From Thozetella sp. PMI_491 (taxonomy: Eukaryota; Ascomycota; Sordariomycetes; Chaetosphaeriales; Chaetosphaeriaceae), in NCBI GenBank assembly GCA_021432635.1, contig MU270042.1, forward strand, positions 409,849 to 473,848: a DNA stretch of 64,000 bases, written 5' to 3'. The notes under the pieces are model-generated. The model saw only the letters and a program-made list of their open reading frames with translations. It had not been told where the DNA came from and ran no database searches. Position numbers and translations under genes: made by a program. Of this stretch, positions 1-64,000 are shown one piece after another. Numbering within the stretch: position 1 is the first letter of the stretch; each line of letters starts with the position of its first letter.

Positions 1-3000
1 AATACTTAAATAAACTTATTATTATTAGTATTTTCTTTTTAAAGATTTAATAGTTTAATATTATATCTCTTTACTTTTAAGATTAAAATACTATAGGGTA
101 ATATACCTTATTTTTATCTAGTTAACTTAAAATATTTATCCCTATTATTATTAAAATATTAGTCTTTAAATATATTAACTACTTTAAGTTAAAATATTAT
201 AATAATAAAGCTTTTATAAAAGCTTTAACTAAAGTATTAAATACTTATAATACCTTATCTTTTAAGGTTATATCCCTTAGTTTATAGCTTTTTTTACTCT
301 CCTTTAAAAGATTAGTAAAGGGAGAGATAATCTTAGAATAGGTATAAATAAATCTCTTTATAATTTATAGGTATTAGTTATTTAATAATAATATAGATCT
401 ACTTTAAATTAATAAAAACTTCTCTAGCTAAAATTATATAGCTTAAAAAGTTTACTTACTTTTAATAAAATATATACTTCTCTAGGTTTATATATAACTA
501 AGCCTAGTTTAGTCTCTTTAAAACTTAATATAGGTATTTAATATATTATTTTTAGTCCTTTAAAAATATTAAGATATTATTTAAGTATATTATATAAAAG
601 GTATTTAATAATTTCTTTAAAGCTAGGTAGATATAGTTTTAAAAAGTTATAAGTATATTAGTTAATCTAAATAGTATAATTAAATACTTATAATAACTAT
701 AATATATTTAAAATATTATCTTTTACTTATTATTTATATAAATATAAATCTAATAATATATCTTTTTAATATTAATCTTAGAGAATATTTTTAATTTTAA
801 CACTTAATTTAAAATCTTAAAAATTAATAATAATATATATTAGTTCTTTATTATTACTTTATTTAATTCCTTATAATTTATATAAAGATAAAAGGTTTTA
901 TCTTTTTTAAGTATAAATAAGATTAAAGTACTTATTAGACTTTTTAATAATTAGATCTTATCTTATTTTAACTTGTCTTAAATATATTATTTTATTACTT
1001 TTAACTCCTTTTAAGATAGGTAATAAATTCTTTTATAAGGTAAAATAATATTAAGAAAGAGGTTAATAATATAATTTATTTCTTTATAACTAGGTAAAAC
1101 ACTAGACTTCTTTATATTAAAGACTTTAAACTAGTGTTATAGCTTTTTTAAAAGGCTTATAACTTAACCTTATTAAGTTTTAGCTTATTATCCTCTTTTA
1201 ATAAATATATTACTTTATATAAGAGAATAATAATATATATAACTGCCTTATTTTAATAGACTTTTATAAACTTTTTAAAAGAGATAATATAAATAAAGAT
1301 AGGTTTAAATATATAACACTAGTAATCTTTTTATAAAAAGAGTAAGATTCTTAACCTTTTTAAGCTTAGGTTTAATAGGATTATATTTATATCTTCTTAT
1401 TCTTTTATTATAACTATTAGTATTACTTTATATCTTTAAGTCTCTCCTTTATAATTTATTAATAAAAATAATAATTAATAGAGTCTTTTATCTTATAATT
1501 AAGGACCTCTTAGTCTTTTAATTATTAGACTTAATATTATTAATTATTTTAACTAGTATTTTTATATAAACTCTATAATAATTATATCTATTTTTATTAT
1601 AATATTTAATAATACTTTAATTTTTATATTTAAAGATTTTTTATTTTATATAAGAAATATAGTTATTTTAAAGGTATTTCTAATCTTAACTCTTATTAGT
1701 TTTATTAGTAGGACCTTTTTATTAATAGACTTTCTTTTTTCTATTATATAATTATATCTACTTATATCTTTTTAAAGTAATTAATAATTAAATAATCTCT
1801 TAAGTTATAATAATAATATAAAAACTTTTTTCTCTTATTAGATATAAGAAATAACCTTATTTCTCTTTTTAATAGTTATTCTCTTAATAGATATATTTTA
1901 AGTTTATAATTAAGTATCTCTTAAGTTAGTATTATAAAAGAGTTATATTATAATACCTTATAGTTTTAAAAGTATTTTATCTAAAAATACTTTAAGCTTA
2001 AAGATTGTTTAAAGTCTTTTTAATCTCTTATCCTTTTATATTTACTAGTCTTCCTAGTTTTTTAAAGGTATAAAAGTACCTCTTAGAGTTAAATAACTAG
2101 GTTAACTATTTATTATTAAGTATCTAGCTTTTTTATCTTATAAAGATTAATTTTATTTATTAGCTTAAAGAATAGTTTTTTATAGAATAATATAATATAT
2201 TCCTTATTACTCTTTTATTTTAGTAGTTTCTTAATATTATTTAGATAAGAGTAAAAGTTATAAGGGGATTAACCTAATTATTAAATAATATTTTCTTATA
2301 TTTAAACTATCCTTACTTTTTTATTTTAATTATTAAAGATAAAGTTATTAGTCTAGATTATAAATTAATCTTAAAAAGTTTTAATCTAGACTTATTTCTC
2401 TTTATCTTTAATAAACTTTAAATAATAGTTTTATCTAATATAATACTCTTAGTCTATATTATTTAAGGCTAGTAAGATCTTCCTTAAGCCCTTTTTATAT
2501 TTCCTTAAGGACTTTTTAAATATTTATTTCAGGTTCCTTAACTAGTTATCCCTTTAATATATACTAATTATCCTTAAGAGCTTAAAGAGGTTTTTAACCT
2601 TAACTTCCCTAGGGCTATTATCTCCTAGGGAGTCCTAGCTATTATTATTACCCTATTTATTTCACTAGGGAATTAAGATATCTCTATCCTTAAGTTTCTT
2701 TTAAAGCTTAGCCTCTTTTTATCTAAGTATATAAAGCTATTCTAATAGTTAAATTTATACTTTTATATTAATAATCTCTTTACCTTTAGTCTATACTTTT
2801 ATAATAGATACCTATACTAATAACTATTATTTTATCGTTAGGGTTTTATATTAGCTTTCTACCTCTAAAGGTTTATTTATAATTATAAAGTATAAAGGGT
2901 CTAGCTAGGTATTAGGAATAATTAACCCCTAGCTTTATTATATACTTAAATTAGTATCTTCTTAGACTAGGGCCTTTCCCTTTACTAAGCCTGATCCACC

Positions 3001-3084
3001 AGCTCTTATTATAGTACTAGTAGCCTAATATAAAGAAGTATTAGAATTATAATATTATAGTATTAAGTCCCTAGGAGGGGTTAC
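1..3084 (-). mobile_element. RIP-degraded LTR retroelement (probably Ty3/gypsy), interior
   Basis: Extremely AT-rich and TA-rich DNA with stop codons in every frame. Near 2.6-3.0 kb the minus strand can still be read, through many stops, as a gag-like start: a Gly/Ser-rich stretch, then a Lys/Glu/Leu-rich coiled-coil-like stretch. CpA-to-TpA decay of this kind is what RIP leaves on duplicated DNA in ascomycetes. The element enters from the left window edge and its 5-prime end points right. The gypsy label is an inference from the gag-like text; no pol motif could be read. Confidence 0.55.
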
Positions 3085-3304
3085 TAATATAGGCAAGAGT
3101 TAAGGGAACAGGTAATTATATTTCTCAACTATAACGGTACTACTTAACTAACACTTACAGGAGGGAGATCCTCCTGTAGCGTAACATACTCAGCCGGTCT
3201 GCTTATAAAACCCACTTAGAACGCTACCAGATTAGGCACGGAACACCCCCGGCTCCCACCTGTAGTACGGTAGTTGCCCCAACTGTAATAGGCATCTTAT
3301 TACA
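3085..3304 (-). repeat. LTR-like segment at the right end of the AT-rich block
   Basis: GC content rises sharply here. On the minus strand it starts TGTAATAAG at 3304 and contains a TATA-like TTATAAAA near 3203-3210, as an LTR promoter would. It also holds two short inverted repeats: ACAGGAGG/CCTCCTGT around 3158-3177 and TGTAATA/TATTACA around 3283-3304. The partner LTR is outside the window, so the inner boundary is only approximate. Confidence 0.35.
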
Positions 3305-3557
3305 GTAACCACAGCCTATATTGTTTACAGCGGCCTAAGAACATCCTAGGTATAAGATAGGTATATAATACTGAAATTTAAATATACTTCCCGCCTATCC
3401 CGCGCCGGTTCGTTGGATGGCTCGCTCTTTTAGTACCAAAAGTCTGAGTCTAGGGACATACTGTTGCAAAATATAATTACAGCAAAAGTTTGTATATCGT
3501 ACCGTCATACCACTCTTTTCGTCGGCGGTTCCGTTATGATCTATGTTTCATCTAGCG

Positions 3558-4073
3558 CTAAATAAATGCTAGCCACTTTTCGATAGAAAGGCATAAGATC
3601 ATCCCACCAACACCTGACACTACCGGCCGGCATGCACAGGCTATGTACTGCAGGAAATAGCTTTTGGGAGTAATGCATTCGATCAGAACTCCAGAGAAGA
3701 ACAGAAATGCGGCAGTGATGGTTGCAACAGATGAGTATAGAGACTTGACTGCTGGTCTTTCCTTTCTCCGCTTCACACCTATTTTACTACTCAGACGCGG
3801 TTTCTCCACTATTACCCCCTGCCTAGTAACCCTGAACATACAATGTGGTCCCTGTTCAATTGCTACCATGGGAAGGTTGATACTGTAAAGCGTCCCGGGG
3901 GATGGGAGGATTACCGCCACTGAAAACTGGCTGTTTTGCTTACTTTTTGCCCCATCAGTTTTGCAACGTGCGAGGCTCTTTAAAAGCGCCGCTTCGTCAA
4001 TCCCGCTGACGGTGTACGGGACTTCGTGGAGAGAGAATTGCCCCTCGGATGCCTGGGGGAGACGGGGAAACAT
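3558..4073 (-). CDS. Hypothetical protein with two hydrophobic segments, possibly a 3-prime exon
   Basis: A 171-codon open frame, family not recognised. The N-terminal 90 residues are mixed in composition. Residues about 115-135 and 140-170 are hydrophobic and could span a membrane. It lies between an LTR-like segment and a gene-poor gap, and no signal sequence is visible at its first Met. A further minus-strand open frame at 4248-4529 could be an upstream exon, but I found no convincing splice junction. It could be the remains of a longer membrane-protein gene or a chance ORF. Confidence 0.3.
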   Translation of the reverse strand: MFPRLPQASEGQFSLHEVPYTVSGIDEAALLKSLARCKTDGAKSKQNSQFSVAVILPSPGTLYSINLPMVAIEQGPHCMFRVTRQGVIVEKPRLSSKIGVKRRKERPAVKSLYSSVATITAAFLFFSGVLIECITPKSYFLQYIACACRPVVSGVGGMILCLSIEKWLAFI

Positions 4074-4784
4074 CTATGGTTCGCCGGCGCAAAGCATCCT
4101 ACAAGCAGCTGCACTTGCAGGTTGTATGGGCGGGAGATCGCTGTTGCCGACCGCATGGATCTGGGTCTTCCTCTGGGACAACAGTGGGCGCCTCTTTCCC
4201 TTTGCTTCTTCGGTGCCCAATGGCTGTATTCTTATTCGGTGGCTTCCTCACCCGGGCTGAGAATTCAGCTCGGCATTTGTTGTTATGCTTTGTGAGAGTT
4301 CTACGGAAGATTCCGCTATAGATAGTATGGGTGGATAGCCTTGCGGAGATCCTATCCGGCTATCTCCCGCCCCTCCTTTTTCATTAATTATTCGTGGCGT
4401 ACAATATTGGGATTCTAGGCTTGTCTTCCACACCCACAATAGCGGCCTTGTGGCTTTCTCGCGTTTCGAGATGTCAGCTATTGCGCCTGCCTGAGTGATC
4501 ACGAGTCTCAATGGTCTACGCCACCACATTGGCGCACTGGCGTGACATATAATGGTATTTACATAAGGGTAACGTGCGGCCGTACCCTACAGTCCTGAGT
4601 AAAAACCTAAGCTAGATTGGTCTCCCAACAATTCCGCGGGAAATTGTTTTAAAGCAAAGCTTTGTTCATCCCCCAAGTTCCAGCCCTTTCTAGGCCTCCG
4701 AAGTTCTATGATACTTGCATGAGTGTTTAATGAACTCTACCTCGAGCAAATCACTTCATCACCTCACGCGCTCGGCTATTCGCT
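4074..4784. other. Intergenic stretch, no supported gene
   Basis: Several short overlapping ORFs occur on both strands, none with a recognisable motif. The last 100 bp form the presumed 5-prime flank of the membrane-protein gene starting at 4785. Confidence 0.5.
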
Positions 4785-6837
4785 ATGTTGGATCTAAGAA
4801 ATCAGACCATTTCAAATGCATCAGATAAAGACGTCGAGTATCAGAGTTCAATTCATCTCAGTGCCGCAATAGCGAGCACAGTGGTGCTCCTTCTGCTGCA
4901 ATATCATATTCGCCAGCATGGCTATAAACTTAGTCGTACTTGGTACAGATCGACTGACTGTCAGATGTGGGTAGCTATGGGGAGTGTGAGCCTGTTCTGG
5001 ACGATCCTCGTTCTGCACTCAGCACTTATTTGGGAGGATTACGGCTCGACACCATGCAGGGAGAGTTTCAGAAGCTGGGAGTGCGCCGGGAGGCTTGCAT
5101 TCACACCCTGGATTCTCAATGGCATGGTTTTCTGGTGGGTTCTGCGGTACATCTTCCACAGAACCAGTCTAGGCTCACGGCGTGCGCTCGTCCAAACCCT
5201 TGATTAAGCTTCAGACTGCTAACTCGTTTAGCAAAGGCGCCCAAAATGGCGGCAATAGAAAGCATGGACTGGCCCGAATCCCACGCATTCCTAAACCATG
5301 GAGCTGGCGCATCGAACCATTGACTATCTTTATCATTACCGCTACTCCAACGGCATGGACAGCGGTGGCGGCCCTCAAAGTGCAGCTCTATACTCTGGGG
5401 ATGCTCATGTTTGCCACGATGTTCATACTGCTCGACGCCATCCAGGAATACCCGTACCACCTCACAATGGTGCACAGATACGCGATGGATGATATCAGAG
5501 TGCCGGTGCTATCCCCACTCGACTCTGGGATGGTTTATATTCTACCATCTCGGAAGTACGGATTCGATGCGGCGTTCTGCCACAAACTGGAGCATGAACA
5601 CCGGATTCTTGACTCGATTAGGCAGTTCGTTGAGCCAGTGGATATTGTCATAGGGGAGTGGAACCTGGCAAAATGTAGGGCAGCTGTACGCAAAGTTCTG
5701 ACCTCGCAAGCCGACAAGATTGATGGCCACCAAAACATGATCAAAGACCTGGCATATTGGCTCTACCCGCGCGACGATGACACGTCAACGGCGCATATCT
5801 GGGGCGAACCCGGTTTATTTTCGTCTCTAGCAAACCGATGGAGGCAATTGTGGGCCTGGGTGACTGGCTCCTATATACCACCAGATGAGCAATACACAGA
5901 GTGCAAAACCCGCCCAGGTTTTACACTCATCGGTCGGGATACTTCTTTGGCCCTTCTATTCTGGGAATACCTCGTATTCGAACGACGTTGGCAACTCGAT
6001 GATGAGATGGAGCAAAACGTGAAGGAGGGTCACGGAATCAATGCTGATTCCGAGAAGAAGTTTATTGCATTCCGAGACAAAGTCTGGCGGCTTCGGGCCC
6101 CAAAGTATACTGGAGTTGGACCCACAGACAATTTTGGGGACTTTGCGAATATACCAGCATGTGGACCACTGTGCAGCAGTCCCACTGACGGCAGTCTTGC
6201 ATGCCAAGGAGAACTGCTTGTATCGGGATCAAGTTCCTTAATCCACTATCAGACTTGCGGCAGCTCCCCTGGATGGCAGGGGTTTCTAGAAGCAGTTTCC
6301 GAAGTCTACCGCATACTTGGTAGAGACCAATTAGGAAAGAAGGGCCCTAGATGCGATGGGAATAGGGCTGATGGTGGTGACGTGGAGATGTATGGTGGCC
6401 ACTCGGTTATTGCAGAGGCAGAAGCACACTGCAGCATACTTGTTGAGAGGGTTATCGAAGAAGTCGACAAGGCCAGAGTCCGCGGCGACCCAATACTGAT
6501 GAAGGGATCAATCCATACCACCATTAATCTGATAACATCGGTAAAAGACTACGCAGCGCGGCTCTGGGATGCCTGCTGGGCAGAGTGTCCAAGCACTTTT
6601 GGAGCTCTGTATCTTTGGACAACGGTCTGGTACATCGACGTTGGCAACATTGGGTTCCACACCACGCCATTGCTCCCAAAGGGGGACCCCAAAAACTGGC
6701 TGGACGACGGACCAGACTATATGACTGTCTGGAGGATTCGGTGGAGGCACCGATGGCATACGGCGATCTTATGTCAATTGGTTGTTTTGCTGCCCACTAT
6801 GATCAACAGCTTTTTATCTTTGGTTGCAATTGTTTAA
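4785..6837 (+). CDS. Fungal multi-spanning membrane protein, function unknown
   Basis: Two exons, 4785-5146 and 5232-6837, joined over an 85-bp intron. The donor is GTACAT, there is a GCTAAC branch site about 13 bases before the acceptor, and the acceptor is TTTAG. The join restores the frame and gives about 655 residues. Hydrophobic segments lie near residues 25-42 (rich in Ile, Val and Leu), 65-82, 108-125 and 155-205, and at the C-terminus (about 630-655). The middle is soluble, with many Trp, Asp and Arg residues. No catalytic motif is recognised. The topology, N-terminal helices, large soluble domain and C-terminal helix, resembles many uncharacterised ascomycete membrane proteins. Its only neighbours are repeat debris, so context gives no role. 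The splice call is strong; the function is unknown. Confidence 0.75.
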
Positions 6838-9800
6838 TATACAAGCTAGATGTACACAATGGGTCAAATATCTAGTGAGGTATTGTGGGTTAAGGGCGCG
6901 ACTAGTATCGAGGTCAAATTGCGGTATAAGTTATCGCGGCATACCACTATCGACAGTTATTGCGCTGATTGACGCGATCGAGGTAGAACTATTATGGCGG
7001 AGCTGCATTCGGTCTACCGTATAATAGCGGACGTGGTGCTGCGCCGGCGGGGTTTAGCGACACCCTCGTTGGGGCCCTGCGCTTACGACGGATGCTGGAG
7101 GTGGAGGGGCTGCCTGTCCCGCCGCTTGCAGCATTTCTGTTTCTACCGGTGAGTTGCTAGTCGGGGCACACCCGCAACGTAGCGATATAGCTACTCTTCT
7201 CGGGGATGGATATCCATTTGATGACGAGTATTAGGAGATCAGGTCAGAACTATCATCTAAGAAGCCCACTATGGGACCATATGTAAGTCTACGAGGCATA
7301 GATATAATGCTACATTGACCTAATACTGCTGCTTGTTAGACTTTTATACGAGTGCTGGATTATAGCCTACCGGAAAAGAACCTGCCAACTATACATAGGA
7401 TCCCGAGTTCTTAGATTTCCGTCGTTTAAGTTCAGAGCTCAAAGACTCGTGTATTATTTCTATTAGGAAAGAGAGTTGATCTAGCTTTAGCGAATGAGTC
7501 AGCGAAGTATATACCTTTCTACATTCAGAAGCTTGCATGCTGAATGCTACTCCCATGGAAAGTGCGGAATGTTATATCTGAGCTCCATGGGCGAGAAAGT
7601 GTGGGCAAGGAGCGTCGCTGGATGGGGTAGGTTACCTAGGACGGAGATAGTCGACCCCACTTGTGCATTCCCGCGACTAAATCTTGAATTGACAGAGGTG
7701 AGCATAGCGACGTAAGAGCGTTTTCACAACGAAGTTTGGTAATGCAAACCGTGACTGTCGTCGCTGCTCTGGAATAGTGTCCATGACACTGCGCCCACTG
7801 TGCTGTGCACTAAGAACCGAGCAATTCACCAAACTTGGTCTGCCCCGATACCATCTGACAAGCTGGCGTGAACATGCGTTCCACAGCCATGACCAACAGT
7901 CGTGACAATGTCGAAAAATCTCTCGACACTGGCCCAAACCTTATTGATATCATCCATGCATTCGCCATTTGATTCGGGCCTAGTCTCAAAGTCATATGCC
8001 TATGTAGTTAGCTCAATGCCACAGGCGTCAGTTTCCACGATAGAGCCATCTGCTTCGACAGTCCACTTCGAATACTCTATTTCTTTGTCCTGCCCGTCAC
8101 TCGTAGCATCTTCTCCTCATTTACCAATATACATTATTGTTCGATAAAGTCTCTAAGGAATCTCATAATACATATTTAATTATATTCTACAACTTCAGTG
8201 TCAGCAGAATTCTATTCTGTACACACCTTAAACAAATAGTGCTCTTCTAGCAACGGGAGATACTCCTCTTTGGGCCTGAGCGCAGCCTCGAACTCAGCGC
8301 CAAACTGAATATTCTGAGTCATAATGTGCTGAAATCTATCGTCTGCTATATAGCTATATTTACCACTCCGCCTACATTAGGAATTAGTACACAAGGTACT
8401 ACAATCATTATCCTCTATACCACACAAGCTACCTGGGTCCCGGGACTAGTAGCTAGGGATCCCAATAGGGAGAAGAGTAAAATAGATAGATTAATCAATA
8501 GGTATTCCTAGAATTTTGCAACGAGGCCTAGTACTCCTATATACGGTTAGAGTGTAAATACTATAGCCTTACAAGACAAACCTTTGTGATACCCGTTAGA
8601 AATAGGGGTTATAGAGAAAAAGGCTGTAGAAGTTGTTATTAATGCAGAAAGTCTCTAATACAACCCTTAAGATATCTTCCGTCTAAGTCGCTTTAAGTTT
8701 TAATCTGGATGGCACAGAGTGGTCCCAGAACCCGATTCCGCCCATAATCGCGTCGACAACAAAGCCCTCGAGAAGAACATATAAGCTCTCGAGTAGAAGA
8801 GTGGATCACACATGAAACTCTCCCGTCGATATAGATCTCTTATCTTCTGGGGTCCGGTGGCTAGATGAGGATCTGTACTAAGTGATATAATTTGTAATTC
8901 ATAGCACATACCACCTGCTATAAAATCTGGCCTGCGAAAATATAATAGCTAAAAGTTTTATACAAAGTATACTACTCTAGCCTAGGAGAAAGCTTAAGTA
9001 GCAGGAGATCCCCCCTAATAAAAAGAGGTGTCTATCAAGCATGCCTAGCCTAAATAAAGCAGAGAACGCCAGCTCTTTCGATAACAGTAACCGCTCGACA
9101 AGATCTAACACATCGCTATTATAGTTAGCAGCTTAAAAGCCGCTATCCAAGATAGAAGATCTGCTCAACCCAGACTTTGACGTACTTAGGCTTAGCAGGG
9201 GGGGTGTAATGGCCCCGTTAAGTAAGCTTACTGAGTAGATAACTACAGGGCCAGGCCACCCAGGATTTACTAAGGCAGAGGGTTTCTACTTATCTAGACA
9301 AGTAGTAGAAGACAACTCTATAAAGTCAGGATCCATGTAGCTCTCTACAGACCCCAGCCAGTACAACGGTCCAGGGACTAAGTAGGAAGGCGCAGCCTTC
9401 TAGATCCCCTCGCCCAAGTAAGGCTAGCAGCACCCCAGCTCATTTCGCTAGCACCCACAGCAGTGCAGCTTCGTCTCGTCATACTTCTTACACGATCGGC
9501 AAGTAAAGCACCCTGGCAGACTCAGTCCCCGCTGCAAAGGAGACGTTTAAGCCAGGCAGAAGAGCAGAAGGGGGGCGAGAAGGTATCTTACCGGTACAAA
9601 CACGGACTATGCGGCGAGGCGCGTGGGAAATTATAGAGCCGCCATGTGTATCTCCGACCTGTATCCTACTGCCGGCCAGCATCGGATGTACTTGCCGCCC
9701 ATAGCCTGACATATCCAGCCCTTGAAAACAGACTGGGCTCGCTGAGCGCGGTCTGGAGGGCGAATCAGCTCGGGCAAGAAGAGTCGGAACTGGGGCCAGG

Positions 9801-10662
9801 ACGCGAGACGTTGCAGTGGAGAACGATGCCGTCGTGTGGGTACATATTCCGTAGTCGCGCGGCGATATAGATAGCGGGACTAGTCGGAGGCGAAAGCGGC
9901 ACTGCTCAGTCCGCAGTGAGGGGGGCGCCCGTATGCAAGGCGGACCGCGGCCTTGAATGACTCGTAGATTCGCCATTTTATCTCGTCCAAATCCCAGGAA
10001 CCAAGATGGTGGAGACAAATATAACTTCCAAGGTTGGTTTTAAAACGCAGAAAGTACTCACTGGCCTGCAGGAATTGGAAGTCTTGGAGTTTGGTGGTGT
10101 TTCGCTGGCGTATCTACTTTCTGTTCCTTATTCCACTGCAAATATAAAATGGGGGGGCCTGCGCGCTGCCATACCCTCTGGCTTTAGGGCGAGGAAGAGG
10201 CCTAACGCTGAAAAAGGGGGCTACGCCCCTGCTTCGCAACCCTCTAGGGCTTATAGGCAGTGTCTGACCGAAGGCTATACCAAGCTGTAGCGTATACTAC
10301 TTTCACTGGCCCCACTTACGCTCCGTGAGTTTTGGGCGCCTACCAGCTGAGTAGTAGAGGGTCTATCGTTTATGCTCAGACCCTCGGCTAATTGTATTGC
10401 CAATACGGGGGGAGCCAGCGTAGCCAGTCTAGCTACGTTCATGTCGGGGAGACCCCCCGACTCCCCCCTTCCGACAGTACCAAGATGAGCCCGCTACCCA
10501 ACGAGTAGCCGGCTTGCTGAGAAACTGGCTCGCCCGTAGAAAAGAATAAAAAAGCGAGGAAAACATTCTATATTCTCTCTATACATCCAAGACTGGCGCC
10601 ATTTTGTATCTCTATGTAGCAACTTGTTTTAAGTCTTATTTTCAATGTCCAGTTGTGGTGCT
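6838..10662. other. Gene-poor stretch with repeat-like debris
   Basis: 3.8 kb with no supported gene. 8.3-9.1 kb is AT-biased and stop-rich. 9.1-10.0 kb is GC-richer and reads as Pro/Arg/Ser-rich fragments broken by stops, like decayed retroelement gag. 10.13-10.55 kb holds G- and C-runs (near 10150, 10405 and 10445-10475) that resemble the G/C-run segment at 24.58-24.80 kb. It looks like layered old transposon remains. Confidence 0.45.
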
Positions 10663-13542
10663 TCATTGCGAGTCATTCGATGCCCCCCACACATGGGGAG
10701 ACGCACCAGGATTCGGTTCGCCGAACGGTGTTGGCGGATCCTCGTCCACGTATTCCCGAAAGATGCGCCCACTCAACTTGGTCTGCACCTCTGACGCATT
10801 GGTGCCAAACATATCTCCAAGGTGGTCCGCGGTGATGCCGTCGCCGATCAGCGTCACCGAGACACCGGTGCGGAGGACGCGCGGAGGCACGTTGCTGACG
10901 TCGATAGAGGACATGTCCATCGAGTTGGCGCCGACGAACTCGCACTTGTATTTTCCTGCCACTAGCACATGCGGCCGTGACTCGGGGTCTCCCCTGCGGT
11001 TGCCGTTCTCGCGACGGGGCAAGCCATCGGCGTAGCCGAGCGGAATGGTGGCCAGCTTCATGGCCCGGGGCGTCGTGAATGTCCCGCCGTAGCCGACCTC
11101 CGAGCCCTTGCAGTACTCGCTGATCTGGGTGATCTTGGACCTCAGCGTCATGACCTGCTCCAGCGGGTTGCTGTCGGCATCGAAGGGCGCCTGGCCGTGG
11201 AAGGTGGCACCCATGCGTACCATATCCTTGTGTAGGGCCTTGCCTAGGAAGACGGTCGACGACGCGCCGATGGAGTGGTCTGCATCGGGGAAGTGCCTGC
11301 AGATGTCCTCAAAGTTGGCGAGCTGCCGCTGGGTGGAAATGCCCCAGCGACGCCCGTAGGGGCTGCTGCATGGCCCACGCCTTGCCATCGTCGGGTCTTC
11401 CGCCCCCAGCAGCGTGTCACCCGCCTTGGCCAGGTGGGTCATGGCCAGCTTGATGTCGATGTTCTCCAGTTCGCGCGCCCTGAGGCTGGCAAGCAGCTCG
11501 CTCGTTTCCCTGCTGCCCATGCCCGCCCGGCTCATGCCGCTGTCGAATTGGAGGACGGCCGGAAGCTGGCGCCTGGCGTCCACACCGGCCGCATTCCATT
11601 CGCGCACCTGCTGCAGGCTGTTGAGCACGGGGGTGATCTTGTACTTGATTAGCAGCCGCGGATCCGCGCCCACCAGATTCCCATCCAGCACGTTGATGGC
11701 CACGTCGCTGACCAGATCGGGCCGCGAGCTCTGCAGCATCCTCCGCAACTCGACAGCCTCTCCGATGCGCGCAACGAAGAAGTCGCGACAGCCTTCGGAT
11801 ACGAGAGTCTTGCTGACAATGTCGGCGCCAAGCCCGTAAGCGTTGGCCTTGACCACGGCGGCCGCCCGCGTGCGGCGTGGCGCTGCCTGCTGTCCATCTA
11901 CGCCTGGCTTGGGGTTGGCTAGCATTGCCAACCCGAGCCGGAAATTGCGCCGCAGCGCACCCAGGTCGATAGTCGCGATGCCGCCAGCGGCTGCGCGTAG
12001 CTGCTCGCGTTCTGACTCTTGGTCCATAGCAGCAGCATATTCCGTCGGAAAGTCTTGCGTTCTGGGAATCCCTTTACTTCCGCCTGTCGCCAACTTATCT
12101 GGCTCGCTAGTATTGATAGATTCTATGCAGATAGACGTCTTCGATGTAACAGATTTCTGTGCGCACAATACATTCCCTCTCTGCGGTTGGACGAAGGACC
12201 ACCCATCGTGTCCGTGGTCGCTAACCACGATGCGAGGGCGACGGCGTCTCCGAGGCAGAGTCCAAATCCGCCTGCTTCCAGTATTACAATTCGACATGTC
12301 GGCGTTGGGATGCATGTAGCTGCGTATGGAAGTGGCGTCACTGCTCGGGCTATATTCCTTGCCGCTCTCTTCATCCCCGGCGTCAGTCGTGCGCACTGGG
12401 CTGGGCTGTCCCGATCCCGAGTTTGCGAAGGGTTCGTAGAGCAGCCCGTTGACGAGAGCGACGACCAGGTCGGACGTTCCCTCCAAGAGCGCCGGATCGT
12501 TGGCGAGGCGCGGCGTCAGTATAGCGAGAATGGCCGTGGTCGTCGACAGGATGCCGGTCCGCACCGCCCAGGGTCCCAAGGCCCCGTTCGCGAGATAGCC
12601 CTTCTGGTATCCGACGTCCTCGATGGTCAGCTGAAGCACGTGAGCATCGCTGCCACCTCTGATCTGCGACCGCACCGAAGGGATGGCCTGAAACATGAGG
12701 TCCTCTCCGATCTCGCCCAGGAGGTTCAGTCCGCCGCGTGCCAAGGCATGCTTGATCTGCTCGACGAAGCTCGAACGCGCATTCCAGGCCGCCGATCCCG
12801 ACGGTGAGGCAAGCCGGGACATGGCCAGGTTCACGAGCCCCTGGTCTATGCCGTAGCCCACCATCATCAGACCGAAGTGTGTCCAATCTGGCACGGTGCC
12901 CGATGTGTTCGGATTCTGCAGGCGCACGCGCGACTGCACCATCAGATCCCGCATTCCGGTGTACATGGTGAAGGCGAAATGAGTCGAGGCGCTACCAGCA
13001 GCCGTGTTTGTGGCCAGCTCGGCGACTGCTGCGGCCAGGGCTGTGCCGGCCATGATAACTCTCGAGCGGCGGCTGGTGGGCGTCGCCGTTCCGGCATTCT
13101 TGTCGCGCCAGAACCCGATCGCATGGGTCACCACCGCGACACCAGCACCGGAGAGCGTCCCAATTGTCGTCCTCAGCCAGGGCGGCACGTTGGTCTTGTC
13201 AAATCCGGCTTCCACACCATAGCTGATGAACTGCCGCAACACCGTCGGAATGAACACCGACATGAAGTTGCGAGCCGTTACGTTGGCCACAGACCCCAGG
13301 ATCTTGGCGGTATCACTAGCAGAGTCCTGGTTCAGCGCAACCCGGGCTTGGAAGTCTGGCGCTTCAGATGTGTAATTCTGTAGTGTACTTGCATCGTCCG
13401 CTTTACTTTTCCGCCAGGGAGGCTGGAGCAGAGATGACAGAATTCTGGACGGCAGCATTTGACCCGAGAGCCCACACAAAGAAAATAACGTAGACTTAGG
13501 ATCGGGCAGGGCCGAGCTTAGAAGCGGTAGCTGTACTGCCAA
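10663..13542 (-). CDS. Bacterial-type PLP alanine racemase fused to an unrecognised N-terminal half
   Basis: One uninterrupted frame of 959 codons. Residues about 506-959 are a fold-type-III alanine racemase, which interconverts L- and D-alanine with pyridoxal phosphate. The PLP-lysine motif AVVKANAYGLG has its Lys near residue 565. The C-terminal catalytic Tyr lies in VGYGGTF near residue 818, followed by IPLGYADGLPR and a SMDM motif. An in-frame Met at 12027 would start a racemase of normal length (454 residues). Residues 1-400 are Ala/Gly-rich with hydrophobic helices (about 95-190) and match no family I know. Residues 410-500 are low-order linker. The fungal D-Ala suppliers TOXG and SimB belong to a different fold; bacterial-type enzymes are rarer in fungi (S. 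pombe Alr1 is one), so transfer from a bacterium is plausible. It could also be two genes with an unseen intron. Racemase assignment sure; fusion less so. Confidence 0.8.
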   Translation of the reverse strand: MAVQLPLLSSALPDPKSTLFSLCGLSGQMLPSRILSSLLQPPWRKSKADDASTLQNYTSEAPDFQARVALNQDSASDTAKILGSVANVTARNFMSVFIPTVLRQFISYGVEAGFDKTNVPPWLRTTIGTLSGAGVAVVTHAIGFWRDKNAGTATPTSRRSRVIMAGTALAAAVAELATNTAAGSASTHFAFTMYTGMRDLMVQSRVRLQNPNTSGTVPDWTHFGLMMVGYGIDQGLVNLAMSRLASPSGSAAWNARSSFVEQIKHALARGGLNLLGEIGEDLMFQAIPSVRSQIRGGSDAHVLQLTIEDVGYQKGYLANGALGPWAVRTGILSTTTAILAILTPRLANDPALLEGTSDLVVALVNGLLYEPFANSGSGQPSPVRTTDAGDEESGKEYSPSSDATSIRSYMHPNADMSNCNTGSRRIWTLPRRRRRPRIVVSDHGHDGWSFVQPQRGNVLCAQKSVTSKTSICIESINTSEPDKLATGGSKGIPRTQDFPTEYAAAMDQESEREQLRAAAGGIATIDLGALRRNFRLGLAMLANPKPGVDGQQAAPRRTRAAAVVKANAYGLGADIVSKTLVSEGCRDFFVARIGEAVELRRMLQSSRPDLVSDVAINVLDGNLVGADPRLLIKYKITPVLNSLQQVREWNAAGVDARRQLPAVLQFDSGMSRAGMGSRETSELLASLRARELENIDIKLAMTHLAKAGDTLLGAEDPTMARRGPCSSPYGRRWGISTQRQLANFEDICRHFPDADHSIGASSTVFLGKALHKDMVRMGATFHGQAPFDADSNPLEQVMTLRSKITQISEYCKGSEVGYGGTFTTPRAMKLATIPLGYADGLPRRENGNRRGDPESRPHVLVAGKYKCEFVGANSMDMSSIDVSNVPPRVLRTGVSVTLIGDGITADHLGDMFGTNASEVQTKLSGRIFREYVDEDPPTPFGEPNPGASPHVWGASNDSQ

Positions 13543-14698
13543 GGAAATTGAAAGGCATCGATGGCCAGAAAACCCATGTGAACTTCATCTCGTTCCCTCT
13601 CGGTCCGACTTCTCCAGCGGACTGGACAGCTTATATAGAGCGTGAGTCTCGTAAAGGTTGATAACGCACTACGGCTACCCCGGCTAGTAATTTCATTAAG
13701 GGCAAGCCGTAATGTAAGCTTTGGCTGTCTTGGATGCTCAGGCACATTTGTTCTTCATTGTCAAGGGATTCGATGAGACGGGGTAGGGTAAGATGGGATG
13801 CTTGGCCGGTCCCTGAGCCATTCCTGGGGTTTGTCTTCCTTCATGAGTGTCAGGGGCTCGCCGACAGCGGCCAGGGTTGGACCTCGGCAACAGCTTCGGT
13901 GATTTAAAGACAGTGGAATTACAGTCACCAAGCCAGAAAGATGATTAATTCTTGCCTACTTTTTAGCTTGTCCTCCAGGATAAAACCGTAAATCTATAAG
14001 ATGCCATTAGTCTGCAAAATAAATGTCGAGTGAAGAGTATATAAGTCATATTCTTTATTTATGCCAATATGTTTCTAGAAGTAGACTTGATAGGTATCAC
14101 CAGTGCAGCAAAGTGGATGCATTAGATGTGCCGGGTCCGGTATATTGTCTCTCACTAGCAGACCAGTCGGCTGCGAAACAGCCCCCTCGCTCCAACCTCC
14201 GCTCCCTGTTTTAACAAAGAAAAAAGAAAAAAAAGAAAGAAAAAAAAGAGGCCCTCTTTCGGAGTGAATTACTAAGTAAACCTCTTACTGCCCCGGGATT
14301 TGGCCGTCATACGGGTCGAATGGCCGGATATGGGGATGAGTTTCGACTCATCCCGCCTGCATACAGACCACCGAGATCGCACTGAATGCCGAGGATCCTG
14401 CCATCTGCTGATGTCTGGTGCAATAGGTGCAGAGAACGTAATGGCGGAATCGAATAAGTTACCTAGCACGCAGTAGTCATCAGGTCAGACTATTGTCCTA
14501 CCGAGATTGTACGCTATGATATGCCGGTGCCTCCGGAGAGTATCCGTCAACTCAAAAAGGGACTGCGCGTTCTATTGCCGTATAATTTCGCGGCGCAGTT
14601 GGTAGGTCTACCCCTTCGCTACTCCAATCCTACCCTCTGTCAGCTGCAATCTGAGGTGAGGCTTGGTGTGCATGTGTAATCTCACCGCCATCGCGCCA

Positions 14699-14699
<1 letters not shown>

Positions 14700-14735
<36 letters not shown>
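14700..14735. repeat. Poly-C homopolymer, 36 bases
   Basis: An unbroken run of C. Such runs are replication-slippage hot spots, and the complementary G36 could form quadruplex structures. The exact length may be unreliable in an assembly. The ORFs crossing it (poly-Pro and poly-Gly) are artefacts. Confidence 0.95.
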
Positions 14736-15534
14736 TTTTAGCCCCTTGCAGCGACCGTGGCGACTCGGGCGGTCTTGTTTCCAATGCCGACCTAACTTTC
14801 ACCCACGTTCTCTTTGCTCACCGGCGTGCCCATAAGCCTCTGTAAGACCGCAGAGTCCAGTGCTAAAGTAGGAAATCGACGACGGTGACATGCCGGCCAA
14901 CATTGACCTGGAGAATTTATGATGGTGGTTTAAAAGTTTTCTCGATTTGCCGTGACAAGCTATGACTTCGTATCCACTAATTAATGGGACGGCGTCGTAC
15001 ACCGCGCACAATCGTGTCGCTCAACGCCTAGATCTTATGCATGAAGATGATACTTCGTTTTGGTACTGTTGAACATAATTGTTGGCGTTTCATTGCAAAG
15101 CCTTCATAGGAGCCTCACAAGGAGGTCTAGCTTTCAGTCAACCCACTCCCTTATGAACCGACTTTCTTTCGATGGCGCTCGAGGAGGCGGAAGGACAACT
15201 GTCGGACGTACGAGAGCCAGCGCCGCCAAGATCGTGGCCGAGGTGAGGATCTGCCCCCTCTTATTACATGATAAATATCCGCAATAACATCGAGCTCACT
15301 GACTTCAATCGAATCGGTGCTGATATCATCTGACCATGATACATAGAAATTCCCGTTCGTGTCTCGCGGGCAAGTGTTGCGTGATGCTTCGTGGTAGGTT
15401 GTTGCACGGCGGGCGAAGCGTTATAACCAGCAGAGATGATCTGTTCAAATTGCAGTATTGGCTGGCCATAGACGTTGGCATGTCCATGAGCCACGGTCTC
15501 GAGACACTTCTTCACTCACAAATTATAGAGAACA

Positions 15535-15804
15535 ATGATGAGAATACATATTCCAACTATTTGTCACGTTGTAGCAATCACCGCTGTCCTTGGGTCCGAT
15601 ATGGATCATTTTACCCTGTGGATACCTTATGTGCTGCGGGGTGGGCAGAAGCGTAGATATCTCACTTTTGAAGCTCACGCAAACCTGGATTGTACTGGAT
15701 CACAAGCTGCTCTTGTGTCGTCTGGACTGCTGTGTTATTCCTACAAGAATCTGCATCAAGATTTCTTTGGTTGCATCTTTCAAGCCGGTATCACTATAAG
15801 TTAA
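15535..15804 (+). CDS. Candidate small secreted protein
   Basis: 89 codons (88 from the second Met at 15538). The start is a basic/polar residue followed by a hydrophobic stretch ending near Val-Leu-Gly-Ser, which could be a short signal peptide. The mature part has three or four Cys. No family is recognised and there is no intron or clear promoter. It sits alone in a gene-poor interval. It could be a small effector-like protein or chance. Confidence 0.25.
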   Translation: MMRIHIPTICHVVAITAVLGSDMDHFTLWIPYVLRGGQKRRYLTFEAHANLDCTGSQAALVSSGLLCYSYKNLHQDFFGCIFQAGITIS

Positions 15805-17111
15805 TACCCTAGACCCACCATGCCTGACATCCACCTATTGCTATTTTGACGTATTTTCAGAAGCCCAGTCAATTCTTTTGGTAATTTCTTGTTTCCTTGA
15901 TACTACGAGGGCACCGAAAATCTCAGGAAAGAAGCCTTAGCTCCATGGCCCAGGCCATGTTTGCTCTGGTCTTGTGTGCCCCAAAGGGTCCTGTTCGGGT
16001 GCTTGGAAGGACCTGGATTACAGCCGCGGCTGGATGTTCAAACCATTCACTTCATCTACTTGGTTTTCGCTATGGCAACGGCCTTTTCTTTGATGTTTGA
16101 AGCATCAGCAAGAGCAGTTCAGAACACTTAAAATCGATACACTAAGGGTTGATGGGTTCAACGCTGGTGAGAAAGGCTGTCACGCTACGCTTTGCTCCTG
16201 AGACATCAGTCCAGCGTAAGGTCGGTATGGCGTTCCCAGTGAACATCGTGGCAGCATTTGCGAGAGACGACAGTGGTGGCTGAGTAAACTGTCTTGGCAC
16301 ATTGAACGCGGCTTTTGCATACTACAACACCAAAATAGATAGCGCTGGAGATCTCTCAGTTTCAGCGATGTCGGATTAGAGAGCTCGGACTTTTCTCTGG
16401 GTACTGCCTGGCTCGCTTCCCTTCGCATTTATGATGTGACCTTTTTGGGGCATGATTTTTGCGCTGCGTATTCAGATGATGTCTGTTGACACCCGGTGAC
16501 CGTATCATGCCCGTGGATTGCCAAAACCGGCCACGCGACAATGAGCCATCCATCGGGGTCTGTCGTAACCTAGCCTTGGCCATAAAGACCTACAGCAATT
16601 GCCGCAAAATAAAGAGGCTACAGCGTGTAGTATCTGCCAGTCAGACACCAGGACAAGGAACCTAGGCCGCAGCGGCTAGGTACGGGCTCGCCCGCCACAT
16701 GTCGCTACCAGACATAAAGCTTCCCGCCAAGCCCCGAGCCAATAGGGTGTAGTCCTTCTACCGGGTGTCCTTATTCTTGACTGCCGGAAATTTAGGGGGA
16801 TAAATCCACTAGCACAGGTGCCGCAGGGATTTGGATACGACTTACCCAAGCCGGTTTGCTCAGCGAGCCAACGAGACGGTTGCTCAAGATTCTGTACTTC
16901 GCTGTTTACTACTTCAGCACGGTCACGGGCCAGAAAGAATTGGTTGACCTCTCTATAAATCCTGGCTCAATACTTATGGTGCCCTGGCCCACCCACACTT
17001 CGACCCGAGGTCATATACGGATATGTACTCATTCTCGCTCGCAATGACTACTGATTAACGCCACGATCATGCATCAGCCAATGGTTCGTCCTCCTATACG
17101 ATCCCTATACC

Positions 17112-17171
17112 ATTCAGGGGAGGTTCTGTACGCGCTTACGATTCAGGGGGGGGGTTCTGTACGCGCTTCCG
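17112..17171. repeat. Two-copy tandem duplication of about 30 bp
   Basis: Two adjacent copies (17112-17140 and 17141-17171) share ATTCAGGGG, a variable G-run and TTCTGTACGCGCTT. They differ mainly in G-run length (4 versus 9) and one base near the end, a recent-looking slippage duplication. Confidence 0.8.
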
Positions 17172-17885
17172 ATTCCAGCAATGGAACTACAGTGACACAG
17201 CGGCTTACGTGGACGTTCTTAAACCAACAATATATTTTCATTACGTGCTTGATTGCTCTGGATGAGCACTGATAGATGACGATGAAACGTTTTATATCAC
17301 TCGAATTATCACGATGACCCTCAGCAATATTCCGACAACGTGGGGATGTCCCAGATTAACTAACGAGGCTGCTGATGAAGAGACTGGTGAAACGACTGGG
17401 ATATGAAGTTAGGAGTGGGGTGTTTCGGACGCAGCGTGTACAGCTGTGACTCCTGCCAGTGCTTGTATGCTTCCCAACCTTTGATTTCTTGGAGACAGGA
17501 ACAAGCACCGGGCAGAATAGAGAACAGTAAATCAAAAGTAGGGACCTTGACCTTTCATCGGAATCATTTCCTAGGCAAAGCATACCAGACTAGATGCTAG
17601 AAACTATTTCCTTCCCTCGGAATATCTAGGATGTCTGGGTGTTTACAAGTCCATCTCTCCGACAAGGCAATCAAGAACACCTTCCTAACCGAAGTCGGCG
17701 CGGCAATATCCAGAGCCAAACCCAAAATTTTCTATCTCTAACCCTCCATGTAAGCCCAGCCAGAGTGGCTTATTTGGGGGGTGGGGGTGGATCATTTCAG
17801 GACTAGCGCCGCTTAAACGAGCCTCTCTAGGGCTAGGTCAGGCATCAGAATGAGCAGGAAGAGCTGGTCCTATGCTTTCCACCAT

Positions 17886-18988
17886 CTAGGGCGGCGTTTT
17901 CATGCCCTTGACATTCTTGGGTTTGATCGGCGGGCTCAGCATCTTCTTGCCAACGCCGTCCTCCCACTCGACGGTGACATCGCGATGCATGTTCCAGCGG
18001 ATTAGCGTATCCCACTTCTTGCAGGTGTGCACGGTGTTGAAGTTGGGATGGGGCATAGACCGGCCTTCGACCCAGTTGTAGGTCAGCAGACTGATATCAC
18101 CGTGGCACATGAGGGTCTGGCGAAGGTTCTCGACACAGTGCTCGAGGTGGCCCTGCACAACCGACTCGGGCGCGCCCGCGAAGGAGCCTTCATGCTGGTC
18201 ATAGTAGTCGCGGTGGAGGGCCTTGCGCAGCAAGTCCACGCAGTGCAGCTGGTGGAACACGTCCAGGCTAGCAAGATACTGGCCCGTACCATGGTCGCGG
18301 TCCAGGAGCACGGGGTATTCGTGGTACTCGTTCACTGCCTCCCATTGCTCCTTGGTGATGCCGATGGCGCCGCCTACCGGACCTAGGTTGTCATTACTAC
18401 GGGACTCCACCGCAGGCTCCAACGGGAGCTTAGAAACGCAGAGGCTGCTCACCATCGGTGATGTTGTCCCATGCGGCATCGACCTCTGGCCCAATACCGG
18501 TAAAAGGAGACTGGAGGCCAAAGCTGCCCTTGAACCTCTGGACCTCATACTCCACGCCCTCTTCGGCATCGGGCACTGTTTTGCTCCAAGGGTTAGCACT
18601 CTAGTGTTTCCCATGCCCACGGAAGACAGAGCAAGGCATGGCGAAGCGTTAGGGATTTAGCAGACGCACACCATTGCCCGAGCAGTCTCCCGCACTCCAG
18701 TTGGCTCAGGTGCAGTGAGGCTCGGGAAATCAACACCGTGATGGCCAGCGCCGCGCACGATGCCACTAAAAGGAGAGCCTCGAGGCTCAGTCGCCAGGTG
18801 GATGCGGGGATCCGACGTCGAGAGATCAATATAGGCTTTTCATCGGCAAGAAAGGCTTCCCCCTCGCTGGTTTCGTCGGCACTGGCAGTGCGGCTCGCAT
18901 ATTCGCCTTCTATGGGCATGTAGGCGGGATGTTCCATCTCCTTTCCGAATTTCGACAGAGATATGCGTACGAGTTTGTTCAGAGACAT
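17886..18988 (-). CDS. UstYa-family (DUF3328) oxidase of a RiPP locus
   Basis: Three exons on the minus strand: 18988-18670, 18575-18453 and 18382-17886, with introns of 94 and 70 bp. Each junction is GT-AG, frame-preserving and preceded by a branch-like site, giving about 312 residues. The start at 18988 gives a cytosolic tail of about 65 residues, then one hydrophobic transmembrane segment (about 68-90), as usual in the family. Exon 2 carries the family segment GVEYEVQRFKGSFGLQSPF. Exon 3 has both HxxHC motifs, HQLHC and HLEHC, thought to bind the catalytic metal, and the conserved CHGD that follows. Family members carry out oxidative cyclisation or hydroxylation of peptide cores in ustiloxin-, phomopsin- and epichloecyclin-type pathways. 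It is divergent from the repeat precursor 0.9 kb away, its likely substrate. Only one UstYa copy is in this locus. Confidence 0.92.
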
Positions 18989-19869
18989 GCTAACGTGTAA
19001 GTCAAGACAAGGCAGTGATATTCTGGCGAGAGGAGATCCTTGGTGTCTGGAGGAGAGAGAGATGGGAGGATCTTGAGAAAGGGACTTGAGAAAGGGAGGG
19101 GGTGGTCAGTCTCTAGTCTTCCCCTCTTCTCCTGTAGCTGCCCAAGGATGCCATGGCATCATGGCTAAGAGCAGTGAGATTGGTCACTATTGCGTATCCT
19201 CCCAATGTACGCCAAGGCGAGCCATCTAGGAAGGTCTGGCAGTTTAGGAAGGTATGTGAAAGGCTCTTTGTTGACACATGATTTTTCAAATGATTGTCGA
19301 TCCGACCGGCCGTAGAGGGTCCTCTGCAGAAGACGCCCTGTTGTCAACACCGAAATGCAACACACCACCATTCATGACGTTTGTGATGGCAGAAGTCATT
19401 GGTATCACCAATGGAAAAAGTAGGTCTCGCGATCACCGCCTGGTCGGACATCTCGGACTTGCTCTAGAGTTGCATTTAGGGGGCTCTAGCGACAGCCTCT
19501 TGGCCAGTAGGAACATGGCCGGCTCATCCATGTTTCGTCACACCTTCCAAGTTTGCTCTGGCTTGGATTGCGGGAAATGTGAGCCTTTGCGAACCTATAT
19601 GCCGTAAAGACGGCCAGTCAGGTCTAGACCGAGAGATTGCTTCGCGTCGCGCGCCAGACCGGCACTACGTCCTATATCTAGCTAGATAAGCCAAGACGGT
19701 ATCAGCAATGGGTTTGCCCCAGCTTATATCTACTCACTTCTCTATCCATCTATCCATCGATCTGTCTGTACAAGAGATTGTTCAGAGTCTTTTCCTGACT
19801 GCCAAGCCAAGTTTGCTATCTATTCCACACTCATCTTATTTACGTCCCTTTCCCAGACACTCGAACAAT
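18989..19869. promoter_or_regulatory. Divergent intergenic region between UstYa gene and precursor gene
   Basis: 881 bp separate the two start codons. It must hold the promoters of both, a layout suiting joint control. A purine-rich stretch (about 19045-19100, on the UstYa side) and a CT/ATC-rich stretch (about 19735-19770, on the precursor side) look like the 5-prime leaders. No binding site for a named regulator could be assigned. Confidence 0.6.
19724..19730 (+). promoter_or_regulatory. TATA-like box of the precursor gene
   Basis: TTATATC lies about 140 bp upstream of the start codon and is followed by a pyrimidine-rich stretch with TCTATCC/ATCTATCC repeats, as is common around fungal transcription starts. 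It implies a 5-prime leader of roughly 100-110 bases. Confidence 0.4.
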
Positions 19870-20335
19870 ATGAAGGGCGCTTACGTCGTCGCTACCATTG
19901 CTCACGCTGCGGCGGTCTGGGCTGCTGCCATCCGTAAGTTTGCCATCCCCGATGAGACAGCATGATCTTCGCTCAACCGTGCAACTAGCGGTGGACTCGC
20001 TTGGTCCGAGAAACGAAGAGAACTGGAACGCCGCGGCTTGGTCCAACTTCGTAAAGAGCTACGTGGACGGCGCCGAAGCTGGCGCTCAGAAGCGAGACGA
20101 AAACTGGAACGCCGCAGCTTGGTCCAACTTCGTCAAGAGCTACGTCGATGGCGCCGAAGATGCCGTGCAGAAGCGCGACGACAAGTGGAACGCTGCGGCT
20201 TGGTCTAACTTTGTCAAGAGCTATGTGGATGGCGCCGAGGACAGCGCTCAGAAGCGCGAAGAGAACTGGAATGCCGCTGCCTGGTCCAATTTTGTGAAGA
20301 GCTATGTTGACGGCGCCGAGGACGCCAAGGAGTGA
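19870..20335 (+). CDS. Repeat-containing secreted RiPP precursor (dikaritin type)
   Basis: Two exons, 19870-19933 and 19989-20335, around a 55-bp intron (GTAAGT donor, AACTAG acceptor). The product is 136 residues. Residues 1-20 are a signal peptide, followed by a short leader to residue 30. Four imperfect repeats follow, at residues 31-57, 58-84, 85-111 and 112-136. The first three are 27 residues long and end in Gln-Lys-Arg, a Kex2 cleavage site; the last ends at the stop. All repeats share WNAAAWSNFVKSYVDGAE; variation is confined to the two or three residues at each edge. Signal peptide, Kex2-spaced repeats and an adjacent UstYa oxidase are the defining features of UstA, PhomA and GigA-like precursors. 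GigA of Epichloe, as I recall it, also has 27-residue repeats. The cyclised core is not known; it probably includes the Tyr, perhaps NFVKSYVDG (inference). The core sequence matches no product I know. Confidence 0.93.
20015..20332 (+). repeat. Four tandem 81-bp coding repeats in the precursor
   Basis: Units at 20015-20095, 20096-20176, 20177-20257 and 20258-20332 (the last 75 bp). They differ mostly at silent third positions while the encoded 18-residue block stays identical. This points to purifying selection on the peptide rather than very recent duplication. Confidence 0.9.
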
Positions 20336-21748
20336 CCCTTGCAAGACACCAGATCGCGGGTGGCAGTGCTGCAGTGGCTTATAGGAACACGAGAGATTGG
20401 ACAGCGGTAGCTAGGTGCCGACTTTTATGCATTACACTCGTTTAAAATAGTACGTTCCACGATGAAGTTTGGCTGCGAAAACAGCCCTACCTCTGTGGCC
20501 TGGCTAGTTGGCAGATTTTTGTCCCAATCGATCGCCATGTTGAACAGCCACTATATTGGGCAAGAACGCAAGCTGCTTAGTACGCGCAAGCGACGATATG
20601 ATATTATATGCATGGCGGGATATTGTTGTTTTGCACTCCCGTATGGATACTCTTGTAGCGATGCAGAGGAGCCGGCGGAGCCTCGGCAGGGTGAGAAAAC
20701 AGGTGTGAGAAGAACTTACAACACCCCAATCCTGGAAAGTTCGTTAGCTCGCTACTTGACAAGGGCTATGAACAGGGGCCAGTAGAAGTCCGATATAAGG
20801 ATTAGACAATAATTACATCAAAGCCCTTGGTAAAGCAGGCAATACAGGGATTTCCAAGGTGTTTTTCGTAACTTGTACTCTCCTCTACCTTGCTCCAGAA
20901 TTGGCTGAGCTTAGCTTAATATGTACAGAGGTAGTTAGGCAAAATTTAGATTTTCCGCCTTAGTTATACTGTATCACCGTGCCATCCTAGCACCAACTTT
21001 TCCAGCATTGGGGTGTAGGCGCCCAGGCATCTATGCAGGATGTGGTGGGGCAAAGACAAGGCTGTCCTGCACCTGTATTCTCCGCGGATGCCGGGAGGCG
21101 GATTCCGGATTTATCACCCTGTCGTGCCAAGTACCCACTTATACTAGTGCACGTGACCACCTCTTGGCGTAGTTGTACGACACGCCGTTATTACCAGGTT
21201 TCTCGGCGCGGGTTGACACTCCTTTCAGCCAAATCGGCGAATTAGGAAGTTGTTCACCGCAATGTCGACCGAGGACACATTCCGGTCTCATCCCCCGCGA
21301 TGGCGGGGTTGCCGGGATCGGCATTCATTTGATTGCCCAGAGAAAAACGAGGCATGTCGCATCCGTTTTTTGCGGCACATAAGCAAGTTCTGTTACACTC
21401 AGTCCAGTCGGCCGGCCTGGCCGCGACCCATGCAGGCCGAAATTCGTCGGAGAAATCCGTCAAGATGGGCGGCAGCACGTCCGCAGACCGGATCTTGAAA
21501 GTAAGCTTGTCCTGACGCAAAGGCGCTGGGCGCCTCGAGAGCGTTGGGTGTGGCGGCTTACTGAGGTATCGGCTGGGAGCCTGAGAATGGAATACCAGTT
21601 GAATAGCAACGTGCATGCCGTCTAGGTATAGCTACCGTAGTATCTGGCAGTTCATTTTAATGCACAACCTAGCTATTCGAGGTCTATATACCGGCCCTAG
21701 TCGGTCCGGTCAAGGGCTCCACTCACTTTACGATTTCCTCTGTCTTTG
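20336..21748. other. Intergenic stretch after the precursor, no supported gene
   Basis: 1.4 kb between the convergent precursor and MFS genes. It holds the 3-prime ends of both. Short ORFs on both strands (for example 20462-20785 and 21254-21616) show no motif, no second HxxHC protein and no protease. Confidence 0.5.
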
Positions 21749-23362
21749 TTATCCAGTCGGCAGGCCAGATTGAACCAGAAGCTTACTTCTCTCTCGGATG
21801 TTCGGACCCCATATGACTAACACCCATGGCACTACGCCAAGAGCAAGGCCGATGCCCCCCAGCAGAAAGCCTGCACCCAGAAAGCCTAGCGAGTTAAGCA
21901 TGGGCTCTACGGCCAGCGGCAGGCAGGCAGCAAATACGTTGCGTGTGAAGGCTTGCGCGGCGATAGCCGAGCTCGCGTAAGACTGGTAGGTGTCGGCAAG
22001 ATAGTTGAAGACGGCAAGGTAGACGCTGAAGATGCCGAGGGTAAGACAGCCGAGCGAGAGCGTGGGAACGATCCAAGGTACGGCGGGGCGCGCGGTAGCA
22101 CCCAGCCAGAACAGGCCAACCGGCAAGAAAAGGCTCTGCACACAGGTGAAGAACAGGCGCGCCTCGGGCTGGTTGCGCAAGCGGGACGGCAGCACCCTTG
22201 GCGATATGTGCTCCTGCACGATAGCCGCCATGGCGGCCAGAATAGATGCGATGCTAACGGCCAAAAAGCAGAGACCGGCAGCTTGCGGAGAGAACCCGTA
22301 GGCCTCGGCAAATATCAGTGGCACAGCTTCAAAGGTCAGGTAGAGGATCGACCAAGCAAAGCCCATCCATAACGAGAACCAAAAGACGACGCTCTCGGAG
22401 ACAAGTAACTGGATCGGCCGCGTCAACGATGTCCTGAGAAGGACGGCAAGCGTTGCGCGCTGTTCGTCCGCCTCGACCTTCCAGCGCACTCTCGGGTGTT
22501 GCTTTCTCGCGCTCGCGTCCGTCTTAGTCTCGGCGCTGGGTGCGATGCTGCTGGCCTCAACTCGGTCGCACCAGGCGTTAAGAGCCCTGGCCCTCTGGCT
22601 CAGAATCACACTGCCGCGCGTCTCGGGGAAGAAGAGAAACAAAGCCGCTACCACGAGCCCGCAGGTGATAGTCTGTAGGTAATAGATCCACCGCCAGCTC
22701 AGGTGCTCAACCATGACGCCCGACACCAAAGGTCCGAGGCCGGTACCACAGAGGGCAGCCCCAGAGAAGATGGCCATGGCCGTATTGCGGTCGCGCGTTA
22801 CGTAGATATCGCTTATGACGCCTCCCACCACTGTACTGAACACGGAACACGAGAGCCCTGCAAGTGCCCGCGTCGCCAACAGCCCAGCGAAGGACGCTGT
22901 CAGGGCCGAGCCCAGTTGGCTGGCCACATAGACCACGCCTGCGGCAAGAAATAGAGGCCGCCGCCCTGTCAGCTCCGAGAACGAGGCTAGAAATAACGGA
23001 GCCACCGCAAAGCAGAGAGTGAAGAGGGTGATGCCTGCATACACCGCCGTTGAGCTGATGCCCCACTCGAGTTGATACTGGGGCTTCCCTGCGGCATACG
23101 CGCCAGGTGTGTACGTGGTGACAAAAGTGCTCAGGCACGAGAGCCAGGTCACGAACGTCTTGCGATGCTGCGGCCAGCCCTGCGGGTCCTCGTACTGAGA
23201 GAACGAAGAGCGGCGAAGCGGGACTCCATTGCCTGGAGTGGACGTCAGGTAGCCAAGGCCGGGGAACGCTGCGAGGTCGGTGGCGAAGGTCAGGTATAGA
23301 TATTCCACCGGCATGGTCACGTCGTCTTTGCCAAGTTCAAAGACTTCAGTCGCCGGATCCAT
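21749..23362 (-). CDS. MFS drug:H+ antiporter-type transporter (DHA1)
   Basis: One exon, 537 residues, normal for the family. A cytosolic N-terminus of about 65 residues ends in the DPQGWP-type segment seen before the first helix of fungal DHA1 carriers. Twelve hydrophobic segments follow. The loop between helices 2 and 3 carries SELTGRRPLFL (motif A), and GAALCGTGLGPLVSG in helix 5 is the antiporter motif C. A long hydrophilic central loop (about 270-310) separates the halves. Such proteins at the plasma membrane export small molecules or polyamines. Placed 1.4 kb from the RiPP precursor and convergent with it, it is the likely exporter or self-protection pump of that pathway (inference). 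Clean, complete gene. Confidence 0.9.
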   Translation of the reverse strand: MDPATEVFELGKDDVTMPVEYLYLTFATDLAAFPGLGYLTSTPGNGVPLRRSSFSQYEDPQGWPQHRKTFVTWLSCLSTFVTTYTPGAYAAGKPQYQLEWGISSTAVYAGITLFTLCFAVAPLFLASFSELTGRRPLFLAAGVVYVASQLGSALTASFAGLLATRALAGLSCSVFSTVVGGVISDIYVTRDRNTAMAIFSGAALCGTGLGPLVSGVMVEHLSWRWIYYLQTITCGLVVAALFLFFPETRGSVILSQRARALNAWCDRVEASSIAPSAETKTDASARKQHPRVRWKVEADEQRATLAVLLRTSLTRPIQLLVSESVVFWFSLWMGFAWSILYLTFEAVPLIFAEAYGFSPQAAGLCFLAVSIASILAAMAAIVQEHISPRVLPSRLRNQPEARLFFTCVQSLFLPVGLFWLGATARPAVPWIVPTLSLGCLTLGIFSVYLAVFNYLADTYQSYASSAIAAQAFTRNVFAACLPLAVEPMLNSLGFLGAGFLLGGIGLALGVVPWVLVIWGPNIRERSKLLVQSGLPTG

Positions 23363-24887
23363 GGACGTTTTGATGAGTCGGTTGTTAGGAGGAAGATTTG
23401 CTCTGTATTCACTGCTGGCAAGATGTCAGCTCTGCACATATCGTGGCCGTGATTTCTTTCTTTCCCAGAGGGGATGCTCACAGTATCCCCTTTGGACAAA
23501 TGTCTTTTCCGCTCTGGGTACAAGTCGCAAAGCGCGTATGCGCACGTGTTGACAAATGGGGTTGCCTGCCCCGACTGTTAAAGCAGTCCAAGAAGGCGCC
23601 GGGTGGAGTTTTGGCTCACGGCACACTTGCAAAGGCAGGTTAAGACAACAGCTTAGCCGAAATTAGATAACAGCATGGAGACGCAAGGAAGGGCGAGGTG
23701 TGCTCCTGGAAACGATAGGTTGGGTTAACGTCAGACAGCCTTTTTATGACGGCAGTGTCTCTCATTTGTAATCTCGCGCATATGGGATTCCATAGATTAT
23801 TGTTGACACCCGAGGGGTGTGGCCTATCTAGGAAGGTTGTTACGGAGAGAGGCACGGCTGCGTCGTAGCCCCCGTCTCCGGCCACCGAAGCGTCAAGCTG
23901 ACAGGTTCCAACCAAAGAAGCTTTGACATTTCTGGCTCCCAATAGGTCCAGCCTTCTTCTGAACGCCTATAGCCTCGTGAATATATGCCTCTTGGCTTGC
24001 TGAGCGCAAAGCCAAGCCTCGATTGGCCAGCGGGCAGCAGGTCTAAGGGGCACCGCTTAGTAACCTTTTTTTCTTTTTACCACTGTTTTTTAAACAACAC
24101 GCTTATATATATAAAGTAATTTCAATATCTATAGGTCAGCTATAACACAGCACTATTACAGCCAGGCTGCTATCATTACAGTATATACTACTGCCTAGCT
24201 ATAGTGAAAATATAAGTATAAGTGGGATTAAGACATCTTATAAACTCTAACATATATTCCCCTAAGAAAAAGGATACCCTTTCTAATAGGGCGTTTAGCT
24301 AAAATCTATATATATAATCGGCTTCTCTTCAAAATCAAGATAAAAGTAAGCCTATAGATACACCTTTTCTATCCCCTTTTACTACTCCTTTTCTACTAAT
24401 TAAAAATTAAAAAGAAGTGAAAAAAGTAGGGTAAAGAAAAAAAATAGATTTAAATAAAGGTTAAGATTAAAGCTAGGTTAATTTAATATATACTATATAA
24501 TCAACTCTCTCTCTCTCTCCTTTTAACTTGTTTTCTCCTTTTTTCCTTTTAAGCTTTATTAAGCTGGCTGCTTGCGATTTATGAGGGGGGGTCGGGGGTG
24601 TCTCCCTCCGCTGGCTACATATGCTGGCTTTGCTGCGCTGGCTACGCAACCTTCGGTCCTATACCCACCGAGCCATGGGCGAAGACTGACGCCACCCCCC
24701 TTAGATATGGCGCACAAGGCTCTCGGACCGTAGCGGAGGGCCAGCCGAAGCCCCCAGAGCTTGCGAAGGGTGGCTGTCGCCAGATCGCTACCTTTTAAAT
24801 CGTATAGGTAATAATAGCTGATGACCATAGGTCAGAGATATGACTGCGCCCCGCAGGGCTGCCAGTGTCATTGCGGGGCGGTATTTT
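23363..24887. other. Intergenic DNA with an AT-rich island and a G/C-run segment
   Basis: 23363-24060 carries the MFS promoter and no other gene. 24060-24560 is a small AT-rich island with TATATA runs and a CT repeat near 24507-24520, probably a RIP-degraded element. 24580-24800 is suddenly GC-rich with G-runs and short CTGGCTACG repeats, similar in style to 10.13-10.55 kb. Confidence 0.45.
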
Positions 24888-25145
24888 ATAGAGTTATACA
24901 TCCTCACGTAGCGTAACTCAGCAGTTATATATTTCGACGTAGAGGCCCTGGCACAACTCGCAGTCGCATCTTCAAACTCAGCTGTTATGTATCTTCACAT
25001 GGAGTAACTCAGCGGTTACGTACCTTCTAGTGGACGCCCTGGCATAACTTGGTAGTTATATATCTTCACGTAAGGGCCTGAAATAGCCTAGCAGTTATAC
25101 ATCTTCATGTAGAGTTATATATCTTTACGTGGCATAACCTAGCCG
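24888..25145. repeat. Degenerate tandem repeat array
   Basis: About six diverged copies of a unit like CAGCAGTTATATATCTTCACG. Some carry an extra spacer such as GGCCCTGGCATAACT, giving spacings of roughly 30-55 bp. Diagnostic elements are ACTCAGC(A/G)GTTA and ATCTTCACGT, seen near 24890, 24917, 24986, 25007, 25050, 25088 and 25110. No coding sense is visible; it is probably part of a decayed repeat element. Confidence 0.65.
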
Positions 25146-26517
25146 GACCTGATAACGCTCACGCGTCGCGTGTCTCTCGAGCCGCAATAACCTTTTCTGT
25201 CCTTTCTCGAGTTTAGCGACGTCTCGATGGGTGCCGCTGAACCCGAGATTATATGCTCAATGGATCGACGACGCCCGGTGCTTTGGACAATTTGCGTTAC
25301 GGAGATGCCAAGCCGAAAGGCATAGAGGAGTTTTTAGACAGCATTGCAAGGAATCCGTGAGTAGCTAACACCAAGAAAGTACATGGGGTAGGTACACTGC
25401 AGCACCGTTATCGATTTATTTGCCACTGGGTGCAGGCAAGCACCCTACAAGTATATATGGTTGGCGTCTACTGAGCAATAGAAGCATTCTTCTCGAGCTT
25501 TGCTTGGCTATAAGTTATCTGACAGCCGTCATGCACGCCGGGGTGTTTGCTTCTAAGAGATAGTTACCGTGGAATCAACAGCTACCCAGTCGTACTCTTT
25601 CGGGAATTTAAATAGCAAAAGAATGTATGGCATTGAATAGAAAGTCCATGTAGCATCCGAGTCGAGTCTGGCTATTACCTAGAAATGAGTAAATAATCTG
25701 CTACCTTACCCAACACCTATGATCATACGGTATCTCGCAGGGATAAGGGTGCGGCCGTGCTTTCGGCTTTTAGGTGGATAAGAGGGCCTTCTCTTACTGT
25801 CTGTCCTGTGAAATTTCGCCACGGCCTCTTCCATCTTAATGGGGCGCTGAGGACTGCCGTAATTGCTACCAAGCTTTTCTACTTTGCTTTTTCAAGCCCC
25901 CCCCCCCCCCCCTGGAGCGCGGCTTTGGAGGCTCATGGGAGGAACAGCCCCAGCTACGGGCCATGTCTTGCTCGTTGGCCGCCGAAGGTTTGGTTGGTGT
26001 GGGAGCAATTCCATTTTCTTGAATCTCTACAGAGCCTCAAGATGACTTTTTTTTTTTTCTTTGAGAACCTGGCGATGCCTATAAGAACGAGGAGGCGCCA
26101 TAGAATCCTACGGCAAAGTGGTTATAGGCCCGAACAAATTACATTCTCATCCCATACAGGCCGACGGAGCGGTCTATAGCCATCTTCCAGGAACGCAAAC
26201 GCCCTTCGTCATATACTCGCCTCAGAGCTTTCATGTCTCCCTATATCCTTCTCTCCCGGTAGCTCAAAGCATCAGAAAGCGCAGTATCTCGGCACAGGCT
26301 GCATCTGCGCGCTAGCACTCGCTAGCCGCACCCTCAATCGTCTCGTTCCACAATCTCAGCGCCGCCTCCTAGAGACGGCCCTCGCAACGCAAGCCCAGCA
26401 GGCCGAAATACATATCGAAAAGCAGGTCTTAGTTGAGCGGCAGAGTAGGCTCGGTCTAAATACAGGCGCTGTAGGTATCGAGAAAAGCGTTTAATCGTGC
26501 AACGACCACGGCCGGCA
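25146..26517. other. Intergenic stretch, no supported gene
   Basis: Short ORFs only. It includes a C16 run (25897-25912) and a T-run near 26047-26060. The 25.75-26.33 kb part is GC-richer and could be a repeat fragment. Confidence 0.45.
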
Positions 26518-26545
26518 GGGGGGCAGGGGGGCAGGGGGAGCTGGG
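26518..26545 (+). other. G-quadruplex-capable motif
   Basis: Runs of 6, 6, 5 and 3 G separated by CA, CA and AGCT satisfy the G3+N1-7 pattern four times over. It lies in repeat debris, just downstream (minus-strand sense) of the gag-like remnant. Confidence 0.7.
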
Positions 26546-26614
26546 AACAGAGAGCGAGTCTTCGGGTCAGCTCGGCCTCTTTCGTACAGGGCGAGAAACG
26601 ACGGAGTGAGAAAC

Positions 26615-27071
26615 CTAAGAGGAGGGGGAACAGAGGCACGGGGGCATCATACCCTTAGCTGCAACCGCCTGGTCCTTACAGGCCCAGAGGTTCTCGTTAC
26701 GTATCTGAATAGCGGCCTGGTAGGGACAATCGGCGGTGCGGTGTGCTCCCTTTGCAAAACACAGGCCGCAGTTCAAGAGGAATAGGTCCAAAGTTAGCTC
26801 CATAGCTCGGGCGTCCTTCTCCAGCTCGCTTTTATTCTTTCGGTTGTTGGCGCGGTGCTTTTTCCTACGTTCCTTACCGGCGTCAGTCTGGAGAGGGTCG
26901 GCGTAAAGGTGTGTCGGCTCGTAGCGCGCCGGAGAAAAGGGGAGGAAGACGTACCTAAGCCTGGCGGCGGCACTTCTAGCGGGCTTTCTCACACTGGGCA
27001 GGAGTCTTGGGCTTCTTAGCCAGGGGAGTCGTCGCCGCCTGGCCAGCGTGGACCTGGGCGCTTAGATCCAT
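26615..27071 (-). pseudogene. Gag-like ORF1 remnant with a zinc-knuckle-like motif
   Basis: On the minus strand a Met at 27071 starts a frame that reads through Ala/Pro/Lys-rich text and a CEKARxKCRR segment. It meets in-frame stops of the kind made by CAG-to-TAG or CGA-to-TGA change, then continues as an open 125-codon frame (26992-26615). That part is rich in Arg/Lys and has a CGLC-x5-H-x4-C motif. This is close to the CX2CX4HX4C knuckle of retroelement gag proteins but one residue longer. I read it as decayed ORF1 of a retrotransposon; it could also be a broken gene of unknown family. No reverse transcriptase was seen nearby. Confidence 0.45.
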
Positions 27072-30000
27072 GCTTGTCTCTTGTATTTAGTCAGCTGTAA
27101 GATAGAGGATTTGTCACAAGCCCTTGGCCGGTAGGCAATAGAAGGGATAAAATGGAAACGGAGACGGTATTTTTGGAAGAAAGACTTGGGGGAAGAAGAT
27201 TCTTACGTCTTCTGGCACAAGCTAGAGGCCCGTCGCACCGTTTAAAGCCAGAAAGGATAACCCTTCTACTTACTGGAATCCCCCATAGCTTATTAAATGG
27301 CTCACTTACAGTTTGCAATACTATAGACCGATACTCTTAGCCCACAATGTCTTACTTTTTTCTTCAGTAGGGAGGCGAGGCGAAGGAGGTTTCCTCGGTT
27401 CACGACAGAACAGCGATATAAGGTCACCCCATACTCGCCGTCTCTCCTTTAAACATAGGCAATCCCATGTCTAAAAGTGTCTCTAGGCGCTTTCTAGCGG
27501 TGTAGGAACAGGCTATAGAAGAGACATACTCTAGAGGATAATATAGCTGCAGCGTCTTCTTCCTCCCCGGGGGTTTGTTTTTCTCTCTCCTCATCGGATC
27601 TATAGTGTCCACCACCAACCACAAAAGAGAGACCACACAGCTTTACAGCGCTTGTAACGCATATAAAAGGCCTAGCGAGGGCAGGGGTTACAGAGTATAT
27701 GACTCGAGGCAGACCGTCGGGCCTCGCTCTCCCCCTCCCGCTCGCCTCAAGGCGTAATGTCCCGTTGCTCTAGCTCGTTCGCTGGGTTTACAGTCTTTCT
27801 ATACCTGCAGTGGGCGCCGCGTCGTATCCAACCATTACGGGCGCCTTACCCCGGGCAAGTAAGTGCCCCGGTTCCCAGAGCCTTTTTTTTTTCTGACATC
27901 AGATACATGCCAGCCTCATCCTCTCTTCTCCTCTTCTCGCCGCTAAAGCTCGCCGAAGAAGCATCCTCCGTCGAATAGCTAGCTCCTTATCGCAAACACC
28001 CCTCTTCCTGGTCTACAGTCTTCTACAGAGCCCTCCCCATCTCCCCAAGCTAAGAGGCGTCGGTCGTACCCGGAACCTAGGCCGCGTCTCGGCGCTGCTC
28101 CTTAGGCGGGATGTGGAGGGCTCCAGGGAGGGCCAGGATCAGAGAGGGGAGGTTGCCTCAGAGAGCCTTACCCGCTACAGCTGGACAGGACCTTTTCTCG
28201 GCGGACGAGTGGGAAGAAAGGGAGAAGTGAAGAAGCTGGCGAGCGTTTGTCCGAGGCCAGAGGTTGCGACTGCGGCCCTAGCCATAGCAGCCGGCGGCGG
28301 TCTGCTCCGAAAAGTTCCGCCCGGTCCTGCTCCGTGCCGTGATTTCCCAGCGCACCTTCTCCATTCCTCGGGCCTCTCTTGCGTCGGGCATGCAGACGCG
28401 GTTGTATCCGGAACCTAGGCTGGATCCCACAGTCGCCCCGCGCCGTTCACGCCGAGGGAGAGAGGCTCGAGAGGCGAAGGGGGCTAGGAAACCCAACATG
28501 TAGCACGGCTCCGAATGGGCGGCACATTTCTCAAAGCCGGCTGCGGCCAACCCCCCGTTCTGGCGGGCAACTGCCTCCGAGCACCTCTACGTGTTGTTGC
28601 CTAGGAACCCCGTCGTCGCGACGGGACCCAAGACTCGGAGAACCCCCTCCACTTTCTCGAGCACCATAACCCTAACCCTCTCTTCCCCTTGGCGTGAGTG
28701 CGACTGCAGTCCTATCTCGGGCCTCGTCCCCGTCTGTCTCCTCTCTGATCCAAGCGCCGGATCTTTGCGATAACACCAGCCTATTCTTCCTGGATCCGCG
28801 CGCCTGGCAGTCCTCGCTCTGGTCCACAATTAAACCTCGGGGTGCAGCCAACACAACCCCCCCCTCCCTAAGTGTACCTTATCCTCCACCGCCTTTTTGC
28901 ATTCATGCCTGGGCTCGTGCGGGTATACTTGTATACAGAAGCGATTTTTCACTCGTTGCCCGTCATAGGGAGGGGAAGGTGCTGGTTGAGTCGTCTTGGG
29001 GCGTGGTTCCTCCTCGTGGATCCCTCCGAGCCTAGAGGCAGAAGGCAATCGAAAAAAAAAAAAACCGTAGGAATCGATTTCCTAGAAAAAGGTGTATGTT
29101 TCTGTGGGCAAAGGTATTAATGAGCTGGATGATAGGGCCGTCGGTGGGCTGAGCAAGGCCGAAGAAAGCCGATCTTGGGCACTTGCCATGATATGGAGGA
29201 CATGTGCAACGCACCTCCAACCACAACCCAACGCTGTAGAAGGCTCCAGCCATAGTTGAACGTAGTGAAACCTTGACGTGTGCTATTCTCTGTTATAGTA
29301 TGCGATTTTCCAATCGTGGGCGGGCAGCCGTAGGATTGGCTCGTTCAAGTTGGGCTGTGGCGCTCTTCTTTTTTCCTAGGCCCTCCTCTTCAGTCACCAG
29401 TGGCCATGCCGCCTGGACCAGGCCATACTAATTGTCCCGCTCGCTGCGGGCCGGAGGTGGTCACGGCTGCCCCAACCTACCAACCTAGCGACACACCGTC
29501 TACTCAAGGTGCTCAAGAACGGCGAGTCGCCACGCCTATGGCTACAAGCCCTCATCTCCGGCTTCGCTTGCTTCGTAGCCGAGTTTCTGGACAGAGCCTC
29601 AAGTTCAAGCTCACCGTGCAGTGCTTCCAGCTAGGGAACCGCTTAGAGCACCACCACAAAGTCGCGTGTGCAGTACCAATGGGAGCAATTGTTCTAGTGT
29701 AGAAACCTAGTTGATTGGAGGAAAAGCTACGATGGAAAGCGGGCTGGCTATATAGCCACGGCGATGGGGTCTCGGCCGAAGGGCCGACCAAAAGCTCGGG
29801 GAGACCCCCCTGCCCTGCGCGGATACACAGGAGGTCGACCTACTCCACCAATTAAAATTCGCGGGGACGTTGGAGGCATTGCTCAATCTGGTAGGTGGGG
29901 GGAGGATAGTAAGCCGTTGGGAAAGTCATGATGAAAACAGGGGGTTAGAGTGCCCCACGGAAATGCCTCAATTGTTGGGGGACTAGTAGAGGCGTGACAT

Positions 30001-30125
30001 TGTTCTTGATCTCGTCGATAAATTCTAACGATGGGTTCGACGATAGGTTAGCGCGGAGGACTAGTGCTACTTCTGGCTGCCTAGCATAGAGGGTGTAGCT
30101 ACAAGAAAGAAAGGGTTTAGGCACA
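27072..30125. other. GC-rich repeat debris, no supported gene
   Basis: 3 kb of Pro/Arg/Ser-rich short ORFs on both strands without motifs, broken by stops. It includes A- or T-rich slips (27886-27895, 29050-29062). Composition and arrangement match the gag-like remnant beside it, so it is probably remains of the same or related elements. Confidence 0.45.
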
Positions 30126-31554
30126 TCAAGACTCCAACCAGTCCTTCAGAGGCTTCCAGCGCTCCTGCTCCCCGAACAGACGCTCGCGTTCGCTGCCCAG
30201 AGCCTGTGCCTGCGCGAGGATAGCCTCCAAGCCACAGATCTCACGACCGACGGCTAAGGTCTCATCGTCCAGTAGCTTTTTTGCTTCGGCGTACTGCCGT
30301 ATGTCCTGACTGGCCTTGGCGAGCGTGGAGGCGAGATGGTCGAGATCGTCTGCCGCCGCTGCCAAGCTGAGAGTGTCGTCGGGTCGGAAGGCGCCGCCCT
30401 GCTGAGATTCTGCCCGATCTCCTCCGTGGTCCTGACCGCCTAGGCCGTCCCGGTGCGGGTTGCGCAGCTGGGCTACGCGTGCCTGCAAGCCTTCTGCGTT
30501 TGCCATTTGTTGGGCTCTTTGTATCCCGAGGCTGGCGGCCCGCTCCTCCACTCGCCCCATGCTCTCCATATAGCCCCTGTTTCGCGCGCCTGCGCCTCCC
30601 TCTTCTTCTTCCGAGCCTTGATCGCGACGTGGATGCGCGCGTTCTTCTCCTGGCGCTGCTGCGGTGAAGGGACGGAGCAGCTGGGCAAGCTCGGCATCTG
30701 CGCGGCGCTGTAGATTGCCCAAGTCGTGCATCTTGAAGTAAAAGCGGGCTTGGACTCTACCGACACCTTTGGCGGCTTGGGCCACACCCGTGGTGCCCAG
30801 AACAAAGCACCTGGTGCTCTTGGCCTTGAGCTTCTCCTTTGGGTGCTTCGCCCCCAGTGGGATATCGAAAATCTTGGAGTCAACGTTGACAAGGCCCAGC
30901 TCTCTAAACCAGTCTTCCAGCTGCGGTGCGTAATCCGGGCCCGTCTCCATAACTTTGAAGACGTCGCATAGCAGTCGGAACATGTCTCCCATTGCTGGCC
31001 CTTCGACAATAGAGTGATCTGACTCAACCAGCTGGAGCCAACCCCCGGGCTTCAAAAGTCCAATCATATTGGCGATTACCTGTTTCACAACTGCATGACC
31101 CGCTGCAGGAAGCGCCATGCGTTGGTGTACTAGGTCAAATGTGTTGTGCCACTCGACCAGCCAGGGATCGTTCATTGAGTGAACACTCAGGGAGATGCCC
31201 GGTGGGGGGTCTTTCATGAAATAGATAGGGGACACATCCGTCCCAATGTAGGTATTCGCAGCGCCATCGGGAAGGCTAGCCTGTAGGTTTTGAAGCCACA
31301 CACCTGCTTTCTGTCTTAGAAGGGCGCCATAGCCGGGCGAGACACGGGACACGTTGGGAGAGGGGGGGCGGGTTACCACTGGCCATTGCTGAATCGAGGA
31401 ACTTCAGGCCTGGCTTGGACACGTTAAGGGGTGCCCACACCCGTTTTCCTCCCATCCAATCGCCGATCACCAGCTCCCCAAGCTGAAGTCGCTCAGCCTC
31501 GTCGGGATTGATGTCGAGGAAATGGTACGTGTCATTCTTGTCATCCAGAGCCAT
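30126..31554 (-). CDS. SAM-dependent methyltransferase (LaeA/UMTA-like) with an atypical C-terminus
   Basis: Two exons, 31554-31377 and 31303-30126, over a 73-bp intron (GTAACC donor, AAGCAG acceptor). The join restores the family segment ending in SGVWLQNL and gives about 451 residues. The N-terminal half follows the fungal LaeA/UMTA fold: a glycine-poor motif I (LKFLDSAMASGVW), YIGTDVSPIYF with the SAM-ribose acidic residue, then NTFDLVHQRMAL and LLKPGGWLQLVE. After about residue 235 the expected last part of the domain is missing. It is replaced by some 215 residues rich in Ala, Glu, Arg and Gln with coiled-coil character. UstM-type methyltransferases of this family occur in RiPP pathways, so N- or O-methylation of the product is possible. 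The C-terminus may be a fusion, a read-in of repeat DNA, or a frame problem. Confidence 0.75.
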
Positions 31555-32281
31555 CTCTTTTTTTTTCGGTTTTGGGGGGAGCGAAGAATAATGTCACGAA
31601 GTATAACCACCAGGCCTTACGTATGTCGCGAATTTAATTCCCGACTAGGTCTTTCGGACAGGTCTTTCCGGGTGCGTTGTAAGTCTAGAAGGGTTGGCGT
31701 GTCTATCGACTATTATAAAGATCGTCAAGGGGGTGCTGCTGACGGAGAAGGGAGAACGTGGCTACCCCTCCCGGGAGCCTGACAGCCTTCCCCTAGCATG
31801 CGGGAACCCTCCCCCTCCCCCCTTCCCTCCCCTCCCGGGAATCTCTCGGTACCAGGCTCAGCTGCTCAAAGGGCAGCTGACCGATTACACCGGTGGCCGT
31901 TCCTCACCGGCTACTCGGCGTTGTCCAAATTCATCTCTCCGAAGGTCCCGCGAAGCGGAGGGTTCAGGAGCTGACCTATCAACAACCGTGCAAGGAGCTC
32001 CCAGCCCTGATACGTGCCAAGGGAGTAATTGAGGCAAGTCAGTCAACGTTAGGAGGAGGCTGGCCTAGGTACATCACGTCACCAATCCAACCCTTACTAG
32101 CTAGTTAACATGGAAGCCTTTGCTTTTGTGCCGCCACAAGTTGTAAGTGGCATTTCAAAGATTTGATCGCATCACTCAATACAGAGAAAGAAGACGTTTG
32201 AAATACTAGATAACGTCGCTCCACGTAGAGAAAGAAGGCATAGCATTTGAAGAGGAATACCAAAAGGTTGATGCAGGGCCA
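31555..32281. other. Intergenic stretch between the two methyltransferase genes
   Basis: Holds the promoter of the upstream methyltransferase gene and the 3-prime flank of the next. C-rich (CCCTCCCC-type) stretches lie near 31805-31835. No gene is supported. Confidence 0.5.
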
Positions 32282-33118
32282 CTATTTCTGGTAAATCGCG
32301 ACATCCGCCACCATGCGAATTTTGTGAACGCCATCCTCAACCTTGTGCCATTCTCCCTGGCTCAACTCCTTTGCGATGGAGTCGATTGCTTCGTCCCATT
32401 TGTCCTCATCACGTTGCTGCCAACCACCGACAGGTGTGGCCAGGAAAGTCCAGGCGATCGTAGCCCAGCGCTTCATGTCGGTGCCGAGATTCAACCATGC
32501 CGGCTTCTCCACGTATTCGACGTCCGTCCAACCCGCATCTGTCGTCACCTGCTCGATCTTTTCCTTCTTGTACCAGCTTTTGCTGAGGAATGGAGGGATC
32601 GGTTCGTCCGCACCACGCGTCTTGTGGTGTGCGTTTTCTAAGACGAAGTGCCACGGCATCTCCTTCCACACGGCAACCGCGCCGGTTCCTCCCGGCTGTA
32701 GGGTTCGTCGGATGTGGGTCGCAGCCGCAACATCATCGCTTAAACCGGCGAATACGAAGGTTGTTAACGAAAGGTCGAAAGTATTGTCGGGAAAAGTAAG
32801 GTTGCAAGCATCCATGTTTCCGATTTTTACGGGCCAAGATGGGTTTTCGACAAGCTTTGACTGAAGCTGGGCTATGAACATTGGGTTGAGATCAGTAGCA
32901 TGGATCTGGATTTTTTCGGGCGGATTGGAATCCATGATGGCCATAGTAACCGCGCCGTAGCCGCAACCGTTGTCGTGTATGACAGCCGAGGGGGCAATGG
33001 GCGGCAAATCCTGACGCAGCAGGTCCCGCGCAATGGTATCGCTCACATCACCCTGGAGCTCCTGAAGAAGGGCACCATCGAACTTAAGGGCCTGCTTCGG
33101 GATGAATGGGGTGGCCAT
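32282..33118 (-). CDS. Class I SAM-dependent methyltransferase
   Basis: One exon, 278 residues, normal for a small stand-alone methyltransferase. Motif I is VIHDNGCGYGAVT (about 46-58), and the ribose-binding acidic residue lies in HATDLNPMF (about 74). NMDACNLTFPDNTFDLSLTTF covers motifs II-III and LQPGGTGAVAVW is the post-III strand, typical of UbiE/Methyltransf_11 enzymes. There is no signal peptide or membrane segment, so it is cytosolic. It is on the same strand as the LaeA-like methyltransferase 0.7 kb away and could be co-regulated with it. The substrate cannot be told from sequence; small-molecule or peptide O/N-methylation is the family norm. Confidence 0.9.
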   Translation of the reverse strand: MATPFIPKQALKFDGALLQELQGDVSDTIARDLLRQDLPPIAPSAVIHDNGCGYGAVTMAIMDSNPPEKIQIHATDLNPMFIAQLQSKLVENPSWPVKIGNMDACNLTFPDNTFDLSLTTFVFAGLSDDVAAATHIRRTLQPGGTGAVAVWKEMPWHFVLENAHHKTRGADEPIPPFLSKSWYKKEKIEQVTTDAGWTDVEYVEKPAWLNLGTDMKRWATIAWTFLATPVGGWQQRDEDKWDEAIDSIAKELSQGEWHKVEDGVHKIRMVADVAIYQK

Positions 33119-34055
33119 GACGGATGCCGGATTGGTTGTTCTGGGTGGAGAATGCCAGGAAATGGTAAAGGGACAGAATACCTTGAGTAAACGGTGACGA
33201 AAGGCCCTTGATGCCCCTAGCTAAAGAAACACGAATGGATTCCATCCTCGGCTTTATATTCATCCATCAAGCCGCCTGTGTGTAGCCTGATGTTTCTGTA
33301 GCCTGATGTGCAACGTACCTGCCCGCGTCGCTCCCTCCCTGCGTACCTTCCCACCTCCCTGCCAAGGCCCCTTCCGCTTCTGGGTTGGCTTCATCTGGCG
33401 GGTCCCGGGCAGCCTTGCCGGCGATTGGTTGATATAGGACCAACGACGTACTCGCATATATGACATATCCAAACAACTTGCAAGCTCATGTGTTGCAAAA
33501 TGTACATGTACGTCGAAGCAAACAAAGGTGCTGCTGATCCTTGCCCCTCTACGCAAACGCCACTCCCAACTCCCCGGTGAGGGCCAGTAATGGTCGCTAC
33601 CACATGCGGTGAGGTCGTTTCGCTCCTCATGCTGCCACTGCTGCTGCCTGCCTGGCTCTGTGCGACCCAGACCCTAGCCAATATATGCCTCTGCTACACA
33701 AGATGCGTAGTGTAAATTTCTTTTAGCCCTTCGCCCACCCCACTTAGGTGCATGCGAGTGTACCTAACTCATGTACTTTCCACCATGGGGGGCAGGTAGT
33801 TAGGTTAGGCATGCCTTTCGGCGGATAGGAGGGGTGGTCCATGTTGCTTGGTCTCCGTTTGCTTGTTCGAAATCGTATTTTCTTCCCGTTGGTGGGACCA
33901 GCCTGCTAATGATCTCTTTTTTTTTTTTTTTTCTCCCTTTCCCCTCGATCTTCCTCTCGCTATCCTAGCTTCCGGCATCGCGCTTTTCTCCGCTACGCCA
34001 GCGTCTCTTTCGTCAGTTGTTCGCTCGACACTACACCACCATTCATTCCACCACC
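33119..34055. other. Intergenic stretch with a T-rich tract
   Basis: No gene is seen before 34056. A long T-run starts near 33917, followed by a CT-rich stretch (33933-34055). Such tracts often precede highly expressed fungal genes and also occur in retroelement leaders. Confidence 0.5.
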
Positions 34056-34310
34056 ATGGCCAGCAAACCCAACCCTAGCGAGCCCACCCCCAGCGAACCT
34101 GCCTCTGGCAATGCTAGCGCGAAGGATGGACCACCTGTAGAGGCAGTCGCGCCGGCCGCTGCAGGGCTACCCCGGCCAGTCGCCGGACCGTTTCCCTGTA
34201 GTCGTGTAGCCAATCGGTACACGCCTGACTGCTCTTCCAGTCCGAGAGCGTCCGGGCACCGGTCGCTTTCCGTACTATTCGCGCGTACACCTAGGCATAT
34301 ACTTCACTAA
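34056..34310 (+). CDS. Pro/Ser/Ala-rich short ORF, possibly a gene fragment
   Basis: An ATG in good context (CCACCATGG) after a CT-rich leader opens an 84-codon frame. Its first 45 residues are low-complexity Pro/Ser/Glu/Ala; after that the text looks random. It may be the 5-prime end of a gag-like ORF or of a broken gene. The next ORF starts 115 bp downstream in another context. No function is assigned. Confidence 0.25.
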   Translation: MASKPNPSEPTPSEPASGNASAKDGPPVEAVAPAAAGLPRPVAGPFPCSRVANRYTPDCSSSPRASGHRSLSVLFARTPRHILH

Positions 34311-34425
34311 CATGTACCTTGGTATGTATCAGGTAGTAGGTGCCGCCATGAGGTCCTAAGGGTAGCCTTGCGCAGACACTCCAGACCACACAGCACCAAT
34401 TTCTATTTCCACCGCAGTTTCCAAT

Positions 34426-35586
34426 ATGCCAGCATTCATGTCTCCATTACATTCCTCCTGGTTTTGCATCCTCGCCGTGTCTCTGGTTGTCCTACTCCTG
34501 TCGGCCGCCTTTTCGGGCACCCTCCTAGACTTTTCCTACCCAAAGTTGGACACCCAAGCGAGTGGACTAGCTGATGTCCTGATTCTCGGCGGCTCTCACG
34601 CCGGCCTGTCAGCTGCCCTCACGCTAGCAAGACAGCAGATTGACTCTATAGTCTTCGATTCGAACGAGCCGCGCAATAAGTGGAGGACCCCTATCCACAT
34701 CGTCTCGACGTGGGACGGCCGCAGTCCCGATGGAGTCCGTAAGGCCAGTCGCAGAGAGCTGAAACGCACGGGGCTGGCAAGGTTTGTACAGACGCGCATC
34801 GAGACAATCAAGACCCTGGAAGGAAACCAGACACTCTTCGAGGTGGGTGACGCACAGGGAAGGACATGGCGAGGAAGGAAGCTGCTCGTGGCTACCGGAG
34901 TGGAGTTTACCTATCCCCCGATCAAGCTCGTCGGTAGGCACCCCAGGTTTCCTTGCCAAGGCCTCTTATGCGTCCCACTTGCTAAAACCTCCGATAATCA
35001 GCCTCCATTGCTTGTTTACCCGAGGCCTGGAGTTTAAGGGAAGCCGATCCGCTGGATTGCTTGCTGAAGGTCTTACCGGAAGCCCCTTCCATGCTGCCAT
35101 GTTAGTGGAGGATGCGCAGAAATTTGTCCACACTGTGACTGTCTACACCAACGGGAACCCAGCCCTAACCCACAAATCCAAGGATTGCTTGTTTCGAGAG
35201 GAGATGAGACGGTTCATGTCGATGACCGCGAGATTACGCAATTGTCCAAAGCCTCGGCTGGCTCCGGGATTAAGATTCACTTGGACAATGACGAAGTCAA
35301 GGCGGAGAGTTGTCTCGTCCGCCAGCCGGCGACTCAAGCTAGCCCGGAAATTGTGCGGCAGCTGGGATTGGAGTGCAATGAACGTGGGGATATCATTGGG
35401 AAGATGCCTTTCCAACACACCAATGTGCCTGGGGTTTTCGCTGCTGGTGATAGCGCGAGCCCTTTCAAGGTCGTGCCAAATGCGCTCTTCCAGGGCTCCA
35501 ACCCTGGTGCGGGGATCGCCCGAGAGCTGCCTAGAAGGGTTACTGGGCACGAAGCTGATCGCATAAAGGAACAGATGATAATATGA
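34426..35586 (+). pseudogene. GliT/thioredoxin-reductase-like FAD oxidoreductase, frameshifted and lacking the CxxC pair
   Basis: The N-terminal frame (34426-34933) has a hydrophobic lead segment, then the FAD-binding VLILGGSHAGLSAALTLAR and ATGVEF. A middle segment in another frame (about 35002-35180) matches the redox-centre region, but the usual C-x2-C reads CLFT, so the second Cys is Thr. It is followed by VTVYTNGN. The C-terminal part, back in the first frame (35185-35586), carries the second FAD motif, FAAGDSASPFK, and a normal end. An intron 34934-35001 is tempting (GTAGGC donor, AATCAG acceptor) but leaves the wrong phase. No intron explains the second shift without removing conserved text. 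Two compensating one-base changes or assembly errors are likely. Homologues form or protect disulfides (GliT) or oxidise other substrates. Without the Cys pair, dithiol chemistry is not expected. Confidence 0.6.
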
Positions 35587-37804
35587 ATATGGTCTTCTAA
35601 ACTATCGAGTTTCCTTTTGAAGGGTATATCATGGCCGTAGCTCAGACGTTGTGGGTATACCACGGATGCTGGAACGGCTAGGCGAGAGGGTTACCAAAAG
35701 GAGAGAAAGGTTAGAAGGGACATCAATGGTTTCCAGAGAAATGAAGCGCTAGGCCTAAAGGTACGTAATGATTGACCCTGACGGGCGTTCAATCATCTAG
35801 CTAAGCTTATAAGAGTGAGTATAGCTCACACCATGACAGAGTGCTCTACCATACCTCCTGCTTCGCTGCATGTTGCTGCCTGTTGTCGTATTGGGTCTCA
35901 TCCTCGCTGAAAAAGGCAACTGGCGCTCAATGATCCTTACTGTAATCAGAATATAGCACACTCGTGTATTAGCAACGACGTGGTTCAAGGTGGTAGATAG
36001 AACGTCTAGGGGCATTTCCCAACGTCATCGGTTGCTTCATAATTGTCTACCGAGAGCTAAATGCCTGCCTTCGATTCAGTACGGAGATATGAGAGTGTAT
36101 TACCCGACGGACTGTAAGTAAAACTTATGACTCCCACATGACTGAGGCTGTAGCATTGTAATTCCGAGGGACAGTGTACCATCGGTATCCGGATTCTGGA
36201 CGCCGAATGAGTGAGAGGTTTTGGTACGAGACGCTTCGAGAACTTCAAGTTGTTGACCTTCGATCGGCGCCCGAAAGATCCAAGTAAGGTATTTATATGT
36301 GGATTCGTGTATTGGAACTGTAGGCTTACCTGTTCGAATTAGCATCTTGTAAACGCGGAAAGTCTCTCTTACTCCAAATACCTCTTTCCGAGGTGGGGGA
36401 TATTTTGAATAAGTATACCATACCAAACTCAGAACAGCGCAGATGCTACTTGGTAGTTGAATATAGCATGTGTAGAGCTGTAAGATAACCAAGTTCTTTA
36501 TTTCGTGGGATATTTATGGAATATTTCTTATATCTTGGAATACGTCTTCGAAAAGACTGCAACAGATGTAACTCTAATGTAGAATAGTTAAAATACCCAC
36601 ATTTCTAATAAGTAAAGGCGAAACCAGACTCACTATTGTCATTTTAGTATGTTGAAGTAGAGTTGGTAGGTATAAAGGATGTTTCCGTTGATACTTTTCC
36701 TTTAGAGATCTGTATAGCTGACAGATGTTACAATCATATATCCCCTTGAGTTAAGAGGTTTTGGCCTACTAAAAATACTAAAAAGGCGTTGGTATGGAAC
36801 AAGAAATTACTCATTATCACCTACATATTCAGGTGCGTGTGAAATCACTATTTTAAGGCAGGTAAACACAGCTAAAGTGGCGGTATTTCCATACCCCAAA
36901 CCTTAGGCATAGGGCAGCAATGTAGCAGAAATAGGTAAGGTAGGCACCATTAAACACAGTAGAATTTTTGCATACTTGCCTATAGTTAAAAACTGTGTCC
37001 TAAGGCATTCATTGCGTATTATAATCTGTAGCAATGACAACTAGACCGATTCCTAATTCCTTCTGATTAAGATTCTTACTTTCAACTTATTCTATAATAA
37101 ACTTGGTAATAATAGCCCTCAACTTAGCAGCTACCCGATTTACTTTAGTCTTATCCCCAACACCCTCCTAGATCAATTCTTAATATATCAACCCAGTTAT
37201 CAACTCTAGATGCGCTGTTATCGAGCACCTACTCTCTAATATTCTAGAAGGGTATCGTATATAAAAATACAGTGGGGCATTTTATCAATCGGTCTAGCAG
37301 CCCTCCCATGATAACGACAGGTGAAAACGCAGGGTACAGACTGGCAAATTTTAGTACCATTTTCGCTGCGGCGTTAGTTGCGGTAGTTGCGCTCTGAAGA
37401 TAGGCACAGGGCTAGTATATTTTGACCGTTATGGGTTATTTGACGGCGGTTATTATCCCAACCAAGCCCTCTGTAGCGAGTGCTCGGTCCCATGTCATGT
37501 TTAACGTCTATGCTGACGGACGTAGTTCGCCTGATTATTATTTCACCCTGCCGCCGTAGTATACCGCTTTCGAGGGAATCGTGGAATATTGGGACAGTGC
37601 AAAAGCTACAACATAGTCTCAGATAGCATGTTTGTGTCCGACGTTATGTAAGAGACACCTTGCAGGATTTCTCTAGCTCAACTCTCCTTTCAGTCCTCGG
37701 TGTAATACAATGACCATGCGCCTAAGATAGTATTATGATAGACCCATTTCGGCCCAAGGTTTATTCTAGGCTTCAAGCTATACCATAAGTCCTTCCATTG
37801 TTTA
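35587..37804. other. Intergenic stretch, partly AT-rich
   Basis: 2.2 kb without a supported gene. 36.5-37.3 kb is AT-rich with stops in all frames. The short minus-strand ORF at 36100-36492 has no recognisable motif. Confidence 0.5.
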
Positions 37805-38755
37805 TCATGCTTTATGGTTTTGCGGATCTTGTCGGTAAACTCCACCTTCTTTTCGTGCCTTAAAAAAAAGCTCCATCGTCTGCCTTTTAATCTCTAGCTG
37901 TTCTACTTCGTCGTACATAGAGCATGGAGAGGCAGTAATGAAGTTGTATAGGAAGTCTGGATTGAGCTGCAGATCATAGTCGTGGGTTAGTACAAATTCT
38001 ATATAACTTCTAGTCTCATTGCTCCAACGGTAAGGAAGAAAGGTCTCAAGGACTCTTAAAGGCACTCTAGCGGTATTATCATGCTTGAGTAGCAGGAGTA
38101 TGAGTTGTTTCGAGGGATCTGCGAATTCCCAGTTACGTTTGCCGCTCACTGCAGTCTCCAGGATGCCTTGCGTGATTTTCAAGCCGGGGGTATGCTTGAG
38201 AAGCGGCTTCATGTCGTCTGGCTTCTTCACTGCTTGAAGAATGGTAGCGGTCACCTCTAGTTCCGGATTGCGCTGCAGGAGCAACTTGACGAGACTTGGC
38301 GCTTCCTCGTCATATGTTTTAACACTCAAAACTGTCAACATCACACTCTTCGTGATAGGCAAGCTTGTCTCATGCTCTATGAGGAGCATCAAACGCTTGT
38401 ATCTGTCGGCACTTATGTGAGTCTTGTCTTTCCTCACACCGGAAAGGATATCTAGGGTGATGCGGCAAATAGACTTATGGTTGATCAGCACTCGCATGAT
38501 TTTCGACTTTTTAGCAGCTTTGAGCATAGCACTTGTTACTCCAAGGCCCCCGTCGCGCTGGAGAAGAAGCGTCAAAGTCTCGGTCGCGTAGTCGTTCAGC
38601 TTTTCTAGTGCAGCAACAAGAACGGGCTCCGTCGCCTGGAGTGTTCTATCATGATTGAAAAGGAGATTGATGACCTGGCATCCGCTTAGCAGCCGCTGCA
38701 CGACGGCCACGCGCCCGTTGCCGGCAGCCCACGACAGCGGCGCCCGGTCGTCCAT
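37805..38755 (-). pseudogene. Ankyrin-repeat C-terminal fragment of a NACHT/ankyrin-type gene
   Basis: An open frame of 316 codons. Residues 3-25 are one good ankyrin unit (RAPLSWAAGNGRVAVVQRLL). The rest is a series of about 40-residue units of the kind ...VTxxxLxAxxK...MxxLLxH, seen in the C-terminal arrays of fungal NACHT-ankyrin (STAND) proteins. Immediately upstream the DNA reads TATTAG/GACATG, which looks like a splice acceptor. Beyond it lies AT-rich non-coding DNA with no NACHT or earlier ankyrin exon. The protein therefore seems to have lost its sensor and nucleotide-binding parts. The adjacent HET gene on the same strand suggests a former self/non-self recognition locus. It might still be expressed as a short ankyrin protein. 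Confidence 0.6.
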
Positions 38756-39024
38756 GTCCTAATATAAAATTCAGCAATTATACGGGGACCCTAGTACTGG
38801 GCCTCACGGCGAATCGGTGCTCATGCATAGCGCTCCGACTTTATGACCCCTTCGCTGTGGGCTCCACGACCGCTATAACACAGTCACTGCTGACAAAGGC
38901 ACGACACAGGCCCTTGTTTAATGCTATCATTAACTTGGCTCGAGAACATCCCCTCATTGGACAAAATAATTAAATGATGCCCTAAATTCAAAATCATTCA
39001 CGATAAGAAGGACTATATTAAGGA

Positions 39025-41256
39025 CTATATTAAAACTATATCCTGAATTGAGTAGTATTTTTCCAAAAAGTCTAGCTCATCATATTCTAGACGCTCCGTA
39101 CCGTAATCCCCCACAAAGTGGCGCAAGGAAGTATCGCCATACCCTAGGCGGCGAAACACTCCACTACCTTCCGCTGTTTCTTCGAGCAACAACATTGCGA
39201 TAGGGGAAACTTTGCCGCTAATCAGAGCCCAGCATTCTCGAGGCAGGTGGCGGGCGACATCCATCACTGCCATGCCGGCGTTGTAACCAGTCTGAAGGTG
39301 ATATACAGCACCAAGAGATCCGTCGGGTTGATACTTCATCCTGGCCAATGGTGCCCGTACCCTGAGCGATGACCGGAGTTGGTTTCCGAGGAAGTCATCC
39401 TCTATGTGAACCTGACTATTGGAGTTGCAAACTTCGACATCGACTTTTAGGAGGCGCAGCACGTCGGGCCATTCCGCCAACCCAGTTGATGATTCCTCGG
39501 AATTTTTGCTCATGTGCTGGAACTCAACAGGCCCATCAACGCTGGCCCAGGACCAAGTCGGTATCCGACTCATAAGGGTGTTAGTATCGGCCGGCCGCGA
39601 CAGGCTTTCGCACTCGTCGTAACCGGGTTGCCTGGAAGAAAACGGATACACAACCCTTGCGCTCCAAAAGCACGCCCGCATGAGGTCGTCTTCCCAGAGC
39701 CCAGCCAGATACTTCCCACGACCTAAGCCCATATTGCGAAGGTACCGGGCAGCACCGGCGACGGCAGGTAGCTTGTCGGTCACCATAGTCAGCTTTCGGG
39801 AGGTGAATTCCTCCACTAGGTGGTACCAGTCTTCCGAGGACGACTGGCCAATGCCTCCAAACACCCTAGGTCGTAATTTATTGAACAGGGCAACAGACTG
39901 GCCACGCCTGGCCGGGCAGTGCCCCACAGCCGCGGTAAAGCTCGCCGGGCCGCCGGTCTCCGAGCACACCCCCGTCCAACATTCCCAGTACATCTGGTCG
40001 TAGCCAATGTGTAACAAAGCTGGAGAGAGCAGCCGCTCCTGCATACACCAGCCCCGATGGCTCAGCGGGCAAACCACGAGTGCCTCGGCTGGGGTCCTGA
40101 GCTCCTTGCTTATGGCAAGCTCGGAGCTGATGATGGCCTGCCCCGTCCCACGCGGGCCCAGGAAACCTTCTGTGCTCGCCTTGGCATCTAGGATTGAGAT
40201 GGTCAGGGCCGCGCTACTATAGGCGGCAGTCATGCGGGAGGCTTCGCGCTGCCAGTCCGCCACCGAGTCCTGAATGATGCACAGGGCATCTATCCAGACG
40301 AACCGGAAGCCGAGTTCCCGAGTGAGGCGGATGGCGTCCAGAAAGTTCTGAGGCAGCTGGTCCAAGGGGAAGCCGCCCGGCAGCGGCTGTTGATAGGCGG
40401 CCAGGTTCGACTCGAGTAATTTGCTTGGGATATCCCCGCCCCAGCAATGGCTTAGAGCTACATAAGCGCCGCGCTCCTGGTTGCTCGGGACGTAGAGTTT
40501 AACTTCGGGCTTTCCGATCGTGCCCACGTCAATGACCCTGGTCGGCATCGCATTGTTCCGCTCGCCTTTGATGCAGTGGTCGTGCTTGCTGGTGCAATCC
40601 CGGATCCAGCATCGTGCCGTGGCCAGGGCGTCCTCGGATATGACGCGATTAGGAATCGCACGTTCCCATACCGGCTCGTCCCTGCGCTCGACTTCGGTGG
40701 TCATCTTGTCCACTGCAGCCTCTTCACGTATTGTGAGACCAGGCCGATAATCGAGGCTTGCTCCCCACGGCCTAAGTAGTCCTACGCGGTAGTACAGCTG
40801 CGGTTGACCTCCCAAGCCCGATGCCCAATTGAACCTCTCACGATCGTCAATTCTGCAATCCCCGAGGTAGTCCGGCTTGTCGCCGAATGCGACTCTGAAT
40901 TTAATTGAGTACCGAAAGTCCGGGTACAGCCATAGTTTGCCATTGCAGTCCCGCTCCTGGAAATCCGCGAGTAGGATGCGGCATAAAGAACAACCGGCAG
41001 TCCCGCTCGCGTCCAGCTCGGCCACGTTCTCGTGATGTTCGAAGGCAAAGCCATGCCACTCATCAATCCGAATCCAGCGGGCGGAAAGGTGGGTTCTCGG
41101 GCTGTCAAAGTTAAATTCGCTCCGTATAATATCGCATGCAAACTGGTGGCAGAGGCCGCAAAGATGGCTTCGTGGACTGTGCTGCATCGTAAGCGCGAGA
41201 GTCGGTGTGGTTGGAGACCTTGAGGAGTAGCAGGATGAAATCGAGATGAGGGGCAA
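39025..41256 (-). CDS. HET-domain protein (heterokaryon incompatibility family)
   Basis: One exon, 743 residues. The HET domain (about 262-420) shows its core blocks: YVALSHCWGG (about 265-274), LPQNFLDAIRLTRELGFRFVWIDALCIIQD (about 301-330), and the block after it with SRMTAAYSSAALTISILDA. A Cys-rich N-terminal segment (CGLCHQFAC and SLCRIL) precedes it, as is common in the family. The C-terminal 250 residues are less conserved; RIPTWSWASVDG (about 590) is the usual late motif. A second in-frame Met 23 codons in (MQHSPRS) may be the real start. HET proteins trigger cell death on fusion of unlike strains; most single-domain copies have no assigned partner. It lies just upstream of an ankyrin fragment on the same strand. 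Confidence 0.92.
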   Translation of the reverse strand: MPLISISSCYSSRSPTTPTLALTMQHSPRSHLCGLCHQFACDIIRSEFNFDSPRTHLSARWIRIDEWHGFAFEHHENVAELDASGTAGCSLCRILLADFQERDCNGKLWLYPDFRYSIKFRVAFGDKPDYLGDCRIDDRERFNWASGLGGQPQLYYRVGLLRPWGASLDYRPGLTIREEAAVDKMTTEVERRDEPVWERAIPNRVISEDALATARCWIRDCTSKHDHCIKGERNNAMPTRVIDVGTIGKPEVKLYVPSNQERGAYVALSHCWGGDIPSKLLESNLAAYQQPLPGGFPLDQLPQNFLDAIRLTRELGFRFVWIDALCIIQDSVADWQREASRMTAAYSSAALTISILDAKASTEGFLGPRGTGQAIISSELAISKELRTPAEALVVCPLSHRGWCMQERLLSPALLHIGYDQMYWECWTGVCSETGGPASFTAAVGHCPARRGQSVALFNKLRPRVFGGIGQSSSEDWYHLVEEFTSRKLTMVTDKLPAVAGAARYLRNMGLGRGKYLAGLWEDDLMRACFWSARVVYPFSSRQPGYDECESLSRPADTNTLMSRIPTWSWASVDGPVEFQHMSKNSEESSTGLAEWPDVLRLLKVDVEVCNSNSQVHIEDDFLGNQLRSSLRVRAPLARMKYQPDGSLGAVYHLQTGYNAGMAVMDVARHLPRECWALISGKVSPIAMLLLEETAEGSGVFRRLGYGDTSLRHFVGDYGTERLEYDELDFLEKYYSIQDIVLI

Positions 41257-42170
41257 TGGAGAAATGCCATCCTAGCCTTAGTGGAACCCAAGGTAAGCGT
41301 AAACTAACTAGGTTTAGGCATGGCCGCGCTACTGAATTGGAGGAACAGGGGTAAACCCTCGAGGTATGACTTTCTAATCTCGGCTATTAATCCCACGACA
41401 CGACAAAAAGGCCATCCGCTTACCTCTAACTATTATAGAATTATATATATACTTTTATAGTAATACATTCCCTTTCTAATAGAGTATTGTTTTATTCAAA
41501 TATGATATTATATTATATTACATAATATTTTACTCTCCTCTATGAGGGAACTTAGATTTTGAATAATAATATGATGGATCGTTGACAGTGTGGGCACTTG
41601 AGCCTTAATTACGTGGCTATTCCAAGGATCTAGCTTTGTCAGTTCTCTTGACTGCTTCAGTGCTGGCTATTCCGCACTTTATCACAAATACTCTGGGACG
41701 TTTAAACTAGACATTCTAACCACCTGCTCTTCTCAAGTAAAATATAATAATACAAAGCCTTGTCATCTTCTTTCTCAAGGAAATAAAGGCTTATCAGGAT
41801 TTTTTTTTTACTTAATTATCTTATTCTTACTCTTAAGTAAAAAATTATAACTAAACTTGAAGAGATAAAGAAGTTCTTTAGTAGATAAATAGTTAAGATT
41901 AAGTAAAAGACTAATATTTTTTACTTAGCTTATAATCTTATTTATATTAGCTAGAGGTTTACAATAGCTTTTTTTAAATATATAAATATTCTATATATTT
42001 AATTTTAGACTATTTGTTTCAGTAATACTTTCATAATAGTTAAGTAAAATACCACCCTTATTAACTGTTTTATATAGGAAATAATAGGTGGTTGAGGGGG
42101 ATGGGCAGTTGGCATGTAGGCCGACCTAATTTTAGTTATGAACATGACACAAGGTTAAAGTTAAACTTGT
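41257..42170. other. AT-rich intergenic block
   Basis: 41.42-42.06 kb is strongly AT-rich (TATA, TTAAGTAAA repeats), with no coding sense and a T-run near 41800. It separates the HET locus from the repeat at 42171. Confidence 0.5.
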
Positions 42171-42594
42171 TATTGAGCTGGGGGTAGTCAGTGGATTTTT
42201 TTCTTTAAGTAGTTAAGGGATGCCGTCCTGCCTCAGGGAGGAGGACCATCCCCATCAAGATCCATCAGTCCATTATTCTAGTAATCAACTTCATGCATTC
42301 GTTTCCCTAGATAAGACCAACCACAAAGACCAATCTATACGACCATTACGGGGCTTCGCCCCATTCCTACGTGTTCGTCCTGCCCTGGTCAGAGCCCAGC
42401 ACTCGTTGGATCTCACATTGGCATGCCCTCTTCCACATACCACTAGACTTACGCTGCTTCAACGGCCCTACCTACGAACTGGATCGCAAGGTCGTGGTAT
42501 TGGTTCCGCGCTGTGGCTACTAGGCTACGGAGTGTATGGTGGTGTTGTGTGTGGGTTGTTCCGCACGTGCTCTGCTTCCTGCTCCCCGTTCTCA
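42171..42594. repeat. Dispersed repeat, copy A (solo-LTR-like)
   Basis: 424 bp that align with 54556-55076 over their whole length except for one block of roughly 85 bases missing here. The ends read TATTGAG and CTCAATA, a short terminal inverted repeat. No clear target-site duplication was found. The open frames in it (42220-42630) exist in both copies and are repeat sequence, not a gene. It could be a solo LTR or a non-autonomous element. Confidence 0.8.
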
Positions 42595-42900
42595 ATAGTT
42601 ATAGATATTAGACCCTATAGTAACTTGTAGTATAGCCTACAGCCTTTATCTAGACAGAACATAGTCTCTAGTTTTCTCTTCGGCAATTAATCCAGTCTTC
42701 AGCTTTCGCTTACGTCGAGATCCGAACACTTATTGCTAATTACATGCCCCTCGCTACCCGCCCATCCTGGCTTAGATAAGATTCCCTTACATATTCGGCT
42801 GACCCCTAACCTTCCCTTAAGACTCCAGTGTTGTAATAAATAGGTATAATAGCGACTTAGCAGGTAGAAATAAAATGGGTATAGTTAGTTATGATACACT
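42595..42900. other. Intergenic flank of the acyltransferase gene
   Basis: 300 bp downstream of the minus-strand acyltransferase gene, with AT-rich patches. No gene is seen. Confidence 0.4.
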
Positions 42901-44151
42901 TCAAGCACCGTGAAAGGTTGCCATCTCCAACACCCAAATATGCCACCCAAAAACCCAGGTATACCCAGCAACTCTTGTAAGTATAGATGACTGATATACT
43001 CCCATCAACCGTGCCCATAGGCTCTGAAAGATTTCTTCCGCCACAATGCCGACCACCTGAATCGACCAGATCCAAAAGTTCCACGAACACCCATGGCGCG
43101 AACATTCGAGCGAGTCAAGGCACCACGCCATGGAAAGGTGCATCAGGCCAGATATAATAAATACAAGAGTGTTGTTAATATATCTAGTCGATTGTTTCCC
43201 TCTCTCTAGCCTTAAAATCCGCTGGCTGAATGTCCCGGCGATAGTGTTGAAGGAGCGATAGACAAGTAAGTGCCAGTATCTTGCCCAATATCTTCGGAGT
43301 GTGTAGGATTCGATGAGACTTCCGTATAGTGGAGGCCATTCGGACGGGGCATCGAGGTCAGCAGCGACCGCGGCAATGGCACAGATGTCGTGGTGCGCGC
43401 AAGCTGTCCACTCCAGGACAAGTACTTGTTCGACTAACAGACGGATACGGACGGCGATCTCTAGCAGCAATGTGCCATCGTGACATGTTTGACGCGGTTG
43501 TACGAGGCAAGCCCCGAGCCGGAGCAAGAGGAAGCGCTTTTCGGGAGTAGCCTGCCATGAGCCCCATGCCTCGGGCATTCCATCCAGGTACGCTGCCATC
43601 TCCCAGAAGATGCACAGGGCAGCGTAACGGTATATCAGAGTCGCCATACGGCGGCTAATGAAGGCCAATCTGGACCTGCACTCTGTAGCCTTAGTGGGAT
43701 AAAGGATGGGAGCCTGCCATGAGGTGCCGATCAGGCGCGGGTTCCAGAGGAGCTTATATGCAAACTTCCAGTTTGGAATACGGCTGTCGGGGCTGCCTCC
43801 ATCCCGGCTAGCACTAGCCTTTCCATACTCTCTCCTCTCGTCATCGAGACGCTCGGGAGATATTATTAAATGGAGAAAGCCTTGGTAAAAAATGAAAACG
43901 AAAGTAATAGGTATAAGATATTCCGGCAGGAGGGGGAAGAAGTTTCCGGGATTTCTCAAAGCCCAGAGGGCGAGGCCGGCGATAACGGCAAAGGTGAGAT
44001 GTGGTCGGTTGTTTCGTTTCGAGAGCGAGATTAGAGCGACGCCGAATGCCAATAGTAAACGGAACCAGCCACGTAAAAAATACTGCACCGCGGTCGGGTC
44101 GTCAAGGTCCCGATAGACCATCTCAGCGGTTCTCGTAGTTCTAGATGGCAC
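42901..44151 (-). CDS. Wax-synthase-like membrane O-acyltransferase
   Basis: One exon, 416 residues, usual size for the fungal wax-synthase/MBOAT-like family that includes the trichothecene acetyltransferase Tri7. Hydrophobic segments lie near residues 28-42, 52-66, 76-98, 170-190, 330-350 and 365-382. The family signature is present as WPPLYGSLIESYTLRRYWAR, followed by YWHLLVYRSF (about 270-300). The presumed catalytic His lies in the later segment FIISGLMHLSMAW (about 333-345). The enzyme should move an acyl group from an acyl-CoA to a hydroxyl in the ER membrane. It lies 1 kb from a UstYa gene (divergent) and 4.3 kb from a FAS alpha gene, so acylation of the same product is a reasonable guess. 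Substrate unknown. Confidence 0.85.
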   Translation of the reverse strand: MPSRTTRTAEMVYRDLDDPTAVQYFLRGWFRLLLAFGVALISLSKRNNRPHLTFAVIAGLALWALRNPGNFFPLLPEYLIPITFVFIFYQGFLHLIISPERLDDERREYGKASASRDGGSPDSRIPNWKFAYKLLWNPRLIGTSWQAPILYPTKATECRSRLAFISRRMATLIYRYAALCIFWEMAAYLDGMPEAWGSWQATPEKRFLLLRLGACLVQPRQTCHDGTLLLEIAVRIRLLVEQVLVLEWTACAHHDICAIAAVAADLDAPSEWPPLYGSLIESYTLRRYWARYWHLLVYRSFNTIAGTFSQRILRLERGKQSTRYINNTLVFIISGLMHLSMAWCLDSLECSRHGCSWNFWIWSIQVVGIVAEEIFQSLWARLMGVYQSSILTRVAGYTWVFGWHIWVLEMATFHGA

Positions 44152-44740
44152 TGGACTAGCTCGTTAGAATCTCGTTGCCTGAAGCCTGGGACTGTCGCTA
44201 AAGCTTCCAGTCCGAGAAGATATGTATGCAATCACAGTTCCTGCTTTATACCTGACCAAGGGCTCCTTTTTTCGATCTGCTTGCCACAGGGGTGGGCAGA
44301 TCCCGCTCCGTATCCCTCGCCATGAGGGGTTATTAATAATTTTCTCGGTGATGGCCGTCAGCAATGCAGATGGTTTCACCAAGGGTCACACTCCTTTAAC
44401 TCACGACCTACCTTGATAGTTTAGCCCGGTCTCCGTCCACGCCATTCCTGGCAAAACAGTGACTGAACAGTGCAGGGTTATACACCAAACTCTAAGCGCT
44501 TCGTGTCGCACCGCCTAGAAACCTATGGTGCTCATTTATTGCATGCACAAGGGCGCACATGAAGCATGGTTGCATAGCTTTGATACACTAACATTCCCGG
44601 CTGGCATGCGCATCTTCCTGAGGTTGCCTGGAGGATTAATTCGGCAACAGGGTAATGTGCTGGCTGTCACATGCGAGCTAATGCATTCGAATCCAGGAAA
44701 GCTTGTCGGCTTGGTTCCCTACGGCAAGAAACCGGGCAGC

Positions 44741-44830
44741 TAATACTGAAGTAAAGCTATACGAAGCAACTAGGACTATAGTATATTTATACGAAGTAGC
44801 TAATACTGAAGTATAGTTATACGAAGTAAT
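44741..44830. repeat. Three 30-bp tandem repeats
   Basis: Units at 44741-44770, 44771-44800 and 44801-44830 each end in TATACGAAG plus TAGC, CAAC or TAAT. Units 1 and 3 start TAATACTGAAGTA; unit 2 is more diverged. The exact 30-bp period suggests slippage or an iterated binding site. Confidence 0.85.
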
Positions 44831-44859
44831 GTCGACTAATTCTTCACAGGGGTAACCAT

Positions 44860-44942
44860 GTGAACGCCACCTAAGACCTGCGACTGCGCTAATGAATTTT
44901 CCGGCATTAGCGTGTAATAGCAGTCGCTTGCAGGTGGTTCAC
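44860..44942. repeat. Imperfect 83-bp inverted repeat (cruciform-capable)
   Basis: Paired arms from outside inward: GTGAAC/GTTCAC, CCACCT/AGGTGG, GCGACTGC/GCAGTCGC and CTAATG/CATTAG, around a 10-base loop AATTTTCCGG. Small bulges separate the blocks. It lies 30 bp after the tandem repeats and about 230 bp before the second UstYa start codon. It may be a regulatory palindrome, a small foldback element, or both. Confidence 0.8.
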
Positions 44943-45168
44943 AGATCAGCGTAGCTCCTGCAAAAGCAACCCTAGTCGAGGTCTCATACCCGATCTACAT
45001 ACCATTAATGGCATACCCATTTAGCTGTTGTGTGGGTGACTGGATATAGGTAATATAAGGTATCCTTCTTAACCCAGCAGGCCGCTATCATTGCCTCCCC
45101 CTAGGAGCAAGCTTCACATTTGCATTCATCCTCAATTCCCATCGATCCTATCGCCACGAGCCCACGCA

Positions 45169-45979
45169 ATGTCTTCGGAACGGAAGCTGCAATACGCCCC
45201 TATTGACACAGAGGACGATGGATCTTCGTGCAACGGTGTCGACGCATCCGAACCATTTAGTAACAACGACAGAAAGCAGACGAGCAGACGGCGACTGCCG
45301 TTGCTGTGCATTCTACTATGCTACGGCGTGCTATCCACCGTCACTGCGATTCTCATGGTAGCCCACATAGCCAGCGGCTTTGGGAAGCAGGGCAATGCGT
45401 GCTTAGGGGAAGGAGAGTACATCACCACCTCCTTTGGACTAGACAATTCGAAGTGGGGCTTGATGTCTACTGATCCGCGATATGACTACCTCTGGGACGA
45501 AGGGCACAACGACGACGTCATACCGTACTTTGAAGACGATGACCACCACGGGGAAGATGGTTTCGGGTTTATAACAATGTGAGTCCACGAATAATCTAGC
45601 TTATCGTCTGGCTTCCCGTTGACTCGAATAGGTTCCACCAGCTACATTGCATTGCTCGTATTCGCAAGGCCTTGCAGCTAGCCCACCAAGGGGTAGATCC
45701 TGGTGTGGACTCGCGGTCCGATGCTCACTGGCCCCACTGCTTAGGATATCTCAGACAGGTAACCATTTCACAACAATGCCATTTCGTTGCTAATTGCTTG
45801 TTCAGTCGGTCCTTTGCTGGGCGGATGGCACGATAGAAAGACGACCACGTCTTCCAAATGGAACGATTGCAGGTGGGATTGACGGCGCCGACGACCTCAG
45901 AAAGTGCGGCAACAGTCGGAAGCTATTTAAGATGGCCCGAGATCATGGTTTAGAGATCAAGATTGCCGAGTTCCCATAG
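45169..45979 (+). CDS. Second UstYa-family (DUF3328) oxidase
   Basis: Three exons, 45169-45578, 45632-45758 and 45806-45979, with introns of 53 and 47 bp. Both are GT-AG and frame-preserving, giving 236 residues. I chose the ATG at 45169 because the protein from there has the usual short cytosolic tail (about 45 residues, polar) and then a transmembrane segment (about 45-70, LPLLCILLCYGVL). Both metal-binding motifs are present: HQLHC at the start of exon 2 and HWPHC later in that exon, followed by VLCWADGTIE. The middle is Asp/His-rich (near residue 120). Such proteins act in RiPP pathways and also in some NRPS pathways such as cyclochlorotine, as cyclases, hydroxylases or chlorinases. Here the nearest partners are an acyltransferase, a short secreted peptide and FAS alpha; no repeat precursor is beside it. 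Confidence 0.9.
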
Positions 45980-47484
45980 CAGTCAAGCTGGCAGTAATGG
46001 ACAACCTCCGTGTCTCGTATGAAAGGCACACCATTTGGAAACCCAGTCTCTTTTCGCCAATCAAGGCGCAAGGTTGCATTAGGATTCCAGTAGTGGTAAT
46101 AAATCCATCTGTGGGTAGCCTATTACTCCTAGAGAAGATTTTCGGGGAAGTGTTTTGAGCGAGCGTGATAATCGCCGCTTGGAGACTGCCGCTAAGGGGC
46201 CAGGAACGTATCCGGCACCACAGGCGAGCCCAAAGACGGATGCCGATTACTTTTATCGCTCTATTCGGAGATGGCCAAGAGCCCGCTGTAGACCGTGCGG
46301 GAGCCCCACAAACACTGCCAGGTTAGGACCTTGGCAACTAGCACAACAGCAGGACGAAGCAGCACGATCATTCGGGCCTGTCCTTCCATAATCCCAAAAG
46401 ATCCAAGGCTTATATAGGGCGTGTCGAAGCTACGGGCATGAAAAGCCGGCTGCAATTTCTTGTAGGATTGTTCATTGAAGCCATTAGTCAATGTCTGATG
46501 CTAGCCGTTCACCTCTAGTCTCTACTGAGGCGAGCTCGATAGCCGCTGCAGCCGTTTTGCGTTAATGTGATTGCGCCTGCCAAAGCAAAGACCACCTCCC
46601 ATAGACTTATTTCATCTACATGCATGGAATCTTGGTATCTGAAACGGCCGCAGTTTTTCAAGCATAAATGGCGGTACAATCGGTGATAGGTCAAGAGGTT
46701 GACTACTGGCGTATATATCCAGATTTCACGCTAGACGGAAGAGAAGTCAAGTGTTCACATTTTAGCTAACTCACGAGCAAGTAGTCTCTCGAGGTAATTT
46801 TTAAAGTAGCAAGGTACTTCTACGCAAGAGCCGTGCCATCCTAGACCTATCTCTCCTGCGGAAACAAATGTTCCAGGTATGAACTGCAAGTGGGGTTGAG
46901 TCTAAGTGGGCGGGCTGACGCATAAACGCAAGTCCTCGGCTAAGTGTCTCCTAAAATCTCGGTGGAGTCGGGTGCGGATTTGGTTTTATACGGGGGCCAT
47001 AAGCCAACCACGAAGTATCTATATACGGCATAAGCTAGTCACAAAAGTCTCCAGGAGAATTGCTGCCTAGTAGTAGCCCGGTGCCTGCATTGCTCCTCCT
47101 CTTGCAGTAGTACAAGCCATCGTGTCGTTTCACGTGCACCAAGCTAACTACAGAAGTATCTATTATACGAGTTACCGCCCACCCTTGTAAGGATATAAAC
47201 TCTAGCCCTTGAATTCTGAATGAGGCGCAACATGTATCCGGTTAATGAAACGCCCGGGGCGAAGGATACTTCAGATACTACGGATACGATTTGCCCGTGT
47301 TCTACATCACGGATGAAAATATAAATTGAGCCAAGCCATCCCCTCAATAACCTATCCGTTCTCTTTCGCATCCAACTGAGCTTAAATTCCAAATCGCTAC
47401 GTCTTACCGTCGTCCACTCCGCAGAATACACAATGAAGGTGCCAATCCCTCTTGCTTCGAGGTTGATCCAGGCACTAATGAATC
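45980..47484. other. Intergenic stretch, no supported gene
   Basis: 1.5 kb after the second UstYa gene. Short ORFs (46155-46391 plus; 46261-46491 and 47144-47431 minus) have no motif or signal peptide. No repeated Lys-Arg precursor pattern was seen on either strand. Confidence 0.5.
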
Positions 47485-47658
47485 ATGGTCCAGTTCATTA
47501 TGTTTACTCTTACTCTCCTTGCAGCTTCTGCTAGCGCTGGCGGCATCCTCAAAGTTGACAGAACGAGTCCCACCAGTGACGATGAGGTGGCTCAACCCCA
47601 ATCGGGCGTGACTACGCTTCCCCGTCGTCTCCTTGGCGGGATGCGTGCCCGCGTCTAG
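47485..47658 (+). CDS. Short secreted peptide, possible precursor
   Basis: 57 codons, single exon. Residues 1-18 form a clear signal peptide (MVQFIMFTLTLLAASASA), probably cleaved before Gly-Gly. The remaining 39 residues are polar and contain PRR at about 47-49, a possible Kex2-type dibasic site, leaving a short C-terminal tail (LLGGMRARV). There is no Cys and no internal repeat. It lies between a UstYa gene and FAS alpha on the same strand, so it could be a single-core RiPP precursor, a small secreted peptide unrelated to them, or the first exon of a longer gene. The frame is short, hence the moderate confidence. Confidence 0.45.
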   Translation: MVQFIMFTLTLLAASASAGGILKVDRTSPTSDDEVAQPQSGVTTLPRRLLGGMRARV

Positions 47659-48477
47659 GCCCAGTCAACGGTCAAGCCAACTGATCCCAAGGTGAGTTGT
47701 ATGAGTTGTAGCGTGAGCCCCAGTTTTCACCCCACTGATATCTATCATCATCAGGATGCGAACTGGGAGATACGATGAGAGGTTTCGGTCACTCGGGGTT
47801 AGCACAGTCGTTACCGTAGATGCTTAAATAGTCGTTTAAAACAATAAATACAGAGAAGCTTGCTTCTGTATTCCACGACTGTGACATTTGCCACTATGAT
47901 GGTACTGAGATTTGCGTAAATCTCTAATAGCCCGCGTTGAGGGCGAGATCTTCTAGTAGGTTCAGTGTGCGTGGCGCCGTCTCTACGTCTAAAGCGCCTG
48001 TCCCGCGGACTTCTCTGTCCGAATAGCGAGCTGCGGAATTTTGCACACTGAGAACGCCGCGGTTCACGGCATGGCCATACTCGCGGTATTCGATCAGTTT
48101 TCCCAAACAGGTTTGCTTGAGGCGGCCACCAACGCCGGGTAGCAAACAAACCTCAGCCCTTACGAGGGTGGCTAGGGTAGAGGGCCTTGGAGAGCTCTGG
48201 GGTTCCAAAAGTACCAAGAACCAGCATCACTTAGCTGCAGCGGGCAGTAGCCTTCCTTTAGCTTAGCGTTTTGCCTCTGAAACACAGAAAGGAGAGGTGT
48301 GACCTGCCTAAGACGATAAGTGGGATCTCATTCACGTATAGCCACACAAAGGTGTAGCTATACGGCCCACTTCACTAGCCCCCGCTGTACTTAGATCTCG
48401 CGCACCCACCACAAGACACATGCACCATCATACAGTTCTGCGGAGACGCGAGATAGAATTCGGCTGCAAAAGTGAAG
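47659..48477. other. Upstream region of the FAS alpha gene
   Basis: 0.8 kb with no supported gene. The last 300 bp should hold the FAS alpha promoter; no clear TATA box was identified. Confidence 0.5.
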
Positions 48478-51400
48478 ATGCACCCAGAAGTTGAGAAGGA
48501 GCTGACATACACTCTGCTCATAGAGTTATTAGCGTAAGTCTGATTTACCACGAAACTAGGAGAAAGACTCTCACACGCCTTCACAGACACCAATTCGCTT
48601 ATCCGGTGAGATGGTTAGTAAATTCAGAGAGACAAGCTCTTGTATCATGCAATACTTGCGGCTTACTAACAAATATGATGCAGGATTGAGACGCAGAATG
48701 CCATTATCAACGATATCGACGCCCGGCGGATAGTAGAAGTTGGCCCAGGAAACACACTTACCAACACGATGAAAAAGACCTGGGAGCAGAGTTTCGCCGC
48801 AAGTGACAGGGCCCGGGCCATTCATCGCCAGTTCCTTGATCCACGAGACAGTATACCAGACATCTACTACCAGGCGGAAGTCGTGGCCACCGAGGAGATC
48901 GAGAGCCAAGGTACCGATCGTCCTCCCTGCCGCTTGCGAGAAATCATTACCGATCCGGAGCCTACGCCATTGCTGGTGGCGAGTGAATCCGGACAAATAT
49001 TCCCCTTCGCAGACTCGGCAGACATGAAAGCCACAGCCTCTGCCATCGTCTCGTGTCTCGTCGCAACAAGGCTAAGAAGAGGGGTCGGAGATGTCATGCG
49101 AACCCAGACGATTAATGATCTTGTGGGGGGTAGGTGAAGTCTGGAGGTAGCTAGTCAAGCAGTATACTGACCGAGCCTCTGGCACTGCAGGGAAGTCTAC
49201 ACTTGCGAATGAGATTGTGGGAGACCTGATTGCGGAGTTTCCCACGGGGCTGCCGGAGAGGCCAGAGGAGCTTACTCCGGAGGAAATATCCCGGTCGCTG
49301 CAACTTGGCCACATGGGACGTCTCGGGAAAGCAACGTCGCTGCTGATCGAGAAGATGGTCTCCCGGAAGTTCCCTGGCGACTACGGCCCATCTCGGATTC
49401 GTCAGCATCTTCAGAGCGCGTGGGGACTCGGCTCGACTGCCCAAGATGCGACGTTGCTACTGGCACTCAGCAAGCAGCCTTCCTCCCGAATGAATTCCGT
49501 GTCACAGGTAGAAACATATCTCGCCGAGGTTGTGATGGCTTCTTTTCAGAAACATGGTATACAGTTGCCAACGCAACCCCCGAAGGGTTCTGCCGGAATC
49601 CTCCATACTCCGCCTATGGTCGATTCTCGGATGCTCCAGGCTATCCAAGACAAGAACACGATCCTGCTTGAGGATTTGATGGGTGTTCTTCAGGCTCACA
49701 TCGGCAGCTCTAGAGGGGCTAGAGGCATAGACAGCGGTACGAGTTGGGATGGCGGCAAAGATCTCTTGAGTATCTGGTACGACGAACACGGCGAAGGCTA
49801 TGCTGCCGGGATGCTTCCCAAATTCGACGCTAGGAAAAAGCGCATCTACGACTCAGCATGGCACTGGAATCGCCAGGAAATCGCATTATTTTACGAGCGT
49901 TGCCAGGAGCCAAGCTCTGGGTACGCGCATGTTTGGCTCTTGGAGCAAAAGTTTGCCGGAATAGTGAACCGAGCTTGCAAACAGTCTGTTACCCAGCTGC
50001 AGTACCTACAGTCGAAAGCAAATGAAGAAGCTTGCTCTGGCGACTTCGAAAATTGGCTGCAACGGCTTCACGAAGCCTGCGTAGAAGCGGCGGCGCAAGA
50101 CCCCATGTTCAGAGATTGGTCCGTCAATGAAGCTCCGCGGACCACCATAGATGGCCAGGGCAGGATCCAAGTCTCGCGGATTCGTCGACCAAGACTAACC
50201 GGAATTCCCGGGTCGCCAAAAGATGCATCCTCGGCGGCGCATGGCGAGCTCACTTTCCCTGTGAGCGTATTCCGGGACGGAACCGCCACTGTGTCTCCAG
50301 AGCTCAGCTTGGCTTTTAGCCAGGACCTCCGAGCATCTCGCCACTATGGCTTCAGTGTGGCAGGACGAAATGCTCTTCTCGTTGGCGCGGGCCAAGGTTC
50401 GATTGCGATCGGCATATTACAGCAACTCCTCTCTGGGGGCGCCAGGGTAACGGTGGGCACGAGCAGCTACTCGCCGCAAACGACACGCATGTACCGAGAC
50501 ATCTATACCCAATACGGTGCGAAGGGCTCAGTACTACAAGTCGTTCCCTTCAACCAAGGCAGCCGCCAAGACACTATCGGACTCGCGCAATACCTCGGCC
50601 AAGACGACGCGTGGGATCTTGACTACATTGTCCCATTCGCCGCGATGTGCGAGAACGACCGGGAATTGCGCACTTTAGACTCTAGGTCTGAAATTGCGCA
50701 CCGCCTCATGTTTACCAACGTGCTGAGGCTGCTCGGGGCTGTGGCGCAGGGAAAGAAATCTCGTGGAGTCGAGACTCGCCCCGCGACCGTGGTGCTGCCA
50801 CTGTCGCCGAACAACAATGGGCTGTTTGGCAACGATGGTCTTTACTCTGACTCCAAACGTTCGTTGGAGACGCTATTGGGGAAGTGGTACTCGGAGTCCT
50901 GGCACCCCTATTTGTCGCTTCTCGGTATCATCATCGGCTGGACGCGCGGCACCAGCCTCATGGGCGACCAAGATGCTGTGGCCGATGCCGTCGAGGCAAC
51001 AGGCGTGCGCACGTTTGGCCCGGACGAGATGGCCGCCAAGATCACCACCGCAATGTCCGGCTGTCTCAACGCCGAAAGTCAGCTGCATCCGCTTGTAGTG
51101 GACCTCAGCGGCGGCCTGGGTAGCGCGAAGGATTTCCACTTCAAGATCACGGCCATGCGCCGTGACCTGTTACTCCGCGCTGGCATAGAGGGCGGCATAC
51201 GCAAAGAGCAGCGGCTGGATATCGCCTGCGTTACCGGCCAGAATTCCGGAGACACACTTGAGCCGAGGACCGTACCCGTCCGGGCCAACGTGCGGCCTCG
51301 GTTACCACGGCTTCCTAACTACGAAACATGCGTACGTCCCTTAGCTGCCCTTGAGGGAATGGCAGATCTCAGCCGCGTGGTGGTCATCACGGGGTTCGCG

Positions 51401-53566
51401 GAGCTGGGGCCATGTGGCAGCAGCCGGACTCGCTGGGAAATGGAATTAGACGGCCCCTTGTCGCTAGACGGGTGCGTCGAAGCAGCGTGGATGCTCGGCT
51501 TGATCACACACCGTTCGACTCCCGAACCAGACGGCGCTATGACCTCCAGCTGGGTGGATGTGAAAACGGGACAGCCCGTCGCCGAGGGAGACATTCCCGC
51601 CCGCTACACGGCCACGATCTTGGAGCGCACGGGGATCCGCAAGATCGACCCCACCGTCTGCGACAATGGCTACGATCCGGAGCGGAAAGAGACCCTGATG
51701 GAGGTGGTGCTCCAGCGCGACCTGCCAGCCTTCGAGACTTCGTACAATACGGCGCAAGAACTGCTGCGCCGACACGGAGACAAGGTGGTCCTCACTGTAG
51801 ACGCGTCCGGTGGGTACCGTGTGCAGCTCAAGGCCGGAGCTACGGTAATGGCACCACGCTCAACCAAGTTCAACCGTACCGTCGCCGGTCAGATCCCGAC
51901 GGGGTGGTCGGCTAGGCGCTACGGTATCAGCGACGATATCATCCAGCAGGTGGACCCAACGACGCTCTACGCCCTGGTGTGCACGGTCGAGGCGCTTCTG
52001 TGTTCCGGCATCACTGACCCGTACGAGCTTTACGAACATATCCATGTTTCGGAGCTGGGCAGCTGTCTTGGCTCCGCATTGGGGGGCCTTGCCTCGCTGA
52101 GGAAGATGCATCGTGATCGCTACCTCGAGAGACCTGTCCAAGGGGACATTCTCCAGGAAACCTTTGCCAACACTACGGCGGCGTGGATTAACATGTTGCT
52201 CATGTCATCGGCAGGCCCAATCAAAACGCCCGTCGGCGCATGTGCCACTTCTCTCGAATCTCTGGATGCCGGCTGCGACCTAATCATAGCCAAGAAGGCG
52301 CGGGTGTGCCTCGTGGGAGGCTTCGAAGATTTTGTCGAGGATGCGTCGTTTGAGTTTGGGAGCATGGGGGCGACGTGTGATACGGATGCCGAGCACACAG
52401 CGGGGCGATGCCCGCGGGAAATGTCCCGGCCCATGGCTTCGTCGAGGAATGGCTTCGTCGAGGCCCAGGGATGCGGCGTCCAGGTGCTCACAAGTGCCGA
52501 GCTGGCTATCGAGATGGGACTTCCCATCTTCGGCGTGGTGGCGTACTCGAACCTGTCGGCCGACAGGGCGAGCCGATCCGTTCCAGCACCTGGGAAGGGT
52601 GTGCTGACGAACGCTCGAGAGGTGGTGTGCTCCGAGGGCACGCCGCTGCCTTGGCGGTCCGTCACTTGGCCGCAGTCGGATTTGCAGCGGCGGAGGAAGC
52701 TCCTCGCCAGACGGCGCAAGCAGATAGCCAGCTATGTCCAGGACTGTCTTGCAGATTTAGAGGAAGAGATCCTCGACTCTTCGCACCCGGCTGGCCCGGG
52801 GGCCGAGAGAGTTAAAACACACCAACGGCAAGGTACTGCGGCCATCCACGACGAAGCTCGACGCCAGGAAGCCGATGCCAAGTTTGCATTTGGTAACCAG
52901 TTCTGGCGCTTCGGCGGGTCGCAGCAACGTATGTCACCGCTCCGCGGCTCACTCGCGACGTGGGGCCTAGGTATCGACGATATCGGTGTCGCTTACCTGC
53001 ATGGGACCTCGACAGTTCAAAACGACCTCAACGAGCCGCTCGTGCTGCAGGCACAACTGTCACACCTCGGCCGCACAGCCGGCAACCTGCTGCCATGCGT
53101 ATGCCAAAAGTGGCTTACCGGTCATGGCAAAGGCGCCGCAGGGGCGTGGATGATCAACGGGTGTCTGCAGGCGATGGACACTGGTATGATCCCAGGCAAT
53201 GCGAACCTAGATAATGTAGACAATAATCTGCAGCAACATGAGCATCTTGTGTTCCCGAACATAGCGATGAAGGCGCAGGGTGGTGGAATCAAGGCATGCT
53301 CTATCACTTCGTTTGGCTTTGGCCAGAAGGGTGCCCAAGCGATTCTTGTGCATCCCAGGTTCTTGTTCGCAACTATTTCCACTGATAAGTACCAGGAGTA
53401 CTTAACGAAGCGGGAGGCACGGGGGAGGCAGGCATGTCGGGCATTTTCGGAGGCTATGGTGTACGAGAATTTGGTTTCATCTCGGATCAAGACCCAGCCC
53501 CCATTTAATCTCGAAGACGAAGTATCAACGTTGCTAGATCCGGCTAGGCGGTTCAAGAGCCCTTGA
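48478..53566 (+). CDS. Fatty acid synthase alpha chain, secondary-metabolism type (no PPT domain)
   Basis: Four exons, 48478-48533, 48587-48613, 48684-49129 and 49191-53566. The short 5-prime exons restore the universal FAS alpha start (MHPEVEKELTYTLLIELLA, then HQFAYPVRWIETQ) and every junction is GT-AG and in frame. The product is 1634 residues. Domains in order: MPT part and ACP, with the phosphopantetheine Ser in GGKSTL (about 179); ketoreductase (about 565-800), with VGAGQGSIAIG and the Tyr in NDGLYSDSK (about 726); ketosynthase (about 1000-1600), with Cys in GACATSLESLD (about 1193), His in HGTST (about 1446) and TGHGKGAAGAW (about 1487). The chain ends soon after, about 250 residues short of housekeeping alpha chains (about 1850-1890). 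It lacks the C-terminal phosphopantetheinyl transferase, as I recall HexA and StcJ do. It must pair with a beta chain, which is not in the window, and needs a separate PPTase. Confidence 0.95.
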
Positions 53567-54555
53567 TGCACATAGAATATAGTCTAGAAAAGAATTCCCA
53601 GAGGCTGTTGTTAGATCTCTTACGTAATTGCGTGGTATACACCCTTGCTAGGACGGCCAGTGCTGCTATTTCTAGCTTAAACTACATATATTTGCTTGTC
53701 GGCTCTCGATCTTTTCTGGGTCCGGGGGACGCATAGGAACAGGCTGATCGGTATAGTGACCAGCACTTCTCTTCCAGTCTTGTAGCACAGGTTATAACAG
53801 ACTAACAGCAATTGAAGCCCTGTTAAATACTAAGGTGTATGCGGCGATAAGCAAATAGCACACCTTAGCACCCTAGTTCCCTAGCCACTATTCCTCCTGT
53901 TTTCCTAATAGAACAACACCTAGGCCCTAATCCAAAGCGCGCTACAGTACAGCTCGCTAGCGGGTGGCGCCCCTAGGGGGTAAAGCTCTTAGGTTACAAG
54001 CTCCAGTAAAACTTGTAGCCCCTTAGACTAATTATATCTAACGTAATCCATATGTGGGTGGATCATACAAGTGGATGGATCACTTCAAAACACATATAAA
54101 ATCGAGAATTTCTTAGCCTTCTAGCACCGTCAATTCTTGTCCAAATATTACATCACTTATATATAGTCTTTTATGCAAGGTAATTTATCTTTAGCAAGCC
54201 TCAAAAGTTGGGCTGCAAACATAGAAAAAGTGAAAACCCGTCAATCCACACAGTAGATAACATACCCGGTATCTCTAAGCACAGCAAAAATCTAGTAATA
54301 ATCACAATTGATCGTTGACAGATGCAGCCACTCGGGGCTCGCAGAGCCTCATCCTGGACCTACTCCCCAGCTCCTTCACATACGGAACTCGTCAGGGCTA
54401 ACAAGCCACGATCAGCTTCTGTTACGTACAACGCCTAATAAAGTTGATAAAAGCTACGATAATAGTCATAATAATGCTTAGCCACACCACGGCAAGCTCG
54501 TGATAGCTTCAGCCATACCACGGTATAGAAGCTCTAAAAAGAATTGTCGCGGCCC
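53567..54555. other. Intergenic stretch after FAS alpha
   Basis: 1 kb with no supported gene. It holds the FAS alpha 3-prime end, then AT-biased, repeat-like DNA with GGATCA-type repeats near 54060-54090. Confidence 0.5.
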
Positions 54556-55076
54556 TATTGAGCTGGGGGTAGTCAGTGGAATTTTTTCTTTTTGCCCAGC
54601 GTGGCCCTGGTACGGGAGGAACTGTATGGTGGATCCAGACCCTGGTCTGACCAGGCCATGCCAGCTCGATTTGTATAAGTAGTTAAAGGATGCCGTCCTA
54701 CCTCAGGGAGGAGGACCATCCAGTCATCAATCGATCAAGATCCATCAGTCCATTATTCTAGCAATCAACTTCATACATTCGTTTCCCTAGACAAGAACAA
54801 CCACAAGACCACTCTGCACGACCATTACGGGGCTTCGCCCCATTCCTACGTGTTCATCCTGCCCTGGTCAGAGCCCAGCACTCGTTGGATCTCGCATTGG
54901 CATGCCCTCTTCCACGTACCACTAGACTTACGCTGCTTCAACGGCCCTACCTACGAACAGGATCGCAAGGTCGTGGTATTGGTTCCGCGCTGTGGCTACT
55001 AGGCTACGGAGTGTATGGTGGTGGTGTTGTGTGTAGGTTGTTCCGCACGTGCTCTGCTTCCTGCTCCCCGTTCTCA
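54556..55076. repeat. Dispersed repeat, copy B (solo-LTR-like)
   Basis: 521 bp, direct-oriented partner of 42171-42594. It carries an extra block of roughly 85 bases (about 54592-54677) containing the near-palindrome CCAGACCCTGGTCTG. The ends read TATTGAG and CTCACTA. The two copies differ at scattered, mostly transition positions. Confidence 0.8.
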
Positions 55077-56066
55077 CTATAAGGTAACTCAATCAGCGAC
55101 AACCTTTCTCCAATGGACCAGGCTAAAAAGATAAGAGAGCAGCTGCCGTGCGAGCCATCTAAGAACTTGAACAACTTCCACACCTGCTGCCATCTTAGAC
55201 CTCGAACAACTTCCATACCTGTAAACCTCATAAAATATATTCAAGCGTACCTATTGCTAAAATAAAACCTATTCTAGTCCCTCTTTTTACCTTAAAAAGC
55301 CAATACTATATTAAAGAAGCTATTATTTGTTACGATCAAGGTATCAGCCACCTCCCCGCGACTGCCAACAAGGCCTAGCACTTAGGACCAGCGGTCAGTA
55401 AGGGCAGAACCCCTAGTACATGCCTCAGGCATCTATGCAGATGTTTAACTAATCAAGAAGGATCACTTGAATCACTATAGTAAGCCTAGCGCTCTAGATT
55501 ATTTAGATCATTATAATAAGCTAAGTAAGCTATAAAGAGTAACCTAGTATATAAGACTATAGTCTCTACCTAGATAGATTAGTTAGCCTTTACTATTTAA
55601 TAATTAATCTACTTAGTTTATAAGCTTAACACTTATATTATTAGATCTTACCTTATATTAATTAATACTCTATTTATCTCTATCTTTTCTACCTTAAGAA
55701 AGAACCTCTTATATATTAAGAATATTAATCTTAAGATCTTAGTATTATATTATATTAATTACTCTTTTTTAAAAGATAAAATAAATATAATTAATAATAT
55801 TTTACAGTTAATATATCTAGTAAAAACACCTTATTTATTAGTAGTTATAACTCTAATAAGTCTAATAAAAAGAAGGAAAAGCCCTTGTTTAATATAGCTT
55901 TAACTAAGAAATAAAGATATTAATAATAATAGAGATAATACTAAATATATTAATATAAAAAAAGACCTTATATAAATAAAAAAAACTTATTAATAAACTA
56001 TATATTAATATAACTTAAGTTTTTAAACTTATTAATAAAGTAAATATATTATATATTATTATTAAT
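55077..56066. other. AT-rich, RIP-like DNA before the copia element
   Basis: GC falls sharply after 55450. TA-rich text with stops in all frames continues to the copia LTR. It is probably an older element into which the copia element inserted; the duplicated target TTAAT ends at 56066. Confidence 0.5.
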
Positions 56067-56321
56067 TGTTAGTTAGTATTACAAGATCTCAGTACTATAA
56101 AACAAACAAACATAAAACAACTGGGTAAAAGATCCTCTGTATTAGTATATGTCTAGATATATTCTCTGTAAGCTAAGTTAACTGCTCGAACAAGCCCCTA
56201 AATAGCCCTTAGCTAATCATATGACTCTCTACACTAGATCGGCTGTAGTCTAATCAAAGCTCGTCAGAGCTCTAGATCCTTTATACTAGATCGAGCAACG
56301 CTATAAACCCATGATCTAATA
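56067..56321 (-). repeat. Left LTR (3-prime LTR) of the copia element
   Basis: 255 bp, collinear with 63191-63445 without length difference. Differences between the copies are mostly G-to-A and C-to-T, with more A/T in this copy. Confidence 0.9.
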
Positions 56322-59300
56322 TAGGCTCTCTTTTCTTTTTATAGCGCTTGACTAGATCACTTAAAACAGCTTATTAAAAGCGTTTTATTCTAAAAATAAC
56401 ATATTAAGCTCTTATATAATCACTACTTTATTATACAGCTCTTTATACACTCCTTTAAGCTCTTAATAGTAAAACAACTGCTTTATAAGAAAAGTAAGAA
56501 ACAATAAGAACAATAGAAACAATAAGTAATAAATAATAGCTATAAAGACAATAGGAAAACACTCTCAAATCAGCCACAGCTGCTTCTATAATTATATAAG
56601 AGACTATTTTACCAGCTCGCCGCGTTATTTTTTACCCCTTTCCTTTTTAGCCTCAACAATAACTACAGCAGCAACAGCAACAGTAACAATAAGATCGCTC
56701 GATCAGTTGCTAGCGTTTTTAGGACTAACGGAGCGCTACTAAATAACAAACCAATATTCACCATACCTCCTAAGCATAGTAAGTACTTACAAGCTTTTAG
56801 TTATATAGTTATAAGTATTAATAAGTAGTATAATAATTAAGAAGAAAAAAGCTGCTGCTAAGAACGGTTAGCACTCTACTTATAGTGCTGGGCGCGCTCT
56901 ACACGATTAGAGTGTAGCTGGCCCAGCTCGCGAGAGCTAGTGCCTACCCTGCTTAAAAAGCGTCCTTATAGGTAAGGATAATAGGTATAGCTGCTATAAG
57001 AATCCCAGCCATAGTAGTAACCATTACTTTTACTATGCCTCCAGGTACTCCTATATTACCATATATAATTCTTTAAGCTCTTAAACTATAATTAGGTGTA
57101 TTAACCATATATATAATCTAGTAATTGCCTAGGCTGTTACTAAGTAGTTCTTATATATACTTATAGTTAATACTAACCCTTTAATAAGTAATATATATAT
57201 TTATATGCTCTAACACTTTATTAATTAGCTAATTAATACTTAAGAGAGTAACTACTAGTGCCCTATAGTTAGAGGGTTGTTATACTTAACTAAGGAGAGG
57301 GAGGAGGAGGTAGCTATAAAGGCTATAACAGAGAAGGAAAGGGCTACTACTAGCTAAAAAGCCTTTACTTAGCTTAACACATTATTATTCTTACCCTTAT
57401 AAAATCGTTATTATTTTATTTTTAATATTTAGGGTAGTATTTTACTCTTTTTTAATCACTAGAAGATACATCCCCCTAAATTAATCTTATACATTTTATA
57501 TACTTTCCCCTACTCTCCTAACTACTCTCCTATACTTCTCTTATACTCTCCCTTATACTCCCTTCCCTAACTCTTTTTCTTTTTTAAAAGTATTAGACCT
57601 AGCCTTTAATATAAAATAAAGCTTTATTTATTAATATAAATGCTTTTAACATACTATTAAATACTTCTTTAGTTATTATATTAGCTAGATTATTATTTCT
57701 ATTTATCTACCTAATTTTAATAATCTTATAAGCTTTATAAGACTATCTTAAAGCTATAAAATTAATTATAAGGCACTTTTTCACTATACTTCTTAATTAT
57801 ACTAAGTATTAATATAATAAGTGTAAATCTATATAAACTACTAGCTCTAAAGCTTTTATCTATAGATAATCACAGATTATTCTAAACATATAGTTAAACA
57901 TATAGCTAATATTAAAGCTAGAGCTTATATTATAAATCTCACTAGTAAGAATATTATGTGTTATACACTTATACTTAGTTAAAGACTAATATATTATATT
58001 TTTAACTAGCTTAAAGCTCTCTAAATACTTTAAGAAGCTCTTATTCCTTAAAATAATTATAAATCTAATCTATAAACTAAAGTCCTTATTATTAGTAAAT
58101 AATCTATCTATAAAAACATATAGCCTAGTAATATCTAGGTCAAGGCTTATATAATAAATACCCTTTAACTACTTATAGATCTATTAGGCAATACACTTAT
58201 TAAGCCTTTTAATCTATTACTCCCCTAGTTCTAGCTCTTAAATAGCTATAGTATAATTAAATACTACCTCTAGCTAGTAGATAAAAGTAATATAAATATT
58301 TTACACTTTCTACTCTATATACTACTTTCTTATACTCTTTAAGCTAGGGTTTACTAGCTTAAGCCTACTTACTTAGCCCTTTTAGCAAATTACTATAAAG
58401 TCCTTACTAATCTTAAGGTAATAACTATTAAAGTCTTTTATAAACCTAGGATTTATTAACGATTTTAATTTAACTTTAAAACCTACTCTTTAGAGCTTTA
58501 ATTCCTCTTTCCTAAAGAACTTTAAGCTACTAATATTAATAATATTATTAGTTTATAAACTAACTATATTAAATAGTTCTCCTACTTTTATAATTAAGAG
58601 ATATAGATCATATCTAGAGGTTTTTATCCCTAAATACTCTTTATAATACTTATTATATATTATAAACTAGTGTAGCCCTACTTCTATAAGCCTATAAAAT
58701 GGTTTTATTACTTTTAAAATAGTGTTTAAAAGGTATTAACTATATAGCTTATATAGTAAATATAGCAAAATAATATACTAGAGATTAAACCTTAACTAAG
58801 TATAAGCTTATATAATATCTCTAAGTATAACTTTAAATCCTTATTATCTAAGGCTTAATATAAGTACTAAGATCAATTATTAGCTATAATATAAGATTAT
58901 TAGCACTTAAGTAAAGAAAGTATATTTCTTATAATTACTATAACCCTAAGTAACTAAACACGATTTTTTATATAGATACTTAATGCCTTACCTTTTTACT
59001 TTATAAATAAGCTAGTAACTAAAGATCCTAGCCTAACTATACTTTAACCTTAAAGTAATTAGCTTAATTATATTTATAGCTATCAGTAACTTAATTTTAG
59101 CTTAATTAAAGAGCTTAAATAGCTCTCTTAATACTTTAATAGTCCCTATTATATATATCTTAACAGTAGTTTTATAGCTATACTACTTTTTCTTAGTCTA
59201 GTAATTAATTACTACAGTAATCTTACTACTCTAAGTCCTTTACTTATTAACTTATCTATTTTTATAATCCTCTACTTAGTATATAACTACCTCTTATTTT

Positions 59301-62300
59301 ATTAGTTAATCTTACTTTTATTACTTTAGTAGTTTTAGATATTTAAATATAATTATTTCTTTACTCTCTTCCTAGGGTATTAATTAATCGTTCTATATAT
59401 TATAAGGCCTGATTATAATGCTTTTAAACACAGTAGATCTATTTATTATTTTTATAGTAATATCTTTATCAGTTATAATAAGTACTTTAAATAGTCTTTT
59501 TTATACTTATAGGCCCTTATACTATATTAATACTAAACTCTTAAGAGCTAATAATTATAGTAAGACATATTTAATATCTAGCTTATTCTATATATAAAGT
59601 GCTTCTTAAATCTAATAGTTTATAAAGATTTTCTAAAGCTTAATTAAGGCTTTACTATAAGCTCTTATATATTAAATCTAACTTATAAAAGGAGGTAAAT
59701 CTATTAAGATTTATAGATATATCCTAAAGACTAAAAGGATTAAAACTAATCTATCTAGTCTAGCTATAGTATTTACTACGCTAAAAATAGCTTATAATAC
59801 TTTTTCTCTACTCTTTTTACTCTTTATAAGTATAATATTATATACTCTCCTTAATATCTTATATATCCTTTTAATCTTTTTAATTAAGTTATATACTTCT
59901 ACTAGGACTTAGTAGTATATAATCCCTATAAGCTTTGCCTTAGCTTTAAAATAATTAGCTATAAAGTTAGTACTTAAATTAGTTGTTAAGATATCTAATA
60001 GTCTTAGATATATATTTATCTAACACCTCTTTAGGGTCTTTTATATTATTTTAGCTGTTATATCTATAAGGAAACTTCCTGCTTAAAATCTTATACTTAT
60101 ATAGATTATATAAAGTACTAGTTTATTATTAAAATATATTATATCTATTAAAATCTTATAGTTAAAGTTGGTTTTCTTTTATAGCTTAAACTTAAAGCGT
60201 TTTAGTATATTTTAATATATCTAATAAAAGTGGTAAAAGTAGTTTATAAGCTTAAAAGTGTTTATCTTAATATTATAGCCTACTTCTTTAAGGAACTTAT
60301 ATATTTTCCCTATAGATAGGTGGTTAAATCATAAATAAATACGTCTTAGCTTAGCCTTAGTTAGAAATACTATGCTTAATCTATTTAAACTATTTATTTA
60401 CTATACTCTTAAGTTGTCTAGGTAAAGCTATATATAGCCTTATTTCCTATATACTAGTACATATACTTTAAAGGTGCTTACCAGCTTGTTATATATATTA
60501 TATAGCTCTACCCTAAGCTTGTCTATATCTCTTAAATAGAGAAGGAAGGGGGTTGGTATGTTAACTATATAGAATATTACCCAGCCAACTAGTATATCTA
60601 GCTTAATACTCCTTATAAAGCCTATAAAAGCTTTACTGTTAAACTTTATATATACTTCCCTAGCTCTACTAGTGTCTAGTGTAATCCCTAGTATCTACTT
60701 ATAAAATACTTAGAACTAGCTTCTCCTAGTAGTTAATTTCTTAGCTGTATTAGTATCTAGTATTATACCCTAAAATACCTCTTTAAAGTATTGATTAAGT
60801 GTAAAAACATTTATTTTATACTTATTATAATTAGGGTTTTAGTCTGTTAGTAAAATATCTCTTGTTTTAACTTATAATATATATTAGAACAATATATTAG
60901 CAAGCCAAACAGTTATCTTACGTTATTAACTACTTTCTTAATTACTCTTATCACTCTTAAAAAGCTCATTATAATCACTAGCTTTCCTATTAGCTTTATC
61001 ATGATTTTTATCTTAATAAAATATAGTCTTTAAGATTAAGCCTTTATATAGGGTAAAGAATACTTAAAAAGTCTCTTTAAACTTATTATAAAAAGCTTAG
61101 TTACACTTTTAATTCTCTTTTGCCTTTACCTAATCCTTCTTTATATAGTTTATTAAAAAACAGCCTTTTTTTTTATATATCTAGTATTTACTAGTTTATT
61201 TTATACTAAATCTTTAATTATCTAATAAAAAGTATTTAAAGCTTTTTCTATAGCCTTTTTAACACTCCTTTATCTATTAGAATTATTAATCTATAAAAAA
61301 GCTTTCCCTAGTTAATAACTATATATTCTCTATAATCTATAAAATACTCCTAAACGTTAAATAAAATACTTTAAAGCTCTTTTCTAGCCTTATAAATACT
61401 ATTAATAACTCTTTAACTCCTAAGACTATTCTTAAAGGTATATCTACTAGTTATTATTTAATATTATATATATTACTAAGAGCTTATTAGTATAACTATA
61501 ACTTATTAAAGAGTACTTATAATACCTTTAGTTTACTTTTTCTAATTATCTCTAGTCTTTTTTTTAAGATTAAAAATATCAACAAGCTTTAATTACTATA
61601 ATATAAAACTTATATAGTTTTTATATTATAATATTATCTAATCTAAACATATAATATTATAAATAACTATTTAGAGTTTATATAATATAAGTAATATTAT
61701 AATACTTCTCCTCTTAATAGGTAATTAAAGATCATATAAAACTATAATAGTCTAATCCTAAGCTTTTATATATATAGTAAGAACTACTTAACTTTAAAGT
61801 CTAAGATATTATACTAGGCACTAATCTATATATTCCTATCTTTCTAGATTTTTATAAATACTTATAGTAAGCTCATATTAATCTCCTTAATAGGAGATAC
61901 TAAAGATAATAAAATATACTAGTCCTAGTTCTACTAGTCTCTATTAATAGCTATAGATATACTAGAACCTCTTTCTTAATTACTTAGGGGTATATTATTC
62001 TACCTATTATATATACTCTATAATCTCTAAAATCCTTATTGTCTAAACATCTAGTATAATAACTAGTCTTAACTATAAGGATTAAGCTTGTTAGATCCCC
62101 TTTCTTACTATCTTTAAGCTCTTTAAAATAGCTATTAGCTACACTTAATCCCTTTATTTTAACCAGATTAATCCTAATAAATCATAGGTATTTTAGCTTA
62201 ATCTAATTTATTAAAGGGTTATTTATAAGGCTTTTTAAAAACGTTTAAAGCAGCTAATTAGTCAATTAAAGCTTTACTCTCCCCTATATTATTTAGTACC

Positions 62301-63190
62301 TACTCCTAGCCTTATATAAAACTACTCTCTTATTAAAGCTAACTTAAAGGCATTCTTATTAGGGGTCTTTACTAGTCCCTAGTTAGGATTAAGCTTTTAT
62401 TACTTACTAAGCTCTAAGCAACCCTTAGAATCAGGTAAATAATCTATAAAACAGCTCTTTTATCCTTATTATCTTTAAACTACTTTATTATATAGTTAAA
62501 GAGGGTAATAACTAAAGGGAGTTATATAGCCTGCTTTACTAGTAGTCTATAATTATATAAGTAACTATATAGTACTTATACGATCAACTTATCCAGCCTT
62601 TAAAAGTCTTTAATCTACTAGCTTTAAAAATCCTCTTAGAAATAGCTTAGTAGTTTATTTTTATATAATAGTTTCCCTAGGTTATAATAGCTAAGTAGTT
62701 AAGATATAGCCTATAAGTTCCTTAGCTTAGCTAGAGTAATATCTAGATTAATCTCCTAATATAGTTTTAAGACTACTACTTAATCTATAATATCTTAGTC
62801 TTAGAGCTAGAGCTTTAGGCAAATAAGTATTACTATAAGCTCTATATCTTTACACTCCTTATTAGTATTTTAATGTATTACTAATATACTTATATACTAG
62901 CCACTATACTTATAGGTATACTAGTTTGTTTTAATACTTTCTTAATAAGATCCTAATACAGTAAGAATAATGCTTTATATTATTAGCTAACACTAGTTAT
63001 AATACTTATAATATACTCTAGATAGTTGTTTATATAATTACTGGCAGCCCTAAAGCAAAGAAGAATAGAATCCTCTAACAAAATCACTACTTTAAAAGAG
63101 TCTTAAAGTAAATAAGAATGGAATCTCTTAAGTAGTGTTTATAAGTTTGCCTAACTTATCTGTGCTACTTTTAAAAGCAATACTGATCAG

Positions 63191-63445
63191 TGTTGGTTAG
63201 TATTATAAGATCTTGGTACTGTAAAACAAACAAATGTAAAACAACTGGGTAAAAGATCCTCTGTATTGGTATATGTCTAGATATGTTTTCTGTAAGCTAA
63301 GTTAACTGCTTAAACGAGCCCCTAAATGGCCCTTAGCTAATCATGTGACTCTCTGTACTAGATCGGCTGTGGTCCAATCAGAGCTCGTCAGAGCTCTAGA
63401 TCCTCTATACTAGATCGAGCAACACTATAAACCCACGATCCAACA
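63191..63445 (-). repeat. Right LTR (5-prime LTR) of the copia element
   Basis: 255 bp, starts TGTTGGTTAG and ends GATCCAACA, the better preserved copy. On the minus strand it is followed inside the element by CTGATCAGTATTGC, the expected place of the primer-binding site. Confidence 0.9.
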
Positions 63446-63629
63446 TTAATATTATTATAACCTTTATTATAAGATGTAAAAAACTTAAGCTTAACCTATT
63501 ATAAACCTTTAATAACACCCTTAGACTCTTAAAAAGCTATCTAGCTTAAATAAGAGCTTATTAACATAGTCTATATATAGGCTAATTAAAATCAATGCAA
63601 TATATTCTTCCTATCTTTAACTACTAAAT

Positions 63630-63859
63630 TGTTTGGTAAGCGTACGAGATCTCGTAAAGCAATAAAGCAAACAAACTGTGTAAATCCGTATCGTGTATTA
63701 GTATCTATCTTGTGTATTGTCATTCCTAAGAGCCAATAAGCTCAGGAACGACTTTTATATGCTCCCATTAATCACATAAGAAGAATCCACGTGATCAATG
63801 GGATCCTAATACTACAGATCCTCCACAGCTCGCCAGCGCTGCGAACAGCTATTCCAACA
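63630..63859 (-). repeat. LTR of a second retroelement running off the window
   Basis: About 230 bp that start TGTTTGGTAAG and end TTCCAACA. As in the copia element, a pyrimidine-rich stretch (CTCTTCTTTTCTTTTGCAG) follows directly, which is a polypurine tract on the minus strand. It would thus be the 3-prime LTR of a minus-strand element extending right. It is much less RIP-degraded than its neighbour. The partner LTR is not in the window. Confidence 0.6.
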
Positions 63860-64000
63860 CTAGCTCTTCTTTTCTTTTGCAGCTAGCGCTCGTGAGCTTC
63901 GTTTTCCAGTTTCTAAATATAATAGCTAAATCTCTTTGTTAAAAAGAATAAAGATCAGATCCACGTGGCTTTATTATCACTGTTATCTACTCCTTTCAGC

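Follow-up and report, generated by a model that had tools for sequence, protein, structure and literature searches.

The genome of the ascomycete Thozetella sp. PMI_491 carries a compact two-gene unit in which a four-repeat precursor of the Kex2 type is encoded divergently from a single oxidase gene of the UstYa (DUF3328) family. We consider it probable, at roughly 0.6, that this is a minimal RiPP unit, whose Kex2-released units are oxidised, most likely ring-closed, by the UstYa oxidase. The unit belongs to a known kind, 'Kex2 repeat protein plus DUF3328'; a published survey reports DUF3328 genes near 1758 of 7878 Kex2 repeat proteins (PMC7329392). What stands out is not a new architecture, it is a near-frozen core that occurs with an orthologous oxidase over four classes of fungi. 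We describe the two genes, their relatives in other species, and the readings that these allow. The term window is used for the whole stretch of DNA analysed (64,000 nucleotides, C28:409849-473848), which comes from an assembly of 72.3 Mb in 157 contigs. Coordinates within it are collected in Table 1.

Table 1. Features of the two-gene unit and of its surroundings, in window coordinates
Feature	Position	Strand	Details
UstYa/DUF3328 oxidase gene	17886..18988	-	312 aa; exons 18988-18670, 18575-18453, 18382-17886
Intergenic stretch between the divergent genes	18989..19869	.	881 bp
Precursor gene	19870..20335	+	136 aa; exons 19870-19933 and 19989-20335; ATG 19870
Signal-peptide-like start	19870..19932	+	MKGAYVVATIAHAAAVWAAAI; hydropathy peak inside residues 4-21
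Precursor intron	19934-19988	+	55 nt, GTAAGT...CTAG
Repeat unit 1	20015..20095	+	27 aa; core 20024-20062
Repeat unit 2	20096..20176	+	27 aa
Repeat unit 3	20177..20257	+	27 aa
Repeat unit 4	20258..20332	+	25 aa, stop codon next
MFS transporter frame	21749..23425	-	PF07690, E=2.1e-38; next Pfam-matching frame past the precursor
Alanine-racemase frame	10666-13584	-	first 565 residues without Pfam match
Methyltransferase frame	32285-33220	-	
MBOAT frame	42904-44163	-	
Fatty-acid-synthase alpha-type frames	48679-53563	+	in the same 52-kb island

An earlier, sequence-only reading of this DNA had proposed a precursor with an in-phase intron, units of 27, 27, 27 and 25 residues, Lys-Arg (KR) separators and an invariant 18-residue block, and the gene model confirms it. 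The block, WNAAAWSNFVKSYVDGAE, is identical in all four units. Units 1-3 end in QKR, and the precursor has the KR-separated repeats of a Kex2-processed repeat protein (KEP); the first unit is preceded by GPR, not KR. Three relatives (P0002, P0006 and P0008) have starts comparable to the signal-like start of the precursor. Judged by eye, the proteins P0002 and P0006 continue without a break where the intron lies, and P0001 and P0007 show an apparent in-frame read-through at its position; on this comparison the relatives seem to back the intron. Calculated linear monoisotopic masses are 2785.23 Da for DENWNAAAWSNFVKSYVDGAEDAVQ and 1542.73 Da for WNAAAWSNFVKSY.

At the nucleotide level, 12 of the 18 block codons differ among the four copies, and all 12 changes are third-position and silent. 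An all-silent outcome arose in none of 20,000 random placements of 12 changes (mean 2.98 silent), which argues that the peptide itself is under selection. Whole-genome searches, in which the best candidates only were scored, gave no second copy of the precursor. Against Pfam the precursor has three weak matches, all under cut-off (best DUF3669, 19.8 bits against 22), and these were taken as chance. A Kex2-type P-domain match lies on contig C4 of the same genome (E=6.5e-18); the three stops inside it may reflect an intron.

Relatives of the precursor were collected in two ways. A single-sequence search found 11, and a profile search found 20 that include those 11: 19 at E<=2e-8, and P0020 of Acrodontium at E=0.31, a weak match that gains support from lying next to an orthologous oxidase. 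The 19 relatives and the weak one have in common the core W-N-[AS]-x-A-W-S-N-F-[VI]-K-[SV]-Y. Named hosts are Biscogniauxia marginata, Xylariaceae sp. FL0255, Penicillium hordei, Rasamsonia byssochlamydoides, Stipitochalara longipes and Acrodontium crateriforme. Residue counts were made on 50 units with at least 6 of 13 core matches, drawn from 21 precursors (those of the window and P0020 included), with one degenerate unit of P0017 left outside. W6, S7 and F9 are kept in all 50, N2, A5, N8 and Y13 in 49, and W1 and K11 in 48. For the 25 distinct unit types, pairwise identity averages 0.81 at positions 1-13 versus 0.29 at positions 14-16. In 50 family repeats picked by a pattern that fixes A5, W6 and part of positions 7 and 9, glycine stands at unit position 16 in 13, and the single cysteine found is in the degenerate P0017 unit, none being conserved in the core. 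Conservation of this kind is easier to reconcile with a signal or a constrained target than with a toxin that changes fast.

The divergent neighbour had been credited with both HxxHC motifs of UstYa; these are present, as HQLHC at residue 191 and HLEHC at residue 226, in a protein that matches PF11807 at 168.2 bits (cut-off 25, E=3.1e-49). It has a single predicted N-terminal membrane helix at about residues 67-90, with a hydropathy maximum of 2.46 at residue 69. The join between its first two exons was set from aligned orthologues, where LGQWLPDAE or a near variant is the usual reading; a 319-aa model with another first intron served as the query for the orthologue search, for the alignment and for the sequence search of solved structures. 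The predicted fold of the Biscogniauxia orthologue, a model of moderate confidence (mean pLDDT 69, pTM 0.54, 32 aligned sequences), has the HxxHC motifs sitting on a pair of helices (172-187 and 204-225), behind helix 45-72. As modelled, this two-helix arrangement would agree with that described for CctR, which is reported to be a copper-dependent dicopper enzyme that hydroxylates (PMC12435403). Among solved structures there was no sequence match to the oxidase profile or to one repeat, and a fold search gave 0 of 67 matches at E<=0.001.

The two genes also occur together elsewhere. The search with the 319-aa model found 49 proteins at E<=1e-10, the top 17 of them at E<=2e-85. In four of the six named precursor species, a precursor and an oxidase orthologue lie on one contig, and the four oxidases are all within the top 17. 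Co-location was taken from the same organism name together with the same longest-contig value: 562445 for Biscogniauxia marginata, 363345 for Rasamsonia byssochlamydoides, 2788198 for Stipitochalara longipes and 1278406 for Acrodontium crateriforme. Consecutive identifiers place the genes side by side in Rasamsonia (VTN77DRAFT_3164/3165) and Acrodontium (R9X50_00557400/00557500), and for the Biscogniauxia and Stipitochalara pairs a contig in common is the extent of the linkage seen. These four species are of four classes, the Sordariomycetes, Eurotiomycetes, Leotiomycetes and Dothideomycetes.

Pairing is incomplete on both sides. The search matches contain no oxidase orthologue for Penicillium hordei or Xylariaceae sp. 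FL0255, and ten named oxidase-bearing species have no precursor among the relatives found (Xylaria intraflava, Cryphonectria parasitica, Ustulina deusta, Eutypa lata, Akanthomyces lecanii, Bathelium mastoideum, Meristemomyces frigidus, Penicillium nordicum, Penicillium odoratum and Setomelanomma holmii). Clustering at 90% identity and overlooked small genes may account for these gaps. The rough chance of a UstYa gene so near a random locus is 0.4-0.7%. The coupling of a Kex2-type repeat precursor to a UstYa-type oxidase, first proposed from this locus, where the genes diverge 881 bp apart, is supported, and it is stronger than was then known because orthologues of both genes lie on one contig in four other species.

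In a tree of 41 rows, the window's oxidase and the four linked oxidases fall together in one clade of 16 (98/95). The genome's own UstYa frames were sampled for it (13 of 149 exon matches, the motif being checked in each); rows P0034, P0035, P0038 and P0039 were left out, and P0040 and P0055 were taken in. None of the 13 falls inside the clade, so the pair concerns one orthologue group and not any UstYa. Eight rows outside the clade are on long branches, which makes their placement unsure. The closest grouping of the window's oxidase is with those of Cryphonectria and Akanthomyces (99/95), among rows that are mostly from Sordariomycetes, a placement that gene transfer could distort. Two further observations concern the history of the oxidase: those of Rasamsonia and Stipitochalara pair (100/99) although the species are of different classes, and that of Akanthomyces lecanii, on a 35-kb contig, is 92% identical to the window's over 208 columns. 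Gene transfer or contamination is possible in these cases.

Beyond the gene structures, the selection on the core, the orthology and the co-location in other species, we infer a reaction, ring positions, trimming and release of a peptide, as follows. The intergenic stretch likely carries the promoters of both genes. The precursor would enter the secretory pathway by its signal-like start, and host Kex2 would cut behind each Lys-Arg, to give four near-identical pieces of 25-27 residues. The UstYa oxidase, a membrane-bound enzyme of the dicopper type whose catalytic part would face the Golgi lumen, would recognise the constant block and oxidise the core WNAAAWSNFVKSY, with closure of one or more rings as the most likely outcome. 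Such a ring may join the side chain of an aromatic residue (Tyr13, perhaps Trp1, Trp6 or Phe9) to a carbon close by. Trimming of the acidic ends and secretion of the peptide would follow. A ring through Tyr13 or another aromatic would be most likely by analogy with AprY, a DUF3328 protein reported as essential for bicyclic asperipin-2a, for which sequential oxidative macrocyclization is indicated (PMC6514808). The constant block has 13 residues versus 4-9 for the cores named in the papers compared; some of these 13 may therefore serve for recognition and not end up in the product.

The main rival to ring closure is another oxidation: the oxidase may hydroxylate, dehydrogenate or halogenate the core without closing a ring. 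Besides macrocyclisation, DUF3328 members have been linked to hydroxylation, halogenation and isomerisation, CctR being a hydroxylating case (PMC12435403); moreover the unit has a lone DUF3328 gene on a contig without a tyrosinase match. We nevertheless hold this to be unlikely, since one DUF3328 enzyme is reported as essential for the bicyclic asperipin-2a (PMC6514808) and the near-invariant aromatics, such as Tyr13 in 49 of 50 units, suit cross-linking. Less likely again is a linear, pheromone-like peptide hormone, with an adjoining oxidase that is unrelated or regulatory. The strong conservation of the core across classes and the repeat-KR layout, like that of alpha-pheromones, would fit such a hormone, as would the 6120 of 7878 surveyed Kex2 repeat proteins without a DUF3328 neighbour (PMC7329392). 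It is at odds with the orthologous oxidase that shares a contig with the precursor in four of the six named species, and with the same survey, where pheromone-type precursors almost all have no DUF3328 neighbour, with three exceptions (PMC7329392). The core is also without a conserved cysteine: the precursor has neither the cysteine pair nor a known motif by which alpha-pheromones are recognised, and no pheromone family is among its Pfam matches. Cysteine-free pheromones of the Pleosporales type are on record, however (PMC6339444).

Two further readings are weaker still. The product might be a secreted repeat protein that is left uncut or is cut only in part, such as a membrane-active helix or a protein of the wall, as the Trp-rich 13-residue block and the lack of KR or RR in 3 of 29 inter-unit gaps (P0003, P0016 and P0018) could suggest. 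We find this very improbable, given that KR or RR is present in the other 26 gaps and that the helical moment of the core is unexceptional; as 2042 of 5000 shuffles were as high, an amphipathic-helix peptide was rejected. A decayed or chance open frame is the least credible reading of all, in view of variation that is silent only, introns that splice in frame, and relatives in several classes.

Oxidation of Kex2-released units by the UstYa oxidase, our preferred reading, can be set beside described systems. The asperipin-2a unit is reported to consist of aprA, aprY, a transporter gene aprT and a reductase gene aprR, with the 6-residue core FYYTGY (PMC6514808). Like it, the unit described here has a ribosomal precursor, a single DUF3328 enzyme and a transporter-type gene near. 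The differences are the 13-residue constant block, as against a 6-residue core, and the reductase: the frames scanned hold no isoflavone-reductase-type match, the nearest redox frames being at 34366-35583, 14 kb away. Unlike aprT, moreover, the MFS gene here is simply a neighbour, possibly, from its position, the exporter of the unit. With the ustiloxin and phomopsin clusters there are in common Kex2-type repeats and DUF3328 oxidases (PMC7329392, PMC9233826, PMC6514808). Those clusters are described as having a tyrosinase, and S41 peptidases as conserved members, and neither is on this contig: 0 of 80 tyrosinase (PF00264) and 0 of 7 S41 peptidase (PF03572) exon matches in the genome fall there. 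The label 'dikaritin', given to the locus from sequence, therefore holds for a DUF3328 gene beside a repeat precursor, but not in its strict sense, and a full dikaritin cluster was rejected. Epichloecyclins, made from the precursor GigA with Tyr-based oxidative cyclization (PMC6514808, PMC9233826), likewise come from a four-repeat precursor with KR sites. A suggested likeness to an Epichloe nonapeptide found no support: INFKIPYTG, as given there, has K straight after F and Y three residues on, where the core here has F-x-K-x-Y. By this by-eye spacing and the unconserved glycine at position 16 (13 of 50), kinship is disfavoured, and the likeness is probably chance.

Around the unit, Pfam was scanned with 31 of the window's 81 stop-to-stop frames of at least 110 aa, plus the two spliced proteins. 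The stretch 13.6-17.9 kb holds a single frame of that size (15324-15653), with no Pfam match. A repeat scan gave no further Kex2 repeat precursor in the window. A second, smaller, putative DUF3328-like gene lies at about 45169-45979 (+), with a PF11807 match at 45621-45761 (E=1.3e-6) and, by eye, two HxxHC-type motifs (HQLHC and HWPHC). The alanine-racemase, fatty-acid-synthase, MBOAT and methyltransferase frames may belong to other biosynthetic clusters. AT-rich blocks (1-3000 and 55001-64000, 15-34% GC) surround a 52-kb island of 38-66% GC per kb; these look like repeats hit by repeat-induced point mutation.

The DUF3328 repertoire of this genome is large, with at least 149 UstYa exon matches (not a gene count), some in frames with internal stops that may be due to introns or to decay. 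We examined 30 of these 149 matches, in loci of 3.3-3.9 kb each, and in four there are KR-separated repeat frames about 1.5 kb or less from UstYa, with cores quite different from the one described here: AGIDYIKEG in about 12 copies (L006), EPGTYGVDTFGAI in at least three (L013), SEAQSPDILYNNPAGWG in about five (L019) and EANNVDVVLKAENWGT in about six (L026). The window's own locus is included among the 30; it stops just short of the precursor and so shows no repeat frame. From these four, Thozetella sp. PMI_491 seems to have several such units.

The locus had been called undescribed-looking, and for the core this stands in the open-access main texts searched; supplementary tables and figure images were outside the scope of that search, as were most subscription journals. 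None of the texts searched contained the core words. The main texts of the secretome, Trichoderma, lichen and Venturia papers lack AWSNF or WSNF and WNA, and that of the main survey (PMC7329392) lacks AWSNF and WNAA. None of the printed motifs DADAATXYV[A/V]D, YVW[G/A][G/S], SPPHKT and QKLKVD (PMC7329392, PMC6339444) matches this core. It is possible that the family was listed earlier under a type number, unnamed. Conserved Kex2 repeat types such as G-3, G-6, G-8 and G-10 are reported as multi-genus, several adjoining DUF3328 genes (PMC7329392, PMC6339444), and in this the present family, a multi-genus repeat protein next to a DUF3328 gene, is like them. Umemura type G-6 occurs with DUF3328 in Hypoxylon, Penicillium and others and is rich in Y and D (PMC7329392). 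Compared by description, which makes this a guess, G-6 is better fitted by DADAATXYV[A/V]D (PMC6339444), and identity of the present family with G-6 was rejected.

Most Kex2 repeat types in the main survey are confined to a single genus (PMC7329392). Here one core returns in the company of an orthologous oxidase in species of four classes. With its small size and constant substrate, the unit offers a clean way to study how a DUF3328 oxidase chooses residues, and a profile of the core helps to find precursors overlooked by annotation. The pair also lets one ask whether DUF3328 enzymes make conserved signals too. We put forward, tentatively and as rather doubtful for now, an old, class-spanning peptide signal in which a dedicated UstYa orthologue would mature the near-frozen 13-residue Trp/Phe/Tyr core as a cross-linked RiPP, possibly with Trp in the cross-link. 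If that were true, DUF3328 chemistry would be at work in communication or development of a conserved kind rather than in making a lineage-specific toxin.
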